A stretch of 64,000 nucleotides of DNA, taken from positions 1 to 64,000 of IMG/VR virus record IMGVR_UViG_3300042868_009074. One strand, 5' to 3'. The position numbers and the translations under genes are program-made. Of this stretch, positions 1-64,000 are shown piece after piece. The stretch's first letter is position 1. Every line of letters starts with the position of its first letter. The notes beneath the pieces are model-generated. The model saw only the letters and a list, made by a program, of their open reading frames with translations, did no database searches and was not told the origin of the DNA. This stretch comes from a virus.

Positions 1-162
1 GGAACAAATAAGGCTATTGCATTTTGTCAAGACTGCCCCGTAAAAACACCATGTGCTTTATATGCTATTGAAAATAATATTAACCATGGTGTATGGGGCG
101 GTCTATCAATTCGTGCAAGAGCTGTTATCCGAAGAAATACTAAAATTAAATCACTCCACTAG
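1..162 (+). CDS. WhiB-like transcription factor, C-terminal part (5' end outside window)
   Basis: The frame is open from the first base and ends at TAG 160-162, giving 53 residues. It contains C-Q-D-C-P-V-K-T-P-C, i.e. the CxxC plus a following Cys of a WhiB [4Fe-4S] cluster, and then G-V-W-G-G, the turn motif that defines the family. WhiB proteins are actinobacterial redox-sensitive regulators that bind the primary sigma factor, and actinophages often carry copies. The first cluster Cys must lie upstream of the window. A full-length second copy is at 13826-14236. Family assignment is secure; its regulatory target is unknown. Confidence 0.88.
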   Translation, partial: GTNKAIAFCQDCPVKTPCALYAIENNINHGVWGGLSIRARAVIRRNTKIKSLH

Positions 163-182
163 ATAAGTAACAATAGAAGTAG

Positions 183-970
183 AATGAATCATCGAGCCAG
201 ATTTGTAACAGGCCTTGGAAATGAATCACAATCACAAATTAGTAACATCTGTTGTAAATGAATCACCACAAGCAAATAAATAACATAGAGAATAAATGAA
301 TCATTGCATTTGACAAGTAACAATTTTTTCGAATGAATCAGAACGCACAATTTGTAACGATAAATGGAAATGAATCAACAAAACAAATTAGTAACATGGG
401 TGTTGAATGAATCACTGGAAGTAACAAGTAACACGAGCCGAAAATGAATCATTTGTCTGGATTAGTAACACATTATTAGAATGAATCATTAGCTTGGATT
501 AGTAACATATTATTAGAATGAATCAATCAAAACGAATTGTAACATTGTTCGCAAATGAATCAAAGCGCCTAACTAATACCATAGGAAGAAAATGAATCAC
601 TCCCTCAGAGAATACCATTTCCTTCGAATGAATCAATGGGATCAACTAATATCAATTAAACAGAATGAATCATCCAGTCGGACTTATATCATGACCAATA
701 AATGAATCATAGTTACGGACTTCTAACATATCTAGTAAATGAATCGCCACTCTTGACCTGTAACAAATCATGCGAATGAATCATCCTAAATTATAAACTA
801 TCACCAAAATGGAATGAATCACATTGTTCGATTAGTATCACAGTTATCAAATGAATCAGATCAAAAGAACTAGTATCACTACAACCAAATGAATCATTGA
901 TTCGGATTTATATCACAATAACAAAATGAATCATACCTATCTATCAGTAACATTAGAAGCGAATGAATCA
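183..970. repeat. Array of 22 bipartite sites with 37-bp period
   Basis: AATGAATCA occurs 22 times (21 exact, one AATGAATCG at 738), starting at 183, 220, 257, 295, 332, 369, 406, 443, 480, 517, 554, 591, 627, 664, 701, 738, 775, 813, 850, 888, 925 and 962. Steps are 37 bp, with one of 36 and three of 38. About 11-12 bases after each core is a second block, GTAACA in most of units 1-10, 16 and 21 and AATACCA/TATATCA/TATCAC in others. Bases between blocks are not repeated. TGAATCA is a dyad (TGA-A-TCA). No credible gene lies within. It looks like an iteron or centromere-type protein-binding array; function is inferred. Confidence 0.9.
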
Positions 971-1024
971 AATTTGCAGTCTATGCAAAGATATGAAAAC
1001 AATATTAATACAAAAGGATAAATA

Positions 1025-1462
1025 ATGCTTCTATCTATGATGCTAATTCTTGCAGTCACTTCAACTCTTTTAGAGTTAATGATTGCTGCCAGAGTCCCAG
1101 CTTGGCGCAGACTTTCTGCTAAAAGCCCACTGTTTAATTTATTAAACTCATTGTTTATCTCATATATTATGGGTATAGCATTTGGTGCAGCTGGCCTCAT
1201 TGCCTTGGGTGCAGGTGTAATATCAACTGTACTCTCAGTACCTGGATATCAATTCCTTTATTGGAATTACGATAGCCCTATGGCAAAACGCCATGGTGGA
1301 AGTATGTATCAACATACATTCAAGAAATGGTCTACAACCATTACTGACTTCTTCCACCTTATCTATAAGATTTTACGAATTCTTACAGCTCCAATATGGA
1401 TCACTCGCGCAGCGATTGTGAAATATAACGCATTCAAAAATCGTAAATCTGCAATCGCTTAA
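1025..1462 (+). CDS. Small membrane protein of unknown function
   Basis: A 145-residue protein starting at ATG 1025 behind AAAGGA at good spacing. It has an N-terminal hydrophobic segment (about residues 1-25) and a second long one (about 45-75, rich in Gly, Ala, Ile and Leu), then a basic C-terminal tail with Lys/Arg-rich end. This predicts a two-segment membrane protein with cytoplasmic basic tail. It is the first gene after the 37-bp array and precedes the strongly translated 843-residue gene. I recognise no family. Confidence 0.7.
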   Translation: MLLSMMLILAVTSTLLELMIAARVPAWRRLSAKSPLFNLLNSLFISYIMGIAFGAAGLIALGAGVISTVLSVPGYQFLYWNYDSPMAKRHGGSMYQHTFKKWSTTITDFFHLIYKILRILTAPIWITRAAIVKYNAFKNRKSAIA

Positions 1463-1491
1463 TTTATTATTAAATATATCAAGCAAAAAAA

Positions 1492-1510
1492 GGGAAGAGA
1501 CAATCTTCCC
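1492..1510. other. Stem-loop in the leader of the 843-residue gene
   Basis: GGGAAGA (1492-1498) pairs perfectly with TCTTCCC (1504-1510) around a 5-base loop. It is preceded by seven A residues, so read on the minus strand it is a short intrinsic terminator with a T run; on the plus strand it would be a 5' leader hairpin ahead of the strong ribosome site at about 1529-1535. Either role is possible. Confidence 0.5.
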
Positions 1511-1542
1511 GCACAATCAATTTACTCAGGAGGTAAATAACC

Positions 1543-4074
1543 ATGGCAAATCGCCGTACCAACCGCACATATACACCTTCAGTACGTCTGCGGTCCATGC
1601 CACGTGGACCACTACGTTCTGTAAATAACTACCAGTTTGGATTCTATGACATTGGCGTTCTTCGCCACTGTCTTAACACCAGTAATCCTACAGAATATCG
1701 CGTAGCTGCACTGCCAATACCACAGAATGATATTGAGCTCAATGCTGCTAAGAAAATCATCCAACACCCAGCTGTTGAGTATGCCATTGTAGACAAGAAT
1801 AAGCTTGTTCTTACTCTCATAGATGGCAGCTCAAAAGGCTGGATGGGCAACCTCACCGAACTTGGCTACACAGTCAAGGGAGGTGGCAAGGCTGCCAAGC
1901 GTATGAAGTCATTTCATCGCCCAACTCTAATCAATGCTCACTTTGATCATCTCAACGTACAAATTGTTGAACCAACAGACTATTCTACGGTCGATTGGGC
2001 CAACGATGTATCTGACGATTATTCAACTCCAGAAGTCCTTGAGCGTCTGCTCGATGGCTGCTTCGTAGTCTCCTCGAGAATTATGAAGCAAGGCATTGAA
2101 AATCTACCAGTATATGAGCCATACAATACTCACGATACCGATGAGTATTATTATGACCCAAATATCCGTCGTCAACTTCAGAACTTTCTCGCAAATTCTA
2201 AAGTCTTTAATGCTCGCATTATTTGTAATCTCGGCACCATCAAGGGCAACATGATCGTATCTGATCGTTTGCCTGAAGGTATCGATGTAATCACAGCCCG
2301 TGCAAACATTAAGACCGAGGTTATCTATAACGGAGGTTATCGTTTACTCGCTGAGCCACAAGGCCCTAAGTCACGTGTTATCACTGACGATCAGACCGTA
2401 ATTAACTTTCCAAAGTTATTTCGTAAGTCTGAGATGGAAATGTGGCTTAAAGAAGAATATGAAAAGATGTTCCAAGATGCTATCAACGGTAAGTTGTTGC
2501 AGAACTGGAAGTCTATCTATACTCGACTTTGGCGAGACTCTGACGATATCGAAGATAAGGAAGTACAGGCTCGCATGAGCTATGTAGCATATCGTTGGGT
2601 AGCAGCAGGCTTGAATATTACGGATTCTCCGTGGCTATTTGAGAACCTTGCTATTTCACACGCTATGCCATTGCAAAAGCGTATACCCATTCCTTGTTCA
2701 GTCTATGAACAAATTATTCCAGAGTCTATTGCTCGCATGGCCGGCTATGACATTGATGTTGAAACTGAAACGATTCAACGTATCAATGAAATTGGCGTAC
2801 ATGTAGTAAATGACGTAGACTGGATTGAGATGTATGAATCTCATGGTGGTCACGACGCTGACGACTTCTTTAAGCTGTTCTACCGCCACATTGAAGGCGG
2901 AACATATGACGGAGAAAACGTAGTAATTGCTATTCGTTCACCGAATGGTAAAGGCGAGTATTCCGTATTTAAACATGTTGAAGGCCAATGGTCTCCAACG
3001 TGGGTAAAATCTAACGGAGAAGAAGTTAAGTTTCCTGTAGTAAATGGACGTGGATGGTCTACCAGATTATCCACAGCTATTCGCTTCAACGAAGTATCTT
3101 ACACTGGCTTGCCCTCTACATATCTCCCCTCAGATGCTCACGTATCTGAAAGCTATGACCACGCTCAAGTTATTGCTGACCTTCAGGCTGCAATGAACGG
3201 TGGCAATGTGGGACGCTATGTCAATGCAGTTATGCTGCATTCCATGGTATTTCCTAACCATCGTACTATGCAACTTTGTTCCTTAGAAGATGCTATTGAT
3301 GGGTGTACTCAAACTGCTGACCCAGCAGATCGTGCAGCCATCGATGAAGAAGCCAAAAAGCTTGTTCATGAAGTTATCGAGTCAGGTCGTCCTATCGACC
3401 GTGCCTTCTGGATGTCTCGTAACTTTAAGAACTCATTGAAGGAAGATCAAACAGTAGAACTATATGATGGAAAGATTACGCAAATTTATGATTTGTGTGC
3501 TCATTATTTCCAAGCATATCGTACTCGTGTAACCAAGTGGTCACAGGAAAACGCACGCCCAGATGATGCCATTCATCAGTTGGGTGCTCGTTTGTACTTC
3601 CATGCACTACCACACTTACGTCGTTTTCGTATGAATATCTACAATGCTAACTCAGCAGAAGTTATTCAGAACAACTCAAACGTACAACGTGATGCATGGG
3701 AAAACCTGTATCAAGGTATCATTGATACAATCGAAAGCTTTGAGAGAGCTCAGGATAAACATGACTTTGTCTTGTCATTATACTCTGCTTCTCTCAAGGT
3801 CACAACTTCTGGTGGGAAAATTTCCGACCAGATTGTTATGAATCGTATTGTTCATCCATATCTTGAACGAGCACTTCAGCACTACGGCTTAGCTAAACGT
3901 GTGATGATTGAGCGACGTCAAGACGGAACTCTTAATATTCAGCAAACAAAAGCTGATCAATGGACTTACAATCCTGATCAAGAAGAATCGAAAACTTTCG
4001 ATGACATCTTTGAATATCAGAAGTTCCACTCTAAACACTCACCCATTATTCACACAACATCCAACCGTGTATAA
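1543..4074 (+). CDS. Large, highly translated protein of unknown function (843 aa)
   Basis: Starts at ATG 1543 behind AGGAGG, the strongest Shine-Dalgarno in the window, and ends just before a strong terminator, so it looks like a monocistronic, abundant product. Codon choice is richer in C-ending codons than its neighbours, again suggesting high expression. N-terminus is basic (about residues 1-30). No family is certain. Around residues 225-290 is a segment with G-T-I-K-G, and around 430-440 an acidic cluster G-H-D-A-D-D-F. This order loosely recalls the two double-psi beta-barrels of YonO/QDE-1-like single-chain RNA polymerases, whose motif is DxDGD; the match is imperfect. A major structural protein or replication protein is an alternative. 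Confidence 0.8.
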   Translation: MANRRTNRTYTPSVRLRSMPRGPLRSVNNYQFGFYDIGVLRHCLNTSNPTEYRVAALPIPQNDIELNAAKKIIQHPAVEYAIVDKNKLVLTLIDGSSKGWMGNLTELGYTVKGGGKAAKRMKSFHRPTLINAHFDHLNVQIVEPTDYSTVDWANDVSDDYSTPEVLERLLDGCFVVSSRIMKQGIENLPVYEPYNTHDTDEYYYDPNIRRQLQNFLANSKVFNARIICNLGTIKGNMIVSDRLPEGIDVITARANIKTEVIYNGGYRLLAEPQGPKSRVITDDQTVINFPKLFRKSEMEMWLKEEYEKMFQDAINGKLLQNWKSIYTRLWRDSDDIEDKEVQARMSYVAYRWVAAGLNITDSPWLFENLAISHAMPLQKRIPIPCSVYEQIIPESIARMAGYDIDVETETIQRINEIGVHVVNDVDWIEMYESHGGHDADDFFKLFYRHIEGGTYDGENVVIAIRSPNGKGEYSVFKHVEGQWSPTWVKSNGEEVKFPVVNGRGWSTRLSTAIRFNEVSYTGLPSTYLPSDAHVSESYDHAQVIADLQAAMNGGNVGRYVNAVMLHSMVFPNHRTMQLCSLEDAIDGCTQTADPADRAAIDEEAKKLVHEVIESGRPIDRAFWMSRNFKNSLKEDQTVELYDGKITQIYDLCAHYFQAYRTRVTKWSQENARPDDAIHQLGARLYFHALPHLRRFRMNIYNANSAEVIQNNSNVQRDAWENLYQGIIDTIESFERAQDKHDFVLSLYSASLKVTTSGGKISDQIVMNRIVHPYLERALQHYGLAKRVMIERRQDGTLNIQQTKADQWTYNPDQEESKTFDDIFEYQKFHSKHSPIIHTTSNRV

Positions 4075-4090
4075 AATTGGCTATTCAAAA

Positions 4091-4133
4091 CTGGGGAGAC
4101 GAGCTCGTCTCGTCTTCCCAGTAGGTCTATTTT
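4091..4133 (+). terminator. Intrinsic terminator after the 843-aa gene
   Basis: CTGGGGAGACGAG (4091-4103) pairs with CTCGTCTTCCCAG (4109-4121) with a single G-U pair, loop of 5 bases, followed by a T-rich stretch with six consecutive T at about 4130-4135. It lies 16 bases after the stop codon. Confidence 0.85.
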
Positions 4134-4160
4134 TTCATATATAACCCAAAGTAGGTAACT

Positions 4161-4517
4161 ATGTTAACATTCAATCATTATAGAATCGATCCTAATTCAT
4201 GGATTGATGATCTTCAAGCCCAAGTACACATGAGGGAATTATTTCCTGAAATGTATATGGCTGAAGAAATTAAACCAAAAAATCTTATCAGTAAGATTTC
4301 TTATAAAGCAGGCTCTCTGACTGCTGGTACTAAAAACTTTTTTTCAAAAACGGAAACTAAAACAGCTACACTAATGGCTTATTGGGCTGCTGACTCACTA
4401 GTAGGGTTAATGCTTATGCTAACCACTACCAGCTCAATTGCTTTTGTTGTTGCTTTTGCTATGATTATTCTTCATACCTATGCTACCTTTAGCATTGTAT
4501 CAGAAGTAACTAAATAG
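4161..4517 (+). CDS. Putative membrane protein, 118 aa
   Basis: The ATG follows a weak AAAGTAGG site. Residues 1-70 are polar with several acidic and basic groups; residues 70-115 contain two closely spaced hydrophobic stretches separated by a Thr/Ser turn, suggesting a membrane hairpin at the C-terminus. It is the first gene after the terminator, followed 11 bases later by the next gene. No family recognised. Confidence 0.6.
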   Translation: MLTFNHYRIDPNSWIDDLQAQVHMRELFPEMYMAEEIKPKNLISKISYKAGSLTAGTKNFFSKTETKTATLMAYWAADSLVGLMLMLTTTSSIAFVVAFAMIILHTYATFSIVSEVTK

Positions 4518-4528
4518 ATTTTAATTAT

Positions 4529-5143
4529 ATGCTAGAAATCCCTGATAATATTAGTAAATTTATTACTAATATGTCTTCTGAAATAGAAGCCATTAAACAC
4601 ACTTTTGTATCCACTACTGAAAAAGAGAAAGACAGCTTCAAACCATTTGCTGTATTCTTCTCTGATCCCGATACAAAATCTTTTGTTATAACATCTAGAC
4701 CTATCTACGATGCTAACGATTATTATACAGCTGTATCAGAAATGTTATTTGCATACTCTGCTAATGACTCTGAAGCTGTATTATTTGCAGTTGACTCAAA
4801 TAAAGAGATTAACGGCGTCACCCATGATTTACTTGAAGTATACATGGCTTGTAACGACTACTGCGCTATCTTTAGTTTTCCTTACTCATTAGATGATAAT
4901 CTCAAATTCCATTGGAATGAAAATTTATTTGACACCCACAGTATGGAAACACTAGAAAAAGCTTATGATACAAGTGGACAATTCCACGCAAGCTTAGAAA
5001 TATTCGAAGCTTTGTATCTCCACACTCATATGCGTATCCAGCATTTTGATATTGGAAAACTTAAATCTTTCTATGATGCTAATAATTTTAATTATGCGCA
5101 TCTACTAGAGCACAGCTCTAAACAAACTACCCTAACCTTATAA
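4529..5143 (+). CDS. Conserved-looking phage protein of unknown function, 204 aa
   Basis: Acidic 204-residue soluble protein without signal peptide or membrane segment. It shows alternating hydrophobic strands (for example F-A-V-F-F-S and A-V-L-F-A-V-D) suggestive of an alpha/beta fold. It sits 11 bases after the membrane-protein gene and 21 bases before the next small ORF, so it is probably in the same transcript. No diagnostic motif seen. Confidence 0.6.
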   Translation: MLEIPDNISKFITNMSSEIEAIKHTFVSTTEKEKDSFKPFAVFFSDPDTKSFVITSRPIYDANDYYTAVSEMLFAYSANDSEAVLFAVDSNKEINGVTHDLLEVYMACNDYCAIFSFPYSLDDNLKFHWNENLFDTHSMETLEKAYDTSGQFHASLEIFEALYLHTHMRIQHFDIGKLKSFYDANNFNYAHLLEHSSKQTTLTL

Positions 5144-5164
5144 ACAGAAAACACACAAAGACAC

Positions 5165-5317
5165 ATGTTAACTTTAGAAAAAGAAAATGTGATTCTTTGG
5201 GAGGCAGAATCAATAATCAAGAATGTTGTTATAGTTGAAGAATCTATACTACATCAAATAGAAAAATATATGCAGGACGAAGCCTTCTATGGCGATCCTG
5301 ATTTTTCTTATTATTAA
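5165..5317 (+). CDS. Small acidic protein, 50 aa
   Basis: ATG 5165 to TAA 5317 encodes 50 residues, beginning M-L-T-L-E-K-E and ending P-D-F-S-Y-Y, strongly acidic and predicted helical in the middle. It fills the gap between the 204-aa gene and the helicase promoter. There is no strong Shine-Dalgarno, so this is supported mainly by an uninterrupted frame of biased composition. Confidence 0.45.
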   Translation: MLTLEKENVILWEAESIIKNVVIVEESILHQIEKYMQDEAFYGDPDFSYY

Positions 5318-5325
5318 TATTAAGG

Positions 5326-5331
5326 TATAAT
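5326..5331 (+). promoter_or_regulatory. -10 box of a leaderless promoter for the helicase gene
   Basis: TATAAT preceded by AAGG, with only six bases before the helicase ATG at 5338. A transcript started about 7 bases after the box would begin at or next to the start codon. No Shine-Dalgarno is present, and leaderless mRNAs are common in actinobacteria. No clear -35 is seen. Confidence 0.65.
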
Positions 5332-5337
5332 ATAAAT

Positions 5338-7011
5338 ATGACAATCATATTGCGACCATATCAAGAAGAAGCTCTTAACGCTATTTTAGAAAATTGTTCT
5401 AAAGGCGTTTCTAGGCAGCTTGTTGTACTACCTACGGGCGCAGGTAAAACAGTCATATTTTCACACCTTCCAATTATTAAACCAGACGCATTACCCATGC
5501 TAGTTCTAGCTCATCGTAGCGAATTGTTGGATCAAGCCAGAAATAAAATTATGGCTTCTAATCCACATCTTAGCGTAGAAATAGAACAAGCAGAGCGTAA
5601 AGCCGGTCAGGTTGACGTAGTTGTGGCATCTGTTGCCACTCTAGGTCGAAATAATACTCCTCGTATAGAGGAATACCCCAAGGATTATTTTAAATCCATA
5701 GTTATAGATGAGGCCCATCATGCTGCTGCTCCTAGTTATCGAAGAATTATTGACTTTTTCTCTCCTGATTTTCTCTTGGGCGTTACTGCGACGCCGCAAA
5801 GATCGGATTCTACTAGGTTAATTGACGTATTCCAAGAAATCGTCTACTATAAATCTATCCAAGATCTAATTGGAGAAGGCTATCTCTGCCCACTTGTTGG
5901 CTACAGAGTTAAATCAAACATAGACATTTCTAATGTCGAAATCAGAAACGGTGAATATGCACAAGATCAACTTGAAGAAGCTATTGATACTCCTGAGCGT
6001 AACGCTCATATCGTCGCTAGCTACCTTGCTTTGGCTAGTAATGAAAAGGCCATTGTATTCGCATCCGGCGTCAAGCACGCCGAAAACTTGGCCCTATCCT
6101 TTATCCAAGCGTCGGTAACGACAGAAGTGATAGTTGGGACTACTCCTCGAGAAAAAAGAGAAGAGGTCCTTGCGAATTTTGCCAAGGGCAAGGTTTCGGT
6201 TATTGTAAATGTAGGCGTTTTAACTGAAGGGTTCGACGAACCATCAGTCCAAGCTATTATACTAGCTAAACCCACTCGTTCAACTCTATTGTATACACAA
6301 ATTGTTGGACGTGGAACTCGCCTACATGAAAGCAAAGTATCTTGCAAAATAATCGACATTGCAGACACCACAAGAGGAAAGAAGCCTATTGGCCTTCCTA
6401 CTCTGTTGGGTCTTCCCCCAGAATTCGATTTAGAAGGACAGAGTCTAACAGACGTAGCTGAAAAGTTTAAAGAACTTGAAGACTTCTGCCCCGGTGAATC
6501 AGTTCGTGTTCTTAATCCACAAGACATTGAACTAGCATATACTAGAATTAACCTCTTTATGCCACCACCACCTAACCCCACTGTGCTAGAATATTCTAAA
6601 CTTGTTTGGGCTGAAGTAGGGGAAGATGACTATTATCTTGGTGTTTCTAATGGTGAGTCTCTTAGGATACATGCTGACACACTAGGCAGGTGGAATGTTA
6701 CCCTTAAAGATTCTAATACTAAAGAAGTAAAAATTCTTGGCATTACTGAAACTATGAGAGAAGCATTCGCTCGCAGTGATCGTTGGGTTCAAAACCACAG
6801 AACTTCAGCTATGAGCCTATTGGATTCATCCGCCACTTGGCGAGCAGATGGACCAACAGATTCTCAGCAAAAACTTCTCAAAAGAATAGGTATACCCTTA
6901 ACGTCAGACATGACTAAAGGTATGGCTAGTCAAATTATCTCTCGTTACTACGAGAGTAATCCCAAGCCTAAATGGCTTCAAAATAAAATATCTTATAAAA
7001 ATAAATGGTAA
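5338..7011 (+). CDS. Superfamily 2 DEAD/DEAH-type helicase
   Basis: 557 residues with the ordered SF2 motifs: Q-like R-P-Y-Q-E near residue 6, Walker A L-P-T-G-A-G-K-T (31-38), Walker B D-E-A-H (124-127), motif III-like T-A-T-P, and the C-terminal lobe with G-F-D-E-P and Q-I-V-G-R-G-T-R (motif VI). This resembles phage UvsW and bacterial RadD/SSL2-type helicases that remodel branched DNA. The C-terminal 60 residues contain T-D-S-Q-Q-K-L-L and T-K-G-M-A-S, a short helical module seen at the end of other phage helicases and nucleases. Likely acts in phage recombination or replication fork repair. Probably leaderless (box at 5326). Confidence 0.9.
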   Translation: MTIILRPYQEEALNAILENCSKGVSRQLVVLPTGAGKTVIFSHLPIIKPDALPMLVLAHRSELLDQARNKIMASNPHLSVEIEQAERKAGQVDVVVASVATLGRNNTPRIEEYPKDYFKSIVIDEAHHAAAPSYRRIIDFFSPDFLLGVTATPQRSDSTRLIDVFQEIVYYKSIQDLIGEGYLCPLVGYRVKSNIDISNVEIRNGEYAQDQLEEAIDTPERNAHIVASYLALASNEKAIVFASGVKHAENLALSFIQASVTTEVIVGTTPREKREEVLANFAKGKVSVIVNVGVLTEGFDEPSVQAIILAKPTRSTLLYTQIVGRGTRLHESKVSCKIIDIADTTRGKKPIGLPTLLGLPPEFDLEGQSLTDVAEKFKELEDFCPGESVRVLNPQDIELAYTRINLFMPPPPNPTVLEYSKLVWAEVGEDDYYLGVSNGESLRIHADTLGRWNVTLKDSNTKEVKILGITETMREAFARSDRWVQNHRTSAMSLLDSSATWRADGPTDSQQKLLKRIGIPLTSDMTKGMASQIISRYYESNPKPKWLQNKISYKNKW

Positions 7012-7012
7012 T

Positions 7013-8530
7013 ATGAAAAATAAAAAAGCATCAATACTAATAACAGCTTTACTTTTGTTTTCTACACAAAGTAATCTAATCTTTAATTCTAACCCTGTTC
7101 AAGCTAAATCTATTTCTAGCGTTAAGAAACGGGCTTATAAGAATATAAAGCTTGAGAAACGTATTGTTAAGAAGAAATCAGTAACTGTTTATCGTAAATT
7201 CTTAGATACATCAGTTCCTTACATAGGCGCTGATACAGCACATGCTTCTTCTAACAAAGGCAAAGGCACTTACGTAGTATTGATTGACACTGGCGTCAAT
7301 GTCGACCACCCCATGCTCAAAGGTAGAGTAGCTCTAGAAGCTTGCTTTACCTTATTTCGTTCATGCCCTAATGGCACTAACCAACAAACTGGAACAGGAG
7401 CAGCTGCACCTGTAGACTGGCATGGCTCTCACGTATCCGGCATTATGGCAGGATCTTATCAACAATATGTAGGCGTTGCTCCAGAAGCTAAGATTATAGC
7501 TATTAATGTATTCGATAAAGATTTATCTTCATCTGAAACAGCTATAACTTTAGCCTTAAATTGGGTTAACTCTATATCTAGGGACTATAATATAGCTTCA
7601 GTTAATATGAGTCTAGGAACTAGCAGAATATATCAAGGTTATTGTGACACAGTCTCTCCTAAAATGACTACTGCTGTTAAGAATTTGTATGACAAAAATA
7701 TAGCAGTAGTAGTGGCTGCTGGAAACTCGTATGCTTTAGGCATGAGTAGCCCAGCTTGCATTAGCTATTCAGTTAGCGTAGCTTCTATGACTTATGATGG
7801 TTATGTAAATGATTTTTCTAACTTATCTAAAAATACTACATTTGCTGCTCCTGGCTATCGAATTGTATCAGCTGGAGCTGGAACCACTATGAGAGCTGCC
7901 ACAGGCACATCTATGGCTGCTCCTCACGTAGCTGGTATATTTTCTATTTATAGACAAATGTACCCAACTCATACTTTACAGCAAGCCATTAATAGAATAA
8001 AAGCTAGCTCTAAAATAGCTACTGACTATTACTCTGATATTAAGATTTCAGCTATCAACATAGCTACACTATCCAATATAGAAGATAGCCCGACTACCAC
8101 AAGTAGTACAACTACCTTACCTTGGATTAATCCCCCAACTACAACTACGCTTCCAGTAACTACTACTACTTTACCAGAAACAATTGTTACTACAACTGTT
8201 CCTTCAGTTCCAGTAGTTACCACTACAACTATTGTATCTAAATTACCTTTATTTAAGCCAACTGATCTAAAGCTCCGTGCTTTAAAAATTAATTCAACTT
8301 ACTTTTACTTATCTTACAGTGATTCTACTGTTGATAAAACATTAGTTAATGATTACACTTTATCGTGCAACGATGGCTCTAAGTTTCCAGTTTCTTTAGA
8401 ATTAAATTATAACTCTCATGTGATTAAAGTAATGTCAAACATTGCTTTTACTTCATGTTATCTTTATGCCAATTTAGAAAATGGCACAACTAGTGCTAAT
8501 AGTTCACCTGCTATCATAACTTATGGATAA
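7013..8530 (+). CDS. Secreted subtilisin-like serine protease (S8) with Thr-rich linker
   Basis: 505 residues. Residues 1-32 form a Sec signal peptide (lysines, hydrophobic core, A-K cut region). The S8 triad is complete: D92 in I-D-T-G, H137 in W-H-G-S-H, S300 in G-T-S-M-A-A-P, with oxyanion N238 in A-A-G-N-S. A Thr/Pro-rich linker follows (about 360-405) and then a beta-rich C-terminal domain of about 95 residues. Such secreted proteases on a phage could process surface proteins of the host or of rival cells; the target is unknown. The gene begins one base after the helicase stop. The Thr-rich linker style matches the 429-aa and 1025-aa secreted proteins in this window. Confidence 0.92.
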   Translation: MKNKKASILITALLLFSTQSNLIFNSNPVQAKSISSVKKRAYKNIKLEKRIVKKKSVTVYRKFLDTSVPYIGADTAHASSNKGKGTYVVLIDTGVNVDHPMLKGRVALEACFTLFRSCPNGTNQQTGTGAAAPVDWHGSHVSGIMAGSYQQYVGVAPEAKIIAINVFDKDLSSSETAITLALNWVNSISRDYNIASVNMSLGTSRIYQGYCDTVSPKMTTAVKNLYDKNIAVVVAAGNSYALGMSSPACISYSVSVASMTYDGYVNDFSNLSKNTTFAAPGYRIVSAGAGTTMRAATGTSMAAPHVAGIFSIYRQMYPTHTLQQAINRIKASSKIATDYYSDIKISAINIATLSNIEDSPTTTSSTTTLPWINPPTTTTLPVTTTTLPETIVTTTVPSVPVVTTTTIVSKLPLFKPTDLKLRALKINSTYFYLSYSDSTVDKTLVNDYTLSCNDGSKFPVSLELNYNSHVIKVMSNIAFTSCYLYANLENGTTSANSSPAIITYG

Positions 8531-8690
8531 GATTAAACCTTCTTATCTATATAGTGATAGAAACAAAAAATGTTCATCTTGTTTTGTTATTTCAAAACAC
8601 GTTGAAAAATCTAAAAAATATGACATATTACTATGTATAGATTGTTTAAAGGATAAGATATTATCCGATACACAATCATCCAAAAACTAA
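8523..8690 (+). CDS. Small zinc-ribbon-like protein, 55 aa
   Basis: ATG 8523 overlaps the last 8 bases of the protease gene in another frame. The 55-residue product is basic and carries C-S-S-C (17-20) and C-I-D-C (38-41), a spacing that fits a one-zinc ribbon. Its coordinates are set by the overlap with the upstream stop and the downstream gap. No family assigned. Confidence 0.55.
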   Translation: MDKIKPSYLYSDRNKKCSSCFVISKHVEKSKKYDILLCIDCLKDKILSDTQSSKN

Positions 8691-8724
8691 GACAAAAATA
8701 CTCTATTACACAGAAAGGAAATTT

Positions 8725-8955
8725 ATGTCAATCTCTATCTCAATTGGATCACATCCACAAGATATTATAAACCTTCAAAAAACTAAGGATATTATTTCCT
8801 TCGTTTCAAATCTTATAAAATCAGAAGATCAAGAATTTATCTTCGCTAAAACCAACTATACCAGAAATGATATGCAAAACTTAATCAAATGGTATGGAGA
8901 TCTACTGGATATCCTGTATAATGCAGGTACTCCAGAAGAACTGTTCCCAGCTTAA
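8725..8955 (+). CDS. Small protein of unknown function, 76 aa
   Basis: Starts at ATG 8725 with AGAAAGGAAA upstream (good ribosome site). The product is soluble, mixed charge, with a predicted helical middle and the C-terminal W-Y-G-D-L-L-D-I-L-Y. It ends 16 bases before tRNA-Leu. No motif identified. Confidence 0.6.
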   Translation: MSISISIGSHPQDIINLQKTKDIISFVSNLIKSEDQEFIFAKTNYTRNDMQNLIKWYGDLLDILYNAGTPEELFPA

Positions 8956-8971
8956 CTATTCTATTTCACTC

Positions 8972-9054
8972 ACCCGAGTGGCGGAATGGCAGACGCAGGG
9001 GGCTTAAACCCCCCGGAGGGCAACCTCTTACCGGTTCAAGTCCGGTCTCGGGTA
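8972..9054 (+). tRNA. tRNA-Leu (anticodon TAA)
   Basis: Acceptor ACCCGAG (8972-8978) pairs with CTCGGGT (9047-9053); discriminator A9054. Anticodon stem GGGGG/CCCCC encloses C-T-T-A-A-A-C, anticodon TAA at 9005-9007. A long class II variable arm and a GGTTCAAGTCC T arm are present. It reads UUA, a codon favoured in this AT-rich genome. CCA is not encoded. Confidence 0.97.
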
Positions 9055-9079
9055 CTACAAATATAGAAAAGGAAATAAA

Positions 9080-9547
9080 ATGACCGAATTAACCCCACCA
9101 CTTCCTAATATGGATTCACCTAGATCCACAAACGGAATGAAGCAAATGGGAATCATTATGATTCTTCTTGCAGCCGTAGCTTTGCTTATTGGCATTCTCA
9201 TTGCATCACGCGATAACTCATCTGCTCCCGCAGCAACCAATGCTCCAGTCCAAACTTATGCTCCAGCTCCAGTTGTCAACAAGTATGAAGCTTATCTTGA
9301 CCATGTTTACAATAACTCTGGTCAAGCTAATACAATTACTAAAGCTTCTCTTATTGAATATGGCGATACTATTTGTTCTGCCTTAGATAATGGTAGAACA
9401 ATTCCTTATATCGTAGATTATCTTTCAAATAGTTCTTCTAGCGAAACCGATGCTGCTTTGTATGCCTCAGTAATCTTTGGAGCAATTACATATATCTGTG
9501 ATGAATACAAAGGTGATCTTAACCTTTATCTTTCTAACTCTAACTAA
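9080..9547 (+). CDS. Membrane-anchored protein with DUF732-like C-terminal domain
   Basis: 155 residues; good ribosome site GAAAAGGAAA before ATG 9080. A short polar N-terminus is followed by one transmembrane helix (about residues 24-44), an Ala/Pro-rich spacer, and a roughly 85-residue helical domain with two Cys (in T-I-C-S-A-L and Y-I-C-D-E) that could form a disulfide. This arrangement resembles the DUF732 domain found in mycobacterial exported proteins. The C-terminal part would face outside the cell. Its stop codon overlaps the next start (TAATG). Confidence 0.7.
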   Translation: MTELTPPLPNMDSPRSTNGMKQMGIIMILLAAVALLIGILIASRDNSSAPAATNAPVQTYAPAPVVNKYEAYLDHVYNNSGQANTITKASLIEYGDTICSALDNGRTIPYIVDYLSNSSSSETDAALYASVIFGAITYICDEYKGDLNLYLSNSN

Positions 9548-9816
9548 TGAAAAAATTCATTAGTAATTTAATTCCAAAAATCAGACCATTTACTGATGGA
9601 TTTGATTACGGTATTAAACATCACAAGACAATTGAAGATCATCACTTCTTCACTTATCCATATGGTTCAGATGAATATAAATTGTTCAAAAAACAAAATG
9701 ATCTTTATCGTAAAGGCATACGTATAGCAAGAGTATATTCTCGCTATAGAAATGAAATTCTTTTACTTATATATGTATTATCGACAGCATTGATATTTTC
9801 ACGCTGCGGTTGGTAA
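9547..9816 (+). CDS. Small protein with C-terminal membrane segment, 89 aa
   Basis: Start overlaps the previous stop (TAATG at 9545-9549), indicating translational coupling. Residues 1-65 are basic and His/Tyr-rich (G-I-K-H-H-K-T-I-E-D-H-H), and residues 68-85 are a hydrophobic helix ending S-R-C-G-W. Tail-anchored topology is likely. It ends 6 bases before tRNA-Asn. No family recognised. Confidence 0.65.
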   Translation: MKKFISNLIPKIRPFTDGFDYGIKHHKTIEDHHFFTYPYGSDEYKLFKKQNDLYRKGIRIARVYSRYRNEILLLIYVLSTALIFSRCGW

Positions 9817-9822
9817 ATACTT

Positions 9823-9895
9823 TCCCAGATAGCTCAGTTGGCAGAGCAGCGGACTGTTAATCCGCTTGTCGTAGGTTCGAGCCCTACTCTGGGAG
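9823..9895 (+). tRNA. tRNA-Asn (anticodon GTT)
   Basis: Acceptor TCCCAGA (9823-9829) pairs with TCTGGGA (9888-9894), discriminator G9895. The anticodon loop C-T-G-T-T-A-A gives GTT; D arm AGCTCAGTTGGCAGAGC and T arm GTAGGTTCGAGCCCTAC are canonical. The following gene starts only two bases after the discriminator (CT-ATG). Confidence 0.97.
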
Positions 9896-9897
9896 CT

Positions 9898-10101
9898 ATG
9901 ACAAAATCTAAATATGACATGTCTCACCTACTAGGTAGACGTATAGAAATAATTACTTGCACCGATAGATACACTAATCTTGTTCCTGGCTCTCAGGGAA
10001 CAGTAACTGCGGTAGATTCCAACGGAACTGTATTCGCAAAATGGGATACTGGCTCTATTCTAGGCCTCATCCCTGGCGTTGATACCTGGAAATATCTATG
10101 A
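9898..10101 (+). CDS. DUF4314-like small protein
   Basis: 67 residues from ATG 9898, two bases after tRNA-Asn; an upstream in-frame start lies inside the tRNA and is rejected. The sequence contains G-R-R-I-E-I, P-G-S-Q-G-T-V and a W-D-T-G-S-I-L-G-L-I-P-G-V-D ending, the pattern of the DUF4314 family found in actinophages and actinobacteria, a small SH3-like beta barrel. Function unknown. With no leader, translation may start on an mRNA end produced by tRNA 3' processing. Confidence 0.8.
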   Translation: MTKSKYDMSHLLGRRIEIITCTDRYTNLVPGSQGTVTAVDSNGTVFAKWDTGSILGLIPGVDTWKYL

Positions 10102-10187
10102 TCACTAATATAGTATTGTTATTAAATACTATATTTGCATTGTTTATTATAAGAATAATATACGATGCTATCAAACATAAAGGATAA
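10098..10187 (+). CDS. Single-span membrane peptide, 29 aa
   Basis: ATG 10098 overlaps the upstream TGA (ATGA). The product is one hydrophobic helix (residues 3-20, I-V-L-L-L-N-T-I-F-A-L-F-I-I) followed by a short basic tail. ATGA coupling and placement in a tight series of overlapping mini-genes support it. Function unknown. Confidence 0.45.
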   Translation: MITNIVLLLNTIFALFIIRIIYDAIKHKG

Positions 10188-10188
10188 A

Positions 10189-10323
10189 ATGTTACATTAT
10201 ATTCAATCACTTATTACTCGTTATTCTTTTAAGCGTACTGCTAGACAACGTTATAAATCTTATAACAAAATACATCAAACTCCTTATGGAGTTCCCACTA
10301 GAAATCAAGGTTATTACGAATGA
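10189..10323 (+). CDS. Small basic protein, 44 aa
   Basis: ATG 10189 lies one base after the previous stop and behind AAAGGA. The product is Arg/Lys/Tyr-rich (R-Y-S-F-K-R-T-A-R-Q-R-Y-K) and could bind nucleic acid or membrane. Its stop overlaps the next start. No family recognised. Confidence 0.5.
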   Translation: MLHYIQSLITRYSFKRTARQRYKSYNKIHQTPYGVPTRNQGYYE

Positions 10324-10394
10324 AAGATATACTAATCATATTAGTTATTGCAGGTGTTCTAACTTTTATAGTAGAAAAACTTTGGAAGCCATGA
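10320..10394 (+). CDS. Single-span membrane peptide, 24 aa
   Basis: ATG 10320 overlaps the previous stop (ATGA). The product is M-K-D followed by a hydrophobic helix (I-L-I-I-L-V-I-A-G-V-L) and a short tail. It is one of three tiny membrane peptides in this tRNA region (with 10098 and 11641). Confidence 0.4.
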   Translation: MKDILIILVIAGVLTFIVEKLWKP

Positions 10395-10558
10395 CATATA
10401 TTAAAATGCACGTAAAAGATAAACTGGACATTATTGCCCATGTTTTAACTCGCAACGGAGTTACTGTTTGGTATGGTATACCAGAACAAATAGTAGCTGA
10501 GCTTAAAGCTAATGGTTACAAAATTAAAAAACGTAAATCTTTTTCTAAAAATATTTAA
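10391..10558 (+). CDS. Small protein of unknown function, 55 aa
   Basis: I take ATG 10391, which overlaps the stop of the membrane peptide (ATGA), rather than an upstream in-frame start that would overlap three other small genes. The 55-residue product has a predicted alpha/beta composition and a very basic end (K-I-K-K-R-K-S-F-S-K-N-I). It ends 15 bases before tRNA-Lys. Confidence 0.55.
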   Translation: MTYIKMHVKDKLDIIAHVLTRNGVTVWYGIPEQIVAELKANGYKIKKRKSFSKNI

Positions 10559-10573
10559 CAACACCATACACCC

Positions 10574-10646
10574 GCGCCTTTAGCTCAGTTGGTAGAGCAG
10601 TGGACTTTTAATCCATGTGTCCCGGGTTCGACCCCCGGAGGGCGCA
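10574..10646 (+). tRNA. tRNA-Lys (anticodon TTT)
   Basis: Acceptor GCGCCTT (10574-10580) pairs with AGGGCGC (10639-10645) with one G-U; discriminator A10646. Loop C-T-T-T-T-A-A gives anticodon TTT. D arm and T arm (CCGGGTTCGACCCCCGG) are canonical. The next ATG follows after CT. Confidence 0.97.
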
Positions 10647-10648
10647 CT

Positions 10649-10927
10649 ATGACAAATGAACTAAACTCATTAAACGAACTTACAATTGGTGATATCGTAG
10701 GTGACACTAATCGTATCGTTATTGCCTGCACTAAAAAAGCAGAAAGAATTCCGGATGACTCTTATGCATATTGGGTTACCATATGCTTTAAAGAACAAGA
10801 GTATCATCCGTACGTAGTATGGAATGTTATTGCTCGTCCCGAGGGTTTTAGTTCCGTTGAAGGAGATTACTACTTTACTCTGGAAGAAGCTTTAATCCAA
10901 TACAAAAAACGTGGGGGAGAAGCTTAA
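10649..10927 (+). CDS. Protein of unknown function, 92 aa
   Basis: Starts at ATG 10649, two bases after tRNA-Lys; in-frame codons further upstream lie within the tRNA. The product looks like a compact alpha/beta protein with strands around I-V-I-A-C-T and Y-W-V-T-I-C-F and a basic C-terminus. No Shine-Dalgarno is possible because the tRNA occupies that space. Stop overlaps the next start. Confidence 0.6.
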   Translation: MTNELNSLNELTIGDIVGDTNRIVIACTKKAERIPDDSYAYWVTICFKEQEYHPYVVWNVIARPEGFSSVEGDYYFTLEEALIQYKKRGGEA

Positions 10928-11082
10928 TGAATAACTTAACTCTCACCAATATGATTGACCAGACTATCACCGATATCTCTGGTCAAAACTTTGTCCCCAC
11001 AGAAAAAATTATAGATCTATTATTAGATATTAGATTACACTTACTTATACAGGAAGAAGCAACACCCACTTATGAAAGTTAA
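10927..11082 (+). CDS. Small helical protein, 51 aa
   Basis: ATG 10927 overlaps the previous stop (TAATG). The product is predicted mostly helical with I-I-D-L-L-L-D-I-R-L-H-L-L-I-Q near its end. It overlaps the next gene by 11 bases. No family recognised. Confidence 0.5.
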   Translation: MNNLTLTNMIDQTITDISGQNFVPTEKIIDLLLDIRLHLLIQEEATPTYES

Positions 11083-11272
11083 ACTTAACGTAGAAATTCA
11101 TGCTGATATTCCAGGCGAATTTCAAGATGACGCAGATGCAGTTCAATTACTTCAAGAAGAAATAAACGAACGCTTTGAGATCAATTATGAATATGATAAA
11201 GGCGATCAACCTTCAGTTATGTTCGAATCAGCTCAAATTAAGATTTACATCCCAGGGGCAGGTAAACTATAA
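11072..11272 (+). CDS. Small acidic protein, 66 aa
   Basis: Starts within the end of the preceding ORF behind AGGAAGAAG. Strongly acidic, beta-alpha-beta pattern (V-K-L-N-V-E-I-H-A-D-I, then an acidic helix, then I-K-I-Y-I-P). Similar small proteins are common in actinophages, without known function. Confidence 0.6.
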   Translation: MKVKLNVEIHADIPGEFQDDADAVQLLQEEINERFEINYEYDKGDQPSVMFESAQIKIYIPGAGKL

Positions 11273-11415
11273 TGTGCTCAGGCTCAATAGAACAGCATGA
11301 TCTCGATCAATTAGAGCGGGAATTAGAAGAAAAAAAAGCTGTAGATAATTATGTTAATAACTACAGAGTATCTTTTTCTACTTTTAGCTTATTAGTTCCA
11401 TCTTTACGTGATTAA
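11272..11415 (+). CDS. Small protein, 47 aa
   Basis: ATG 11272 overlaps the previous TAA (TAATG). The product has a charged helical first half (D-Q-L-E-R-E-L-E-E-K-K) and a hydrophobic second half. It is the last clearly coupled member of this mini-gene series. Confidence 0.45.
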   Translation: MCSGSIEQHDLDQLERELEEKKAVDNYVNNYRVSFSTFSLLVPSLRD

Positions 11416-11564
11416 TGCCATGCAGTGATGTGCAATCACTAAACATTTTGGGAGCTAACAGTCCCCATTGCTACGGGATCTTATTCGTTTACGACTAGCC
11501 CGTCCACAAAGTGGACATACCAATTCACCTTTTCCCCTAGACCAGGTGGCCACAACTGTCCTAC
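11415..11564 (+). other. Mostly non-coding spacer with hairpins before tRNA-Met; a 27-codon ORF at 11415-11498
   Basis: A 27-codon frame begins at a TAATG overlap (11415) and ends at TAG 11498; it contains G-A-N-S-P-H-C-Y-G and may be a peptide gene or chance. The rest has two neat stem-loops: GTGAT/ATCAC around 11425-11439 and GTCCAC-AAA-GTGGAC at 11502-11516. GC content is higher than in the surrounding genes. A structured RNA is possible; no known family is recognised. Confidence 0.35.
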
Positions 11565-11638
11565 GGGCCCTTAGCTCAGTCGGTTAGAGCATCGGACTCA
11601 TAATCCGTGTGTCCTGGGTTCGAGCCCCAGAGGGCCCA
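11565..11638 (+). tRNA. tRNA with CAT anticodon (Met, or Ile2 if modified)
   Basis: Acceptor GGGCCCT (11565-11571) pairs with AGGGCCC (11631-11637), discriminator A11638. Loop C-T-C-A-T-A-A gives CAT. The sequence alone does not separate elongator Met from lysidine-modified Ile2; it lacks obvious initiator features. CT-ATG follows, as for tRNA-Asn and tRNA-Lys. Confidence 0.95.
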
Positions 11639-11640
11639 CT

Positions 11641-11808
11641 ATGAACTTTATTATTTCATTTCTTGAACTCATTGTTATTTTATTAAATACAACAGTCTTC
11701 TTTAGATTTTTATTTATATCATTAGCAATGACTCTATACCTATACTCAGTCAAAAATATACGAACACAAAAGGAATACCCTAATGACAAACACAATCCAT
11801 ACCCCTGA
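11641..11808 (+). CDS. Small membrane protein, 55 aa
   Basis: Starts at ATG 11641, two bases after tRNA. Residues 2-38 are almost continuously hydrophobic (one long or two short helices: I-I-S-F-L-E-L-I-V-I-L-L then F-F-R-F-L-F-I-S-L), followed by a basic tail. It overlaps the next gene by 26 bases. No family recognised. Confidence 0.45.
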   Translation: MNFIISFLELIVILLNTTVFFRFLFISLAMTLYLYSVKNIRTQKEYPNDKHNPYP

Positions 11809-12097
11809 AGCTGCTCTTAAACATTATAAGATTCAACCAGCTTCTGATTCAGATTTTCCATACACTAAAGTTGGTTCTGAAATATACAATGCTGTTGTTA
11901 TACAGTTTATTGATATGGCTGATGATTTAGCTAAGAGTTTAAATAATAAACTTAAATTAGATTATCAAATTTCATCTCTTGATATACTTGATTCTCTAGC
12001 TACTGTTGGCCTAGAGCTTAATGTATTTGAAGAAGATCTTACCGAATACAACTGGCCATCTCTTGCCTATTTGGAAATTCTCAAAGAGAAAAAATAA
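11783..12097 (+). CDS. Phage protein of unknown function, 104 aa
   Basis: Starts at ATG 11783 with AAAAGGAA upstream. Helical, acidic product with I-D-M-A-D-D-L-A-K-S and a C-terminal K-E-K-K. Its stop overlaps the start of the following gene (TAATG). No motif recognised. Confidence 0.65.
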   Translation: MTNTIHTPEAALKHYKIQPASDSDFPYTKVGSEIYNAVVIQFIDMADDLAKSLNNKLKLDYQISSLDILDSLATVGLELNVFEEDLTEYNWPSLAYLEILKEKK

Positions 12098-12360
12098 TGC
12101 CTTACATAGAGCAAGATGATCGTGTCTTTTTAGACCAAAGGGTTACATTTAACAATAATGCAATTCAAACTCCTGGCGAATTAAATTATGCTATTACTAA
12201 ACTATTAGATCACTACATTAGCTCTCATGGTTTATCCTATACCAACATCAATGAAGCCATTGGTGTGTTGGAGTGCTCTAAGATGGAATTATACCGTCGT
12301 ATAGCTGTTCCCTATGAAGATATTAAGATGCAAGAAAACGGAGACGTTTATACCGTATGA
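12097..12360 (+). CDS. DUF6899-like phage protein, 87 aa
   Basis: The sequence M-P-Y-I at the start, G-E-L-N-Y-A-I-T-K-L in the middle, and R-R-I-A-V-P-Y-E-D then N-G-D-V-Y at the end match a widespread small phage family (DUF6899) as I remember it. It is encoded by many unrelated phages, function unknown. Start and stop both overlap neighbouring genes, so it is part of a coupled string. Confidence 0.75.
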   Translation: MPYIEQDDRVFLDQRVTFNNNAIQTPGELNYAITKLLDHYISSHGLSYTNINEAIGVLECSKMELYRRIAVPYEDIKMQENGDVYTV

Positions 12361-12536
12361 GTAATAGAGTAAACGTTACCGCTCATGTATATAAGCCATC
12401 TACTGTCTATTATCCTGATAGTTCTAGACAATGTGCTCATGCAGATTGTACCACTCGTCTTTCGATGTATAACTCTACAGAATATTGCTGCACTCATGAA
12501 CGTCAATATCGCAATCTATATGTATATAAGGATTAA
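12357..12536 (+). CDS. Small Cys/His-rich protein, 59 aa
   Basis: ATG 12357 overlaps the previous TGA (ATGA). The product has C-A-H-A-D-C (26-31) and C-C-T-H (44-47), consistent with a single zinc site. Tyr-rich and basic at the C-terminus. No family assigned. Confidence 0.5.
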   Translation: MSNRVNVTAHVYKPSTVYYPDSSRQCAHADCTTRLSMYNSTEYCCTHERQYRNLYVYKD

Positions 12537-12538
12537 TT

Positions 12539-13009
12539 ATGGGAATGGATGTTTACGGCGTTAAGCCTAAAAACGAAGCTGGAGAATACTTTCGCTCCAA
12601 TGTTTGGTTCTGGCACCCTTTATGGGATTGCCTAGAAAACCTTCATCCAACACTGTGTGAGAAGTGCGAATCTCCTCACGACAATTCAGGCTCTGGCCTT
12701 AATGCTAGAGACTCTTTAGCTTTATCTAAGCTTTTAAAAAAAGATTTAGATTCAGGTGTTATCGAAGAATATATTAAAAAATATTATGAAGCTATTGCTT
12801 TAGTTCCTCTTGATGATTGCAAGTTTTGCGACAACAAGGGTACTCGAGACTGGCCTTCTGATGATGGCACAGTCCTCACTAAGCAATGCAACGCTTGTGC
12901 AGGAACTCTCAAAGTTGCTAACTTTGTTACTCATTATCATATGGACATTGAGCTCATGAAAGAGTTTCAAATCTTTCTTGAAAACTGTGGTGGATTTACA
13001 ATTTGTTAA
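12539..13009 (+). CDS. Phage protein with DnaJ-type zinc-binding Cys pairs, 156 aa
   Basis: Begins M-G-M-D-V-Y-G, followed by a Trp-rich segment and C-E-K-C. The middle contains C-K-F-C-D-N-K-G and C-N-A-C-A-G-T, a pair of CxxCxxxG-like knuckles as in DnaJ zinc domains. The C-terminus ends in G-G-F-T-I-C. Similar proteins are common in phages of actinobacteria and cyanobacteria; role unknown. Confidence 0.7.
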   Translation: MGMDVYGVKPKNEAGEYFRSNVWFWHPLWDCLENLHPTLCEKCESPHDNSGSGLNARDSLALSKLLKKDLDSGVIEEYIKKYYEAIALVPLDDCKFCDNKGTRDWPSDDGTVLTKQCNACAGTLKVANFVTHYHMDIELMKEFQIFLENCGGFTIC

Positions 13010-13245
13010 TCAAACCCAAGAACCCTCCTGCTTCTCCTCCTCTCCCTATCAGAGAAAGAATACTTGCCAAATACCATAATGATCTCACCATGATGGATCA
13101 CATAGATGCCTTTGTTCTATACGAAGCAGCTATGCATAAACTATATGTTAAGGTTAACCCCTGGCTTGCCAGAAATAAGTATGGCAAACCTTCGAGAACT
13201 AGAACTCGAAAAGATTTTGAGCCTAAAGAGGAAGCTTATGATTAG
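13003..13245 (+). CDS. Small basic protein, 80 aa (TTG start)
   Basis: The frame opens at TTG 13003, overlapping the previous stop by 7 bases. The product is Pro-rich at the start and basic at the end (R-T-R-T-R-K-D). No internal ATG gives a better start: the first in-frame ATG would lose 30 residues. Unknown function. Confidence 0.5.
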   Translation: MLIKPKNPPASPPLPIRERILAKYHNDLTMMDHIDAFVLYEAAMHKLYVKVNPWLARNKYGKPSRTRTRKDFEPKEEAYD

Positions 13246-13455
13246 CTCCCTTTAGCCAAATAGATTTATAGCAGCTAGTGAATTCAAACTTACTACGTGG
13301 TAAAACACAGAAATAAGCCGACTGAATTGCTAACTAAAAGCAATGATGCTAGTGGCCCCATATCGCCCCATTGCCTGCTATAATTAGTTTAAAGGATAAA
13401 ACATGTCTTCACCCTTATTACATTATCGAATACCCACCCTACTTCTCGTTTTCAC
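13246..13455. other. Intergenic spacer before tRNA-Ile
   Basis: About 210 bases without a convincing gene. A 19-codon frame starts at ATG 13403 behind AAAGGATAAA but runs into the tRNA; I treat it as doubtful. GC content in 13340-13385 is above the local level. No tRNA-like T arm and no terminator with T run found. It may be leader RNA for the tRNA or a structured RNA of no known class. Confidence 0.3.
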
Positions 13456-13529
13456 GAGCTAGTAGCTCAGTTGGTAAGAGCATCATTCTTATAAAATGAA
13501 GGTCCGGGGTTCAATCCCCCGTTAGCTCA
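13456..13529 (+). tRNA. tRNA-Ile (anticodon TAT)
   Basis: Acceptor GAGCTAG (13456-13462) pairs with TTAGCTC (13522-13528) with one G-U at the inner end; discriminator A13529. Stem TCATT/AATGA encloses C-T-T-A-T-A-A, anticodon TAT. A UAU anticodon reads AUA directly and is rare in bacteria, which normally use lysidine-modified CAU. AUA is frequent in this window. Confidence 0.93.
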
Positions 13530-13554
13530 CAATTAAAATTTATTAGGAGAAATC

Positions 13555-13842
13555 ATGATCGACATAGATCAACTCTATCAAAATGAAATTGATTTATTAA
13601 ATGATAGAATTTCTACTTTTACAGAATTCTCATTTAATATAAACAATCTATTTAAACAAACTCAAGGCGTTCGAAATTCTTTAGACCTAGCTCAAGAATA
13701 TGTTAATAGCAAAGATTATATAAACGGTTATAAGTCTCTTCTTCATTCTATTTCTTTATTAGTAAATATTAATGAAGATATACTATCTCAATATTCTCAA
13801 ATGTCTATAATCCTAAAGGATTCTAATGGCTCGCAAATTTAA
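13555..13842 (+). CDS. Helical protein of unknown function, 95 aa
   Basis: Good site TTAGGAGAAA before ATG 13555. Predicted to be almost wholly helical, with repeated hydrophobic spacing compatible with a coiled coil (L-Y-Q-N-E-I-D-L-L-N; S-L-L-H-S-I-S-L-L). Overlaps the whiB start by 17 bases, indicating co-translation. No family recognised. Confidence 0.6.
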   Translation: MIDIDQLYQNEIDLLNDRISTFTEFSFNINNLFKQTQGVRNSLDLAQEYVNSKDYINGYKSLLHSISLLVNINEDILSQYSQMSIILKDSNGSQI

Positions 13843-14236
13843 AGTTAAAGGTCTCAAAAACCTCTCCGATGTTGTTCTTTCTCAAGTATCTTGGAAAGAC
13901 AAAGCACATTGTAAGACCAAAGAAGTTTCTATATTCTTTGGCAACCCTAAATCTAATGAAACTAATCTAGCTGTTTCTATTTGCAAGTCTTGTTCTGTTA
14001 GACAGGACTGTTTCTATGAGGCTATCCAGTATGGATATGACGGTGTTTGGGGCGGTTCTACTGCTGAACAACGACAGTCTATTATAGATGTAGTTATGGA
14101 ATCTAACATAACTAATCTAACAAAAGAAACATCTAATACTCTACTTTCCTATGTAGACATGATAGGTAAAACCAAAAATTCAGCAACAGCTGATCTTATA
14201 AACATCAAATTATCTGAATTGGATCCAAATGTCTAA
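13826..14236 (+). CDS. whiB: WhiB-like transcription factor
   Basis: 136 residues with the four cluster cysteines: one in A-H-C-K-T near residue 29, then C-K-S-C and C-F-Y-E-A around residues 53-62, followed by Y-D-G-V-W-G-G-S-T. This is the full WhiB [4Fe-4S] layout with the G-[VI]-W-G-G turn. WhiB proteins act with the host primary sigma factor and can repress or activate; phage copies are known to alter host gene expression. An extra C-terminal helix of about 55 residues follows the core. It overlaps both neighbours and lies about 13.7 kb from the other copy at the window start. Confidence 0.93.
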   Translation: MARKFKVKGLKNLSDVVLSQVSWKDKAHCKTKEVSIFFGNPKSNETNLAVSICKSCSVRQDCFYEAIQYGYDGVWGGSTAEQRQSIIDVVMESNITNLTKETSNTLLSYVDMIGKTKNSATADLINIKLSELDPNV

Positions 14237-14939
14237 TAATATTTACAACACTAATGACGATGATATCTTCGATGATTACCAAGAACCTTCTACTTCAACT
14301 GATCCACTCCTTGAAGCTCCTCTTGTTAATGAAGATAAATCATTTGAAAAAGTTTTCTCAGATTTAAATTCTCCATTTGAATCACTCATCCAAAATTCTT
14401 CACTCAAAGTAAACTTTGGGGAAGCTTTCTACAACGCTGCTCATGAGTGGATTATGCAAGGCTATCGTGAAGCTGGCGATATATCTATTATAGATTCACT
14501 TGTTAAAATGAGCGATGGTAAATATCTTTATGAACACCGTCTCAATTGCTCCCGGCAAACTCTAGCTCGTAAAAAAACTGTACTTAAATTTTTGTCTATT
14601 CTCCTAGACAACACAGATGAATCTAACACTATTGTTTCTAATAATACGCATCATGATTTTAATTTCTCTGAAGCTTACTTTAGTATGTTCTTTCGTAGCT
14701 TTTACAATATACAGCTACATACTTTTCATCATGAAACCGCTTTGTATAAAGCTTTGTGTGAAATACTAGAAGTAGAACCAGATCACGATCTTTGTGATCC
14801 AAATGTAGAAACTGTTGCTATTACTAGCACTACAGACTACATTAATACTTTGTATATGCAATACTTCGACAGAGATTCCCTACAGCAGAAAATTGATAAG
14901 TATCTTGAAGAAATTTCCTTTAATAAAAATCAAGCCTAA
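14229..14939 (+). CDS. Acidic protein of unknown function, 236 aa
   Basis: Overlaps the whiB stop by 8 bases. The first 45 residues are highly acidic and Ser/Thr-rich, probably disordered; residues 60-130 include F-Y-N-A-A-H-E-W-I and C-S-R-Q-T-L-A-R-K-K-T, a possible helix-turn-helix-like helical region; the last 100 are helical. No diagnostic motif, so DNA-binding is only a guess. Confidence 0.6.
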   Translation: MSNNIYNTNDDDIFDDYQEPSTSTDPLLEAPLVNEDKSFEKVFSDLNSPFESLIQNSSLKVNFGEAFYNAAHEWIMQGYREAGDISIIDSLVKMSDGKYLYEHRLNCSRQTLARKKTVLKFLSILLDNTDESNTIVSNNTHHDFNFSEAYFSMFFRSFYNIQLHTFHHETALYKALCEILEVEPDHDLCDPNVETVAITSTTDYINTLYMQYFDRDSLQQKIDKYLEEISFNKNQA

Positions 14940-15360
14940 AACAGCTCAACTACTCTTGACTATAGGTAGTGCAGCTGGCTTAGCAGCTATCAATTACACG
15001 ATTATACATAATCCTATTGTATTCGTATTTGTTATGTCTTTATTCTTACATGAATTTGGACATTACTTTATTGCCAGGAAGTATGGCGCTAACGCCGACC
15101 TTCCTTATTTTATCCCTTTATTCCCATTGAATATTGGAATAACAAGAATTAGAAATTTAAAACCCAAACATATTCCAGCTGTTTCTATAGCTGGTCCAAT
15201 GTTTGCTTCTATGTTTTTAATATTCTTTATAATGTTTAATTCTATTTATAGATTATTTGCATTCATGCCATTATTTTTAATTTTAGCTTTTGAAATTATA
15301 TTGAACTATTTTGGTTCTGATGGAAAAAAATATCGTAAATATAATTTACAAACAGTCTAG
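14905..15360 (+). CDS. M50-like membrane metalloprotease
   Basis: The frame is open upstream, but TTG 14905 gives a natural N-terminus (K-K-F-P-L-I-K-I-K-P-K) for a 151-residue protein; a TTG at 14815 is possible. H49-E-F-G-H53 lies at the end of a transmembrane helix, as in site-2 proteases, and N-Y-F-G-S-D-G near the C-terminus supplies the likely third zinc ligand. Several hydrophobic helices flank these. It is a minimal M50 core without PDZ domain. Phage-encoded copies may cleave membrane-anchored regulators; substrate unknown. It overlaps the preceding gene by 35 bases. Confidence 0.75.
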   Translation: MKKFPLIKIKPKTAQLLLTIGSAAGLAAINYTIIHNPIVFVFVMSLFLHEFGHYFIARKYGANADLPYFIPLFPLNIGITRIRNLKPKHIPAVSIAGPMFASMFLIFFIMFNSIYRLFAFMPLFLILAFEIILNYFGSDGKKYRKYNLQTV

Positions 15361-15441
15361 TTCAAACACAACCCTACAAGTATAGATTATTTCTACGCTT
15401 GTCAACCATAAATCCTTATATAGGAACTAAGTGAGTAAACA

Positions 15442-15675
15442 ATGAACACAGGCATAAAAAACTACCAAGATAAAATACAATCTTATTTAAACGATTGTTA
15501 TTTTGACATTGGCTCAACTCCTACTGGTAACATTCCTTTTATTCTAGATGAAGCTCATCTAGCTAAGATGTTAACCAGAATAGTGGTGAGTGCAGCCACT
15601 GTTTTAACTACTACATTATCCCTTAAGCAATACTCTAAAGAGATGATCAAACACTATAGAAAGACTAAACTATGA
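15442..15675 (+). CDS. Small protein of unknown function, 77 aa
   Basis: Preceded by TAGGAAC; a GTG ten bases upstream is an alternative start. The second half is a hydrophobic/Thr-rich helix (I-V-V-S-A-A-T-V-L-T-T-T-L) and the end is basic (Y-R-K-T-K-L). It overlaps the next ATG (ATGAG). It may be an accessory of the downstream ubiquitin-like system, by position only. Confidence 0.5.
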   Translation: MNTGIKNYQDKIQSYLNDCYFDIGSTPTGNIPFILDEAHLAKMLTRIVVSAATVLTTTLSLKQYSKEMIKHYRKTKL

Positions 15676-16064
15676 GTTCTTACCCAGAAAAAATTCCAGA
15701 TGGAATTGGATCTATAAATGCTTTTCCATTTTCCTTTACCGCAGGCAAGGATGTCAAGCGTGAGTTAGAATTTCAAGTTGATCAAATCAATTCTCGCATA
15801 GAGAAGATTGTTGAACACTTTGTGTATAACGATATTCCTATAGTCCATTATATTCTCAAGGCTTCCAACCAAAAGAATGATCTTAAAAAGCTGGCTAAAG
15901 CTATTGACAGACTTGCTGACCTTGTCCAAATACAAGAGAACCTTTCTTCTCGCCTTAACATAGTTAAGGTTCTCGAGACTGACTCAGCTTGGTTTGCTTC
16001 AACTTTTTCTGACTATTCTTCTGAATTAGATCAAGACTTAATTAATATCATTAATCACCAGTAG
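15672..16064 (+). CDS. Helical protein of unknown function, 130 aa
   Basis: ATG overlaps the previous stop. Residues 25-110 are predicted as long amphipathic helices (I-E-K-I-V-E-H-F, L-K-K-L-A-K-A-I-D-R-L-A-D-L-V) likely forming a coiled-coil bundle. It ends five bases before the first E2-like gene, so it probably belongs to the ubiquitin-like operon; role unknown. Confidence 0.6.
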   Translation: MSSYPEKIPDGIGSINAFPFSFTAGKDVKRELEFQVDQINSRIEKIVEHFVYNDIPIVHYILKASNQKNDLKKLAKAIDRLADLVQIQENLSSRLNIVKVLETDSAWFASTFSDYSSELDQDLINIINHQ

Positions 16065-16069
16065 GAACT

Positions 16070-17884
16070 ATGACTGTCAATTATTCAATTATTCAATCAG
16101 ACGAAGGTGCTATAGCAGTACAATCTACTGTTCAGTCCTTTAATCTAGACCACATTACTAACAAAGATATTGTTTCTTTTTATACCCGGTTCTCTCAATT
16201 CAGTGCTTGGGATACAGGCATTCTTCCAGTAGACGGAAGTGGTGTTCTATCCATACGTACTGCTGGCGAATACACTCAGTTTGCCTATCAGCATAAACCT
16301 GGTCTTTACCATGTTAACTGGGGTGAATCAGAAGGTGCAGCAGCTGCAGCATACTATCTTGCTCAACCATATCGAATCATTATTTGTGACATGAAAGATG
16401 GCAATCTTCTTGGAGCTAGAATGTTCTACTCCCCATATCCCATAACCAACCCATCTCAGCCACTGTACCATGTTAATCTTCCTAATATTAACTGCAATGG
16501 CTACCGTGGCAATGGTGTTGGCTGGATCTGCCTATACCAAAATGAAGATTGGTCTACTCTTCCACTTAATGAACGGATTGTTCGATTCATTGAACGCTGT
16601 TCAGGTGTAGAAACTTACAACGATGCCAATATGTCAGAGACTGATGGTACTCGTTTTTACAAGAAAAATGATAAACCATCTTATTTCTGGGACCCAGTAG
16701 AATGGGAAACCAAATCCGCCGAAGAAGGATATCAATGGACTCTAGATGAAGATCTTTTGATTCCTGTCCTAGTTAAGTCCATGGACAGTCAGTCTGAGCA
16801 TTGCTCTAACGGTGTTCCCCTAACATTTGCTGATGCTCTTGTAGGAGACTACCAGGCTTACTACTATGACAAAAAGCACACTAAGACCATCAATGCTGTC
16901 ATACGTCCTGATAAAGAATTGGATCCTAAAGAAATCCTTTCTTTCTTTGTAGCTTCTTACAACGGAGCTAATTCCCAAAGTAATCCTTTATTAAATAATA
17001 CTTTTGAATCTTCTGAATTAGTTAAACAAAACGTTGGCTCTGCCACTTTTACTGGTTCAGTATTAACTAACGCTCCTGCAGCTCATGCTTCTCATGAAGA
17101 TTCCCCAGATGTTTATTGTGAGACTTGTGAAAATTACTTTACTCAAGATGATATATCTGGAGACTACTATGGCAATAATGTTTGCACTGGTTGCTTAGAA
17201 GACAGTTTTACCTATATTGAATCTGCTGATGCTTATTTTAATCATGAAGATGAAAATATTATATATATAGAACTTCAGGCTACTTCCTTCCATACTGAAT
17301 TTGACTCAGTTGAGATATGTGAAAACTGCAATCAAGCATACGGTAAAGAAGGAAAGAATAACCCTCCTGACAAAGTCATTTGTTTAGATAACAATGACAA
17401 CGTTTGCCCTAAGTGCATTGAGAACTATGCTTACGATAAAGGTATTTCTACTGGGACTTGTGTTTCTTGTGCTAAGTTTGTTGTTACTGAACCAGATTTT
17501 TCTCATCATTACCTCAGCACTCACATTAGTCTTCCATATTATGACTATGAGACTAACGAATCATCGTCAGACGTTAAAGTAGTAACATTCTGTTCTTCTT
17601 GTCAAGACAAACTGCTGATATGTCCATGTGGATTGGTTAAATCTAAATCTTTAGAAGATTTCAATCCTTGTACCCCAATACAATCTGGCACAGGTGAAGA
17701 TGCTATTTCTATAGATAAAGCTTGTGTCTCCTGTGTCAACTTTACCTTTCATGACTCAGAAGAGTTAGAAGCAAATTTTGTTCCTGTATCAATCAGTAAT
17801 TTTACAAATTATCAGAATCAACTTACTTCTATTACTTCAATCCATCAAGGTTTTCAGAAAACTGTAGATGAAGAACCATTTTAA
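16070..17884 (+). CDS. E2-like protein fused to a multi-Cys zinc-binding region (604 aa)
   Basis: The N-terminal ~310 residues contain V-N-L-P-N-I-N-C then G-W-I-C154-L-Y, equivalent in layout to the P-N...G-x-C-L motif around the catalytic Cys of Prok-E2/PRTRC-B proteins, and to the two E2-like proteins at 24982 and 26334. The C-terminal ~250 residues carry many Cys pairs (C-E-T-C, C-T-G-C, C-E-N-C, C-P-K-C, C-V-S-C, C-S-S-C, C-P-C, C-V-S-C), i.e. several treble-clef or RING-like zinc knuckles. This looks like an E2 joined to an E3-like scaffold. The family link is by motif and context, not full-length similarity. Confidence 0.65.
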   Translation: MTVNYSIIQSDEGAIAVQSTVQSFNLDHITNKDIVSFYTRFSQFSAWDTGILPVDGSGVLSIRTAGEYTQFAYQHKPGLYHVNWGESEGAAAAAYYLAQPYRIIICDMKDGNLLGARMFYSPYPITNPSQPLYHVNLPNINCNGYRGNGVGWICLYQNEDWSTLPLNERIVRFIERCSGVETYNDANMSETDGTRFYKKNDKPSYFWDPVEWETKSAEEGYQWTLDEDLLIPVLVKSMDSQSEHCSNGVPLTFADALVGDYQAYYYDKKHTKTINAVIRPDKELDPKEILSFFVASYNGANSQSNPLLNNTFESSELVKQNVGSATFTGSVLTNAPAAHASHEDSPDVYCETCENYFTQDDISGDYYGNNVCTGCLEDSFTYIESADAYFNHEDENIIYIELQATSFHTEFDSVEICENCNQAYGKEGKNNPPDKVICLDNNDNVCPKCIENYAYDKGISTGTCVSCAKFVVTEPDFSHHYLSTHISLPYYDYETNESSSDVKVVTFCSSCQDKLLICPCGLVKSKSLEDFNPCTPIQSGTGEDAISIDKACVSCVNFTFHDSEELEANFVPVSISNFTNYQNQLTSITSIHQGFQKTVDEEPF

Positions 17885-17916
17885 TAAAATAAAAACAAAT
17901 CTTTATAAGGAGATTT

Positions 17917-19572
17917 ATGTCTAACGATACTAAGGAAATAAAAACCATCACTTTAGATGATTTAAATTACTTTTGGATGCCTAACGGTGCTCCATGCTTT
18001 ATCGCCAATAACTATGATGTTGTTGATGATTACTGCGATACTGTTGAAAGTTTTGGCTTTCAAATTTATTATATCATAACCGATAAAGAAACAAGTAAAA
18101 CTGTTCAAGTCAAAAACGACAAAGGAGTTATGATTCCAACTGAAGTATATGATTATACTCCAGCTGTATTTAAAGTTGTTAATAACTTTACAGGTCGTGC
18201 CGTCATGGAATCCAAAGAACCTTTCGGTACTTCATTCTGCCCAGTAAAAGAAGTAGCAGAGTATACTATGCCTTCAATTCCTCGGATTATTATCGATAAA
18301 CTTGATGAGTTCTTTAGATTAGTTCATGCTCAGCATGGCACTGAGTCTATTGTTATCTTGACTTATGATACCACTAAAGAAGGTTCTGAAGGTTGGGGCG
18401 TCTTAGTCCCCGAGCAAGAGAACAACTCTGTTCACTGCAAGTATGACAATGATTCTATTGCTGCTATTAAACCAGATCATGTCATGATTGTTGGCTCTGT
18501 CCACAGTCATCCTGAGATGTCGGCATATGCTTCTGGTACAGACCATGAAGACCAAGCTGACTTTGATGGCATCCATATTACTTATGGCTGGCAAAAATCA
18601 GTTAATGCTGGAGCTACCCAGTATCACTTGGAGCTTCAGATTGGTGGTTCTAACTATGTACTCAAACCTGAAGATGTATTTGAATACAACCCTCCTCCCA
18701 CTAAGGACCCTGACCCAGAGGTTCTAGAGTGGAGCTCTAAAGTAAAAAAAGTATCCCCCCCGCTTATGGGGGTTTCGGGTACTCAGGTGGCGCATACACC
18801 AAGCCAGTCGTACCAGGCAAGTTGGGCTCTTCAAGCGACCAACTCTCGACCTATTCAAGCTGGTATGGATACGATTAGTTCTTTCGATAGAACTAAATTC
18901 ATATCTGACCTAGGTACAGTTGAAGCAGATGCTGTAGTTGCTATAGAAATAGATGATTCAACTAATCCAGATCGCAACTGCTTGATCTGTTATTTTCCTC
19001 TAACTTTAGCTGATCTCAACACTGGCTTCTGCATGACTTGTGATACTCCTATAATCACTCCAGAAATGGGTCATAGAGATATTCTAGCATTCCTAGACTA
19101 TTACTGTGACCAACGTGCTTTGGATCCTACAGTTCCTTATTATGTTTACTGCATGGATGAAAATAATAATTCAAATAACTTTTTGATTAATATTAAATCT
19201 GCTGGTCAAATTTCTAATCTAGAAGATCCTGAAGTAGAATTATATTCTGGTGCTGACTTTCTAGAGTATACAGTTTGCTGCAGTACGCCATTAACTATGG
19301 TGGAACTGTGCAAGTGCACTGTTACTGTCTTAGAGGAACACGTTGCTGACTTTGACAAAGCACACAAGGAAGTAGACATCTATGATTCTACTGACGACTG
19401 CTTGTCATGTGATAGTTATTATCAAACTTCATGTCCTCAATTTAAAAATGCTTTAGTTAATTATGTAACTTATAATTCTATTGTAAATGTTCAAATAAAA
19501 AAATGCGACAACTATGTCTATTATAAAGACTTAACTGCCGTCAATAATTTCGAAAGTACTTATTATGACTGA
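17917..19572 (+). CDS. JAB/MPN (JAMM) metallo-isopeptidase with zinc-finger tail
   Basis: 551 residues. A perfect JAMM signature is present: H196-S-H198, seven residues, S206-x-x-D209, giving the zinc ligands of deubiquitinases and of PRTRC protein A; a Glu upstream in the strand before W-G-V-L is the likely catalytic base. A Pro-rich linker (about 275-305) leads to a C-terminal half with Cys pairs (C-L-I-C, C-M-T-C, C-C-S-T, C-K-C, C-L-S-C) for zinc. It should cleave the ubiquitin-like protein from conjugates or mature it. Good site AAGGAG. It overlaps the E1 gene by 8 bases. A candidate frameshift signal lies between the two halves (18744). Confidence 0.9.
   Translation: MSNDTKEIKTITLDDLNYFWMPNGAPCFIANNYDVVDDYCDTVESFGFQIYYIITDKETSKTVQVKNDKGVMIPTEVYDYTPAVFKVVNNFTGRAVMESKEPFGTSFCPVKEVAEYTMPSIPRIIIDKLDEFFRLVHAQHGTESIVILTYDTTKEGSEGWGVLVPEQENNSVHCKYDNDSIAAIKPDHVMIVGSVHSHPEMSAYASGTDHEDQADFDGIHITYGWQKSVNAGATQYHLELQIGGSNYVLKPEDVFEYNPPPTKDPDPEVLEWSSKVKKVSPPLMGVSGTQVAHTPSQSYQASWALQATNSRPIQAGMDTISSFDRTKFISDLGTVEADAVVAIEIDDSTNPDRNCLICYFPLTLADLNTGFCMTCDTPIITPEMGHRDILAFLDYYCDQRALDPTVPYYVYCMDENNNSNNFLINIKSAGQISNLEDPEVELYSGADFLEYTVCCSTPLTMVELCKCTVTVLEEHVADFDKAHKEVDIYDSTDDCLSCDSYYQTSCPQFKNALVNYVTYNSIVNVQIKKCDNYVYYKDLTAVNNFESTYYD
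18744..18775 (+). promoter_or_regulatory. Candidate -1 ribosomal frameshift signal inside the JAB gene
   Basis: A-AAA-AAA (18744-18750) stands in the correct phase for a slippery heptamer (codons GTA AAA AAA GTA). It is followed after about four bases by CCCCCC...GGGGG, a GC-rich hairpin in otherwise AT-rich DNA. A -1 shift would add roughly 55 codons and stop near 18913, giving the JAMM domain without its zinc tail. Prediction only. Confidence 0.35.
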
Positions 19573-20320
19573 TCAAAAACGTTTTGTTCTTGTTGGAGCT
19601 GGTGGCATTGGCACTTGGCTTGCAGCTGGACTTGCTCGCATGTTAGAGTTTAAATATCCTGGCTCTGCTCTTATTATCGTCGATGGTGATACATATGAAG
19701 AACGGAACAAAGAGCGTCAATCATTTTCTCAGATGGGAAACAAAGCAGTTGCTACTGCCCATGACTTGACCCAACAGTTTCCTAACACTATGTTTATCCC
19801 AGTCCCTAAATGGGTTGTTGACGACAACTTTGGTGGAGTCACAGATGATCAAGATTCTCCTAAAATTAAAGCTTCTGCTTTGATTACCGAAAACGATGTA
19901 GTCTTTGCTGTTGTTGACAACTTTGCTGCTCGTAAGATTATCTTTGATGCTGCTCAAAACTTAGACAACGTTGACATCTTTACTGGTGGCAACGATGACG
20001 CTTTATTTGGTAGTGTTTATCATTACCAACGCCGTGATGGTCACGATGTAACTGACCATCCAGTGCATACTCATTCTGAATATGAAAATCCTCCAGACAA
20101 AAATCCTGGTGAATTATCATGTCAAGATCGTGCCAAAATCGAAGGTGGTACTCAGCTATTGGCTACCAATATGGCTGTAGCTGCCTTCCTTCTTGGTCGC
20201 GTACAAAAGACAATTGTGTCTAATCAAAATCCCGACGAAGCAGAAATTTATTTTGACCTTGGTATCGGCAAGTCCGAACCATATGATCGTCGACCAACCC
20301 TACAACCTGTAGTACAATAA
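19565..20320 (+). CDS. E1-like ThiF-fold adenylating enzyme (PRTRC-ThiF type)
   Basis: 251 residues. The nucleotide loop is G11-A-G-G-I-G16; V-D-G-D42 binds the ribose, and R47-N48...R51-Q52 supply the adenylation residues. The only cysteine, C186 in E-L-S-C-Q-D, is the candidate thioester Cys, followed by E-G-G-T-Q and T-N-M-A-V-A-A-F, an arrangement I know from PRTRC ThiF proteins. It should adenylate the C-terminal Gly of the ubiquitin-like protein encoded 14 bases downstream and pass it to an E2-like protein. Shorter than eukaryotic E1, typical for bacterial forms. Confidence 0.88.
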   Translation: MTDQKRFVLVGAGGIGTWLAAGLARMLEFKYPGSALIIVDGDTYEERNKERQSFSQMGNKAVATAHDLTQQFPNTMFIPVPKWVVDDNFGGVTDDQDSPKIKASALITENDVVFAVVDNFAARKIIFDAAQNLDNVDIFTGGNDDALFGSVYHYQRRDGHDVTDHPVHTHSEYENPPDKNPGELSCQDRAKIEGGTQLLATNMAVAAFLLGRVQKTIVSNQNPDEAEIYFDLGIGKSEPYDRRPTLQPVVQ

Positions 20321-20334
20321 AGGAGATAACAGTT

Positions 20335-20592
20335 ATGACTGCTATGAATAATACCGGAGGAGCAGCACAGTCTGCTTCTGGCCAAATGGCAAATGTCCGT
20401 TTTGGCGTTTACACTCAACCAGCACCAGTTGCTGGAAAGACTGTTCGCGAAGTTCGCGAGCAGTTCTCAAAGCTTTGGGGAATACCTTCTGATGCAGTAG
20501 CATACAAGGGTAAAGACAAGCTCGATGAGGATACTGTTATCGGTGCATCTGATAACGTAGAGTTCCACCGCCGTGCTGGCGAAAAGGGTTAA
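20335..20592 (+). CDS. Ubiquitin-like beta-grasp protein ending GEKG (Prok_Ub / PRTRC-C type)
   Basis: 85 residues: a Gly/Ala/Ser-rich, probably flexible N-terminal tail (1-22), then a beta-grasp pattern: strand R-F-G-V-Y, helix T-V-R-E-V-R-E-Q-F, K-G-K-D-K-L-D-E-D, and a last strand V-E-F-H-R-R ending A-G-E-K-G. PRTRC protein C, as I remember it, ends in a similar F-R-R-x-x-G-T-K-G. The terminal Gly is therefore exposed without processing. A strong AAGGAG site and C-ending codons suggest abundance, and a terminator follows directly, so it is the last gene of the JAB-E1-Ubl transcript. Confidence 0.82.
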   Translation: MTAMNNTGGAAQSASGQMANVRFGVYTQPAPVAGKTVREVREQFSKLWGIPSDAVAYKGKDKLDEDTVIGASDNVEFHRRAGEKG

Positions 20593-20614
20593 TTTAACTC
20601 TTCCCTAAATCTGA

Positions 20615-20662
20615 GGGAGAGTATGCTTAACTTACTTTGAGTGTACTCTCCCACTTTTTTTC
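20615..20662 (+). terminator. Intrinsic terminator after the ubiquitin-like gene
   Basis: GGGAGAGTA (20615-20623) pairs perfectly with TACTCTCCC (20644-20652), followed by A-C and a run of eight T. It separates the JAB-E1-Ubl genes from the AAA ATPase gene, perhaps only partially, since the latter has no obvious own promoter. Confidence 0.85.
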
Positions 20663-20695
20663 AAAGCCACCAGTTACTAATCAAGGTTTATATTA

Positions 20696-22312
20696 ATGCT
20701 TTTTTCTCAAATAAAATTAGGTCATCCAACTTTATGGATTAAATCTATAGATTCTTTTAAGACTATAGAATCTATTGTAAATTATCCATCTAGAATTTAT
20801 TTTACATTAGATCCAGTTAAAGGTTTTTGTGAATATAAAAACCAAACTTGGAAACCAGTATTGGTAGACATGCCAAACCCAGATGATCCTGGTACAACTA
20901 TTAAAAAAACTACTTTTGATTTTGTAGTTGCAAACGAATTCCTTTCTACTTACCTAGAAGATAAGCCAAAGACATTTATATTTAACATCTTTGCTCAAGC
21001 TCAAGAGTTTGTAGGAAGTTATGCTGGCTTATTTAACCACGCTATGATGCAGTATCGTGATGCCTTTTGGACTAATGATTTATCTGAAATGCCTCTTCAG
21101 TATATTGTTACATCCCCATTTGATTGCCCTGAAGAATTTGCACACTTGTTTAAATTCGTAGAAATGGGCTATCCTTCTTCTGAAGAACTAACATCAGTTC
21201 TTTCTCATATCTCTACCTCTTCTGACGGTCAGTTAGTTAAGCCAGAGACAGTAAAAGATATTGTCAATGCCGGACTTGGTTTATCTGAGTCTGAGTTTAT
21301 CAACTTATCTTTACAATCTGTTTTAGAATGTGGCGAAGTATCTTCTGAATATATTTATTCTCAGAAGATGAGCGACATGAAGAAGAACGGCATACTTGAA
21401 ATCATCAAGCCTAAAGTTCACTTTCAAAATATTGGTGGCCTTGATGCCATTAAAGATTTGATTATACGTAATGCTAATCTATGGCATAACCCAGAACAAG
21501 CTGCTAAGTTTGGTATTTCTCCAATCCGTCGCATGCTTATGGTTGGGGTTCCAGGTACTGGCAAGTCAGCTATCTGTGAAGCTACTGCTAATGCCCTGGG
21601 TTTGGACCTAGCTCGTACTGGCATTAGCCAGGTAATGAACTCTTACATTGGTCAATCAGAGCAGAATATGCGTACTGTATTTAAACAAATCAATGCAATG
21701 GCTCCACTTTGTGTTTGGATCGATGAGTTTGGTCGAGATCTATCCGGTGGCTCCAGCTCGTCTCATGTAGATGGTGGCACTACAGACCGTGTCCACGGAG
21801 AGTTCCTTACAGGCCTTCAGGAGCTTCCTGACAACGTATTCTTGATGTGTGCAGCTAATCAGCTAGAACACCTTAAACCAGAGATGCTTCGTGCAGATCG
21901 TTTCGATAAGATTATGTTTGTAGGCTTGCCTTCATTTAGTGAGCGTTCTGATATTATTAAAATATATCTTTCCGACATTGACACAGATCATGTGTATAAT
22001 TATGATGCGATTTCTCATGCTACTCAGTATTTTACTGGTGCTGAGATCAAGTCTCTTATTAAGGAAGTTAAATTTTACGTTAGTTCTTCAGAACTTCGTG
22101 CAATCAATACCAATGATGTAGTTTCTTATGCTCCTAAAATGAGAAACATTCTTTGGAATAAAAGTCGTCCAATGATTCAAGACCTCTACAAAACAGCTAT
22201 AGATCAATGGGATTGGGCATCGACGGATCAGTTCGAAGATGCTAAACTTATAATGAACCCCAATCGTTCTACAGCACCTGTTTCAGCCCCTAAAATACCA
22301 GTATTTAAATAG
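20696..22312 (+). CDS. AAA+ ATPase, Ycf46-like
   Basis: 538 residues. The first ~235 residues resemble the N-terminal domain of Ycf46-type ATPases (predicted alpha/beta, possibly a decayed nucleotide fold). F-Q-N-I-G-G-L begins the AAA core; Walker A is G-V-P-G-T-G-K290-S, Walker B C-V-W-I-D-E344, then an Asn sensor 1 in C-A-A-N-Q and an arginine-finger region R-A-D-R-F-D. Such single-ring AAA proteins act as unfoldases or remodelers. Placed among E1, Ubl, JAB and E2-like genes, it may act on tagged proteins; this role is inferred from position only. Confidence 0.88.
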   Translation: MLFSQIKLGHPTLWIKSIDSFKTIESIVNYPSRIYFTLDPVKGFCEYKNQTWKPVLVDMPNPDDPGTTIKKTTFDFVVANEFLSTYLEDKPKTFIFNIFAQAQEFVGSYAGLFNHAMMQYRDAFWTNDLSEMPLQYIVTSPFDCPEEFAHLFKFVEMGYPSSEELTSVLSHISTSSDGQLVKPETVKDIVNAGLGLSESEFINLSLQSVLECGEVSSEYIYSQKMSDMKKNGILEIIKPKVHFQNIGGLDAIKDLIIRNANLWHNPEQAAKFGISPIRRMLMVGVPGTGKSAICEATANALGLDLARTGISQVMNSYIGQSEQNMRTVFKQINAMAPLCVWIDEFGRDLSGGSSSSHVDGGTTDRVHGEFLTGLQELPDNVFLMCAANQLEHLKPEMLRADRFDKIMFVGLPSFSERSDIIKIYLSDIDTDHVYNYDAISHATQYFTGAEIKSLIKEVKFYVSSSELRAINTNDVVSYAPKMRNILWNKSRPMIQDLYKTAIDQWDWASTDQFEDAKLIMNPNRSTAPVSAPKIPVFK

Positions 22313-22324
22313 ATAGGATAAATA

Positions 22325-22966
22325 ATGTCAGATGAAGTAATGAATTCCGTACAGGAATTCTTAACACAATTAGATGATGATTCAAATTCACCAGAGCAAG
22401 TATTCTCTAGTGACAACAAAGATTATGAAAATGATCTTTACAAGAAATGGTTTCGCTCTAAGAGCCAGAGTGGATTTTTATCCATTCGTCCTTGGTTCAC
22501 CGGAATGAAATTTAAAATTGATATTGGCAAAACTTCTCCAGATGGAAAGTTGATTAGCCATACTCATCTTTATGTAGACGCTGTAGACTTTGCGGCTTAC
22601 CTTCGTGCTATTGTACAGGGCAACGCTGCTTCTATATTCCCAGCAAATGATCGCATGGGGATTCCATCTCCAGAAGGTTTTGCTTCCTATGGTGGATCTA
22701 AGGTAGAAGGTAAAGCTATCTCTCGCATCTTTAAGGCCCACCACTGGACTAATGGTGACACAGTAGACCCTAACGCTTTCGTCTGGAAGTCTGGTCATTT
22801 TGCAGCAAGAGTCTCTGACACTGGTGCATTTATACCTGATATGAAGTCTCCTTTATCTGTCGACTCCATTAAAGTTACTCGTCAAGATATCTGTTCTATA
22901 TCTTATATTTTAGATTTAGCTCTTAATTCTTATGTAGCTAACAATCAGAGCTGGTACGAGGTTTAA
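22325..22966 (+). CDS. Protein of unknown function in the ubiquitin-like locus, 213 aa
   Basis: AGGATAAATA precedes ATG 22325. Residues 1-35 are acidic; then a beta-rich stretch (F-L-S-I-R-P-W-F-T-G-M-K-F-K-I-D-I-G) with H-T-H-L-Y-V-D follows. No zinc motif and no cysteine cluster. It lies 12 bases after the AAA gene and is most likely co-transcribed. A substrate adaptor or DNA-binding role is possible, but nothing in the sequence decides. Confidence 0.6.
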   Translation: MSDEVMNSVQEFLTQLDDDSNSPEQVFSSDNKDYENDLYKKWFRSKSQSGFLSIRPWFTGMKFKIDIGKTSPDGKLISHTHLYVDAVDFAAYLRAIVQGNAASIFPANDRMGIPSPEGFASYGGSKVEGKAISRIFKAHHWTNGDTVDPNAFVWKSGHFAARVSDTGAFIPDMKSPLSVDSIKVTRQDICSISYILDLALNSYVANNQSWYEV

Positions 22967-22967
22967 T

Positions 22968-23345
22968 ATGACTGAAGAAAATACTACATCTGTTTTTACA
23001 GTTGATCAATTGAAGGAATACGTAGAATCTTTATTCGTTAACTTTTCTCAAATGATTGATGAGAAGTTTGACGAAATAGATAAAAAAGTAGAAGCTTTTG
23101 AAAAGCAAATAGCAACTCTGGTTATTGGCTTTGGTGAACAAGCTGTCTTTCTTGAGGCTTTGCTAGCCCAACTATCTTTTGCTACTGAAGATGAACAAAA
23201 AGCTTTTCAAACTAACGTTGGAGAAGCTAGAAAACAAATGCTGAAAGTGATGAAAGATGGATCTGAAAACCTCGTGGCCGGTGAGAATGAAAGACTTGCC
23301 TCAGCCATTAATGACGTGGTTAATTCAAAGTCAGCTGAGCTCTGA
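22968..23345 (+). CDS. Coiled-coil protein, 125 aa
   Basis: Starts one base after the previous stop region. Residues 5-60 show heptad-like spacing (V-D-Q-L-K-E-Y-V-E-S-L-F; F-D-E-I-D-K-K-V-E-A-F-E-K-Q-I) and residues 85-120 a second helical stretch. Probably an oligomerisation or adaptor protein. It overlaps the next frame. Confidence 0.6.
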   Translation: MTEENTTSVFTVDQLKEYVESLFVNFSQMIDEKFDEIDKKVEAFEKQIATLVIGFGEQAVFLEALLAQLSFATEDEQKAFQTNVGEARKQMLKVMKDGSENLVAGENERLASAINDVVNSKSAEL

Positions 23346-23544
23346 AAATAACGGACACTGCGTACTATTCGTAGATCCTCATTCAATTGATTTAATTAAA
23401 GATATATCTAACCTATCTCAGGTATATCCTTTAGTTAAGTCTATGTACCCAGATATGACATCTTTGCATGTCGTATCATTTCCTATAAAGCAATTTATAG
23501 AGAACAAAACTTTATCCTTCCACTCAGTAAAGGCTGTATTATGA
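23287..23544 (+). CDS. Small protein of unknown function, about 85 aa
   Basis: The frame is open from 23257; ATG 23287 with GGTGAG upstream is my preferred start, overlapping the coiled-coil gene by 59 bases. The distinct part begins near its residue 21 (N-N-G-H-C-V-L-F-V-D-P-H-S-I-D-L), an alpha/beta-like pattern. A shorter product starting after the overlap cannot be excluded because no later ATG gives the strand H-C-V-L-F-V-D. Confidence 0.45.
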   Translation: MKDLPQPLMTWLIQSQLSSENNGHCVLFVDPHSIDLIKDISNLSQVYPLVKSMYPDMTSLHVVSFPIKQFIENKTLSFHSVKAVL

Positions 23545-24188
23545 TAATTTCTTCTATTGATACTCTTGATCAATTAAATGCAATTTCTTATTCTCAATTT
23601 TTAGAATCTGATCTTATTACTTTTAATTTAATTTCTGCTTATGTTATTAATAATAATTTGTATTCAAATTTGCGGGCCGCCCTACAAATAGAATCTTATT
23701 CAGATTATTCCCTTAGATTAATCGACGATAATCCAGAGAGTACTTACTCTGCTGAAACTCTTGCTACATTTGAGACTTATGCTCCATTAGCTGATGGAGT
23801 TAATTATTACTTCTATCCTTATTCTATTAAAGAATTTACTTCTCAATTCTTTTCTGGGCTTGTTCCCACACTTGCCGAGTCAATTATTTCCTTAATGAAA
23901 TCAACTGGTAGAATCACTCAAATTGGTGGAGGATCAGGTAAGGCTATTATTATAAAGACCCAGTTAATGACTGACGTTCATTTTCAGTCCATTCCTAAGA
24001 CAGTTTCTCCTCAAGAATCTATTCTTGGCATAACTGATGCTCTTTCTTCTTTGACTTCTTACGTTAAAAACAATGAATATCTTTATGACGTTATCGCTCA
24101 AAAAGATCAATTGATAATTGCCCTTCGCGAAGAAGTAAATCAACTTAATAATAAAGTTGTGTCCGTTTATCAAACTACTTGGAGGTAG
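23541..24188 (+). CDS. Protein of unknown function, 215 aa
   Basis: ATG overlaps the previous stop (ATGATAA context). The product is rich in Ser, Tyr and Asn, with a G-G-G-S-G-K-A-I-I-I segment near residue 133 that is not a true P-loop (no downstream Walker B), and a helical C-terminal third (residues 170-210) that could be a coiled coil. Member of the ubiquitin-like gene run. Confidence 0.55.
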   Translation: MIISSIDTLDQLNAISYSQFLESDLITFNLISAYVINNNLYSNLRAALQIESYSDYSLRLIDDNPESTYSAETLATFETYAPLADGVNYYFYPYSIKEFTSQFFSGLVPTLAESIISLMKSTGRITQIGGGSGKAIIIKTQLMTDVHFQSIPKTVSPQESILGITDALSSLTSYVKNNEYLYDVIAQKDQLIIALREEVNQLNNKVVSVYQTTWR

Positions 24189-24191
24189 ATC

Positions 24192-24974
24192 ATGCAATTT
24201 GTAGTAGACCCCAATATGGAGATGACTCCTTCTAATATCTATCAAATGCTTTACAGTTATCGGGATACTCTGTTCTATGCTGCTCTTGATTCTGAGCATC
24301 GTCAAGTTGTAGATGTTGCCATTCAGGTTACTGAAAAAGGTCATCACCCAAAAGACGCTCTATTCCATAAAGCCTATAAGACTTTGTGTAAAATTTTTAA
24401 TGTAGATTTTGGCCCACAATCTTTTGCTCAAGTTTTCTTAACTCCTTCATCTGAAGTTTTAAATTCTGGTCCACAAAAAAAGCCACTTAAAAACTACATT
24501 GCCTGCACTAGTTACAGTTGTGGTTCCAACTTGTCTAACGACTACGAATACGCTAATGCTGTTGAGTTTGCTTCTTGTTCTAATTCATCTGTTCCTGGGA
24601 TGTATTGCATTGCAGCCACCTGCCAAACACAGTGTCCTGTTTATCAGGCAGACCAATCTCTATATGCTTCTTACCAGTTCTCCCACGATGATATCAACTA
24701 TGATTATACCGTCCATACTTACAGGCACATCTATGGAGATATACACTATCAGATTTTTGATCAAGATAATAATTTGATTAATGAATTAAAATTTGATTCA
24801 TTAACTCATTTGTCTATAGACCCCAATGAACTTTCTAATGAACTTAAGTCAATAGTCAAAGAAGTTCATCATAATATTTTTTATTCTGAATCTTTTCCTT
24901 TATCAGAACTACAATCTGAACAAGAAATTTCTCAAGATAATAAGAAATCATATTTAGCTACACTAATTTCCTAG
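24192..24974 (+). CDS. Cys-rich protein of unknown function, 260 aa
   Basis: Excellent ribosome site TTGGAGG before ATG 24192. A helical N-terminal third is followed by a Cys cluster at about residues 95-150 (A-C-T-S-Y-S-C-G, A-S-C-S-N, M-Y-C-I-A-A-T-C, Q-C-P-V-Y), suggesting zinc or disulfides, then a beta-rich Tyr/His segment and an acidic tail. It precedes the second E2-like gene by 7 bases. Not recognised. Confidence 0.6.
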   Translation: MQFVVDPNMEMTPSNIYQMLYSYRDTLFYAALDSEHRQVVDVAIQVTEKGHHPKDALFHKAYKTLCKIFNVDFGPQSFAQVFLTPSSEVLNSGPQKKPLKNYIACTSYSCGSNLSNDYEYANAVEFASCSNSSVPGMYCIAATCQTQCPVYQADQSLYASYQFSHDDINYDYTVHTYRHIYGDIHYQIFDQDNNLINELKFDSLTHLSIDPNELSNELKSIVKEVHHNIFYSESFPLSELQSEQEISQDNKKSYLATLIS

Positions 24975-24981
24975 GAATAAA

Positions 24982-26337
24982 ATGTCACATAACTATTCTG
25001 TTTTAGATGAACTTTTCGTCAAAAATTTACAATTCAACATAGACCTTCAACCTTTAATTAGTAGCAACAGTAAAATGGACACTGTCCCCCCTGCTTTGGC
25101 TTCTTTGATTCTCTCTAAATCAATTGAGCAATCTTGGGCTCCTAGTAATTACTACAACTCTAATATTGTAGCTAACGAATTGCAAACTGTTTTTCCTTTT
25201 CTTTCTGAAATAACTTATAACGTTAGTCTTACTTCTCATTACTTAGATGATCTTAAGAGCAAGAATTCTATAAAGTATGACAAATCATTCTTTAACACTT
25301 TTGCTCCTATAGCTGTTAGGTATACTAATGGCAGCAATATGTGGTTGATTGAGCGTCCTCCTTTTCAAGCCAATATTACCTACAGGGCTGCTGGTTCTAA
25401 CAGAATAGGCAAAGAAGTTTCCTATTCTATCTGGATGCCGTGGACTGTTATGTTTTTAGATGTTCGTCCAGAGCAGTCTTTCTATGATGCCTACTTGTAT
25501 TTTAATGATGGTCCTATTAGTTCTTTAGACGATGTTGCAGTTCCTTGTTTCTTTCCAAATATGTATGGCGACGGCAGGATGTGTTTAAATCAATCTGGTG
25601 TTATGTTGCAACAGCATCTGTCTCAAACTAATTCCTTCGATATCGCTACTATATATAATTTTCTTATTAATGATTACATGTCTGGTGGATGGAACTTAGA
25701 TTTAGGTATTCAGAATTTTGATAGAATTAGAAATCTTACTCAATTAACTAAGCAGTCTTATAGTCAAATAGTTCATGGTATTCCTAATGACAAAAACTAC
25801 CCCTCTTCTGTTTCTCCTAAAACTGGAAGAATTATACTTAAAAAGTATGTAAGTAATTTCTTAAATTATTTTTCTTTGTCTCCTATGAATTTAGTTTTAG
25901 ATCTCGTAACTTCCGTTAAACAACAAAAAGTACGTGACTTTAAAACTTATGCTCAATTAATTGAATCTCATGAAGATACCGCTTCTCCTGTTAATTCTCT
26001 TCTTTCTAGCTATAACACTGGTTCTCCGAGCATACTTCAGTCTTACAGGCTTCTTGTTTCTCCCAAGTTCTGCACTAGAGAAGTACTACATGATGATCCT
26101 CTTACCGATTATGCCAAGGTAGCTAAATCTATTATAGCTGTATTGGATGATCACCTTAAAGATAGTCTTCAAGATATTCTTACAACTACAGATCAATATA
26201 AGGTTATACAATCTTTTCAGACTGAGAATCCAATTCTATACATTGAAAATGAAGATACTGTGTTTATAGTAGATGAGAACTCTTCTGAGGAATTTTTCAA
26301 GCAGCTTATTGGCATTAAAGAAACGGCATCGTTATGA
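24982..26337 (+). CDS. E2-like protein (Prok-E2/PRTRC-B type), 451 aa
   Basis: Residues 118-205 carry the recognisable core: W-L-I-E-R-P-P, W-M-P-W-T-V-M-F-L-D-V-R-P, and C-F-F-P-N-M-Y-G-D-G-R-M-C201-L. A Pro-Asn followed by D-G and a Cys matches the catalytic region of bacterial E2-like (UBC-fold) proteins of PRTRC systems. The remaining ~200 residues are helical and unknown. It should accept the ubiquitin-like protein from the E1-like enzyme on C201 and pass it on. The gene directly overlaps the third E2-like gene; the two share the core layout but not length. Confidence 0.62.
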   Translation: MSHNYSVLDELFVKNLQFNIDLQPLISSNSKMDTVPPALASLILSKSIEQSWAPSNYYNSNIVANELQTVFPFLSEITYNVSLTSHYLDDLKSKNSIKYDKSFFNTFAPIAVRYTNGSNMWLIERPPFQANITYRAAGSNRIGKEVSYSIWMPWTVMFLDVRPEQSFYDAYLYFNDGPISSLDDVAVPCFFPNMYGDGRMCLNQSGVMLQQHLSQTNSFDIATIYNFLINDYMSGGWNLDLGIQNFDRIRNLTQLTKQSYSQIVHGIPNDKNYPSSVSPKTGRIILKKYVSNFLNYFSLSPMNLVLDLVTSVKQQKVRDFKTYAQLIESHEDTASPVNSLLSSYNTGSPSILQSYRLLVSPKFCTREVLHDDPLTDYAKVAKSIIAVLDDHLKDSLQDILTTTDQYKVIQSFQTENPILYIENEDTVFIVDENSSEEFFKQLIGIKETASL

Positions 26338-27500
26338 TTCAAGCTTCACTATTATCTACTAAGTCTCGCCAGTATTGGAATGACAATAGCACTTTAAAGA
26401 ACCTTAGTGCTAACAACGAGTATTCCGATCCTTCCGACACTAATAACCCTAAGGCAGCACTTTCTTTTGTTAATAGCTTAAATGATAAGAACGTAGATTC
26501 TGGCTTACTTCCTCCCGGGGTAAGGGTTTTTCTTCCTGGTTTCGTGATTTTTGAGCGTCCTCCTTCTATGCAGATGGTTCAGTACATTGATGCTAATGTT
26601 GACTCCATAAGAGAATACGAGGACAGCGGTTCTTTCTATGAAGATGGTGATTCTGAATCTGGCGAGTATCACGAAGAATTGAATTCTTATTCACTTCGTA
26701 TACCCGTTCCTTGGCAGTTATACATGGCCACATACAGCACCAATCCTGCTTCTATGTATAGAGTTACCAGTATTCGTATGTATTTTATGAATACACCTTT
26801 AAATCATCCCGACGTTGAATTGTATGCTCCATATGTAAATAATTTCTTTACAGACGGATCCTTATGTACTCCTATGTTTGATACTATAGATGAGATAGAC
26901 AGATATCCTCAAAATCTTGCTGGAGTTATTGCTTCTGCTTATGATTGGATCTGGAACACTGGCTTCAATGCTGATCTCAAGGAATGCATAGACATTAATT
27001 TTAATCATAATATTGCTCGTAAGAATCCTGTCATTAAGGACTTTCTTACTAAGTATGGAATACGTGAATATAAACCAGAACTTAGCAGATACGCTGCTTT
27101 TTATGATTATATGTCTCAACTTTCTGTCACTGATATAATAAATTTAGAGTGGGCTAGTCCTTCATACGGTCATCATTTTGATATGGATAAAGAGTTTCTG
27201 TTTTTAAATGATGAGGCTTTATTGGCGGAATTTCATGATTCCGAGTATTATAATCCTGATTCCGATGATGAGTACTATGATTTTAAACGCTTTCTTCCTG
27301 ATGTTAGTCAGATTAGCAAAACATACTCTAACATAATAGACTCTATGTTCTTTTCTAGAAGGACTAGAAGTATGGTTCGTGGGATTTATTCTGACTTAAC
27401 TGCTAAAAACAATATAGTCCTCAGCAGTCCTTCTTATTTTTGTCAGTCTTTGGCAAATCATATTCAATCTAATCCTTCTATTCTAGTTGATTCACTCTAG
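26334..27500 (+). CDS. E2-like protein (Prok-E2/PRTRC-B type), 388 aa
   Basis: ATG overlaps the upstream stop by 4 bases. The core reads F-L-P-G-F-V-I-F-E-R-P-P, R-I-P-V-P-W-Q-L-Y-M, and A-P-Y-V-N-N-F-F-T-D-G-S-L-C178, parallel to the 451-aa neighbour (E-R-P-P, P-W, P-N..D-G..C). After the Cys comes W-I-W-N-T-G-F-N-A-D-L, recalling the F-x-x-S-x-F-T-H stretch of PRTRC-B proteins. An acidic insert (95-115) interrupts the domain. Likely a paralogue diverged to work with different targets. Final gene of the run. Confidence 0.62.
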   Translation: MIQASLLSTKSRQYWNDNSTLKNLSANNEYSDPSDTNNPKAALSFVNSLNDKNVDSGLLPPGVRVFLPGFVIFERPPSMQMVQYIDANVDSIREYEDSGSFYEDGDSESGEYHEELNSYSLRIPVPWQLYMATYSTNPASMYRVTSIRMYFMNTPLNHPDVELYAPYVNNFFTDGSLCTPMFDTIDEIDRYPQNLAGVIASAYDWIWNTGFNADLKECIDINFNHNIARKNPVIKDFLTKYGIREYKPELSRYAAFYDYMSQLSVTDIINLEWASPSYGHHFDMDKEFLFLNDEALLAEFHDSEYYNPDSDDEYYDFKRFLPDVSQISKTYSNIIDSMFFSRRTRSMVRGIYSDLTAKNNIVLSSPSYFCQSLANHIQSNPSILVDSL

Positions 27501-27552
27501 TTTATATGATATTATATACCTATATATAAACTTTAAAGGTATTATTAAAACC

Positions 27553-27846
27553 ATGCACGGTAAAAAACCACTAGAACCAATCTTTACTAGATCTGAACTA
27601 GCTCAGATACTTAACGTTTCTCCATTAACAATTGCTAATCGTGAAAAAAATAAAAAGTATCCTAGTCCAAAAAGAGATTTAAATAAATATAGAATATATA
27701 ATTTAAATGATGTTTTAAATCTTCAACTTATAACTTATTCTTATATAGATCCTAAGCCAATTATTTCTATACTTTATGACAAAGGCTATAAGGATAGTAA
27801 ATTTCTTGGTGAAATGATAGATCAAGCTTTATCGAAGAGAGTATAA
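27553..27846 (+). CDS. Small MerR-type helix-turn-helix DNA-binding protein
   Basis: I take ATG 27553 (M-H-G-K-K-P), with AAAGG 15 bases upstream, rather than the earlier in-frame start that would overlap the E2-like gene. Residues 12-50 show F-T-R-S-E-L-A-Q-I-L-N-V-S-P-L-T-I-A-N-R and then K-Y-P-S-P-K-R, the helix-turn-helix and wing pattern of excisionase/MerR proteins. 97 residues, so no effector domain. An AT-rich stretch with TATATA (27505-27535) could hold its promoter. It may regulate the adjoining operons. Confidence 0.72.
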   Translation: MHGKKPLEPIFTRSELAQILNVSPLTIANREKNKKYPSPKRDLNKYRIYNLNDVLNLQLITYSYIDPKPIISILYDKGYKDSKFLGEMIDQALSKRV

Positions 27847-27847
27847 T

Positions 27848-28069
27848 ATGAGCGAAGATGATAATTCATTTAAATTAATAGACGACGTTAGTGACTATGT
27901 TTCTACTGACATAATTGTTGACTTAAAATCTGGCATCTATAATCTGTTTGTAAGTCTAGTAGAATATCTTTCTATTGACTTTGGCCCAGTTCAAGGCGCA
28001 GATGAAGCATGCAAATATCTAGAGAGACTATCGGCTCAAGTCCGAGAAGCTTTCGAAGAAAAACAATAA
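27848..28069 (+). CDS. Small acidic protein, 73 aa
   Basis: Starts one base after the MerR-like gene stop. Acidic, helical, with V-D-L-K-S-G-I-Y-N-L-F-V-S-L-V-E-Y-L in the middle and a charged end. It sits immediately upstream of the SSB gene. No family recognised. Confidence 0.55.
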   Translation: MSEDDNSFKLIDDVSDYVSTDIIVDLKSGIYNLFVSLVEYLSIDFGPVQGADEACKYLERLSAQVREAFEEKQ

Positions 28070-28092
28070 ATAACTATACTGAAAGAAATAAA

Positions 28093-28518
28093 ATGTTAGA
28101 TCCTAAAAATATAACAACCATTACCGCTGGTGTTGTCGCAGACCCAGAGTTAATAAATGACAAAATAGCTAAGTTCCGCATCGCGTTGGACTACGCTGGT
28201 TCTGAAAAGGATTCTGAATCTAATTCAGGATACTTCGATGTTACCTATTACCTCAAAGATAAAGAGGGCTTTATTGGAAAGAACGCTTCATTTGTACACG
28301 GTCAAATCACCGGTGGAAAAATGAAGAAGGGTTCTCAGATCTCCATTATTGGCCGTCTCTTCCAGGAGCGTTGGTCACAAGATGGGACTAAGCGTTCTAA
28401 GATAGTTATCATTGCAGAGCACGTTTCTTATGCAGCTGGTGGAGCTAAGCCAGCCGATGGAGCAGTCACTGCTTCTGGCACAGCACCTAAATACGCTTCA
28501 GTACCTGAAGAGTTTTAG
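28093..28518 (+). CDS. ssb: Single-stranded DNA-binding protein
   Basis: Starts at ATG 28093 (M-L-D-P-K-N); the longer frame would run into the previous gene. 141 residues with the OB-fold pattern of bacterial SSB: T-A-G-V-V-A-D-P-E, F-R-I-A-L-D, Y-F-D-V-T-Y-Y, G-Q-I-T-G-G-K-M-K-K-G-S-Q-I-S-I-I-G-R-L and R-S-K-I-V-I-I-A-E-H-V. The C-terminus is Ala/Gly-rich and ends P-E-E-F, a short acidic tip like the partner-binding tail of SSB. Coats ssDNA during phage replication. C-ending codons suggest good expression. Confidence 0.85.
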   Translation: MLDPKNITTITAGVVADPELINDKIAKFRIALDYAGSEKDSESNSGYFDVTYYLKDKEGFIGKNASFVHGQITGGKMKKGSQISIIGRLFQERWSQDGTKRSKIVIIAEHVSYAAGGAKPADGAVTASGTAPKYASVPEEF

Positions 28519-29258
28519 TGGAGGAATTCTCTCAGGAAGATCTTGATTCATTAATTGAAGAAGCTCTCTCTGGAGAAACATCTAAGTTAGTCCCTAAAAA
28601 TGGACTTTATCTTAGCCTAATGGAAACTAATATGCTGTCTCATATGTATGAGACTTTTACAAAGCATATACCTAATGAAAGACTAGTCTCTTTATTCCAG
28701 GAAGTTAGAAATGATATTCTTTCTTCTAAGAATTCTATAGAACTTAAAGACCTTCATACCATTACTAAGAATTGCAGAAAATGCGCTGATGTTTCAGGTT
28801 CTTCCGAACTTCCTAAATGGAACTCCAAAAATCCGGACGTCTTATTAATTATAGACAACCCCAATGTGGATAAAGAGTCTATTGATTTACTTGTTTCTAA
28901 GATTAAATCAATAGGCTTTGATTCCAGTAAGGTGTGTCTTACTTATGTTACTAGATGTCCAGTTTTTAGAAAACCAGAAAACTCTGAAGTTATAAACTGC
29001 TCCCCTTATTTACATACGGAAATACAGTTACTTAATCCAAAGCTAATAGTTACTTTTGGCTTATTGCCATTAGGTGCTGTATTAAACTCTACGGTGCAGC
29101 TTAAGCAATACAGGGGTGTTATATCGTGGCTTGGCTATTGGCCAATACTTGCTACTTATTCTCCTGCTCATTGTCTTAGGTCCGGCGATCAAATGGTAGA
29201 ACAGTTTACTTCAGATATACAACAAGCTTATAACTTCTGCTATACTGATGCTGTTTAG
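28518..29258 (+). CDS. Uracil-DNA glycosylase-superfamily protein (family 4-like)
   Basis: GTG 28518 overlaps the SSB stop. The region from residue ~75 has N-C-R-K-C, V-L-L-I-I-D-N-P-N, Y-V-T-R-C-P-V, and E-I-Q-L-L-N-P-K-L-I-V-T-F-G, then S-P-A-H-C near the end: the layout of 4Fe-4S family 4 UDG enzymes, in which four Cys hold the cluster. The usual G-E-x-P-G is altered to I-D-N-P-N, so activity may differ. Placement after SSB supports a DNA repair or replication role. Confidence 0.75.
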   Translation: MEEFSQEDLDSLIEEALSGETSKLVPKNGLYLSLMETNMLSHMYETFTKHIPNERLVSLFQEVRNDILSSKNSIELKDLHTITKNCRKCADVSGSSELPKWNSKNPDVLLIIDNPNVDKESIDLLVSKIKSIGFDSSKVCLTYVTRCPVFRKPENSEVINCSPYLHTEIQLLNPKLIVTFGLLPLGAVLNSTVQLKQYRGVISWLGYWPILATYSPAHCLRSGDQMVEQFTSDIQQAYNFCYTDAV

Positions 29259-29270
29259 GTACACTTAATT

Positions 29271-29690
29271 ATGATAACTTTATTACAAAAAACTACGATA
29301 CTCGAATCATCTTATGATGAAGAAGACTCTAATTATTTTTTAGAAACAATTCAAAAAGATTATTCTATTCTTTATTCATCTAAGGATTATCCAGTAGATG
29401 CTGTAACCGAATCTATCAATACCTTTATTATGCTGCATGCGACTATTAGTATGCCTGATAAAGGTTATGGTAAGTTTTGGAGCGCCAAACCAATTGGTGC
29501 ATTTAGATATGTCTTGAATGCAGATGGTTCTTTTGGCGAATACTCTATCATAAAACCTCTTACCGGTTATTTAGTGCAAGGTGCTTATTGGAGTAACGGT
29601 TTTTATTATTTAGTTTCTCATTTAGATTTTGTTTTAGAAGCTAATTTGTTTGTTGATTTAGCTACCAAAGAGCAGTATAATTACCCTTAG
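29271..29690 (+). CDS. Protein of unknown function, 139 aa
   Basis: Starts at ATG 29271, 12 bases after the UDG-like gene. Tyr- and Phe-rich, beta-dominated second half (Y-V-L-N-A-D-G-S-F-G-E-Y-S, G-Y-L-V-Q-G-A-Y-W). No signal peptide. No recognised motif. Confidence 0.55.
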   Translation: MITLLQKTTILESSYDEEDSNYFLETIQKDYSILYSSKDYPVDAVTESINTFIMLHATISMPDKGYGKFWSAKPIGAFRYVLNADGSFGEYSIIKPLTGYLVQGAYWSNGFYYLVSHLDFVLEANLFVDLATKEQYNYP

Positions 29691-29712
29691 TAAATTATTG
29701 CTGTACCTAAGG

Positions 29713-29718
29713 TAGAAT
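29713..29718 (+). promoter_or_regulatory. -10-like box before the HNH gene
   Basis: TAGAAT preceded by AAGG, five bases before ATG 29724; same layout as the TATAAT box at 5326. A leaderless transcript for the HNH gene is suggested. Confidence 0.5.
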
Positions 29719-29723
29719 TAAAC

Positions 29724-30182
29724 ATGAGCAAAAAAGCTTCCATGGAAGAACGTTTCTTTGAAAAAGTTAATAAAACTGATTCTTGTTGGCTTTGGACTGG
29801 TTCCCTAACTTCTCGTGGTTATGGATGTTTGGGCGTTGCTGGTAAAACTACTGCAGCTCATAGATATTCTTATCAAATCCATACCGGAGAAATTCCAGAA
29901 GGTTTAATAATCTGTCATAGCTGTGATGTTCCATCGTGCGTAAACCCTGACCATTTATGGGCTGGCACTTATGCCGACAACATGAAGGACATGGTAAAGA
30001 AAGACAGACATGGGGAATCCAGTAGAAAGAAAACTCATTGTAGAAAAGGTCATTCTTTTGAGGAATTTGAACCCCTTGTATATATTAAGAAACAAGGCAG
30101 ACAAGCTGGAAAAGAATATAGAACTTGTAGAGAATGCAAGCGTATAAGCGATTATAACTACTATACTAAAAACAATAAATAA
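29724..30182 (+). CDS. HNH endonuclease (HNH_3 type, homing-like)
   Basis: 152 residues. C-W-L-W-T-G-S and G-Y-G form the N-terminal part, A-H-R-Y-S-Y the first conserved His, then I-C-H-S-C-D-V-P-S-C-V-N-P-D-H-L-W the Cys-containing beta-beta-alpha metal finger, and N-M-K-D-M the trailing helix. A C-terminal C-R-K-G-H ... C-R-E-C zinc knuckle follows. This is the standard free-standing phage homing endonuclease; no intron is visible next to it. It probably promotes its own spread. It sits 7 bases before tRNA-Arg. Confidence 0.92.
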   Translation: MSKKASMEERFFEKVNKTDSCWLWTGSLTSRGYGCLGVAGKTTAAHRYSYQIHTGEIPEGLIICHSCDVPSCVNPDHLWAGTYADNMKDMVKKDRHGESSRKKTHCRKGHSFEEFEPLVYIKKQGRQAGKEYRTCRECKRISDYNYYTKNNK

Positions 30183-30189
30183 ATTTCTA

Positions 30190-30261
30190 GCCTTTATAGT
30201 TAAATGGATATAACAAGAAACTTCTAATTTCTCGTTCTAGGTTCGATTCCTAGTGGAGGCA
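30190..30261 (+). tRNA. tRNA-Arg (anticodon TCT)
   Basis: Acceptor GCCTTTA (30190-30196) pairs with TGGAGGC (30254-30260) with two G-U pairs; discriminator A30261. Stem AGAAA/TTTCT encloses C-T-T-C-T-A-A, anticodon TCT. T arm CTAGGTTCGATTCCTAG is canonical; the D arm is AT-rich. It reads AGA, the dominant Arg codon of an AT-rich genome. Confidence 0.92.
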
Positions 30262-30264
30262 CAG

Positions 30265-30318
30265 AGAGTAGTTGTTACTCAGGTCCATCGAAATACCAGA
30301 ATAATAACTACTCTTTAT
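30265..30318 (+). terminator. Strong stem-loop after tRNA-Arg
   Basis: AGAGTAGTTGTTA (30265-30277) pairs with TAATAACTACTCT (30302-30314), 13 pairs with one G-U, then TTTATAA. It ends the HNH/tRNA transcript; the loop is long (24 bases), so it may alternatively be a processing structure. Confidence 0.65.
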
Positions 30319-30334
30319 AATCGAAAGTAAAAAT

Positions 30335-31624
30335 ATGAAAAATAAATTACTAGCTTTTGCTGTACTTTTTTCTACCCTTATTCCTTTTTCATCAATTCCT
30401 CACCCTACTATTGCAAACGCAACCATAGCAGTACCAACTACGACCATTGTCTCAACGACAAACCAAATACTCACCTTGGACTCTGACTCGCTATCCAAAA
30501 CTTCGATGGTCTTGCAATCAAACACCAACAGCAACAGTGTCTACTGGACAGTTCGAGTACGAGACCCATTTGGTGGACGCCTAACTAGCAGCATCGTAGG
30601 TGCACGACTCTGCTCTACAGTATCATCGTGGCCCGATGGTGCTGGTTGCACCGGCGCCACTTCAATTGGTCAAGGCAACAACGTTGATCGAATTTATACG
30701 TTCCTTTTCCTAATTTCACCAGACGCTCCAAACGGTCAATGGCTAGGAAGAATCTTTGGCCCAATCAGCGGACAACCCGACATCATCGGACAATCAAGAA
30801 TTTTAGTGACTGCACCAGTCACCACAACTATACCTTCCACTACTACTGTAGCCCCCACTACAACTACCACAACTGTAGCTCCAACTACCACTACTTCAAC
30901 AACCAGTACAACAACTAGCACAACTGTTGCAATAAGAACAACTGTTCCAGATCTTCCAACTTTTGAACATTTATATATTAAACAACAAACTTATTATCCA
31001 TATAACATAATTTATACTAATTTTTCTTGCGAAGACCATTATTCAAAACCTAAAGTAATTCATTATATGTTAAAGGATAATTTTACTGAAGTTTTAGTTA
31101 AAAATTTTTACTCTTCTTGTAAACAATTTACTTTTGATTATCCTAAAAATATTTCTAATTGTTGGCAGGTTGCTCCAGTAAATGCTACTGGCCAAGGTCA
31201 GTGGAGTAATAAAGTTTGTTATGAAGAAACTATTGTAGCTCCAACAACTACCACAACAACTATTCCAAAAGTTTTAGCTTCTTCTAATGCTTACAGTTCT
31301 TATTCTTCTTTTGTCCCAAAATATAAAAAAGTAAAAGTTAAACAAACTTTATTTTACAGGACTGGCGCTATATGCTTTGATGGTTGGAGATCCTATTCAA
31401 CTGGATCAGGAACTTGCTCTTGGCATGGCGGTGTCTATAAATGGTTGGGATACAGTAAGACTACTTGGGTAAAAAAAACTGTACCCATAATACCAAAAGT
31501 ACCGATTGTTACTGGTAGTTGTTATGGTTGCATTTCTTCCATTACTGGACGTCCTAGGACTAATTATGTAAGCGGTTATACTAGATCTAATGGAACATAT
31601 GTTAATAGCTACTGGAGATCTTAG
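30335..31624 (+). CDS. Secreted protein with Thr-rich linkers and DUF3761-like C-terminus
   Basis: 429 residues. Residues 1-30 are a signal peptide (K-N-K-L-L-A-F-A-V-L-F ... I-A-N-A). A beta-rich domain (30-160) is followed by a Thr/Pro/Ser tract (about 165-200), a Cys-containing middle domain, a second short Thr tract, and a C-terminal region with G-A-I-C-F-D-G and S-G-T-C-S-W-H-G-G-V, the pattern of DUF3761 domains in exported proteins. The first half uses C-ending codons while the second is AT-rich, suggesting a composite origin. Possibly a cell-surface or virion decoration protein. Confidence 0.75.
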   Translation: MKNKLLAFAVLFSTLIPFSSIPHPTIANATIAVPTTTIVSTTNQILTLDSDSLSKTSMVLQSNTNSNSVYWTVRVRDPFGGRLTSSIVGARLCSTVSSWPDGAGCTGATSIGQGNNVDRIYTFLFLISPDAPNGQWLGRIFGPISGQPDIIGQSRILVTAPVTTTIPSTTTVAPTTTTTTVAPTTTTSTTSTTTSTTVAIRTTVPDLPTFEHLYIKQQTYYPYNIIYTNFSCEDHYSKPKVIHYMLKDNFTEVLVKNFYSSCKQFTFDYPKNISNCWQVAPVNATGQGQWSNKVCYEETIVAPTTTTTTIPKVLASSNAYSSYSSFVPKYKKVKVKQTLFYRTGAICFDGWRSYSTGSGTCSWHGGVYKWLGYSKTTWVKKTVPIIPKVPIVTGSCYGCISSITGRPRTNYVSGYTRSNGTYVNSYWRS

Positions 31625-31628
31625 AACT

Positions 31629-31892
31629 ATGAACCATCAAGATTATGTCTACGTAATATTTGAAGACAGTTCAGTTCTTCATTCTTGTGCTTGGGCAGAA
31701 GATTTAGAGGCTCTTATTCTTGTTTTTAATTCTGGGGCCATCTGGATATATGATGATGCCACTCGAGATGTCTATCAAGGTTTAATTAATTCTCAATCAG
31801 TTGGTAAATATTTTAATTTAAATATAAGAAATACTTTATCAGGAAATTTAATTTATAAGAAAGGATCCCAAGTTGGGCAAGAAGCGCAATAA
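31629..31892 (+). CDS. KTSC-domain protein
   Basis: ATG 31629 is chosen because the frame's earlier starts lie inside the previous gene. 87 residues. A-L-I-L-V-F-N-S-G-A-I-W-I-Y-D-D and Y-Q-G-L-I-N-S-Q-S-V-G-K-Y-F-N-L-N-I-R match the small KTSC family, widely found alone in phages or fused to RNA-modifying enzymes. Function unknown; assumed nucleic-acid-related. Confidence 0.8.
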   Translation: MNHQDYVYVIFEDSSVLHSCAWAEDLEALILVFNSGAIWIYDDATRDVYQGLINSQSVGKYFNLNIRNTLSGNLIYKKGSQVGQEAQ

Positions 31893-32037
31893 AAATAGGG
31901 GTCCTAAGAATAATACTAGGAAATCAAACAATCCCCATTATACTGTATATAGCTCATATAAGGTTTCTCCTCAGCAGATTAATACTTTAGCTTATTCTGT
32001 ATTTGGATCGTTGTATTATAATCCTGTGGAAGATTGA
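31873..32037 (+). CDS. Small basic protein, 54 aa (TTG start)
   Basis: TTG 31873 follows AAGGATCCCA, a good ribosome site, and overlaps the KTSC gene by 20 bases. The N-terminal 20 residues are very basic (G-K-K-R-N-K-N-R-G-P-K-N-N-T-R-K), the rest Tyr/Val-rich. Not recognised. Confidence 0.5.
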   Translation: MGKKRNKNRGPKNNTRKSNNPHYTVYSSYKVSPQQINTLAYSVFGSLYYNPVED

Positions 32038-32095
32038 TATTCCCGGGATTCTACGATATACTTATTTCTAACTTTTTAAATATATCGGGGAAATT

Positions 32096-32704
32096 ATGAC
32101 CACTATAATTGCAATTCAAGGGCCAGACTATGCCCTGGTGTGTAGCGATTCTAGAATATCTAGCATGGACGAAGGTGGCTTTACATCCCAGATCACAACA
32201 TTAGGTTCTAACTCAGCTAAAGTAGCAGAGAACAATAAGTATCTATTAGGTGCTGCCGGCGACATGAGAGCTATTAATATACTGCATCATGCTTTTACCC
32301 CACCTATTCCTCCTGTTGGGACTACTGGTAAGAAGTTAGATAACTTTATCACTACTAAGTTTGTTCCATCATTAAGAGAATGCTTTGAGAAACAAGGTTA
32401 TGCGTCTCCTGAGAATGAATCATCTACACATATAGCACAGCATGAATCTACTATTTTGACAGTAGTATCTGGTAACATCTATATTATTGATGGCGACTAT
32501 TCTTGGACTTCAGATGTTAATGGCATTTATGCTATTGGCACTGGCAGTTACTATGCACTGGGTGCTCTACAAGTTCTGTGTTCAACAAAAATAGCGACAC
32601 CAGCTCAAGCTAAAAAGAATGCTTTAAAAGCTATTGCCATATCGGCTAAATACGATCCATATACCGGTGGACCATTCCACTGTTATATTCAGGAAAAATC
32701 TTAA
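32096..32704 (+). CDS. Proteasome/HslV-like Ntn-hydrolase
   Basis: 202 residues starting M-T-T-I-I-A-I; removal of Met leaves Thr1, the nucleophile. D18 (Asp17 after maturation) in C-S-D-S-R, a Lys in S-A-K42-V in the place of Lys33, G-A-A-G-D near residues 53-57, then G-T-G-S-Y-Y-A-L-G-A-L (the Ser129/Gly region) and Y-D-P-Y-T-G-G-P-F near the end match the beta-type proteasome subunit and HslV fold in order and spacing. The Lys is about nine residues later than usual. It has no propeptide, like HslV. With the AAA ATPase and ubiquitin-like system, it could form a degradation machine; no HslU-like partner is seen nearby. Good site GGGGAAA. Confidence 0.8.
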   Translation: MTTIIAIQGPDYALVCSDSRISSMDEGGFTSQITTLGSNSAKVAENNKYLLGAAGDMRAINILHHAFTPPIPPVGTTGKKLDNFITTKFVPSLRECFEKQGYASPENESSTHIAQHESTILTVVSGNIYIIDGDYSWTSDVNGIYAIGTGSYYALGALQVLCSTKIATPAQAKKNALKAIAISAKYDPYTGGPFHCYIQEKS

Positions 32705-32722
32705 TTTATTTGGGGAATAAGA

Positions 32723-33040
32723 ATGGAATTAGAAGAACTAATCTGCGAACAATGCAACAAGCATTGGCAACGAACTAAAGCTAGAGGCAGAAAACCTAAG
32801 CTATGCCCAACCTGTCTTAATTCTACATCATTAGTTCTTGTTCAAGAGGATGACGATATGTTTGAAGAAATCCCTATTGCCGAAGAACCTACTCCTGACA
32901 AGACTTTGTATAAACCCAATTCTAAATGGCAGTGTTCTGCTTGTGACGCCAAAGTTAGAATTGGTGTAGGCGTTAATGTTCCACCTGTTCACAAATGCCC
33001 CAAACGTGCTAATAGACTATTGTCATTAGACTTAATATAA
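32723..33040 (+). CDS. Zinc-ribbon protein, 105 aa
   Basis: Two Cys4 ribbons flank an acidic middle: C-E-Q-C with C-P-T-C in residues 8-30, and C-S-A-C near residue 74 with C-P near the end. The first resembles the N-terminal ribbon of RNA-polymerase-associated or FmdB-like proteins. It follows the Ntn-hydrolase gene by 18 bases. Role unknown. Confidence 0.65.
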   Translation: MELEELICEQCNKHWQRTKARGRKPKLCPTCLNSTSLVLVQEDDDMFEEIPIAEEPTPDKTLYKPNSKWQCSACDAKVRIGVGVNVPPVHKCPKRANRLLSLDLI

Positions 33041-33087
33041 AATATTTCTATCTATAAATAACCAGTAACAACAATAGAAAGAATAAA

Positions 33088-33183
33088 ATGACAGCGACGA
33101 CTGTACAAATGATAGCAGCTTTATTAGAGCTTGCTTTTATACTATTCAAAACACTTACCTCCAATTTGTTGGTTTCATCATGA
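33088..33183 (+). CDS. Single-span membrane peptide, 31 aa
   Basis: ATG 33088 behind AGAAAGAATAAA. One hydrophobic helix (V-Q-M-I-A-A-L-L-E-L-A-F-I-L-F). Its TGA overlaps the next ATG (ATGATG). Small but well placed; function unknown. Confidence 0.45.
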   Translation: MTATTVQMIAALLELAFILFKTLTSNLLVSS

Positions 33184-33530
33184 TGAATTTTCCAACATGG
33201 CCTTGTAACTTTCCTCAAAAGGCACAGGTTACTAATGATGACAAAGCGGAGAGGATATCTAAAAAAATGTTTAAAAAAGGACCTAGTCTTGAAAAAGTTA
33301 TAGGTGACTTGGCACTCAGTGGTGGCTTTGAGCAATATAAGACTATCAAAGACATAGCTTTAGATCCTATAGCTAAAGAAAGCTTTATCAAATCATTAGA
33401 TAGCTATTTAAATGATTTGACTCTAAAACAATTAAGTTTGACCAAACTTGCTGAAGGTTCTTATATTATGAATTTTGATATAGACGATCCTGCAATTCCT
33501 TTTAAAGAAGGTCAGAAAAGTGACTTATGA
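33180..33530 (+). CDS. Protein of unknown function, 116 aa
   Basis: Starts at one of two consecutive ATGs (33180, 33183) overlapping the previous stop. Mixed charged, mainly helical (A-E-R-I-S-K-K-M-F-K-K-G; L-D-S-Y-L-N-D-L-T-L-K-Q-L). Overlaps the next gene by 11 bases. Not recognised. Confidence 0.6.
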   Translation: MMNFPTWPCNFPQKAQVTNDDKAERISKKMFKKGPSLEKVIGDLALSGGFEQYKTIKDIALDPIAKESFIKSLDSYLNDLTLKQLSLTKLAEGSYIMNFDIDDPAIPFKEGQKSDL

Positions 33531-33747
33531 TGAGTGGATACAAATAGGCCTCAAGAATAAATTTTGCGGTCCTGCTGTATGTGAGATTCACGATGGACTT
33601 CCATTGACCTTAGAAGAAGAGGATGAGTTCTTTAAGGGCTTTGATCCCTGCGTACATATTGTTAGACTTTATGAGACTCCAGAAATTGCTCATTTAGTAG
33701 AGGATAATCATCCTCCTTCTAATTGGAGAAAACCTTATGACAAATAA
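33520..33747 (+). CDS. Small acidic protein, 75 aa (GTG start)
   Basis: GTG 33520 starts M-T-Y-D-E-W-I-Q-I-G-L. Contains C-G-P-A-V-C-E-I-H-D-G and E-E-E-D-E-F-F; a pattern often seen in small phage proteins of actinobacteria and cyanobacteria. Overlaps both neighbours. Function unknown. Confidence 0.65.
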   Translation: MTYDEWIQIGLKNKFCGPAVCEIHDGLPLTLEEEDEFFKGFDPCVHIVRLYETPEIAHLVEDNHPPSNWRKPYDK

Positions 33748-33934
33748 ATATTTTCAATTAGCTCAAGAATTTTATCCTTACACTAAATCTGATGCAAGCC
33801 AGGCAATTCTAATTGGACCTTCTTTGAAAGATCATACCTGTGAACCTAAATGTGCAGACTGCCAATGGTATAATTGGGGGCTATCTTTTATGGATAGGGA
33901 ACTAAAAGGAGAATTTAATGAATTCAATATATAA
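33737..33934 (+). CDS. Small protein with Cys triad, 65 aa
   Basis: Overlaps the upstream gene by 11 bases. Contains C-E-P-K-C-A-D-C-Q-W-Y-N-W in its second half, a possible metal site. Overlaps the next gene by 17 bases. Confidence 0.55.
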   Translation: MTNKYFQLAQEFYPYTKSDASQAILIGPSLKDHTCEPKCADCQWYNWGLSFMDRELKGEFNEFNI

Positions 33935-34331
33935 AGCTTTAAATAATATCTTTATATTAACGCGCAATACAGTTAGTATGTTTTTGCCACTTAAAGAAAT
34001 TAAACTTTCAGAAGATTTAAATAAAGCAGATGCATATCCCCATAAGCATATGCCCACATCTACTGCTACTAAGAGTTCATATAAATATACTAAGAATGAC
34101 CATTCATATCCTTATGATCAAAAGAAAGAAAGCCCTTATAGTTCAGTTAAGGTTAATCACAATAGAAATATTTGGACTGACAGAACAGACATAGCTATAT
34201 TGAGACTTAAAAAAGCCGTTTCTAATAAAGGTCCAAACCCAAAGTTTCATGACAAGCTAATGAAGAAACATCGTAGTGAGTGGCCAGAACTCTGGGTTGC
34301 TATTGACGCTTTGTTGAAAGCTGATGAGTAA
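33918..34331 (+). CDS. Basic protein of unknown function, 137 aa
   Basis: ATG 33918 behind AAAAGGAGAA. The first 30 residues are hydrophobic/basic; the middle is rich in Tyr, Lys, Ser and His (probably disordered), and the C-terminal 50 residues are helical and basic (I-A-I-L-R-L-K-K-A-V). Unknown role. Confidence 0.6.
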   Translation: MNSIYKALNNIFILTRNTVSMFLPLKEIKLSEDLNKADAYPHKHMPTSTATKSSYKYTKNDHSYPYDQKKESPYSSVKVNHNRNIWTDRTDIAILRLKKAVSNKGPNPKFHDKLMKKHRSEWPELWVAIDALLKADE

Positions 34332-34337
34332 ACTTTT

Positions 34338-34532
34338 ATGTTTCCCATTTCTTTGTCTGAAGAAGCTTATAAAAGATTAACTATGACATGGGGTCCTGAA
34401 GTAATTTTGCGCTGCAAGTGTACTGATTGGCCTTCTCATTCTATGTTCGGCCAGAAGGGATCTGGTAGGTGTGGATCATGTCATCAAGTAACTCAAATGA
34501 TTCCTTATAGATGGAGCACTACTGATGGTTGA
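34338..34532 (+). CDS. Small zinc-finger-like protein, 64 aa
   Basis: C-K-C-T and C-G-S-C spaced by about 18 residues (34-55) suggest a zinc ribbon. Overlaps the sulfotransferase-like gene by 8 bases. Not assigned to a family. Confidence 0.55.
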   Translation: MFPISLSEEAYKRLTMTWGPEVILRCKCTDWPSHSMFGQKGSGRCGSCHQVTQMIPYRWSTTDG

Positions 34533-35277
34533 CCATCTTGAAATGAGAAAAGCTTTAAATCGAGCTCAACAGTCTTTACTAGCACCTGATTCAGGTGGCT
34601 GGTCTAGGATTGATAATATATGGACTGAAACTACTGACGATCTTTATGTGGACAATATAGATTTTCAAGTCAAAAAAGAAGGTTCTTTTAAAGTTACTGT
34701 TGATGGTTTTCCAAGACAAGGTAATAGATATCTTAGAAGAAAGATCCTTTTAGCCTTCCCTCAAGCAGCTATGCCATTTCCTTTGTGTCATAAGCAAGTG
34801 GCGTTAGAAGAAGCTATTAGCGATAGTCATTTTGTGTTATCTACTTTTAGAGATCCTTTGAAGAGTGTTAGTTCTTATATATCTGAATTCATTCATCACA
34901 ATAACGTAAACGGAATTTTAAATCCTTTAAAAGATTATATTTATACTGAAGATGATTATTTTTATATAGAAAAATGTTTTTTATTTTATATTAGAATGAC
35001 AGATTTTATATATAATAATATTGACGATATCTTTGTTGTTCCATTTGATTCTATTGCCGGCGATAAAGATAATTCTTTAACAGCATCTATCTCTAAATTA
35101 TTACCTACCACAGAATATATAGATCCTTACGAAGTAGAACCTCACTCTAGTCGCGATACTAAAATGCAAGATTACTTAATGACAGATAAGTTTCATCATA
35201 TACTAGAGTTAGCTAATCAATCCTATAATAGGGTTTTAGATTTATCTAGCATTAAAAGAGATAGGTTTGTATTATGA
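34525..35277 (+). CDS. Sulfotransferase-like protein, 250 aa
   Basis: G-F-P-R-Q-G-N-R-Y-L-R-R-K near residue 66 resembles the 5'-phosphosulfate loop of PAPS sulfotransferases (usually PKxGTx), and S-T-F-R-D-P-L-K-S-V-S-S near residue 110 matches the 3'-phosphate motif (RxPxxxxxS). The order and spacing fit the fold. The start overlaps the previous gene. The downstream APS-kinase-like gene, overlapping by 4 bases, would supply PAPS, which supports the reading. Target unknown (sugar or Tyr). Confidence 0.68.
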   Translation: MVDHLEMRKALNRAQQSLLAPDSGGWSRIDNIWTETTDDLYVDNIDFQVKKEGSFKVTVDGFPRQGNRYLRRKILLAFPQAAMPFPLCHKQVALEEAISDSHFVLSTFRDPLKSVSSYISEFIHHNNVNGILNPLKDYIYTEDDYFYIEKCFLFYIRMTDFIYNNIDDIFVVPFDSIAGDKDNSLTASISKLLPTTEYIDPYEVEPHSSRDTKMQDYLMTDKFHHILELANQSYNRVLDLSSIKRDRFVL

Positions 35278-36017
35278 TAATATTAATTATAGGTTTACCG
35301 GGAGCTGGCAAAACAGCTTTAGCTACTCAGTTGGCAGCTAAGACCAATTCTATTCATATTAATGCTGATGTAGTAAGAGCTGATCTTAGCTCTGATCTTG
35401 GTTTTTCTATAGAAGATCGTATAGAACAGGCTCGTAGAGTTGGAGCTATAGCTAGACTTCTTTCTGACCAAGATAGAGATGTAGTAGTTGATTTTATTTG
35501 TCCCACTAAAGCTACAAGAGAATCTTTTGGTCGCGCCGATAAAATCATTTGGGTAGATAGAATAAATAAAAGTCACTACGAAGACACCAATGCTATATGG
35601 GAAGACCCATTAGAATATGACCTTAGAATTAAACCTCACCTTACTCTTGATCAAGAAGTGGATTTTGTTATTGATCGATTCCAGCTTGTAGACTGGACTA
35701 AGCCAACTACCTTACTGCTTGGTCGCTACCAGCCTTGGCATGATGGTCACTCAGCCCTTATGAGCGAGGGTTTAAAGAGAACCAATCAAGTTGTTATAGC
35801 TGTTAGGTCTAGCTATAAGACTTCTGAGAAAGACCCTTTTACTTATCCTGAAGTTAAGCAGTTCATTGAGTCTAAAGAAACTAATCCTTTTGTATTGCAA
35901 TTTCCTAATATTACTAATATAATTTACGGTAGAGACGTAGGATATGAAATAGAAAAAGTTGATCTTTCTTCTGACCTTCAAGCTATTTCTGCTACAGCTA
36001 TCAGATCTAAATTATAA
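35274..36017 (+). CDS. APS kinase-like / nucleotidyltransferase fusion
   Basis: 247 residues. Residues 1-100 are an adenylylsulfate-kinase-like domain: P-loop G-L-P-G-A-G-K-T (7-14), I-N-A-D-V-V-R-A-D-L and D-L-G-F-S-I-E-D-R-I (41-50), then the V-D-F-I-C-P strand. Residues 145-247 are a nucleotidyltransferase: L-G-R-Y-Q-P-W-H156-D-G-H159, the HxGH motif, more like NMN adenylyltransferase than ATP sulfurylase. If the second domain activates sulfate, the protein would be a mini PAPS synthase for the neighbouring sulfotransferase-like protein; NAD or other nucleotide synthesis is the alternative. Confidence 0.78.
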   Translation: MIILIIGLPGAGKTALATQLAAKTNSIHINADVVRADLSSDLGFSIEDRIEQARRVGAIARLLSDQDRDVVVDFICPTKATRESFGRADKIIWVDRINKSHYEDTNAIWEDPLEYDLRIKPHLTLDQEVDFVIDRFQLVDWTKPTTLLLGRYQPWHDGHSALMSEGLKRTNQVVIAVRSSYKTSEKDPFTYPEVKQFIESKETNPFVLQFPNITNIIYGRDVGYEIEKVDLSSDLQAISATAIRSKL

Positions 36018-36042
36018 TTTAAAAAACCTATATGGGGTAAAA

Positions 36043-36267
36043 ATGAAAAAAAATTTTCGAGACCAAATTCGTTTTTACATAAATTCTAAATTTCCCAATA
36101 AAAAAATAAAGATTAAGTTCGTCACTCATTCTGGCAAAAAGATTTGCAACGTAAAGCTAACTAAGAAACAATTCAATGCTATTACATTGGCTGCTTCTTT
36201 AAGCAATGAAACCGTTCAAGACTTTTTCTTAAATTCTATTAAAATATATCTAAAGGATAAAAAATGA
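36043..36267 (+). CDS. Small basic protein, 74 aa
   Basis: ATG 36043 is preferred, with TGGGGTAA upstream; the longer frame overlaps the previous gene. Very Lys-rich N-terminus (K-K-N-F-R-D-Q; P-N-K-K-I-K-I-K) and an N-A-I-T-L-A-A-S-L-S-N-E-T-V-Q-D-F ending like a ribbon-helix-helix helix pair. A DNA-binding role is possible. Confidence 0.55.
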   Translation: MKKNFRDQIRFYINSKFPNKKIKIKFVTHSGKKICNVKLTKKQFNAITLAASLSNETVQDFFLNSIKIYLKDKK

Positions 36268-36503
36268 ACCATCATGTACACTTTAGTGACATTATAAAGA
36301 AGTTAAAAAGAGAACCTTTAAATAGTGACCAACCAGACTTGACTACTAATGAGCAAATACTAAACCAAAGATCTTTGATAAAATTTTGGATAGATCATGC
36401 TACCAGATTAGAAGAACAAAATAACCAACTAAAGATTGAATTAGAACAAGCTTCTCAATCAGCCATTATGCTAAGAGAGTTAATGAATGAATCACGACCC
36501 TAG
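36264..36503 (+). CDS. Helical protein, 79 aa
   Basis: Overlaps its upstream neighbour by 4 bases. Charged coiled-coil-like second half (H-A-T-R-L-E-E-Q-N-N-Q-L-K-I-E-L-E-Q-A). Overlaps the methyltransferase-like gene by 17 bases. Unknown function. Confidence 0.55.
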   Translation: MNHHVHFSDIIKKLKREPLNSDQPDLTTNEQILNQRSLIKFWIDHATRLEEQNNQLKIELEQASQSAIMLRELMNESRP

Positions 36504-37098
36504 CAGAAAACCTCCTCTCTATAAGGGCAACAGTGTTCAAGAAGCTTTTGTTCTAAATCTATTAGATGAGAAAAGAAGTGGTCATTACGTTGAGTTAGGT
36601 GCTTTTGATTCTAACTTAGGAAGTAATACATATCATCTCGAGAATGATTATGGATGGAATGGCGTTTCATTTGAAATATTAGATGACAGACGCAATCAAT
36701 TTATATCTAATAGAAAAAATCCTTGTTACGGTGATGCTCTAGACTTTAACTATATTAATTACTTTGAAGAGAATAACTTTCCTAAGCAAATAGATTATCT
36801 TCAAGTAGATATAGACGCCGGCTATCAACAAGATGGTAGACCCTTTGGCAATCATTATCTTACTCTATTGGGCCTTATATCTTTGCCATTGACCCAGTAT
36901 AGATTCTCTGTTATAACTTTTGAGCATGATTCTAATATGTATTTTAGAAATACTGGAATGCGTGACGCACAGAGAGAAATTCTAGATTCTTTAGGGTATA
37001 CTCTTGTGGTTAGGGAAATCCACGAAGATTGGTGGGTTGACCCGAATGTATTACCGATTGATAAATATAGGAAATACCTAAGATGGGAGACACTGTAA
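36487..37098 (+). CDS. FkbM-like methyltransferase
   Basis: 203 residues. G-H-Y-V-E-L-G-A-F-D is motif I of SAM-binding, G-V-S-F-E-I-L the acidic strand 2 end, and I-D-Y-L-Q-V-D-I-D-A-G-Y the motif IV-like strand typical of FkbM-type O- or N-methyltransferases. Such proteins methylate sugars in surface glycans. It sits between the sulfation-like pair and a 2OG oxygenase, suggesting a modification module. Its stop overlaps the next start. Confidence 0.75.
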   Translation: MNHDPSRKPPLYKGNSVQEAFVLNLLDEKRSGHYVELGAFDSNLGSNTYHLENDYGWNGVSFEILDDRRNQFISNRKNPCYGDALDFNYINYFEENNFPKQIDYLQVDIDAGYQQDGRPFGNHYLTLLGLISLPLTQYRFSVITFEHDSNMYFRNTGMRDAQREILDSLGYTLVVREIHEDWWVDPNVLPIDKYRKYLRWETL

Positions 37099-37643
37099 TG
37101 ACTTACTCTACTTTAATAATAGAAGACTTTATTGATGATAAAGATCTAGATCTACTAATAGAATCTTTTGCTAAAGCACCTTTTGATTCCGCGCCAAATA
37201 ATCCAAATCTATTCAGCTATCAAATACCTAGAGACTATATTCATGCAGCAATAACTGACATGATTAATGATAAGCTCACTAGCACTCTAGAAGAGCATTA
37301 TAAGGTAAAGATATCTCAATACACAAGTGGATCAGTCACTCGCTACACAGAAGGACAATATATAGGGTTACATGCAGACTGGGCCCCGGAAGATGTGTAC
37401 GTTCAAACTCTTGATAAAAAGAGAGTAGACATTAGTTCTGTTACGTATCTTAATCAGGATTTTACTGGTGGAGAATTAGTATTCTGTGAAATTAGTAAAG
37501 ATTTATTAATGACTAAATTGATGACTTTAGTTCCAAGAAGCGGAATGGTCATATTCTTTGATGCCCTTAAATCACACTACACCAAGCCAATAATTAAAGG
37601 TGCTAAGTATTCTTATACTAACTTTTATTCTTTAGAGGATTAA
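37098..37643 (+). CDS. 2OG-Fe(II) oxygenase (prolyl-4-hydroxylase-like)
   Basis: ATG 37098 overlaps the previous TAA; a start 15 bases upstream is possible. 181 residues with the iron triad H92-A-D94 and H160 and a basic 2OG-binding residue in G-A-K-Y-S. Y-L-N-x-D-F-T-G-G-E-L matches the conserved strand of P4H-type enzymes. It would hydroxylate a protein or sugar. Last plus-strand gene before convergent minus-strand genes; three such oxygenases occur in this window. Confidence 0.82.
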   Translation: MTYSTLIIEDFIDDKDLDLLIESFAKAPFDSAPNNPNLFSYQIPRDYIHAAITDMINDKLTSTLEEHYKVKISQYTSGSVTRYTEGQYIGLHADWAPEDVYVQTLDKKRVDISSVTYLNQDFTGGELVFCEISKDLLMTKLMTLVPRSGMVIFFDALKSHYTKPIIKGAKYSYTNFYSLED

Positions 37644-37681
37644 AAAAAATTCAAAAGGCTAAGGTTAATAACTATAGGACA

Positions 37682-37996
37682 CTAAAGCCTAAATCTCATT
37701 ACTTGAGCTGCTACTTCTCCAGCTTCTAATACTCCACTAAGAGTTCTCCTGGCCATTCCTCCAGCTTGTGTGACTGCTTCTGCTACCATAGCTTCTGGCT
37801 CAGCAACTTCTGAGGCAACTTGGGCTATAGCTCCTGGTCTTACTTGGCTAATGCCTGTAGAGATTCTTTCTGAATATTTAACTAAATTTTGATAATTGGC
37901 GAATGTCTTATTATTTAGTTCTCCAAAATTTCTAATCATATAATCGTCAGCAGTGCTTTGTAGTTGCCTCATTACCGGGTTGAGTACCTGGCCCAT
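37682..37996 (-). CDS. Protein of unknown function, 104 aa, probably virion-associated
   Basis: Follows the HExxH gene after 4 bases on the minus strand. Contains Ala/Val-rich segments (Q-V-A-S-E-V-A-E-P-E-A-M-V-A-E-A-V) and a basic end. Position behind a protein of capsid-associated type suggests a structural or morphogenesis role; nothing in the sequence is diagnostic. Confidence 0.55.
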   Translation of the reverse strand: MGQVLNPVMRQLQSTADDYMIRNFGELNNKTFANYQNLVKYSERISTGISQVRPGAIAQVASEVAEPEAMVAEAVTQAGGMARRTLSGVLEAGEVAAQVMRFRL

Positions 37997-38000
37997 TTCA

Positions 38001-38921
38001 TCACCGATAGTTTACAGTACCCATAAAAGTTCCATGAGCCTCTATTGATCCCAATTTTTCTAAATTATCAAAATCTAAATGAGCAGCCAATGCATTATAT
38101 GCTGGGGATTTACGCGCATCATCTAAATAACGTTTTGTATAATTTCCAAACGGCAGAAATTCATCATTTAACTGATGATAACCTGATAGAAAAGTTCTTT
38201 GAATATCATCGGAAGAGGCACCTCCATTTAATATCAAATCTATGGAACTTTGTCCAATTTTGGTTTTTGATATTAATCCAGAAAAAGACTCCGCTTTAGC
38301 CTCCGATAAACCATGTTCACCCATTGCTTTTAGAAATTTATTTTGAAATTCATCAGCTACGTCTTTTGTTATACCAAATGGTGTTTCTGCTCCCTGAGAC
38401 TCGTCTGCAAATTGAGTTAATGTATCTAATACTTGATAAAACTCAATAAAACCTTTTGATTTAGCTAAATTAGTTAAATTATCTACACTATGACCAATTT
38501 CATGTAACCCAGTTTTTAACATTCTTGTTTGGGATTCTGTTGCAACATCGTTTGGATTAAATACTAGTAAGTTACTAATCGTGTTGCTGTCTTTAATTTT
38601 AATACCTTCATGTTTTAACATATCAGCTAAAGCAGTTCTTTGATATGGTTGTACGGTTGCAGCATGTGCCCTAGCTGTTGGGCCCAGAGGGTTAAAGCCA
38701 AATTTTGCCAATACATCATTATTTACGGAAATGCCTAAGGTTCTTCTGGTCATAGTTGAAGCGGGGACGAAATTTTCTTCCATATGAATATAAGATCTAT
38801 CTAACCCTATATCTTTCATGTTTGTTTCTAATGCTCGCATGCCCTTCTTAGCTTCTGGGGCAGATTTTCCAGCAGCAAACATAAAATGGTCAATGGGCAT
38901 TGAGACTGGGAATAAATCCAT
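38001..38921 (-). CDS. HExxH zinc-metalloprotease-like protein, 306 aa
   Basis: H140-E-I-G-H144 in a helix preceded by L-K-T-G-L, with a following Ser/Asp region, is a zincin signature. The rest is helical, with M-D-L-F-P-V-S-M-P-I at the start and no signal peptide. Phage virions often carry such internal proteases or ADP-ribosyltransferase/zincin domains in minor capsid proteins. AAGGTTATAAC precedes the ATG, and a late-type motif lies 23 bases further up. Confidence 0.68.
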   Translation of the reverse strand: MDLFPVSMPIDHFMFAAGKSAPEAKKGMRALETNMKDIGLDRSYIHMEENFVPASTMTRRTLGISVNNDVLAKFGFNPLGPTARAHAATVQPYQRTALADMLKHEGIKIKDSNTISNLLVFNPNDVATESQTRMLKTGLHEIGHSVDNLTNLAKSKGFIEFYQVLDTLTQFADESQGAETPFGITKDVADEFQNKFLKAMGEHGLSEAKAESFSGLISKTKIGQSSIDLILNGGASSDDIQRTFLSGYHQLNDEFLPFGNYTKRYLDDARKSPAYNALAAHLDFDNLEKLGSIEAHGTFMGTVNYR

Positions 38922-38943
38922 GTTATAACCTTAAAATTAAAAA

Positions 38944-38960
38944 CTAATTATATAGTAACC
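38944..38960 (-). promoter_or_regulatory. Late-type promoter motif before the HExxH gene
   Basis: On the minus strand: GGTTACTATATAATTAG. The RTTACTATWWT pattern recurs before at least five other minus-strand genes. It contains a TATAAT-like hexamer. Confidence 0.55.
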
Positions 38961-38999
38961 CTTTAAAGTGATAGGACCTCAAAACGCCAAAAATGTTGG

Positions 39000-39005
39000 T
39001 ATAAT
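39000..39005 (+). promoter_or_regulatory. Extended -10 box, leaderless promoter
   Basis: TTGGTATAAT places TATAAT at 39000-39005 with an extended TG-G. ATG 39013 is seven bases downstream, so the transcript probably starts at or just before the start codon. Confidence 0.7.
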
Positions 39006-39012
39006 ATAGCCC

Positions 39013-39411
39013 ATGGGAATGTTTGATTATTTTACAATAGAGTACCCTTTGCCCTTAGAGTCTTATGTGCTATCTAAATACAGGTCATTTGTTCATGCTG
39101 CTGTTGGTCAAGATGAGTTTCAGTGTAAGGATATGGATTGCTGTCTAGATAGGTATTTGATTGATAATGCCGGCCGAATATATAAAAGCGATTTAGTAGA
39201 CTTTGAATTGGATGAAAGAACAGAATTTAAAAAGATTTACTTTCATGGACATATAAATGTTTACAGCATGGTTTACCTTGACGAAGAGGGCTGGGGAAGT
39301 AAAAACAAGTTTTGGTTGGAGTATGACTTGAAATTTACTGATGGCTTGTTAGTACAAGCTACTATGACTTCACCTACGGAAGAAGAACTACAGGTCCTAT
39401 CAGGTTCATAG
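39013..39411 (+). CDS. Phage protein of unknown function, 132 aa
   Basis: Begins M-G-M-F-D-Y-F and contains Q-C-K-D-M-D-C-C, followed by a beta-rich region with F-H-G-H-I-N-V-Y-S. Small proteins starting M-G-M-F-D are frequent in phages, function unknown. Leaderless from the box at 39000. It ends 28 bases before tRNA-Gly. Confidence 0.7.
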   Translation: MGMFDYFTIEYPLPLESYVLSKYRSFVHAAVGQDEFQCKDMDCCLDRYLIDNAGRIYKSDLVDFELDERTEFKKIYFHGHINVYSMVYLDEEGWGSKNKFWLEYDLKFTDGLLVQATMTSPTEEELQVLSGS

Positions 39412-39424
39412 AGTTCACGTATGG

Positions 39425-39430
39425 TATACT
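39425..39430 (+). promoter_or_regulatory. Extended -10 box for tRNA-Gly
   Basis: ATGGTATACT gives TATACT with an extended TG-G, ten bases before the first base of tRNA-Gly (39440). Same layout as the boxes at 39000 and 58600. Confidence 0.6.
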
Positions 39431-39439
39431 GTTATATAT

Positions 39440-39515
<76 letters not shown>

Positions 39516-39538
39516 ATCTTACCCAAAGGGCTATAAAA

Positions 39539-40450
39539 ATGTATAACTTAGATTTAAGCTATAAAGAAATTTATCCTAAAATTTTTGTATATACCAACTT
39601 GTTTCCGGATCATCAAAACCTGCACAAGATAATGCAAAGATCGGAAGATGAATCACAAGGCAAGGGTGTGTACCATAAATGGACTGATTGGTTTATCTTT
39701 GGAAGATATTGTAGTTCTAGATCCTATAAATTTGCAATAGAAGACATCAAGAAATCTTTTAACGAAGGCATTGAATATGATTTTAATTTATATGAAGAAG
39801 AATTGTTATTACATGATAGATTAAACGAAGCAGTAACAGCAGCTATTTGTAATTATGTAGGTATTAACGATGTACGTTTGCCAGAAAATTCTTATATTTC
39901 AGACCAAAACATAGCTAGATACAACCCAGGAGTGGATTCTGGCGAAGGCAAAACGATGCAGTATCATACTGATTATGGTATTGGAGAATGGTATTGGCCT
40001 GGTGAAAAATTTCTATTGACTGCCACAACATATATGAATGATGACTATGAGGGTGGGGAAATAATGTTTTCTATAGGTGATGAAATAATTAAGTATAAAC
40101 CACAGGCTGGAGAAATAATAGTATTTCCTTCTGGCTCACCTTTGTTTCCAGGTGGTGAACCGTACTTTCATGCAGTTGGGGGGATAAGAAACAATAGTAA
40201 ATCTTTAGTTAGAATGTATTTAAAGCATACAGCTAATGGTGAAAAAAAATGGTATGATGGTGAAGAAAAATATGGCAAAGATGAATGGTATGAAATAGCT
40301 AAAAAGAGAGCGGAAGGGCACAACTCTATTGCCGTTTTTGACAACGAGCCTAGACTATGCTCCGCCCTTATCACCAAGCTATATGGCATCGAAAAAGAAA
40401 GCTATACAGTAAAAGAAGATGTTTTCTATGATGAAGATGAAATCCAATAA
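39539..40450 (+). CDS. 2OG-Fe(II) oxygenase, prolyl-hydroxylase-like, 303 aa
   Basis: Iron ligands H143-T-D145 (in M-Q-Y-H-T-D-Y) and H211 (in Y-F-H-A-V), with R225 as 2OG anchor. Y-M-N-D-D-Y-E-G-G-E-I is the P4H-type strand, and P-Q-A-G-E-I-I-V-F-P-S-G-S the conserved second sheet. The first ~120 residues are a helical cap. AAAGGG precedes the ATG, 24 bases after tRNA-Gly. The following GT60-like glycosyltransferase gene, 18 bases downstream, suggests hydroxylation followed by O-glycosylation. Confidence 0.85.
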   Translation: MYNLDLSYKEIYPKIFVYTNLFPDHQNLHKIMQRSEDESQGKGVYHKWTDWFIFGRYCSSRSYKFAIEDIKKSFNEGIEYDFNLYEEELLLHDRLNEAVTAAICNYVGINDVRLPENSYISDQNIARYNPGVDSGEGKTMQYHTDYGIGEWYWPGEKFLLTATTYMNDDYEGGEIMFSIGDEIIKYKPQAGEIIVFPSGSPLFPGGEPYFHAVGGIRNNSKSLVRMYLKHTANGEKKWYDGEEKYGKDEWYEIAKKRAEGHNSIAVFDNEPRLCSALITKLYGIEKESYTVKEDVFYDEDEIQ

Positions 40451-40468
40451 ACAATTAAGAGGTATTTA

Positions 40469-41497
40469 ATGTCGTCAATTTTTATACAAATAGCTTGTTA
40501 TCATGATTTAGAATTATTAGAAACTATAAAAGATGTTTTAAATAAATCTTCAGAAAATAATGATTTACATTTTGGTGTTCATAATTGTTTCTTTGAAGAA
40601 AATCCACATGATGAATCTTTTATGAGATCAGAGTTAAACAAGCTAAATAGAAATTATAAATTATCTATCAAGCACTCTAAGTTTCCAGACAATATCGGGA
40701 TGGGATTAGGCAGATACATTGCTAACGAATTCTATAGCAATGAAGACTTCTACATGCAGATCGATTCTCATATGATGTTTATGCATAAGTGGGACGAAGT
40801 TTTAATTGGCTTGTTGAATGAAGCTAAGAAAACCGGCATTGAAAAACCGATTATAAGCGACCCAACTAATGCTTACCTTGTAGATGGGAATGGACAAAGA
40901 CAGATAGAGGACAAGAGCTTATTTGATCATTTTAAGAATAAAAATTTTGATGTTCAAAAGTTAATTGAAGAACAATCATTTGCAAAAGCTAAGTACAATA
41001 TATCTGGTTTAAATGAACGCAATGAAGTAAGCACTACATTCAAACACTGTTTTGATATAGATTTAAGTGTAGAAAATTTACATAATATTTTTGAATTTAT
41101 ATATATCAACGGTGCTTTTATCTTTGGAGATGGTACACTACATGCTATTAAACCTAATAGAAATTTACTTTTAATTGGGGATGAGACTCTTACTTCTTCT
41201 AGGTTCTATACGCATGGATATACCGTTTTGAGAACGACAGACATCAAAGTTTGCTGCCATCTTACTAGAACTAAGCCAGGTTTACCTGGCGAGGATTGGA
41301 TCGTAGATCGTAGAAGAGAATCACAACAAGATTTAAGAAGTTATAATGAAGCCGAGGGTGAAGGCGAAATTATCTTCAGAAAACTATATGAAAAAAATAT
41401 AATGGAATTAAGAAAAATATTGGGACTGAGAATAAAAGATGATCAGTCACTTGGAAATGAAAGAGACTATCAAGAAGTAATTGATAGCTTATTGTAA
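40469..41497 (+). CDS. GT60-like GlcNAc glycosyltransferase (Skp1 GnT1 family)
   Basis: 342 residues. I-F-I-Q-I-A-C-Y-H-D near the start, R-Y-I-A-N, F-Y-M-Q-I-D-S-H-M-M-F with the metal-binding D-S-H, H-K-W-D-E, and near the end G-D-E-T-L-T-S-S-R-F-Y-T-H-G-Y match the GlcNAc-transferase family (PF11397) that includes Dictyostelium Skp1 GlcNAc transferase, which modifies hydroxyproline. Acts in the cytoplasm (no signal). Gene context with a P4H-like oxygenase immediately upstream mirrors that pathway. Donor sugar cannot be read from sequence. Confidence 0.85.
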   Translation: MSSIFIQIACYHDLELLETIKDVLNKSSENNDLHFGVHNCFFEENPHDESFMRSELNKLNRNYKLSIKHSKFPDNIGMGLGRYIANEFYSNEDFYMQIDSHMMFMHKWDEVLIGLLNEAKKTGIEKPIISDPTNAYLVDGNGQRQIEDKSLFDHFKNKNFDVQKLIEEQSFAKAKYNISGLNERNEVSTTFKHCFDIDLSVENLHNIFEFIYINGAFIFGDGTLHAIKPNRNLLLIGDETLTSSRFYTHGYTVLRTTDIKVCCHLTRTKPGLPGEDWIVDRRRESQQDLRSYNEAEGEGEIIFRKLYEKNIMELRKILGLRIKDDQSLGNERDYQEVIDSLL

Positions 41498-41508
41498 AGG
41501 AAAATAAA

Positions 41509-42525
41509 ATGAGTAAAAGAATATTATTAACAGGAGCTGGTGGCTTTGTAGGGCACCATACATTAGAGCATATTTTTAAGACAACAGATTGGGATGTAGT
41601 TATTACTGACTCATTCCGTCATCGTGGAGTAACAGACAGAATCACTTCTATAGCTTCATGGGAAGCTAACAAGCATCGCGCAAAACTTATCACACATGAT
41701 TTGACTGTCCCATTTTCAGATGTAATGATTAAGCAGATTGGACACGTAGACTATATTATTTCTATGGCTTCTGATTCTCATGTCGATAGATCGATTACAG
41801 AACCAGCACCTTTCATAACTAATAACGTAGCTCTCATAGTTAACATGTTAGAGTTGGCACGTAAGATTAAACCAGAAGTTTTTCTGCAGGTTTCTACAGA
41901 TGAAGTGTATGGTCCTGCACCAGCTGGTTACGCTCATGCCGAGTGGGATACTATCCTTCCATCCAATCCTTACTCAGCCTCTAAGGCTTCACAGGAAGCT
42001 ATCTGCAATTCCTACTGGCGTACATATGATGTACCGGTAGTAATAACTAACACGATGAATATTATTGGTGAACGCCAAGACGCAGAAAAGTTTGTACCTA
42101 AGGTTATGTATTCCCTAGAGAAGAATATACCTATGACAATTCATGGCTCTGAGGGTAACATTGGTTCAAGATACTACCTCCATGCGAGAAACCAAGCTGA
42201 TGCACTTCTTTACATTCTAAAGAACCTGCCGGCAACACCATATCCAAACAATGATAGACCAGATAGATATAATATCGTTGGAGAGAGTGAAATAGACAAT
42301 CTCACAATGGCTAAAATGATAGCTAAGTACTGGGGCAAGGAACTTCAGTATGAACTAGTAGACTTCCACTCAACAAGACCAGGACATGATCTTCGCTATG
42401 CCCTTGATGGAAAGAAGTTAGCTGATGCTGGATGGGTTGCTCCAATTCCTTTGGAAGCTTCGCTTGAAGCTACAATCGAATGGACTAAAGAACATCCTGA
42501 ATGGCTATGGAGAGAAGAAGCTTAA
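41509..42525 (+). CDS. NAD-dependent sugar epimerase/dehydratase (RmlB-like)
   Basis: 338 residues of the extended short-chain dehydrogenase family. G-A-G-G-F-V-G near residue 9 binds NAD; M-A-S-D-S-H-V-D-R-S, V-S-T-D-E-V-Y-G and Y-S-A-S-K (catalytic Tyr and Lys) match dTDP-glucose 4,6-dehydratase. The Thr-Asp-Glu triplet (S-T-D-E) of dehydratases is present, so a 4,6-dehydratase is more likely than an epimerase. It may make the sugar donor used by the glycosyltransferases. Codons are better adapted than the surroundings. Its TAA overlaps the stop of the convergent gene. Confidence 0.88.
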   Translation: MSKRILLTGAGGFVGHHTLEHIFKTTDWDVVITDSFRHRGVTDRITSIASWEANKHRAKLITHDLTVPFSDVMIKQIGHVDYIISMASDSHVDRSITEPAPFITNNVALIVNMLELARKIKPEVFLQVSTDEVYGPAPAGYAHAEWDTILPSNPYSASKASQEAICNSYWRTYDVPVVITNTMNIIGERQDAEKFVPKVMYSLEKNIPMTIHGSEGNIGSRYYLHARNQADALLYILKNLPATPYPNNDRPDRYNIVGESEIDNLTMAKMIAKYWGKELQYELVDFHSTRPGHDLRYALDGKKLADAGWVAPIPLEASLEATIEWTKEHPEWLWREEA

Positions 42526-44387
42526 CCACCTAGGTCTGAGGTATCGCCCCTACCAGCTAGTCTGTTAGCAGTATAGCCACCAAGCCCAAGTGCTGAACCT
42601 ACCGCTAGCATCTTGAGGTTTCTTGATCCCTTGATGCCTTGAGTTACAGCTTCAGCCATAGCTTTTGATCCATCTGCTGAAAGCAGTTTTTGACCAGGTT
42701 TACGAGCTGTCCTGATATCTCCACCCATTCTACGAAGAGCTTCCCTTGCTGTTAAATCAACGTCTTGTTGTGCTGTTTTATTTACTATTTTTGCAGTAGG
42801 AGCTGTAGGAGAAGTCGCTGGGATAATTGGGGTTTTAGGCGCTGTGGGTGGAGTTGGAGCTGTTGATGGAGTAATGGCAGCTCCGTGTGGACCAGGAGTA
42901 GTTCTAACTGAAGTTGGGGCACCTACCGTAGGACCTCTAGAGATAGGTGGTTTAGTTGTTGGAGGAACAGATACTGGCGGTACGCTAGTAGAAGTCACCG
43001 GAGGTGGGGTGACTATAGGCTGCCCAGAAGCTACCTTTGCTGCAGTTGCTCCAGTATCATATTCACCTGCTAAAGGGGTTACTTTAGTGGCATTAGCAGT
43101 AGACACACTTGGGCCAGAAGTAAGCGGTGGAGTTCCCGGGGCTGAAACTTGCCCTCGTCCATTAATAGGAGGAAGGGGTCCTTTATAATTATACTCATCT
43201 ACAGTTACAGGTATTGCAAATTTACCTGTAGATCCTAGCGCTGGTGGTGCTGGGATGGTTACTGGTATCTTTCTAGCAGATCTTTCTTGGGCAATTTGTT
43301 CGATTGTTTTATACGGACTAACATAACCATCTTCTCCATGCAGTAGTCTTGACATCTCTGGCGATTCAGATGTAACTGCGTTAATTCTTCCAATTTGTTC
43401 TGGATTTATTTCTCCAGTAATTTTATATTTTTGATCTGCCCCAACAATATTTGTTCTGCCACCGATGTTATCGTCACTATACTGGGTAGCAAGATCAAAT
43501 TTACCTGTTGAGACATCTTGCCCTAAGTAATCAGTAGTAAATCTTGCAGAGATACCTCGTGATATTGGTGTATTTACAACTCCAGTATCTCTCATTGTTA
43601 AGCCAGCCCTAAATGCCGGATTATTTTGATCAACTAATCTATGACCCAATCTACTTTCTAGTCTGGAAGTTATTTCATCTCTAGCTTCCAGACTTTGAGG
43701 ATAAGCGGAAAAATGTCTTCCATCTCCATAGGCACCGGGAGATGTCTTAAAGGTTAATCCACTTTCCTGAAAAGTCTCAGCAGCAGTTAAAATATCACGA
43801 GGATCTATAAAACTGTTTCCAGTTTTACCAAAAGGAACATGATTTTTTTGATAAAAATTAAGAAAGTGATTAGGTTTAATGCCTAAGGCAGAGACTCTTT
43901 CATCAAATTGTGCTGCAACAGTTTTGTCAATTACAGACAAATCCATTCCTCTTCCAGCTTTAGCTAGGGCATCTTCGTGTGTTAGGTCAGCAACAAAATC
44001 ACCATGAATTTTCCATCCATGATTTTGATTTATTCCGTTAGGTCTAACAGATTCATATCTTGAGTCAAATACTCCTGACGGAGAGTCCAGTTGAAACATA
44101 TTGTTAGAAAATTCGTGAGGACTAATAGCTTTTGGCAACTCATGCCCAAAAACTCTTCGAGAATAATCAGCTATATCTGCCTTAGCTACCTGAGCCAATT
44201 GTCCTTCTGGCAAACCGCTGACTGGGCTTACATTTCCATTTATATTAGGTCTTATAAATTGAAAAACCTCAGTCCCATCGTCCCTAGTAAGGGCTGATAT
44301 ACTAATTATTTGATTAGGGCTAGTTATGAGTTTGGGGAATTTTTTACTTTGTGAATCGAAAATAATTTCATGAATAGATTGAGCCAT
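42522..44387 (-). CDS. Large structural-type protein with Pro/Thr-rich linker, 621 aa
   Basis: Residues 1-370 form a folded polar domain with no recognised motif; residues about 375-520 are a Pro/Thr/Val-rich, low-complexity linker (P-P-T-K-P-P, P-T-P-P-T-A-P); the last 90 are basic and end in a hydrophobic segment (M-L-A-V-G-S-A-L-G-L-G-G-Y). Such architecture suits a virion or injected protein. The Pro-rich linker is a plausible substrate for the adjacent hydroxylase/glycosyltransferase pair. AAGGATTTTTAAAATT precedes the ATG. Confidence 0.65.
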   Translation of the reverse strand: MAQSIHEIIFDSQSKKFPKLITSPNQIISISALTRDDGTEVFQFIRPNINGNVSPVSGLPEGQLAQVAKADIADYSRRVFGHELPKAISPHEFSNNMFQLDSPSGVFDSRYESVRPNGINQNHGWKIHGDFVADLTHEDALAKAGRGMDLSVIDKTVAAQFDERVSALGIKPNHFLNFYQKNHVPFGKTGNSFIDPRDILTAAETFQESGLTFKTSPGAYGDGRHFSAYPQSLEARDEITSRLESRLGHRLVDQNNPAFRAGLTMRDTGVVNTPISRGISARFTTDYLGQDVSTGKFDLATQYSDDNIGGRTNIVGADQKYKITGEINPEQIGRINAVTSESPEMSRLLHGEDGYVSPYKTIEQIAQERSARKIPVTIPAPPALGSTGKFAIPVTVDEYNYKGPLPPINGRGQVSAPGTPPLTSGPSVSTANATKVTPLAGEYDTGATAAKVASGQPIVTPPPVTSTSVPPVSVPPTTKPPISRGPTVGAPTSVRTTPGPHGAAITPSTAPTPPTAPKTPIIPATSPTAPTAKIVNKTAQQDVDLTAREALRRMGGDIRTARKPGQKLLSADGSKAMAEAVTQGIKGSRNLKMLAVGSALGLGGYTANRLAGRGDTSDLGG

Positions 44388-44428
44388 AATTTTAAAAATC
44401 CTTACTAAAGCTAATCTAGAAAATAAGC

Positions 44429-44451
44429 GTTACTAGTTATATATAGTAACC
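44429..44451. promoter_or_regulatory. Divergent promoter with mirrored GTTACTA motifs
   Basis: GTTACTA at 44429-44435 (plus) and its mirror TAGTAAC at 44444-44450 (minus motif GGTTACTATATATAAC) share an AT-rich centre. They sit between the 621-aa gene (minus, ATG 44387) and the 71-aa gene (plus, ATG 44470), so the same late-type motif could fire in both directions. Confidence 0.55.
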
Positions 44452-44469
44452 TATGTATGGAGGTATGTT

Positions 44470-44685
44470 ATGGCAGCAAAGAAGCCAGCTAAGAAAAATA
44501 TAACAAGTGTTAAAGAAGTTAAAAAAGAATTGCCCGGAAAAGCTATTATGTATTTTGGGGTTCCCGAAAGAGCATTCGTTTGCCCGTCTTGCAATAAAAC
44601 TTTAATTAAAGGTATTATATACGAACACAATAGTAGTTCGTATTGCACTAGAGGTTGTATCCCAGCCCCAGAAGTGGTAGTATAG
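44470..44685 (+). CDS. Small zinc-finger-like basic protein, 71 aa
   Basis: TGGAGG precedes ATG 44470. Lys/Ala-rich N-terminus (A-A-K-K-P-A-K-K-N) resembling the Lys-rich cluster at 59.8-62 kb, then C-P-S-C ... Y-C-T-R-G-C, a single zinc site. Probably a virion or DNA-associated protein. Confidence 0.65.
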   Translation: MAAKKPAKKNITSVKEVKKELPGKAIMYFGVPERAFVCPSCNKTLIKGIIYEHNSSSYCTRGCIPAPEVVV

Positions 44686-44689
44686 CCCC

Positions 44690-45055
44690 ATGCAAAACTA
44701 TTGGCTCTCAGAACAGCATAAAGATATGGGCAGTGAGATGGCTGGCAATGTCAGTTATAAGCTACCTGCAGCTGAGCAGGAATTCGCCAATGCACTAATG
44801 GCTATTGCCAAGAAGTACGGCAAGCTTGCCAATGGAGATGGTAACGGTATCTGGGTTGGGTACGTTGATGCATCTGAAAATGATAATGCTGAAATTGGTG
44901 TTATGTGTTCTAATTGTGCTCTTTATGCCGGCGGTGGCGTTTGCAAGATCGTTAAGCAAAAGGTACAAGATGGCGGTTACTGCCGCCTTGCTGCTATTCC
45001 AGATGGCGTAGTCAACGGTAGTAAAAAAGACGACGACGATGACGAAGAAGACTAG
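44690..45055 (+). CDS. Cys-containing phage protein with poly-acidic tail, 121 aa
   Basis: Starts four bases after the zinc-finger gene. C-S-N-C-A-L-Y-A-G-G-G-V-C and G-G-Y-C-R-L form a four-Cys site with a GG/Pro surrounding, reminiscent of small Fe-S (HiPIP-like) or zinc proteins found beside phage structural genes. The tail is K-K-D-D-D-D-D-E-E-D. Role unknown. Its TAG overlaps the stop of the convergent gene. Confidence 0.65.
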   Translation: MQNYWLSEQHKDMGSEMAGNVSYKLPAAEQEFANALMAIAKKYGKLANGDGNGIWVGYVDASENDNAEIGVMCSNCALYAGGGVCKIVKQKVQDGGYCRLAAIPDGVVNGSKKDDDDDEED

Positions 45056-45309
45056 GGCTTTACTCCCCACTTACCTATAGGGCAAGTAGCGTGTAGTAAT
45101 TTAGTCTTTGCGGGCATAAAGCAACCGCACTTAGTGCAAGTTTTAGCTGCCGTTAAATAAGGGCAGTCTTGACAAACGGAATATCTATATTCTTGTTCAT
45201 CATCAGTTACGTATTCTGTATCTGGATTTGCAAAATCCCATGGACGTACAACGCCAGTCTCCTGACGTTCTGCGTTCTTTTTTTTCCATTCTTGCCAAGG
45301 ATTAGTCAT
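45052..45309 (-). CDS. Small zinc protein (DUF6171-like), 85 aa
   Basis: R-Y-S-V-C-Q-D-C-P-Y-L ... C-T-K-C-G-C-F-M-P-A-K-T-K and C-P-I-G-K-W match a small phage family with two Cys pairs, C-G-C and a C-P-x-G-K-W ending, seen near tail-fibre genes of many T4-like and cyanobacterial phages. The charged N-terminus (W-K-K-K-N-A-E-R) is variable. Function unknown. Confidence 0.78.
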   Translation of the reverse strand: MTNPWQEWKKKNAERQETGVVRPWDFANPDTEYVTDDEQEYRYSVCQDCPYLTAAKTCTKCGCFMPAKTKLLHATCPIGKWGVKP

Positions 45310-45313
45310 AGTA

Positions 45314-45520
45314 CTATTCTACAGGAGAATTGAAGTCTTGTCCATCCCAAAGAAATCCTTCTTCAACCAACTGGTCAACAATTTCAACAATTGTAGGATT
45401 ACTACGCATAATAGCAATGGTTTTTTGTAACTCTTGTGGCAACTCGCCACCGTCCACTGTTTCCGGAAATCTTCCAATTTTTGCAACTTCTCCATCAACT
45501 ATAAATGCAAATATACTCAT
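45314..45520 (-). CDS. Small acidic protein, 68 aa
   Basis: GAAAGGAATT precedes the ATG. Begins M-S-I-F-A-F-I-V-D-G-E-V-A and ends W-D-G-Q-D-F. Similar short proteins sit next to tail-fibre genes in T4-like phages, where they may aid fibre assembly. Four bases separate it from the zinc protein. Confidence 0.6.
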   Translation of the reverse strand: MSIFAFIVDGEVAKIGRFPETVDGGELPQELQKTIAIMRSNPTIVEIVDQLVEEGFLWDGQDFNSPVE

Positions 45521-45561
45521 ATTTTAATTCCTTTCATTAAAACTTATCATATCTATCAAAT

Positions 45562-47121
45562 TTAAAACAGAATACATGCATTACCGTAGGCTCTCCATGC
45601 TCCTGTGGTAGCACATCTTCTCATGTCCAAGGTACCTTCGACCCCACCACCAAAGTTACAACCGGTGGTTTGTTCGCATGAACTATCATTATACCTTAAG
45701 TACCCATCTCCAAATATATTTATACTATAGTACCCAGTAATTGCCCCCTCAAACCCCGTTGCATAAACGCATTCACCACCACCTGGTGAAGCTGATACAA
45801 AACTGTCAGAACAACCCGAGCAGCCGCATGTTCCACCTGTACAAGCAGAACATGGTCCGGCAGCCGAACACTCAGAGCATGACCCAGACGTACATTCAGA
45901 GCATGTTCTACCTGTACATCCGGTGTAGGCAGAATCACAACCAGCGGTACTGTTTTGGTTGTAAGTGTACCCCGTTGCTTGTCCGCCTCTTGTCCACCTG
46001 TAGCAAGTTCTGGTATTTGTGTTGGAAGCGGTTAGCGTACTTGTTCCGGCAGTTGCTGTTCTTGTTCCGGCAGCACCGCTGCTCGTGGGTAACGTGCCAG
46101 TAACATTACGGGTGCCACAACTGTCGCAGCCTCCATCGCATGAAGGACAGGTGCAGGTGCAGGTTGGAGCAGTACAGCCCCCGGAACAGTCTGGAGCAGC
46201 ACAAGTACAGGCGGCGGTAGTACATGCGTCAGGGTGATGAACAGTACCCGCTTCAGAAGTCCAACCACCATAACCGACTGTAGATATAGAACTATACGGA
46301 CCAGTTCCCAAACTATTGACCGCTGCTACTCTCACTTTTGTTACGGTTGCCGTGTAGCCAGGATCAAAGGTTTTAGAAACAGCAGTAGAACCCGTTGGTA
46401 AAGCACTCGCAAAAGTGGAACCATCATTAGTTGTTGTCTGATAAACGTATCCAGTAATTGCACTGCCACCATTTACGGCAGGCGCGGTCCATGCCAATGA
46501 GTCCTGTGTGCTAGTGGTACCGCTACGAGTCAGTGCCCCTATTGTTGGTGCATCTGGAACCGTGGCAGGAGTTACTATGGCTGATATAGCGGAATATGGT
46601 CCAGTGCCACCATTGGTGCCAGCATTAGTAGCTGCTACTCTGAAGTAATAAGTTTGTCCATTATCTAAAGGATTTAAACCAGTAACCAATTTTGGCGATG
46701 AAGATGATACTGGACTTACTGTCGTAATATCAGAAGCAAATGTTGCAGAAGTAGAATATTGAACGGTGTAAGAGCTGACAGCGGTACCTCCATTATCAGA
46801 TGGGGCAACCCATGATACTGAAGACTGACCTCTTGTTCCAGATGCTCCCACTACAGAAGTAGGTGCACCTGGGACAGTGTTAGGTTTAAATGCAGCTGTT
46901 TCTTCAGACTCTGCGCCATCCCCTAAAGAGTTAACTGCTCTTATCTTAATTTTGTATAAATAACCATTAGTTAATGAAGGAATAACGAAAGATGTTCCAG
47001 ATGTCCAACTAGATAATGTGTATGCGCCGTATTCACCATAAGTGCTTCCATTGTTAGTGGAAATAGATAAAGAATATTTATACCCAGTGATGGCTAGCCC
47101 GGCCATTAAATGCTGGTGCAA
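45562..47121 (-). CDS. Fibronectin-III tail-fibre-like protein, main part (frame-shifted from its 5' part)
   Basis: 519 residues with about three repeats of the FN3 pattern (G-Y-K-Y-S-L-S; P-G-A-P-T-S-V ... N-G-G-T-A-V-S-S-Y; P-D-A-P-T-I ... N-G-G-S-A-I-T-G-Y) and then an unusual Cys-rich region (about 290-440; C-T-C-T-C-P-S-C-D-G-G-C-D-S-C), followed by a globular end. The ATG of this frame lies in the middle of an FN3 domain; the missing half is in the 47078-47260 frame. Deleting one C near 47098-47104 joins them as N-G-G-L-A-I-T-G-Y. Probably a host-binding fibre. Confidence 0.8.
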   Translation of the reverse strand: MHQHLMAGLAITGYKYSLSISTNNGSTYGEYGAYTLSSWTSGTSFVIPSLTNGYLYKIKIRAVNSLGDGAESEETAAFKPNTVPGAPTSVVGASGTRGQSSVSWVAPSDNGGTAVSSYTVQYSTSATFASDITTVSPVSSSSPKLVTGLNPLDNGQTYYFRVAATNAGTNGGTGPYSAISAIVTPATVPDAPTIGALTRSGTTSTQDSLAWTAPAVNGGSAITGYVYQTTTNDGSTFASALPTGSTAVSKTFDPGYTATVTKVRVAAVNSLGTGPYSSISTVGYGGWTSEAGTVHHPDACTTAACTCAAPDCSGGCTAPTCTCTCPSCDGGCDSCGTRNVTGTLPTSSGAAGTRTATAGTSTLTASNTNTRTCYRWTRGGQATGYTYNQNSTAGCDSAYTGCTGRTCSECTSGSCSECSAAGPCSACTGGTCGCSGCSDSFVSASPGGGECVYATGFEGAITGYYSINIFGDGYLRYNDSSCEQTTGCNFGGGVEGTLDMRRCATTGAWRAYGNACILF

Positions 47122-47260
47122 TAAAACTTACTGTTAGTTGATTACTTTGCTCTGTTACAGTGGTAAGTGTACTTGTAAACGTAGGTGCTCCAGGAATAGT
47201 GCCGGCAGCAAAAAACCCTCTTCCTGGCTTAAAACTTCCTTGCGAATTTAAAAATGGCAT
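47078..47260 (-). CDS. N-terminal part of the fibronectin-III fibre protein (interrupted)
   Basis: 60 codons starting M-P-F-L-N-S-Q-G-S-F, a short leader shared in style with the next fibre gene, then P-G-A-P-T-F-T-S-T and F-I-A-P-A-F-N-G, the beginning of an FN3 domain that is broken by a one-base change. The start is at ATG 47260. It is either a sequencing/assembly error, a true mutation, or a site of ribosomal +1 shift. Confidence 0.7.
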   Translation of the reverse strand: MPFLNSQGSFKPGRGFFAAGTIPGAPTFTSTLTTVTEQSNQLTVSFIAPAFNGRASHHWV

Positions 47261-47272
47261 TTTAAATACCTA

Positions 47273-47998
47273 CTATGCAAACTTGGCTTGACTTGCGAAT
47301 ACTTTATATGCTGATGCTGTTTTAAGAATTGTTATAGAATAAATGTCTAAAGCATTTCCTGTTGATGGTGCTGATCCGCCAAACCAATTAATTGTTTGAG
47401 AAGATCCATTTATATTTACAACACTGAGCTTTCTTGCATTTCCCGACTTATCAATTATAATAGTTACTGTAATAGTTTGTCCCGCTGAAAGAATATTGTC
47501 TAAATCAGTAATACTACCATTGCCTCTGATATTCAAAGTAAAATCTGCAGAAGGTGTTCCCGTAAAATAATAAATAGAACTTGTCAATACATCAATATTA
47601 GTAGGAGTTGCACTCAATGCAGTGGTTGTATCTAGCGTTGCAGTTTCTAAAACTTGCTTTAGAACAATGCCATTATTGATAGTGGTAGTTCCAGTAGACG
47701 CTCCAATTGTTGCAGCGGTTGACGAACTCAGCACAGCCGAAGAGGTTAGAACGTCTGTTCCATCTACTTTATATGTTTTTCCAGAAGCTACATCAAAGCT
47801 GTCGTCTGTTTTTAAAACATCAGCAGCAGATCTATAAAGAGTTGTGTCAGGAGTAGCTGATCCAGAACTCCATTTCAGCTTGCCACCTGCATCTATAGAG
47901 AAGTTTGGGGTAGCACTTCCATATGGGGCTATTTCTAAAGCTGTGTCTGCTGCGGTATTAAATTTACGTGCACGTAAAATATTGTAAAAATTGGGCAT
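47273..47998 (-). CDS. Fibre- or spike-like virion protein, 241 aa
   Basis: ATG 47998 (M-P-N-F-Y-N) is preferred over an upstream TTG. Ser/Thr/Ala-rich, beta-structured repeat-like composition (S-S-G-S-A-T-P-D-T-T-L; T-I-G-A-S-T-G-T-T-T-I-N-N) with a conserved-looking C-terminal domain (T-V-T-I-I-I-D-K-S-G-N-A). This is typical of phage tail-fibre or appendage proteins with common short N-termini. It is followed after 12 bases by the FN3 protein gene. Confidence 0.7.
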   Translation of the reverse strand: MPNFYNILRARKFNTAADTALEIAPYGSATPNFSIDAGGKLKWSSGSATPDTTLYRSAADVLKTDDSFDVASGKTYKVDGTDVLTSSAVLSSSTAATIGASTGTTTINNGIVLKQVLETATLDTTTALSATPTNIDVLTSSIYYFTGTPSADFTLNIRGNGSITDLDNILSAGQTITVTIIIDKSGNARKLSVVNINGSSQTINWFGGSAPSTGNALDIYSITILKTASAYKVFASQAKFA

Positions 47999-48040
47999 TG
48001 GCCTCAACCAAACCTTTCTAAATTAAAAGCCCTCGAGCTT

Positions 48041-48057
48041 ATTTAATATAGTAATTA
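48041..48057 (-). promoter_or_regulatory. Late-type promoter motif before the fibre gene
   Basis: Minus strand reads TAATTACTATATTAAAT, matching RTTACTATWWT, 43 bases before ATG 47998. It overlaps the end of the holin-like gene. Confidence 0.5.
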
Positions 48058-48297
48058 GCTTTGTGCTTTTTTGTCTACTTTAGTAAAAACTTGATTGATT
48101 TCTGTGGTAGATAGTTTGCCATCGTCCAAAAAGGCACGAGAAAGTCCCTCAACTACTGTAGCAACTCCAGCCATGCCTGCCATAAAGCAAGCTTTCCATA
48201 TAGGAACGCCGGCAATAGCACCAGCACCGATGACGCCAAGGCCAGATGCAGCAAAGGTAGCTACTATTCTTAAAATTATATTATATGTAGTCTTCAT
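48055..48297 (-). CDS. Holin-like membrane protein, 80 aa
   Basis: Two hydrophobic segments (about residues 9-30, I-V-A-T-F-A-A-S-G-L-G-V-I-G-A-G-A-I, and 34-48) separated by a short turn, then a charged amphipathic C-terminal tail. This resembles r1t/actinophage-type holins. It begins immediately after the 1025-aa gene and lies in the lysis/fibre region with an endolysin 3.4 kb upstream. Not proof of holin function. Confidence 0.7.
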   Translation of the reverse strand: MKTTYNIILRIVATFAASGLGVIGAGAIAGVPIWKACFMAGMAGVATVVEGLSRAFLDDGKLSTTEINQVFTKVDKKAQS

Positions 48298-48495
48298 TTA
48301 ATCCTCATCATTTTTAATCATGGCGTGGACATAGTGAACCAAAAAGGCACAACCTGTAGCTATGATCGTAATTTTTCTAGTTTCTCCAGAAAGAGTTGCG
48401 AACACTACGACACTACCTGAAATGGTAAAAGCCAGTGCTGAAGTCTCCCTTGAGAATTTTTTAATAAAGCCCCATGGACTAAATTTCCTTTTCAT
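48298..48495 (-). CDS. Possible internal in-frame product: 65-aa membrane protein
   Basis: Inside the 1025-aa gene, ATG 48495 is preceded by GAGGAGGAAACA, a near-perfect Shine-Dalgarno, in the same frame. Starting there gives a 65-residue basic protein with two hydrophobic stretches (A-L-A-F-T-I-S-G-S-V-V-V-F-A and I-T-I-I-A-T-G-C-A-F-L-V), the size of a holin or antiholin. It lies just upstream of the holin-like gene. Confidence 0.5.
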   Translation of the reverse strand: MKRKFSPWGFIKKFSRETSALAFTISGSVVVFATLSGETRKITIIATGCAFLVHYVHAMIKNDED

Positions 48496-51375
48496 TGTTT
48501 CCTCCTCGTATTTAAATATACTGTTTCTTGTGAAGTGGTTATCTTCTTGATCTTCCGGACCCTCTATTCCAGGGTCCTCTTCTTCTTCGCCTTCTGGATT
48601 CTCATCTTCCTTGCGACCATTGCTATTGGTTCCGTCGCCAGGACCTCCACCAGAGCCCCCAGAACCGCCTCCAGAGCCCCCAGAACCGCCTGATGGACCA
48701 GATGACCCAGTTCCTGCTCCCACGCCAACCGTAGCTGCTGATAGAGCTGCTGTAGCAGCCAAGAGAGTTCTACGAGATCCCACGTCTACCTGGGATCCAG
48801 TTGGCACATAGTCGTCAAGACCTTCTCCGTAAACGTCAATTTGAGTTTCAAATTCATCTTTAATTTCATCTGGGGCATCAGAAACTGCAGCTACCAAGGC
48901 TGCTTCCTCTGCTACAGATAGGTCACCAACTGGAATAGAATCAAAGATTTCAGCTGCCTGATCTGTGTCAATTGATTCCAAGACCTTCTCGCTGGTTGCG
49001 AGGTCAGTGGCCTGGTCTTCAGTAACGCCGTTTTCAATAACCGAATCAACTGCATCAGAGACCTGGTCTTCTGTAATGGTATCTGACTCCAAGACTCCAA
49101 CCAGTTCCTCAAACTGTTCATTCGATATCGGAGCATCTAAAATTGAATCAATAACAGAATCAAATTTTTCATCTGAAATAGGCTCATCAAAGATGTTGTC
49201 CAATGCAGCACTGAACTGTTCTGTAGATAGTGGCTCTTCAAAGACTGCTTGCACTGCAGCATCAAACTGCTCATCGCTCAGAGTTTTAACATCTTCAAAG
49301 ACGGCTGCTACTGCATCATCAAACTGAGCATCAGAAAGTGGACCATCAAACACTGCGGTAACAGCGTCTTCAAACTGTGCATCAGATAATTGAGTTGGGT
49401 CTTCAAATACTGCATCTACTGCAGCAGCGAAGTTCTCGTTAGACATGGGTCCATCAAACACTGATTCAATTACGGTAGCAAACTGAGTATCTGAGAGCTC
49501 TTGATCTAGAAGTGAGCTAACAACAGCGGTTAGTTGTTCTGGTGTTTCTGCGTCTGCAACTAAGTCATCAACTGCGTCTGCAATTCCTGCGTTAGACATA
49601 GGTCCATCAAAAATGTCTTCTACTGCAGCGTCTGCAGCGTCTTGAGTATCTTTAGGAACTATTATTTCTGGAGTTGGATCTTCAGGTATAACAACTGGAG
49701 TTACTTCTTCTGGAATTGTAGTAATAACTTCTGGGCTAACTGCTGGCGTATCTACTGGTTCAAATATTGTTTCAATAATGGTTGTTACAGGTGGCGAAAT
49801 TGTCGTAGTTGTTATTGTTTCTGGTTCTGGCGTTGAAACTGGAGTTAGATCTAGGTCTGGAATTGAAACAGTAGTATTTTCTGTTGGAAGAGTTTCGACA
49901 GGGGGAGGGACAACCTCTGGTGCAGTTGTTGTTGTTGTTGTGCCTGTTGGCACTTGTGGGACTATGGTTGTGGTTGTGGTGGTTGTATCCGGATCTGATG
50001 TTGTTGCATCAGCAACTTCCTGAGGACCATACAAACAGCTCCCTATTCCCTCGCCCACACATGGGGCGGTACCTGCTTGAATTTTAAATCGTACAGAACC
50101 ATAGCCAGTTTGACCTGAAGTATCAATCACATAAGTAGTATTTGCAGCATATGTCCAAACACCCCAACCGCCAGATTCTATGTTGTTATCTAAATTATAA
50201 AAAAGAATACTGTACATATACGGCTGCGTATTACTTGCATCTGGTGCATCCCAACTCAAGGTCACACTTCCATCGTCATTTGCTATGGCTGTTAAATTTT
50301 GGATAGAGTTAAAGTAAGGTACAGTAGTTGTGGTCGTTGTATCTGGTACTGTTGTGGTTGTAGCCGTAGTTGTTGTCGTAGACGTTGTTGTAGTAGTTGG
50401 CGGAAGAGTTGGTGCTGTTTCATTATTTGGCTCAACTCCACCAAACACCGCACATGAACTACCAGATTGATCGCAAGACAGCGTTGTTCCTATCTGGTCA
50501 TCAATCATTAAGACTGGTGGCAAACCTTGGTCATCTAAGTTGAACGATGTAAAGCCTAATTTATAAGTTCCAGTAACAGATACTTTATATGTTGATACTT
50601 GCCAACCAGTAGCACCGTAGGAGTTTGTCGAGTAGTCACCTGTGCCAGGGTTAGAAAATCCTAACAGTGCGTACGACTGATTAAAGTTATTAACTGTGAT
50701 TGCTGGAGTCGACGCAACGGTGACAGGAACAAGAGACGTAATAGATCCATCATTAAATGGAACGTAGTCAGTTGCCATATAGTTCCAAGACATTGTGTAT
50801 GTAATGCCAGCAGTTAATTGAACTTCACGAGTAATCCATGCTGCATCAGTTGGATTGCCACCGCCAAAACCAGATGCCTGTGCTTGTGACGACAGCATTG
50901 TTGTTATCTGAGATGTTTGAGTTGCAGAAAGACCAAGTGCTGCAGTAGCTTGAGTAAACGTTTGCTCACCTTTTGGCTGCAGGGCAACAGCATATGTTCC
51001 GCCCTTTGGAGAAAAAGTCCAGCTGCCTGCAGCAACTGCTGCAGCATAGTAAGGATTGTCGATTGTTTCGTATTGTGCAGGAGAGGTGTTTGGGATTACC
51101 CTGGTAATCGTTGGGCTCCCCATTGCTCCATTTGCGCCATGAGTAAATGTTCTAGAGCCATTGAATATTGTTACACCAGTTCCGCCACCGTTAATTGAAG
51201 TGCCAAGTGTTCCAGTTTGTGACCCTCTAGACCAGCCAGTTAGCGTGCCGTCTTCAAATCCAGCATTTGGTATAGATACAGAACTACCTGTAGCCCTTGC
51301 TGTTATTGGGGAAATCCAAGCAATAACAAATAATAATACAAGTATCCATGATCCACGACGTGGTATTATTCTCAT
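48298..51375 (-). CDS. Giant secreted or membrane-bound protein with Thr-rich linkers and acidic repeats, 1025 aa
   Basis: Residues 1-30 are a signal peptide. Residues 30-320 form a beta-sandwich/carbohydrate-binding-like domain (V-S-I-P-N-A-G-F-E-D-G-T-L-T-G-W). Thr-rich linkers (about 325-350, 445-530) flank an FN3-like domain. Residues about 575-830 contain repeats of roughly 22-30 residues such as V-F-D-G-P-L-S-D-A-Q-F, predicted helical and acidic. A Gly/Ser tract and acidic stretch follow, then a basic C-terminal region with two hydrophobic segments. It may be an adhesin-like surface or virion protein; no family fits all. Strong site GGAGGG before ATG 51375. Confidence 0.72.
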   Translation of the reverse strand: MRIIPRRGSWILVLLFVIAWISPITARATGSSVSIPNAGFEDGTLTGWSRGSQTGTLGTSINGGGTGVTIFNGSRTFTHGANGAMGSPTITRVIPNTSPAQYETIDNPYYAAAVAAGSWTFSPKGGTYAVALQPKGEQTFTQATAALGLSATQTSQITTMLSSQAQASGFGGGNPTDAAWITREVQLTAGITYTMSWNYMATDYVPFNDGSITSLVPVTVASTPAITVNNFNQSYALLGFSNPGTGDYSTNSYGATGWQVSTYKVSVTGTYKLGFTSFNLDDQGLPPVLMIDDQIGTTLSCDQSGSSCAVFGGVEPNNETAPTLPPTTTTTSTTTTTATTTTVPDTTTTTTVPYFNSIQNLTAIANDDGSVTLSWDAPDASNTQPYMYSILFYNLDNNIESGGWGVWTYAANTTYVIDTSGQTGYGSVRFKIQAGTAPCVGEGIGSCLYGPQEVADATTSDPDTTTTTTTIVPQVPTGTTTTTTAPEVVPPPVETLPTENTTVSIPDLDLTPVSTPEPETITTTTISPPVTTIIETIFEPVDTPAVSPEVITTIPEEVTPVVIPEDPTPEIIVPKDTQDAADAAVEDIFDGPMSNAGIADAVDDLVADAETPEQLTAVVSSLLDQELSDTQFATVIESVFDGPMSNENFAAAVDAVFEDPTQLSDAQFEDAVTAVFDGPLSDAQFDDAVAAVFEDVKTLSDEQFDAAVQAVFEEPLSTEQFSAALDNIFDEPISDEKFDSVIDSILDAPISNEQFEELVGVLESDTITEDQVSDAVDSVIENGVTEDQATDLATSEKVLESIDTDQAAEIFDSIPVGDLSVAEEAALVAAVSDAPDEIKDEFETQIDVYGEGLDDYVPTGSQVDVGSRRTLLAATAALSAATVGVGAGTGSSGPSGGSGGSGGGSGGSGGGPGDGTNSNGRKEDENPEGEEEEDPGIEGPEDQEDNHFTRNSIFKYEEETMKRKFSPWGFIKKFSRETSALAFTISGSVVVFATLSGETRKITIIATGCAFLVHYVHAMIKNDED

Positions 51376-51394
51376 CAGTCAGCCCTCCGATGTT

Positions 51395-51411
51395 CAAGAA
51401 TAATAGTAATG
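51395..51411 (-). promoter_or_regulatory. Late-type promoter motif before the 1025-aa gene
   Basis: Minus strand reads CATTACTATTATTCTTG, matching RTTACTATWWT, 20 bases before ATG 51375. Confidence 0.5.
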
Positions 51412-51456
51412 ATCATCAAGGATTTTTCATTAGTGAATCCTAACTGAGAAAGGGAA

Positions 51457-51488
51457 AAGCCCCAGTAGAAATTAATCCACTGGGGCTT
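51457..51488 (-). terminator. Intrinsic terminator after the lysis genes
   Basis: AAGCCCCAGT (51457-51466) and ACTGGGGCTT (51479-51488) form a perfect 10-bp stem with a 12-base loop. On the minus strand it is followed by T-T-C-C-C-T-T-T-C. It ends the endolysin/51563 transcript just upstream of the next late motif. Confidence 0.75.
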
Positions 51489-51562
51489 CGCACCGGCCTC
51501 CGTTGCAAGGAGATCAGTATATCATAAGATACTAATCTCTACTACTACTGAAGGTAAAATAT

Positions 51563-51682
51563 TTAATCTATTTCTATATCTGGATCAGATTTTTTAATTC
51601 CGTCAAATACAATAGCCAATATGGCAAGAGGCATTGCAAACATTGAAGCGACAATAGATATTACTAATATCGCTTTCAACAT
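51563..51682 (-). CDS. Single-span membrane peptide, 39 aa
   Basis: ATG 51682 overlaps the endolysin stop (TAATG). Residues 3-25 are one hydrophobic helix (A-I-L-V-I-S-I-V-A-S-M-F-A-M-P-L-A-I-L-A), followed by an acidic tail. Translational coupling to the endolysin suggests a holin or lysis accessory. Confidence 0.6.
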   Translation of the reverse strand: MLKAILVISIVASMFAMPLAILAIVFDGIKKSDPDIEID

Positions 51683-52215
51683 TAAGCTGCGCCTGGTTTT
51701 GGCGTTGCTCTCCATGCAGCTTCAAACTTTGCAGCGTCATTAGCCATTTCTGGAGATAATTCAAAGTGAAGCCATTTGCCACCGAAACTTCCGGCGTTGT
51801 CTTTAGCATCGTAAATTTTTACGCCCTTGACCCCTTCGCCACGGGAACAGCGGTATCCACGACCGTAGCCAACGTTTTTGTCTGCCTTGTCAGCATCGAA
51901 AGCATAGTCATGAATCTCTTCAATGCCAAGCTCTTTTGAATACTTAAGAAACCAATCCCAAGCTTCAACTGCAGCTTTACGATCTGTATAACCAACGTCA
52001 CATGCACGACCTGTTGCATGAACTGATAGCCACTTTTCCATACCAGGATCGCCTAGCTTTTTACCAGCGGTATTGGAGTTACGCATTAAGCGATTTGAAT
52101 AAGCTCCAAGGTTAGTGAACTTCCAACGCTTTCCGCATAGTTCAATTAGCTTTTGAGTGCCAGGCTTTGCGCCCTTGCCATCACCGTCTGAGTTGCCTGT
52201 ATACTTTCTTGCCAT
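51682..52215 (-). CDS. Endolysin: M15-family (VanY-like) D-Ala-D-Ala/L-Ala-D-Glu peptidase
   Basis: 177 residues. S-V-H-A-T-G-R-A-C-D-V-G is the SxHxxGxAxD zinc motif of M15 peptidases, and G-G-K-W-L-H-F-E supplies the last His. The Lys/Gly-rich N-terminal 40 residues contain T-Q-K-L-I-E-L-C-G and a R-L-M-R-N-S-N entry typical of actinophage endolysins. No signal peptide, so it needs a holin. A strong AAGGAG site precedes ATG 52215. It cleaves peptide stems of host peptidoglycan; the exact bond is not decided by sequence. Confidence 0.9.
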   Translation of the reverse strand: MARKYTGNSDGDGKGAKPGTQKLIELCGKRWKFTNLGAYSNRLMRNSNTAGKKLGDPGMEKWLSVHATGRACDVGYTDRKAAVEAWDWFLKYSKELGIEEIHDYAFDADKADKNVGYGRGYRCSRGEGVKGVKIYDAKDNAGSFGGKWLHFELSPEMANDAAKFEAAWRATPKPGAA

Positions 52216-52242
52216 TTTATTTATTCTCCTTATATACTATCG

Positions 52243-52259
52243 TGTTAATAATAGTAACG
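52243..52259 (-). promoter_or_regulatory. Late-type promoter motif before the endolysin
   Basis: Minus strand reads CGTTACTATTATTAACA, with a mirrored GTTA...TAAC. It lies 28 bases upstream of ATG 52215. Confidence 0.55.
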
Positions 52260-52260
52260 A

Positions 52261-52897
52261 CTAAATGTATTCCCCGAATCTTTTGATCTCCCTACCGGGA
52301 ACGCCAACTACAGTAGCGTTATCGTTTATGTGATCTATAACAACTGTTCCAGCTCCTAGCGTACAGTTTGATCCTACGCTCTTAAAGTTAATTATGACAC
52401 TACCAGCTCCTATAGAAGTAGCTTCCCCTACATTGACATCTCCGCAGATTCTAGCTCCAGGACTAACCGTGCAATAATCCCCTATTGTACTGGACTGATT
52501 AATGGATGCAGCTGTGTTTACATGTACGTGGACACCAAGATTAACTTTAGTGGTTAAAACAGAATATGGACCCATTGTTAAACCATTTCCGTATTGACAC
52601 TGTGTTCCAACTACAGCCGTTTCATGTATCAGATTGGCAGCACGTTCGATTCTATTTATATTTGATTCTATTTCTCTTCTTATTCTAGACGAGTTAATAG
52701 CTATTGTATATTTTAAATTTGGATATTTATCTAATAAAAAATTTATAAAAGATACATCACCAAGTAAATCGCCATTATTAACAGATGGGTCGTCGTCTAA
52801 ATAGCCTATGACATTCCAATATTCATATTTATCAGAATGAGCCAGGTATTCTAAATCTCTAGAATGCCCACCAGCTCCGAATTAAAACTAAATCCAT
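52261..52897 (-). CDS. NeuD/PglD-like sugar O-/N-acetyltransferase with a one-base frame interruption near its start
   Basis: The C-terminal 104 residues (M-G-P-Y-S-V-L ...) form a left-handed beta-helix with repeated hexapeptides (I-G-D-Y-C-T-V; G-V-P-G-R-E-I), as in NeuD/PglD acetyltransferases. Upstream the frame continues to F-G-A-G-G-H-S-R-D-L-E-Y-L, the N-terminal nucleotide-like domain of this family, but ATG 52897 (M-D-L-V-L) is in another frame: reading needs one A dropped near 52880-52884. The ATG overlaps the preceding gene, which supports the restored form of about 211 residues. It would acetylate an amino sugar of the glycan. Confidence 0.75.
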
Positions 52898-53325
52898 AAT
52901 TTAATCTTTGAAAAATCGTTATCACAAATTCCATATACATTTATTATGTCTTCTGGTTTTTTTGGGAATAGTACAACACTGTTATTTAGTTTTTTAACTC
53001 CTGGAAAAGCCCATATTAAACCTGAAGATGTCATCGTATACTCATCTGTCTGATGCCAAAAAAAGTTAGCATTGGGGTAATCATTGAATAAAGATTCAAA
53101 TGCTTCTGAATTCTTGCAATGTAGCCAGTATCTTTTATCTAAATAGTCTTTTATATTAATTTTATATTGAGCTTCATCATGACCTAAATACCAAGACCCA
53201 TCAAATAGTCTAATGTCTATCTCTACATCGTATCCTTGAGATAAAGCTTCTTCAATATACTCTGGACTATTTTCTAGATCTTTTTTAATACCGGCGTAGT
53301 TGCCTCTATGTGCAATTAATTTCAT
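52888..53325 (-). CDS. GDPD-like phosphodiesterase-fold protein, 145 aa
   Basis: I-A-H-R-G-N-Y near the start, Y-D-V-E-I-D-I-R-L-F and L-G-H-D-E match the H-R-G and E-x-D motifs of glycerophosphodiester phosphodiesterases, but the protein is half the usual 250-residue length. It lies in the sugar cluster, starts 4 bases inside the previous gene's end, and shares a transcript with the HAD/nucleotidyltransferase gene. Probably hydrolyses a phosphodiester in a surface polymer; activity uncertain. Confidence 0.68.
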   Translation of the reverse strand: MKLIAHRGNYAGIKKDLENSPEYIEEALSQGYDVEIDIRLFDGSWYLGHDEAQYKINIKDYLDKRYWLHCKNSEAFESLFNDYPNANFFWHQTDEYTMTSSGLIWAFPGVKKLNNSVVLFPKKPEDIINVYGICDNDFSKIKLWI

Positions 53326-54692
53326 TTTGTATAATTTTGTAAGAAATAGTTAAGGTCTTCTGGTGTACCAATTCCCCACATCTTTTCTATATTTTTTACT
53401 CTAATTTTTTTACCATCTTCTATAGCTTGATTGAATACAGGGCAAACATAAAACTCACCATTTGTTCTAATATCTTTATCTATCATTTGCTCCGCATATT
53501 TTACATAGTCGGAACCCTTTTTCCAGAAGTAAATGCCAACGGTAGCCAAATTGCTAATAGGTTTTTTTTCGGCAACTTCTGAAACAAATCCGTCTTCATT
53601 TAACTTTGCATAAGACCACTTGGGATGCGAGGCCTCAAATGTTAAAATTCCACCATCTATTCCGTCCGCATTAAAGGCGTACAGCGCCTCATTGCTATTC
53701 CATTCCACAAATTGATCTGAGTTAGCCATTATCAAAGGACTGTCATTATCTATTAATTCTTTTGCCAAAAGAGTCGTGCATGCTGCTCCCTCTGTAAGCG
53801 AATCAACTTGCACTATTTTGCAATTTGGGGCTATAAGCTTAAGCAAATACTGTAAATTGTATTTCTCATAGTGTTCTTTTTGCACTATGAATATATAATT
53901 TGCCTCAATGTTTAAATTCTCCACAACCACTTGAATCATCGGTTTTCCATTAACTTCTATTAAAGGTTTTGGAAATGTGTATCCAGCTGCTTCGAATCTA
54001 CTTCCCGCTCCAGCCATTGGTATTAATACATTCATTTTTTCTGATCTCCAAGGTATATTTTTTTCTTCTTTTTGAGAAAGAATATTAATGATTTTATCAA
54101 TTTTTTTAACATTTAAATCATCTCTATTTTCTACGGCAATTAGATTAGCTCCGCTATCTAAAGCCCCCTGTCTTCCTATGTGACTATCTTCGATTATCAC
54201 ACAATTTTTAGGTAGGGCATTACACGCAATCATGCATCGCCAATACATTTCCGGAAAAGGTTTAGTTCTTTTTACATCGTCGTTACTCATGAAGTAATCT
54301 ACATACTTGATTAAGCCCAGCTTAAGAAGAACTAGTTTTACTGTGTCTCTAACGCTATTTGAAGCTACTGCTATTTTTATATTATTGTCTTTTATTCTTT
54401 TAAAATAAGAAATTAGTTCTTCATCTTGATATAAATTATCAAAAATCGACAATGTTTCTTCTTGTTTTTTTTGCCACACAGCATTGTGCAAATTAGCAGG
54501 TAGCCCTTTTGATTCTGATAATGTATTTAATTTCTTAGTTGTTGGTAGACCATCGTATATGCTTAAGTGCTCTTCTCTGGAAATTGTGTATTGGTCACCA
54601 AAAAAAGCAAGGGCTTTGTTTAGTGCGTGATAGTGGACTTCTCTGCTATCGAGAAGTACTCCGTCTAAATCAAATATAGCTAAATTATTCAT
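53322..54692 (-). CDS. HAD phosphatase / sugar nucleotidyltransferase fusion
   Basis: 456 residues. Residues 1-205 are a HAD hydrolase: D-L-D-G-V-L-L-D (motif I, 8-15), A-S-N-S (motif II), K-P-F-P-E (Lys), and I-E-D-S (motif IV). Residues 218-456 are a nucleotidyltransferase: L-I-P-M-A-G-A-G-S-R-F, F-P-K-P-L, and N-S-D at the metal site. Fusion of a phosphatase with a sugar-phosphate nucleotidyltransferase suggests production of an NDP-activated sugar or alditol in one step. The second domain starts at an internal ATG. Confidence 0.85.
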   Translation of the reverse strand: MNNLAIFDLDGVLLDSREVHYHALNKALAFFGDQYTISREEHLSIYDGLPTTKKLNTLSESKGLPANLHNAVWQKKQEETLSIFDNLYQDEELISYFKRIKDNNIKIAVASNSVRDTVKLVLLKLGLIKYVDYFMSNDDVKRTKPFPEMYWRCMIACNALPKNCVIIEDSHIGRQGALDSGANLIAVENRDDLNVKKIDKIINILSQKEEKNIPWRSEKMNVLIPMAGAGSRFEAAGYTFPKPLIEVNGKPMIQVVVENLNIEANYIFIVQKEHYEKYNLQYLLKLIAPNCKIVQVDSLTEGAACTTLLAKELIDNDSPLIMANSDQFVEWNSNEALYAFNADGIDGGILTFEASHPKWSYAKLNEDGFVSEVAEKKPISNLATVGIYFWKKGSDYVKYAEQMIDKDIRTNGEFYVCPVFNQAIEDGKKIRVKNIEKMWGIGTPEDLNYFLQNYTK

Positions 54693-54696
54693 ATGA

Positions 54697-55365
54697 TCAC
54701 ATTCTTAGTAGATAGTTTTTCTTTACGTATGTTTCATCATACGAACCATAAAAATCGCCCATAGGACCTTGCAAAGAATTGGTAACATCATAGCCTAACT
54801 CCCCCAATACCATACCTAGTATTCTTTCAGTTGCGCATGATTCATATTTATTATTTGGAAGTATATTAAAAAATCCACAATCAGATAGATCTTTCATTAC
54901 CTGATCTTGGCACAACATCATCGGGCCGAAAACACCTTTATAAATACCAGGCACTCCATACCCTACGGACTCTCTCATAACTGAATCCGCCCATACAGAC
55001 AGATCATTGTCATTTGCATCTCTGCCTATTGGAACCGGTGGAGAATCCCACCATCTTATAGTAGTAAGTTTGCTACTTTTTACAAAATCAATATTATCTT
55101 TCAATACAAGAGAGTCATGAATACAGTAATAAAAGTCTTCTTCTGGATTATTTTTATAACCTATGTTATAAGCCTCTAGGGCGTAATGCCTATTCTCAAC
55201 ATCATATATGACAACTGAAGAGTCTATGTCTTGAAAATATGATTTATCATTTGAATCAGAATCTACGATAACTATTTTTTCATTTGGATGAAAACGCATT
55301 ATAGAATCAATGCATTCGAAAATAACAGGATAATTAGAGTCAAATTTACACGGTATTATAAACAA
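54697..55365 (-). CDS. Glycosyltransferase-like (GT-A) protein, 222 aa
   Basis: TTG 55365 is preceded by GAGGAG. The N-terminus F-I-I-P-C-K with K-I-V-I-V-D-S-D-S-N-D and later H-D-S-L-V-L shows a GT-A-like Rossmann start with an acidic D-S-x-S site and an H-D pair in place of the usual DxD. Family 2-like, exact acceptor unknown. Part of the sugar cluster transcribed together. Confidence 0.65.
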   Translation of the reverse strand: MFIIPCKFDSNYPVIFECIDSIMRFHPNEKIVIVDSDSNDKSYFQDIDSSVVIYDVENRHYALEAYNIGYKNNPEEDFYYCIHDSLVLKDNIDFVKSSKLTTIRWWDSPPVPIGRDANDNDLSVWADSVMRESVGYGVPGIYKGVFGPMMLCQDQVMKDLSDCGFFNILPNNKYESCATERILGMVLGELGYDVTNSLQGPMGDFYGSYDETYVKKNYLLRM

Positions 55366-55367
55366 AA

Positions 55368-56090
55368 CTACTCCTCATTGGTAAGCAGAAAGCAGCCAAA
55401 GCCTTCAGGCAGGTCTTTTATATCTATGCAATTGTCATAATCGTCAAAAGCGTGGGTGTATATTTTAGATAATGATGCTACCAGACTACGATGACCTTCT
55501 TCTCTATTCGGATTAAAAGAAGTATGCAAAGACAGTACCATTGGTATTTTTGCTTTCATTAAAGATTCTTCAAAAGAAGGTATTGCTATTGATTCATAAC
55601 CTTCAATATCTACCTTGATTAACGAGTAATCGCCTAAGGAAAGAAGCTCTTCCATATCAACCCCATCTACTATTTCCCTACCTGGATTAACAGAATCTAA
55701 TACTCTCGTCATTGAGTCACCTAGTTCAACACTAGGATCTATTGCTACTTGCTTGCTTGAAGAGAATGCCTTTTCCAAAAGAATAACATTTTTAAATTTG
55801 TTAGCTTCTATATTTTTCTGTAAAAAACTAAAAGCCACTGGATCTGGTTCAACAGCTATTACTTTTCTGGAAAGCTCCGCTGCATATAGGGTGTTTGGAC
55901 CAATCCACGCACCTATGTCTAAGAAGTCTTTTTGTTTATTCAAATATTTGTCATATGCTCTGAATACAGAAGGCTCTGAATCTGGATAGAATTTTTCCCA
56001 ATAGTCAAAACCTGGTGGTCTATGAAATAAATCATCATCTATTACATTAAATGTAAAATTATTTTTTTTAACTGTAATCTTTTCTGTCAT
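55368..56090 (-). CDS. FkbM-family methyltransferase
   Basis: ATG 56090 overlaps the stop of the preceding gene (TAATG); an upstream in-frame TTG at 56102 is less likely. 240 residues. F-L-D-I-G-A-W-I-G-P-N-T is SAM motif I, V-I-A-V-E-P-D-P-V-A-F the acidic strand 2, and L-I-K-V-D-I-E-G-Y-E the family hallmark. It O-methylates a sugar in the surface glycan, extending it with the neighbouring glycosyltransferases. Confidence 0.9.
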   Translation of the reverse strand: MTEKITVKKNNFTFNVIDDDLFHRPPGFDYWEKFYPDSEPSVFRAYDKYLNKQKDFLDIGAWIGPNTLYAAELSRKVIAVEPDPVAFSFLQKNIEANKFKNVILLEKAFSSSKQVAIDPSVELGDSMTRVLDSVNPGREIVDGVDMEELLSLGDYSLIKVDIEGYESIAIPSFEESLMKAKIPMVLSLHTSFNPNREEGHRSLVASLSKIYTHAFDDYDNCIDIKDLPEGFGCFLLTNEE

Positions 56091-56746
56091 TAGAGAAACC
56101 AACCTTCACTTCTTCTTCCGCCTATGTGGGTGACTAATGGTTCATCATATATATTTCCATAAAAACCAAATCTATAATCTTTATCTATAGAATGAACTTT
56201 TGTTGTAAACTCAGATTCTCCACCATGATCTGGCCAACCCATCTTAACCGTAGACATAGGATATAAGCATGGGTTTAATGTAAATAATCGACCATGTTGA
56301 AAGTAATCTTCTTTTTGAGAATAGTCTTCAAGATGTTGAAAGACAAATCCACCTACTGCTTCTTCAGGAGGATTAACAGAAGCGCGAACTAAAGCCATTT
56401 GAACAAGATGTGGATTCTGTCTTAATAAAAATGCCATGTGTGCTATGTCTATTGATTTATTAAATAGAAAGTCATCTTCTAAATGAAAAACGTAGTCAAC
56501 TTCTGGGTTAACAGAACTCCAAGCTGATTGGACTGCTCCAGCCAATCCTCTTCTTTGTTCATGTGATACTATATTAAACCCTGGAAATCTATTAACCAAA
56601 AAATCATGATATCTTGGATCGCCAGAGTCATTAATGATTAACTTTTCAAAAAAATCATAATTAATTACTTCGTTAAATCTATCTATAGTTTGCTCAATGC
56701 AAGCTTGTCTTCCGTCAGTTATTACTACTAATGATATTTTATTCAC
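56090..56746 (-). CDS. Glycosyltransferase family 2-like, 218 aa
   Basis: GTG 56746 start. S-L-V-V-I-T-D-G-R at the beginning, K-L-I-I-N-D-S-G and F-H-L-E-D-D-F (EDD at the metal site) identify a GT-A fold; G-W-P and an H-G-G-E region follow. Overlaps both neighbours, so it is co-translated with the sugar genes. Donor and acceptor unknown. Confidence 0.8.
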   Translation of the reverse strand: MNKISLVVITDGRQACIEQTIDRFNEVINYDFFEKLIINDSGDPRYHDFLVNRFPGFNIVSHEQRRGLAGAVQSAWSSVNPEVDYVFHLEDDFLFNKSIDIAHMAFLLRQNPHLVQMALVRASVNPPEEAVGGFVFQHLEDYSQKEDYFQHGRLFTLNPCLYPMSTVKMGWPDHGGESEFTTKVHSIDKDYRFGFYGNIYDEPLVTHIGGRRSEGWFL

Positions 56747-57627
56747 AATGTTAGTTCCTTTATTGGTGCGGGGTCGTGAATTAAGGTTCCAGTATCTCCA
56801 GTTACTAATATGTTTTTTTCATAGAATTTTACTAAGCCCTCTAAGCCGTCTGACTCGTATACCTTGAAGTGCTCTGCCCAAGCTGCACCATTATATAAAT
56901 CAGCTCCTTCACCAAGCGCCTTGCAAGATTCGTAAGCATTTAGTATTTTTTTCATAAAATGATCTAAGGATCTCCATTGAAAATGTCTAATCTCTATAAG
57001 TTGAGGACCAAAGATAATCTTATCATGACCGTAGTCATCTATTACAGTCTTGATGTTAGTGCCAATATTCCAACCGTTATGCTGTACAAAATGATTTCCA
57101 TTTGAAATTCTTACAAAGCTATCGTCATCTCTGAACTTAAAGCAGCTTTTGTGATTTGTTGGAAGATTCCATTTCCATTGCATTGAGTGAAAGGGGGAAG
57201 TTCCAGGTTCATCGAATTCTGTGATTGAATGATTTGTATACAATACCTTATAAGCATCTACTCCATCTTGGTCCAACAGCTCGAAAGCCTCTTGCAAGGT
57301 CTTGTCGTGCGCATGCCAGATCTCATCAATATCAAACGGAATAACCCATTGAGCTCCATGGCTTCTAGCCATAGAAGCAAGATTGGTCATCTTGTCGGAT
57401 TGAGTGTAGGCTACAACATTGTCATCTAAGATAATAATCTGAATATTTGGATTATACTTTGCTATGTTAGATTTAGCTTCTTCTATTTTTTGTCTAGTAT
57501 CATCTTTTGAAAGATTATCTGCAATTATTATTCCGGCAGCACCGTTTGCAGCAAAGTGATACATCGTGTGATCAATAATATCACCTTCGTCCTTAGCCAT
57601 CCCCACTGCCCAAAAATTAGTTGACAT
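56743..57627 (-). CDS. Glycosyltransferase (Glyco_tranf_2_4-like), 294 aa
   Basis: V-G-M-A-K-D-E-G-D-I-I-D (residues 8-19), I-I-I-A-D-N-L-S-K-D-D-T, and W-V-I-P-F-D-I-D-E-I-W with the FDIDE metal motif match the GT2_4/GT92-like class, common in bacterial and phage surface-glycan clusters. Cytoplasmic. ATG overlaps the neighbouring gene by 11 bases. Confidence 0.85.
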   Translation of the reverse strand: MSTNFWAVGMAKDEGDIIDHTMYHFAANGAAGIIIADNLSKDDTRQKIEEAKSNIAKYNPNIQIIILDDNVVAYTQSDKMTNLASMARSHGAQWVIPFDIDEIWHAHDKTLQEAFELLDQDGVDAYKVLYTNHSITEFDEPGTSPFHSMQWKWNLPTNHKSCFKFRDDDSFVRISNGNHFVQHNGWNIGTNIKTVIDDYGHDKIIFGPQLIEIRHFQWRSLDHFMKKILNAYESCKALGEGADLYNGAAWAEHFKVYESDGLEGLVKFYEKNILVTGDTGTLIHDPAPIKELTL

Positions 57628-58354
57628 TTACATCCTCATTTCCTACTGGGGTTAATCCATTCGCCATATTCCATTGAACGGAATTCTGTCTGTACATTTT
57701 AGCCTGAAGCGGTTCGCTAGTATCTATTGGGTAGAAAGTGTATCCGGCTTTTTCTAGTCTATCATAAAATATAGAATCTGCGCCAGACCAGCACCATTCT
57801 TCGTCGTTCCATCCATCTACTGCGTCAAACGATGCTCTGCTTGTCATCACTTGGTTATGATCTAGCTTATCAGCACCACGTACTAGTGGTTCATCAAAGA
57901 ATCTAACGCCTCTACCGTCAATTCCTCCACCATCGATATTATCGTTAGTATCTTTTACATGCTGTGCACAAAAGACTATGTCATGACCAGTTCGGTCTAC
58001 ATAAGACATCATCTTCTCTAGCATTGTAGGATAAAAATAATCGTCATCTGCTAAGTACATAAGATATTCACCATTGGAGAATCGTCTTACTCCTGTATTA
58101 ATTTGAGTAGCATATCTAGCGGTTTTTAATCTGTCTTCTTCTTTTATATTTGAGTTGAAAGCTATAACATTATCTAATGAAACGTATTCCTCTATGATAT
58201 TAATTACTTCTTGGTCAGAAGAATTATCGTCAGCTATTATTAGCTCAAAGTTATCATATGTTTGATTGATAACCGATTCTATGGCTCTAGTTAAATACTT
58301 TGCATTGTTATAACTTGTTAATACAACTGATACTTTTTTATTTGACACTTTCAC
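57617..58354 (-). CDS. Glycosyltransferase family 2, 245 aa
   Basis: GTG start. Classical GT2: V-S-V-V-L-T-S-Y-N-N-A-K-Y-L, A-I-E-S-V-I-N-Q-T-Y, I-I-A-D-D-N-S-S-D and L-A-D-D-D-Y with the DxD metal site, and W-C-W-S-G-A-D-S-I-F as acceptor loop. Part of the minus-strand sugar operon, overlapping both flanks. Confidence 0.92.
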   Translation of the reverse strand: MKVSNKKVSVVLTSYNNAKYLTRAIESVINQTYDNFELIIADDNSSDQEVINIIEEYVSLDNVIAFNSNIKEEDRLKTARYATQINTGVRRFSNGEYLMYLADDDYFYPTMLEKMMSYVDRTGHDIVFCAQHVKDTNDNIDGGGIDGRGVRFFDEPLVRGADKLDHNQVMTSRASFDAVDGWNDEEWCWSGADSIFYDRLEKAGYTFYPIDTSEPLQAKMYRQNSVQWNMANGLTPVGNEDVNVN

Positions 58355-58574
58355 TTCTCCATTTAATCATATTGCGAATATGTACATATTGCCACAGGAT
58401 CCACATTGCTAAAAAACCAGGCTTATCAAATATTATAGAGTATATAACCCAAGGAAATGAATGCAGGGCAACTATCAGATGTCCATACCATTTCTTATTG
58501 CCCACTAAGTAGCTACCAGATACTCCTATGAGTTCCATGCTAAATAATATCCAAGTCCAAGCTGTTTCGCTCAT
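58338..58574 (-). CDS. Small membrane protein, 78 aa
   Basis: ATG 58574 with GGAAGAGAG upstream is chosen over an upstream in-frame start. Three hydrophobic stretches (T-W-I-L-F-S-M-E-L-I-G-V; L-I-V-A-L-H-S-F-P-W-V-I-Y-S-I-I; G-F-L-A-M-W-I-L-W) with Trp-rich borders and a basic end recall small PnuC/queuosine-transporter-like or flippase-size proteins, without certain identity. First gene of the sugar operon. Confidence 0.65.
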   Translation of the reverse strand: MSETAWTWILFSMELIGVSGSYLVGNKKWYGHLIVALHSFPWVIYSIIFDKPGFLAMWILWQYVHIRNMIKWRSESVK

Positions 58575-58599
58575 ATGTCTCTCTTCCGTTATATTGTGG

Positions 58600-58605
58600 T
58601 ACAAT
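58600..58605 (+). promoter_or_regulatory. Extended -10 box for tRNA-Ser
   Basis: TTGTGGTACAAT gives TACAAT with an extended TG-G, 10 bases before tRNA-Ser (58616). Shared layout with the boxes at 39000 and 39425. The opposite strand starts the sugar operon here. Confidence 0.6.
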
Positions 58606-58615
58606 TATAACACAG

Positions 58616-58710
58616 GGAGAGGTGCCAGAGCTAGGTCGAATGGGGCATCCTGCTAAGATGTTGAAGGTCTTAAAAGCCTTCCGTGGGTTCGAATCCCACC
58701 CTCTCCGCCA
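58616..58710 (+). tRNA. tRNA-Ser (anticodon GCT)
   Basis: Acceptor GGAGAGG (58616-58622) pairs with CCTCTCC (58700-58706), discriminator G, encoded CCA to 58710. Loop C-T-G-C-T-A-A gives GCT; a long class II variable arm is present, T arm GTGGGTTCGAATCCCAC is canonical. Lone plus-strand gene within the minus-strand region. Confidence 0.96.
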
Positions 58711-58776
58711 TTATCTTTTCCAGAGAAAAGAAACATACATCATAACGACGAGAGTAAAAAACGTTATGTATAGCAT
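58711..58776 (-). CDS. Membrane peptide, 21 aa
   Basis: ATG 58776 lies one base after the upstream stop; product M-L-Y-I-T-F-F-T-L-V-V-M-M-Y is a single hydrophobic helix ending W-K-R. It ends exactly next to tRNA-Ser on the other strand. Could be chance. Confidence 0.3.
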   Translation of the reverse strand: MLYITFFTLVVMMYVSFLWKR

Positions 58777-58777
58777 A

Positions 58778-58993
58778 TTAATCCTGAGTTAGAACTTTCA
58801 TTATCAAAAAAGAAAGACGCATCAGATCACGGTTATCAATACTGAAAACGTAATCTGATCCGTCTCTTGCTTTAACATTGAATGTATGCGCTTTTACAAG
58901 CTCACCTTCAGTGTTGAGCATTGTTGCTTCTTTTGTTAGTTGGATCTGATCTATCATTGGCATAAAGCCACTGAAAGAATTATCTTCTGACAT
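58778..58993 (-). CDS. Small protein of unknown function, 71 aa
   Basis: Begins M-S-E-D-N-S-F-S-G-F-M-P-M; contains a beta-hairpin-like stretch (F-N-V-K-A-R-D-G-S-D-Y-V-F-S-I-D) and a hydrophobic helix at the end. Follows the oxygenase-like gene by 13 bases. Not recognised. Confidence 0.55.
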   Translation of the reverse strand: MSEDNSFSGFMPMIDQIQLTKEATMLNTEGELVKAHTFNVKARDGSDYVFSIDNRDLMRLSFLIMKVLTQD

Positions 58994-59006
58994 ACTATAT
59001 CCTGAC

Positions 59007-59801
59007 TTAATCTTCTACTAGAATGTATAAATGATTCTGTGGATCTGATTCGTAAGCCCAAAATCTACTGAATATTCTTTGATCGTATTCAAAACCACCT
59101 TTTACAGCGTGATACATTGAGAATAGGTCAACTAATATGGTATCATACAAATCCCAAATCCACCACTTTTGAATTTGTTCGTCGTCATTAACGGTATTAA
59201 ATATCCATTTTAGTATAATATTAAAAAGTTCAACATCTTCTTTTGAAGGTTCTTTATCATGAATAGTTATTAGGTCTTCTGATATGTTAGGACCGATTCT
59301 TAACATTGGCTCATGAGTATTTGGGTGTGGCTTAATTGCATCACGCGCAGGAAAATTACCATTAGAATCTTTAACTACTGCACCAGATAGAAACTGCAAC
59401 CATTCTTTTGGCATCTTTTTCCATACGTCTCTAGAATTGATAAATCCAGTCATACCATGCCCAATCGGACAAGTTAACTCCCTCATGTTCCAAGAAGCTG
59501 CTACCTGAGGATTAGTACTCTTTACATGTTCTAAGTGCCATGGAATTAATATCTGATCTTTAGTTTTTTTTTCCTCATATAGATCAATTGTAAAAGTATG
59601 GTTTTCCATATTGATAGAAGAGATATGTTTCCATTTTAATTTTTCTGCAAAAACATTCATTAATTTTTCTTGTTCAGAAAAAGAAATGTTTATTTTATTA
59701 AATCCTAAAAAACCTTCAGATAAAAACATGTCTACATAATAATCGATATTGTCAATAATATCTTTATACTGACAATTCTCTATTTTTTTTATTACATTCA
59801 T
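59007..59801 (-). CDS. TauD-like 2OG-Fe(II) dioxygenase, 264 aa
   Basis: W-H89-L-E91-H is the proximal iron site with Glu in place of Asp, and S-M-Y-H near residue 230 the likely distal His. R-I-F-S-R near the C-terminus may anchor 2OG. The size and the N-P-Q-V-A-A-S-W-N-M stretch after the iron site fit TauD/TfdA enzymes. It may hydroxylate a sugar or small molecule. Assignment rests on motif order, with moderate certainty. Confidence 0.62.
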   Translation of the reverse strand: MNVIKKIENCQYKDIIDNIDYYVDMFLSEGFLGFNKINISFSEQEKLMNVFAEKLKWKHISSINMENHTFTIDLYEEKKTKDQILIPWHLEHVKSTNPQVAASWNMRELTCPIGHGMTGFINSRDVWKKMPKEWLQFLSGAVVKDSNGNFPARDAIKPHPNTHEPMLRIGPNISEDLITIHDKEPSKEDVELFNIILKWIFNTVNDDEQIQKWWIWDLYDTILVDLFSMYHAVKGGFEYDQRIFSRFWAYESDPQNHLYILVED

Positions 59802-59832
59802 TTTATTGTGTCACTTTTTAGGACCAGCCATA

Positions 59833-59994
59833 CTATTTCTTTTTCTTTGCTGCTCTCATATTATCTATAAGATTTGGATATGGTCTTCCTGCAGCTTTTG
59901 CCATTGCTTTAGCCGAAGCTTTTGCTTTAGGTGCAAGTTTTTTTGATTTTGATTTAGGATTTGGACTATCCCAAACCTGCTTATCTTTTGCCAT
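59833..59994 (-). CDS. Small Lys/Ala-rich protein, 53 aa
   Basis: Begins M-A-K-D-K-Q-V-W-D-S-P-N-P and ends A-A-K-K-K-K, with a run of alternating Lys and Ala in between. First in the genome-left direction of a string of ten small basic genes; two bases separate it from the next. Likely a virion-internal or nucleic-acid-binding protein, by composition only. Confidence 0.6.
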   Translation of the reverse strand: MAKDKQVWDSPNPKSKSKKLAPKAKASAKAMAKAAGRPYPNLIDNMRAAKKKK

Positions 59995-59996
59995 TA

Positions 59997-60140
59997 TTAT
60001 TTTTTCTTATTCTTTCCCATAATAGACTTCTGAAGAAATGCTGGTAACTTCTTTTGTGCAGCTGTCATTCCTGCAGCCTTAGGTGCAGCTTTTGCTGGCT
60101 TAGCTATCATTTTTTTTGCGGATGCTTTTTTCATTGCCAT
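59997..60140 (-). CDS. Small Lys/Ala-rich protein, 47 aa
   Basis: ATG 60140 behind GAGGAAAA. M-A-M-K-K-A-S-A-K-K start; the end K-K-L-P-A-F-L-Q-K is nearly repeated in the neighbour at 60469 (K-K-L-P-P-F-I-Q), so the two are probably paralogues. Confidence 0.6.
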   Translation of the reverse strand: MAMKKASAKKMIAKPAKAAPKAAGMTAAQKKLPAFLQKSIMGKNKKK

Positions 60141-60163
60141 TTTATTTTTCCTCTTTTGTTGTG

Positions 60164-60469
60164 TTATTTATTTTTTGAATTATTTCTTTTTGAAATGCCA
60201 GCAGCTTTTTTCTTAGCGTCTGCTTTAGAACTAGCACCCCAAGCATTTAATGATAATAGTAACCTAGTTGGTTTACCATTCTTATCTTTTTCTGGACCGG
60301 GCATTCCGCCCATCCTTGCTAAGAATGAAGCACGTCTTGGGTTGTCTCCAGCTTTTACTGGGGCCTTAAGATTCATACCATCTTTTTTAGCAGAGGCTCT
60401 ACCCTTGGCATTTAATCCACCTTTAGGGTTTTTGCCCGCTTTTGTTTGCCATGTCGGTGATTTCGCCAT
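60164..60469 (-). CDS. DUF6321-like phage protein, 101 aa
   Basis: K-A-G-K-N-P-K-G-G-L-N-A-K-G-R-A-S near the start and G-D-N-P-R-R-A-S-F-L-A-R-M, P-G-P-E-K-D, R-L-L-L-S-L-N-A-W-G-A-S-S match a conserved small phage family that I recall as DUF6321. Very basic, helical; found near structural genes. Probably DNA- or capsid-associated. Its ATG overlaps the stop of the upstream gene. Confidence 0.8.
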   Translation of the reverse strand: MAKSPTWQTKAGKNPKGGLNAKGRASAKKDGMNLKAPVKAGDNPRRASFLARMGGMPGPEKDKNGKPTRLLLSLNAWGASSKADAKKKAAGISKRNNSKNK

Positions 60470-60579
60470 TACTTCTTCTTTCTTGCCATTTGGATGAATG
60501 GTGGAAGCTTTTTTTCAGCTGCAGGAATTGCTTTTGATGCCTTCTTAGCTGAAGGATTAGATGTTTTTTTAGATTTCAT
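60469..60579 (-). CDS. Small Lys-rich protein, 36 aa
   Basis: ATG 60579; TAATG overlap with the DUF6321-like gene. Contains K-K-L-P-P-F-I-Q-M-A-R-K-K-K, similar to the 60140 protein. Composition basic, no fold predicted. Confidence 0.55.
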   Translation of the reverse strand: MKSKKTSNPSAKKASKAIPAAEKKLPPFIQMARKKK

Positions 60580-60593
60580 AACAACTCGTCTTA

Positions 60594-60788
60594 TCAGTTT
60601 GGCTTTTTCATCTTCTTGTTTGAAGAAAATGTTTCAGCAGTGGCTTTTTTTGTGCCGTACATCTTGTAAGCAGGAACAGATTTTGCGCCATTAATACTAT
60701 TATCTTTTTTTGGCTTGCCTGCATTTAGAATTGTGTTATTATCTTTATTGGTTTTAGCTGCTTTGTTAGCTGCTTTTTTTGCTGCCAT
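60594..60788 (-). CDS. Small Lys/Asn-rich protein, 64 aa
   Basis: ATG 60788 behind AAGGAAAAT; an upstream in-frame start overlaps the next gene. Starts M-A-A-K-K-A-A-N-K-A-A-K and has Y-K-M-Y-G-T-K-K-A near its middle. One of the basic cluster. Confidence 0.6.
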   Translation of the reverse strand: MAAKKAANKAAKTNKDNNTILNAGKPKKDNSINGAKSVPAYKMYGTKKATAETFSSNKKMKKPN

Positions 60789-60789
60789 T

Positions 60790-60987
60790 TTATTTTCCTT
60801 TTTTATTGATCTTCCTAAGGGTCTTAGCAAGGTTTGCCTGCTGTACCGTCAACTTACTATATTTTGATGGATTTTTGGTTACGGCTGATGCCATACCCGC
60901 TACAGATTTATTGGCCTTTTTAGCCTTAGCAGTAAACGCACCTGGGCGCTTGATTGCTCCCTGAATCCAGTTTTTCTTATCTGCCAT
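60790..60987 (-). CDS. Small basic protein with conserved phage pattern, 65 aa
   Basis: W-I-Q-G-A-I-K-R-P-G-A-F-T-A-K-A-K-K-A and N-P-S-K-Y-S ... Q-Q-A-N-L-A-K-T-L match a small basic family common in cyanophage and other phage virion regions. Helical after residue 20. AAGGAATC precedes the ATG, with two -10-like boxes upstream. Confidence 0.68.
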   Translation of the reverse strand: MADKKNWIQGAIKRPGAFTAKAKKANKSVAGMASAVTKNPSKYSKLTVQQANLAKTLRKINKKGK

Positions 60988-61021
60988 GTTGATTCCTTAT
61001 AAGTTAAACAAGTAAGGGTGA

Positions 61022-61064
61022 TACCATTATAGTACCACCCCCACCCACTTTTTATATTATAGCA
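61022..61064 (-). promoter_or_regulatory. Two -10-like boxes before the 65-aa basic gene
   Basis: GTGGTACTATAATGGTA at 61022-61038 is a variant of the late motif, and an extended -10, TGCTATAAT, lies at 61056-61064. Both point leftwards at the gene starting 60987. Confidence 0.5.
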
Positions 61065-61073
61065 CGGATGCTA

Positions 61074-61286
61074 TTAACCGATAGTCTTGCCCTTGGTATT
61101 CTTGATTGGGCGCTTAGCAAGATTCATTTGACCGGCAGATGCTGCTGGCTTAGGGGCTGATGTGCCCTTCTTTTCAATGGTCTTACCTTTGCTATTCTTG
61201 ATAGGACGAACGCCCATCTTTGCTTGACCTGCACTTACGCTTGGTTCTGGTGCCGAAGTACCTTTTCCTGACATTTTCTTTGCCAT
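61074..61286 (-). CDS. Basic protein with internal duplication, 70 aa
   Basis: G-T-S-A-P-E-P-S-V-S-A-G-Q and R-P-I-K-N-S-K-G-K-T-I appear twice (about residues 9-35 and 40-69), a tandem duplication of about 32 residues. A strong AAGGAG precedes ATG 61286. Member of the Lys-rich cluster. Confidence 0.65.
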   Translation of the reverse strand: MAKKMSGKGTSAPEPSVSAGQAKMGVRPIKNSKGKTIEKKGTSAPKPAASAGQMNLAKRPIKNTKGKTIG

Positions 61287-61315
61287 TTTATTTTCTCCTT
61301 GTATTAATACTAGTA

Positions 61316-61549
61316 TTATTTTCCACGATGAGATTTGAGATGTACATCTATCTTATCGTCGACCTTGTCAACTTGATCATCTAGGTGATCAAGTTTTTTA
61401 TGTAAATGAATCATATCATCTTTTACATTTATGAGCAAATCTGCGACCACATTATGATCGCTTTTATTTTCTTTTCTTCCCGCTTGAACTAGGGATGCTA
61501 ATATAGCGCCCAATGCAGCTATTAAAGAAACTATAATTGCCGAATCCAC
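61316..61549 (-). CDS. Membrane-anchored coiled-coil protein, 77 aa
   Basis: Residues 4-22 are a hydrophobic helix (I-I-V-S-L-I-A-A-L-G-A-I-L-A-S-L-V), followed by an extended heptad region (H-K-K-L-D-H-L-D-D-Q-V-D-K-V-D-D-K-I) and a basic end. This topology resembles small phage spanin or holin-accessory proteins. Unlike its neighbours it is not Lys/Ala-rich. Confidence 0.6.
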   Translation of the reverse strand: MDSAIIVSLIAALGAILASLVQAGRKENKSDHNVVADLLINVKDDMIHLHKKLDHLDDQVDKVDDKIDVHLKSHRGK

Positions 61550-61555
61550 TGAAGT

Positions 61556-61684
61556 CTACTTCTTCTTAGAGATTTTTTTAGGAGCAGCTATTTTTTTTGC
61601 CATAGAACTCGTGTTCAACAAAATAGTACCAATTTGATAATCTTTATTTGAACTATTTTTTTGCGATGCCTTTTTTGCTGCCAT
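61556..61684 (-). CDS. Small Lys-rich protein, 42 aa
   Basis: ATG 61684 with GGAAAAAA upstream; overlaps the next upstream gene by 32 bases. M-A-A-K-K-A-S start and P-K-K-I-S-K-K-K end. A second in-frame ATG at 61603 would give a 15-residue peptide. Confidence 0.5.
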   Translation of the reverse strand: MAAKKASQKNSSNKDYQIGTILLNTSSMAKKIAAPKKISKKK

Positions 61685-61814
61685 TTGTTTTTTTTCCTTT
61701 AAATTTAGTTATATTGGTTTTAGTAACTTTAGGATTAGGCTGCAAAATACCCTTGAAATTAGTAGTCCCCATTTTTGGGAGTCCGCCTATAAAAAGTTCT
61801 TTTTTCTTAGCCAT
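61653..61814 (-). CDS. Small Lys-rich protein, 53 aa
   Basis: M-A-K-K-K-E-L-F-I-G-G-L-P-K-M-G start, K-G-K-K-T and I-A-K-K end. It follows the late-type motif at 61842. Basic throughout. Confidence 0.55.
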   Translation of the reverse strand: MAKKKELFIGGLPKMGTTNFKGILQPNPKVTKTNITKFKGKKTNGSKKGIAKK

Positions 61815-61841
61815 GAAAATCCCAAAAATATACTACTAGAC

Positions 61842-61858
61842 ATCTAAGTATAGTAATG
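61842..61858 (-). promoter_or_regulatory. Late-type promoter motif before the Lys-rich cluster
   Basis: Minus strand reads CATTACTATACTTAGAT, matching RTTACTATWWT, 28 bases upstream of ATG 61814. Confidence 0.55.
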
Positions 61859-61917
61859 TAAAAACAAAAAAATTCCCCCTATATATAGAATATAAGGGGA
61901 ACTTTCTTTGAAATATA

Positions 61918-62223
61918 TTAAGCTGACTTCTTAGGTCTGCCTTTTGGATTCTTAGTTTCCTTGGCAGGAGCAGCTTTTTCAGCCTTCTTAGCAGCTGGTT
62001 TAGGAGCTTTCTTTTTAGCTTCATCAACTACTTTTTTGCCCTCTTCAACAGCAGTCTTGACAACTTTTTCAGCTGCAACATCTGCTACTTCTGCAATTTC
62101 CTGGACGTCTTCAACTACTGAATCAATTATTGAATTAATAACTGAATCCTGTATATTTGAAGGTTTGCTCTTCTTAAACTTTAAAAGAAGACCAGTTACT
62201 TTCTTTGCTAATTTCTTAATCAT
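61918..62223 (-). CDS. Lys/Ala/Pro-tailed basic protein, 101 aa
   Basis: Basic N-terminus (M-I-K-K-L-A-K-K-V), an acidic amphipathic helical middle (S-V-V-E-D-V-Q-E-I-A-E-V), and a histone H1-like tail (P-K-P-A-A-K-K-A-E-K-A-A-P-A-K) ending G-R-P-K-K, an AT-hook core. It could bind DNA in the virion or host nucleoid. GAGGTAATC precedes the ATG. A gactatagtc palindrome at 62263-62272 lies upstream. Confidence 0.65.
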   Translation of the reverse strand: MIKKLAKKVTGLLLKFKKSKPSNIQDSVINSIIDSVVEDVQEIAEVADVAAEKVVKTAVEEGKKVVDEAKKKAPKPAAKKAEKAAPAKETKNPKGRPKKSA

Positions 62224-62310
62224 GATTACCTCGTTTAGTTAACTTTATTTTGAATTAATTCAGACTATAGTCTATATCATATTATTTAAATATGCAAGTT
62301 TTTGACAAAA

Positions 62311-62631
62311 TTATTTAGCTTGTTGTGTATCTTTAATTAGCTGATATCTTTCGCCAGTTTCTCTAGAAACAAGACCGAACCCATAGGCAGCTGCTTCTTT
62401 TACAGCTTCCGACAAGGCTTCCTTATCATCTAGAGACATTTCAGAAAGGGGAAGGGAGATCGCTGCGTAAACGTCAACGTTCTCAAAATTTCCTATATTA
62501 ACCTTTCTATTAACTCCGCATATAAAAACGGGGTTCGTACTGATAGTAACCTCTCCGGCCAATGCACTAACTGCTTGGTCTAGTGGTGCGTCTGTGGATT
62601 GCTCCTGGGCTGACTTTGATATCTTAGGCAT
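62311..62631 (-). CDS. Phage protein of unknown function, 106 aa
   Basis: Starts within the dNMP kinase end (overlap 8 bases). Beta-rich core (F-I-C-G-V-N-R-K-V-N-I-G-N-F-E-N-V-D-V-Y) and a helical end (D-K-E-A-L-S-E-A-V-K-E-A-A). A compact soluble protein, maybe an accessory of nucleotide or DNA metabolism by position. Confidence 0.6.
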   Translation of the reverse strand: MPKISKSAQEQSTDAPLDQAVSALAGEVTISTNPVFICGVNRKVNIGNFENVDVYAAISLPLSEMSLDDKEALSEAVKEAAAYGFGLVSRETGERYQLIKDTQQAK

Positions 62632-63433
62632 TTACTTCCTCTTTGATTCCTATTTGCTTTAGTGTTTCGAGTGTTTGTTGTTCAACGTTCATATTATCGG
62701 TATTAATTACCAATGTGGCTATCTTTTTTATATCTTCTATAGATTGTTCTGACTTGTGGGAAGCTTGCACCTCGTCCATAAGTCTACCATCTCTTTTCAT
62801 CAATCTTTCGTCTAATGTTTCTTGAGATGCGTCAAAACAGATGACTATTCCGTTTGGCTGCTTGAGGATAGCCTCTGCTTCGTTTACGAAACGAACATCG
62901 GATACCAGAATCACTACTTGTGGGACTAAGGCATCTTCGTTGTCTCTCGACTCAGCAAAAAAAGATTTAATGTTTGATTTATATATCTGATAGCTTTTTC
63001 TTATTCCCCAATTAACGAAACAATTAGGATCAAAGTCCCTACATATATCTCCTGCTTTTTGGAGGAAAGTTCTAGGCTTAATACCTTCTGGCTCTATTGG
63101 CATAGAAAATACTTGCTCTACCATTTTAGTTAGATCCTGGTAATGCGGAACATTACCTATTGGCGATCCACCAAAAATTTCGTATAGAACATCATGAATT
63201 GCATACATTCTTCTCGATGCTTCATTATTTCCCTGTATGAGCTTCTTGGCAGATGCTAATTCATAAAGAGGAATTGCATAAAATATATGATCCCACTTTA
63301 ATCCGTACTTGTTAGTCTCTAAGGAGCCTTTTGGAACTATGCTCTCAGCAACTGAAGTTTTACCGCTTCCAGCTCTACCAGCTAACCCAATTATGATTGG
63401 GTGATCTTGATGTCTTATGTATTGGTTAATCAT
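62624..63433 (-). CDS. Deoxynucleoside monophosphate kinase (T4 gp1-like)
   Basis: 269 residues. P-loop G-L-A-G-R-A-G-S-G-K-T (about 16-26), then R-T-F-L-Q-K-A-G-D near residue 138 and V-S-D-V-R-F-V-N-E near residue 176, followed by R-D-G-R-L in the lid region: the pattern of phage dNMP kinases. It converts dNMPs released from host DNA into dNDPs for phage DNA synthesis. The downstream gene is coupled by overlap; RNase HI is encoded immediately upstream. Confidence 0.85.
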   Translation of the reverse strand: MINQYIRHQDHPIIIGLAGRAGSGKTSVAESIVPKGSLETNKYGLKWDHIFYAIPLYELASAKKLIQGNNEASRRMYAIHDVLYEIFGGSPIGNVPHYQDLTKMVEQVFSMPIEPEGIKPRTFLQKAGDICRDFDPNCFVNWGIRKSYQIYKSNIKSFFAESRDNEDALVPQVVILVSDVRFVNEAEAILKQPNGIVICFDASQETLDERLMKRDGRLMDEVQASHKSEQSIEDIKKIATLVINTDNMNVEQQTLETLKQIGIKEEVNA

Positions 63434-63441
63434 AAGTAAGA

Positions 63442-63885
63442 TTATATCACATCATCTTTTGTTTTGGGCGTTTTTCTTTTTTCCAAAGTATCTAGAAATT
63501 CATTAGCAAGAGCGTCGGGTTCCCATACGAAAGATCTTTCAACTTGTACAACCTTGAAATTAAATTCATCTCTAATATCTTCCACTGTCATCAATAACGG
63601 CAATAGAGAATCGTTTCTGCATTTCCATTTTCCGTTTATCTGATTAGCTACAACAGCTGAGTCTGTATAGATTACAGGGTTTAATAGATCTCCCATAGAG
63701 CAGATTAACAGACCAGCAATTACTGCTTCATACTCAGCTTCGTTATTACTCCTTGGGCCAAGACCTCTAGCAAACTGTGCAATCTTTTTTCTATTTCTAT
63801 AGATAGTCGTTGCGCAAGCAGCTTCCCCTATCCTTTTTTGCCCCTGCCCTCTTGATGCCCCGTCACAAAAAACTTCTATAATCAC
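63442..63885 (-). CDS. rnhA: Ribonuclease HI-like
   Basis: GTG 63885 start. 147 residues: F-C-D8-G-A-S-R-G at the first metal Asp, N-N-E-A-E-Y-E-A with the catalytic Glu, Y-T-D-S with the second Asp, and P-D-A-L-A-N-E-F with the last Asp. This is the compact RNase HI fold seen in many phages, removing RNA primers or R-loops. The next gene ends 9 bases upstream. Confidence 0.93.
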   Translation of the reverse strand: MIIEVFCDGASRGQGQKRIGEAACATTIYRNRKKIAQFARGLGPRSNNEAEYEAVIAGLLICSMGDLLNPVIYTDSAVVANQINGKWKCRNDSLLPLLMTVEDIRDEFNFKVVQVERSFVWEPDALANEFLDTLEKRKTPKTKDDVI

Positions 63886-63894
63886 CTAACAACC

Positions 63895-63999
63895 CTAACT
63901 AATTTTAACGTTGTATTTAATATTATATCTTTTTGCCATTTGGACTATATTCTCCTCTTGAGAAGGAGAACTAGCAATGTAAGTTGAGTTCAAAAGAAA
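63895..63999 (-). CDS. C-terminal part of an unknown gene (start outside window)
   Basis: An open frame enters from the right edge and ends at TAG 63895-63897, giving 34 residues that include N-S-T-Y-I-A-S-S-P-S-Q-E-E-N and finish K-Y-N-V-K-I-S. No other frame is open over this stretch. Too short for identification. Confidence 0.55.
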   Translation of the reverse strand, partial: FLLNSTYIASSPSQEENIVQMAKRYNIKYNVKIS

Positions 64000-64000
64000 T

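What the first reader, a model, noticed from the sequence alone, without database searches (positions are those of the whole stretch)
16070..27500. Apparently complete ubiquitin-like conjugation system encoded by a phage
Within one plus-strand run are a JAMM isopeptidase (H196-x-H198-x7-S206-x2-D209), an E1-like ThiF protein with a single Cys, a beta-grasp protein ending GEKG, and three different proteins with a Pro-Asn...Gly-x-Cys E2-like core, plus a Ycf46-like AAA+ ATPase and unknown partners. Bacterial PRTRC loci hold one E2-like protein, one E1, one Ubl and one JAB; I know of no phage set with three E2-like paralogues and zinc-knuckle fusions. It could tag host or phage proteins (for example to inactivate defence or redirect the host proteasome).
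Basis: partly seen in the sequence, partly recalled or inferred. Interest (0 to 1): 0.93.

Follow-up and report, generated by a model that had tools for sequence, protein, structure and literature searches.

The report
Phage-encoded ubiquitin-like tagging system
A group of large lake-water phages carries a fixed set of genes that looks like a complete ubiquitin-type protein-tagging pathway (the tag, its activating enzyme, at least two and probably three transfer enzymes, a tag-removing protease and an unfolding motor); to our knowledge no phage has been described with one, and it has not been tested in the laboratory.

Summary
Window 16070-27500 encodes an E1-like ThiF protein, a JAMM peptidase, a small protein predicted to have the ubiquitin fold, a Cdc48/PAN-type AAA+ ATPase and three E2-like proteins, all on one strand. 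The same genes in the same order occur in about 26 distinct viral genotypes. E2b (451 aa) and E2c (388 aa) are supported as relatives of Prok-E2_D/PRTRC_B by profile comparison; a fourth paralogue in a divergent relative (L238) passes Pfam's Prok-E2_D cut-off. The 604-aa E2a is weaker: linked through E2c, no E2 fold found for its AlphaFold model. The Ubl tail is invariant G-E-K-G, with two extra residues in three genotypes, so JAMM processing is likely. It resembles plasmid PRTRC loci but fails membership: scores far below equivalog cut-offs, no ParB found, extra E2s plus AAA+. Most likely it reversibly conjugates the Ubl to proteins during infection, with fast-diverging E2s setting targets. 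A proteasome/HslV-like subunit lies 4.6 kb downstream, but it is common in other phages and missing in some carriers, so a degradation pathway is possible, not shown.

The parts
16070..17884 (+). E2a: E2-like protein, residues 1-290 core (C154, also invariant C142 and C177), C-terminal tandem Cys pairs (Zn-binding, IBR/zinc-ribbon-like)
   Evidence: core profile matches E2c profile E=6.4e-7, decoys >=0.026; C154 invariant 31/31; IBR_1 only E 0.043/0.016; AF2 pLDDT 76, no E2 hit in PDB
17917..19572 (+). JAMM/JAB isopeptidase with N-terminal domain and C-terminal Cys-rich region
   Evidence: Prok-JAB 2.1e-5; PRTRC_A 1.5e-4; hhalign to cyanobacterial PRTRC-A-like 5.5e-6; E143/H196/H198/S206/D209 invariant
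19565..20320 (+). E1-like ThiF adenylyltransferase, single invariant Cys C186
   Evidence: ThiF 7.3e-14; PRTRC_ThiF 3.6e-7; hhalign to PRTRC ThiF 1.9e-10; catalytic residues invariant
20335..20592 (+). Ubl, ubiquitin fold, C-terminus RAGEKG
   Evidence: AF2 + Foldseek: ubiquitin/FAT10/NEDD8, prob 1.00; GEKG invariant in 26 sequences, +2 residues in three
20696..22312 (+). AAA+ unfoldase-type ATPase (phrog_8638 clade, Cdc48/PAN-like), pore loop Y/F-I/V-G
   Evidence: AAA 4e-24, CDC48 8e-32, PAN 2.6e-31, phrog_8638 1.4e-66, pore loop
22325..22966 (+). conserved 213-aa protein always next to the AAA+ (unknown role)
   Evidence: present in all loci that reach it, incl. L238
22968..23345 (+). conserved 125-aa, probably coiled-coil protein
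23257..23544 (+). conserved 95-aa protein, start overlaps previous gene in another frame
23541..24188 (+). fast-evolving 215-aa module protein
   Evidence: mean pairwise identity 0.20; position conserved
24192..24974 (+). fast-evolving 260-aa module protein
   Evidence: position conserved, weak match in L238
24982..26337 (+). E2b: Prok-E2_D/PRTRC_B-like, active-site candidate C201, N193-x7-C201
   Evidence: hhalign to PRTRC_B set 8e-6, decoys >=0.18; C201 invariant 28/28
26334..27500 (+). E2c: Prok-E2_D/PRTRC_B-like, active-site candidate C178, N170-x7-C178
   Evidence: hhalign to PRTRC_B set 3.6e-7, to E2b 1.4e-17, decoys >=0.13; invariant E74 P76 P77 P126 W127 N170 C178 N212 D214 in 40 E2b+E2c
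15672..16064 (+). conserved 130-aa gene directly upstream of E2a, probably same unit
32096..32704 (+). proteasome/HslV-like peptidase subunit (N-terminal Thr after Met, D18, K42); possible downstream partner, not exclusive to the module
   Evidence: PF00227 6.1e-7 above cut-off; phrog_1040 HslV family 6e-24; residues invariant; with E1 in 17 of 20 records

Best explanation
A phage-encoded ubiquitin-like conjugation pathway related to, but distinct from, plasmid PRTRC systems. The JAMM peptidase trims the pro-Ubl where needed to end in ...GEKG; the E1 adenylates the C-terminal Gly and passes it (perhaps through C186) to the cysteine of E2-like proteins (C178 and C201, probably C154); these attach it to selected phage or host proteins; JAMM can remove it; the neighbouring AAA+ engages tagged proteins to unfold or remodel them. 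The E2s diverge fast and so probably set target choice, while E1 and Ubl stay nearly fixed. Shown: gene set, synteny, invariant catalytic residues, family relationships, predicted ubiquitin fold. Inferred: thioester relay, protein targets, AAA+ coupling, role in infection.
For: Catalytic residues of E1, JAMM and the E2 cysteines invariant across about 26 genotypes. Ubl model matches ubiquitin/FAT10/NEDD8. E2b/E2c match PRTRC_B at 8e-6 and 3.6e-7 against column-shuffled decoys no better than 0.13, with the Cys aligned; 10 of 40 members hit Pfam Prok-E2_D and no other family hits more than one; a fourth paralogue in L238 hits Prok-E2_D at 9.3e-9 above cut-off and bridges to E2b/E2c. N-x7-C spacing as in UBC enzymes (UBC comparison from general knowledge). 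Pro-forms GEKGSL/GEKGNI in three genotypes. E1, JAB and AAA+ scans return nearly the same contigs and gene order is constant. Identity: E1 0.73, Ubl 0.68 versus E2b 0.22, E2c 0.27.
Against: No biochemistry. E2b/E2c structures not predicted; E2a model gives no E2 match and E2a aligns only to E2c, in that alignment not reaching the Cys. Ubl shows no sequence-profile match to PRTRC_C. No recognised E3. No substrate evidence.
Confidence: 0.75

Rival explanations
1. The cascade feeds a phage degradation machine: Ubl-tagged proteins are unfolded by the AAA+ and cut by the phage proteasome/HslV-like subunit, giving a viral ubiquitin-proteasome pathway.
For: AAA+ of Cdc48/PAN type with aromatic pore loop; proteasome-like subunit with Thr/Asp/Lys triad 11-16 kb downstream of E1 in 17 of 20 records.
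Against: The subunit is widespread in viral contigs without E1 and absent from several module carriers (G007, G039, G040, G044, G046, G047, G050, G051) and from L238's contig, some of these fragments. AAA+ C-termini carry no conserved HbYX motif.
Confidence: 0.3
2. The Ubl is a sulphur carrier (ThiS/MoaD/Urm1-like) for cofactor or tRNA thiolation, and the E2-like proteins have other roles.
For: E1 is ThiF-like; eight tRNA genes in the window.
Against: No rhodanese or sulphurtransferase recognised in the module; tail is K-G not G-G; paralogous proteins with invariant Cys in the Prok-E2_D family and a JAMM travel with it.
Confidence: 0.08
3. The system tags one fixed partner in a regulatory loop, like Cap2/Cap3 with CD-NTases, rather than many targets.
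For: Bacterial E1/E2/JAB defence operons work this way (PMC10097602, PMC11153139); the module holds several unknown conserved partners that could be the substrate, such as the 213-aa protein.
Against: Multiple diverging E2s and a free Ubl suggest more than one substrate; CBASS models match only the Rossmann part of the E1, weakly.
Confidence: 0.25
4. A virion-assembly module like lambda TAPI/TAPK.
For: Both pair a Ubl with a JAB (PMC1779556).
Against: Neighbours are SSB, UDG and helicase genes, not tail genes; E1 and E2-like proteins are present.
Confidence: 0.04

Closest known systems
PRTRC systems of plasmids (operon type 6d of Iyer et al. 2006, PMC1779556)
   Same: JAB with N-terminal domain, ThiF-type E1 with aligned Cys, free Ubl ending G-x-K-G in several PRTRC_C proteins, Prok-E2_D-type E2
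   Different: phage has three or four E2-like paralogues per locus, Zn-rich extensions on E2a and JAB, an AAA+ ATPase, no ParB/PRTRC_E/PRTRC_F match, scores far below equivalog cut-offs, and no Ubl profile match
Type II CBASS Cap2/Cap3 and the 6A-6C E1-E2-JAB operons
   Same: E1, E2 and JAB acting together
   Different: E1 and E2 are separate genes here, a free Ubl is present, no nucleotidyltransferase; carried by a phage as a lineage-wide module
Lambda TAPI/TAPK tail assembly (type 5 in PMC1779556)
   Same: phage Ubl plus JAB
   Different: no E1/E2 in the lambda cluster; here not among tail genes
phrog_8638 AAA+ ATPases of isolated phages (Dylan, SM1, L338C, RcMenchie, JP1)
   Same: homologous AAA+ ATPase
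   Different: those neighbourhoods gave no E1, Ubl, JAB or E2 match; the ATPase sits next to other small genes
Phage proteasome homologues PPH/AAH (PMC8665760) and the HslV-like gene of Actinomycetia phage DSL-LC01
   Same: proteasome/HslV-like subunit with N-terminal Thr
   Different: no E1 of this type found in annotated phages

Membership tests
PRTRC system | PRTRC_ThiF equivalog (cut-off 144.75 bits) | tested here: not met
   29.8 bits, E 3.6e-7; homologous by hhalign 1.9e-10
PRTRC system | PRTRC_A JAB equivalog (cut-off 101.8 bits) | tested here: not met
   21.4 bits
PRTRC system | PRTRC_B E2-like protein (cut-off 131.45 bits) | tested here: not met
   no equivalog-level hit; remote homology only; L238 E2d 21.2 bits
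PRTRC system | PRTRC_C Ubl (Pfam Prok_Ub) | tested here: not met
   no Pfam hit, hhalign E 0.2-0.3; real PRTRC_C proteins hit Prok_Ub
PRTRC system | ParB next to the cluster | tested here: not met
   none among the module and flanking proteins scanned; whole genome not scanned
Prok-E2_D (PF14460) family, proteins E2b/E2c/E2d | match above Pfam gathering score | tested here: inconclusive
   met by L238 E2d (35.7 vs 25 bits); window E2b/E2c below it, 10/40 homologues weakly hit; profile-profile match far beyond decoys
Prok-E2_D (PF14460) family, E2a | profile match and UBC fold | tested here: inconclusive
   matches E2c 6.4e-7 but PRTRC_B only 0.023; no fold match
Ubiquitin-like beta-grasp proteins | ubiquitin fold with C-terminal Gly | tested here: met
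   (predicted fold, model pLDDT 76)
JAMM isopeptidases | E, H-x-H-x7-S-x2-D | tested here: met
E1-like (ThiF) superfamily | adenylation residues and ThiF family match | tested here: met
Ubiquitin-like conjugation system | Ubl-protein isopeptide conjugates | not testable with these tools
   needs biochemistry
Proteasome/HslV-like peptidases (ORF 32096) | PF00227 cut-off and Thr1/Asp17/Lys33 | tested here: met
   29.7 vs 22.4 bits; residues invariant in 9

The most novel reading that the evidence does not exclude
The phage encodes a whole viral ubiquitin-proteasome pathway: a cascade with several target-specific E2s plus a dedicated unfoldase and a phage proteasome-like peptidase, used to destroy or remodel host and phage proteins during infection.
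Probability: 0.25. Interest if true: 0.95.

Novelty: new variant of a known kind. Interest (0 to 1): 0.86.

Why it matters
Prokaryotic E1-E2-Ubl-JAMM sets are known from bacteria and plasmids, and recent work shows bacteria using them against phages. Here such a set is a fixed part of a phage lineage, with an expanded E2 family like that of eukaryotes. If active it would be a viral tagging system, give a route to the unknown function of PRTRC systems, and offer a small model for how one E1/Ubl comes to serve several E2s.

Tried and rejected
E1 against annotated phages: no match. E1 in bacterial/archaeal genomes: only one remote 27% hit. E2a model against PDB folds: nothing. Profiles of E1, E2c and JAB against PDB sequences: nothing or marginal (JAB best hit an archaeal Rpn11-like protein, E 0.068). 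Ubl sequence against PRTRC_C and PDB: nothing significant. HbYX at the AAA+ C-terminus: not conserved. Module match to PRTRC_E/F: none. ClpP in nine records: none. Simple E2 motif as evidence: rejected, expected 0.7 per window by chance. Literature: no phage-encoded Ubl conjugation system found, but most subscription journals are not held. RING identification of the Zn regions: only weak IBR/zinc hits.

Full report
What is there. The window is the first 64 kb of a 267,766-bp virus record. Curated models identify a ThiF E1 (7.3e-14), a Prok-JAB domain (2.1e-5, just under cut-off) and an AAA+ ATPase (4e-24); NCBIfam gives distant PRTRC_ThiF and PRTRC_A matches; no curated model hits the E2-like cores or the Ubl of the window itself.

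Is it more than chance? Scans of viral contigs with the E1 gave 39 loci; scans with JAB and with the AAA+ gave nearly the same contigs. Wherever the contig is long enough the order is the same: 130-aa gene, E2a, JAB, E1, Ubl, AAA+, 213-aa, 125-aa, 95-aa, 215-aa, variable gene, E2b, E2c, HTH, SSB, UDG (the HTH gene was not recognised in L011). Relatives sit in contigs of up to about 216 kb, and the longest ones tested have a terminase match. The only relative found with A1 in bacterial/archaeal genomes was a remote one, and annotated phages gave none.

E1, Ubl, JAMM. In 26 E1s the residues that match MoeB R73, K86 and D130 (named in PMC12355090) are invariant (R51, K60, D118), as is C186, which aligns with the PSCS cysteine of plasmid PRTRC ThiF proteins. 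The Ubl was predicted by AlphaFold from 25 homologues (pLDDT 76) and Foldseek returned ubiquitin, FAT10, NEDD8, parkin Ubl and ISG15 with probability 1.00 and E from 2.7e-4. Its GEKG is invariant; three genotypes carry two more residues (GEKGSL, GEKGNI), as expected of a precursor. Several PRTRC_C proteins also end G-x-K-G, though no profile similarity was found otherwise. JAMM residues E143, H196, H198, S206, D209 are invariant.

E2-like proteins. Profiles built from the phage families were compared with true PRTRC_B proteins fetched from plasmids. E2c matches at 3.6e-7 and E2b at 8e-6; the other phage families (E2a aside, at 0.023) give nothing below 0.03 and 80 column-shuffled decoys nothing below 0.13. 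The cysteine is aligned in both. Over 40 E2b/E2c sequences down to 12% identity nine positions are invariant, among them N170 and C178, eight residues apart as in the HPN...C core of UBC enzymes (general knowledge). Prok-E2_D is hit by 10 of 40 members at E<=0.1 and no other family by more than one. A divergent relative, L238, keeps the whole module and adds a fourth paralogue that passes the Prok-E2_D cut-off (9.3e-9) and links E2b/E2c (2.4e-10) with PRTRC_B (7.9e-8). E2a is different: its core matches E2c (6.4e-7; 7.4e-7 to E2b+E2c) but PRTRC_B only at 0.023, its AlphaFold model (pLDDT 76) finds no E2 in the PDB, and C142 and C177 are as invariant as C154. I treat E2b and E2c as E2-like with good confidence and E2a as probable.

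Zinc regions. E2a's C-terminus and the JAB C-terminus are Cys-rich (12 invariant Cys in JAB). The E2a tail is absent in L011 and a separate Cys-rich gene in L012/L013. They could be adaptor or E3-like parts; that is inference.

How it most likely works. E1 activates the Ubl, E2s transfer it, JAMM matures and removes it, and the AAA+, with an aromatic pore loop and Cdc48/PAN similarity, acts on tagged proteins. E1 and Ubl are far more conserved (0.73, 0.68) than E2b and E2c (0.22, 0.27), which fits a fixed tag with changing targets. Adjacent SSB and UDG genes and an upstream helicase place the module in the replication region; some PRTRC loci also adjoin replication genes (ssb in L069, holA in L073). 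Targets are unknown.

Degradation arm. ORF 32096-32704 is a proteasome/HslV-like subunit above the Pfam cut-off, beginning MTT with conserved D18 and K42. It lies 11-16 kb downstream of E1 in 17 of 20 records but is also common in viral contigs in which no E1 was found (many are fragments) and missing from other carriers. It may be an independent phage gene.

Known or new. The nearest known system is PRTRC. By its equivalog models and lack of ParB this is not a PRTRC locus, though it shares its parts. Phage E1+E2+Ubl+JAMM sets were not found in the papers that can be searched here; this is not proof of novelty. I call it a new variant of a known kind.

Noticed in passing
window 32096-32704: Proteasome/HslV-like subunit with intact Thr-Asp-Lys triad; common in viral contigs and 46% identical to one in Actinomycetia phage DSL-LC01 (lake water).
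   Followed up: yes
G000:C1:208000-267766 (L026-L029): The last ~60 kb of the record is colinear with the first ~51 kb at mostly 72-86% DNA identity where alignable, and relatives are ~210 kb; the record is probably a chimera of two related phages.
   Followed up: partly
L238 (contig IMGVR_UViG_3300020202_000062): Divergent module with four E2-like proteins; its JAB is split into two ORFs (2839-4068, 4284-4712).
   Followed up: yes
window 22968-23544: Two conserved genes overlap by ~88 bases in different frames, and do so in most relatives.
   Followed up: no
window 14815-15360: M50-type membrane metalloprotease-like ORF (HExxH, Peptidase_M50 1.2e-5, below cut-off) just upstream of the module.
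   Followed up: no
window 13826-14236: WhiB-like regulator (7e-14), which points to an actinobacterial host.
   Followed up: partly
window 35274-36017: ORF that reads like a kinase fused to a nicotinamide-nucleotide adenylyltransferase-like domain (GRYQPWHDGH motif), judged by eye only.
   Followed up: no
window 29724-30182: HNH-endonuclease-like ORF (judged by eye) beside tRNA-Arg(tct) at 30190.
   Followed up: no
G000:C1:183604-184765: Terminase match is in two pieces with a TGA inside one; could be an intron, frameshift or error.
   Followed up: no
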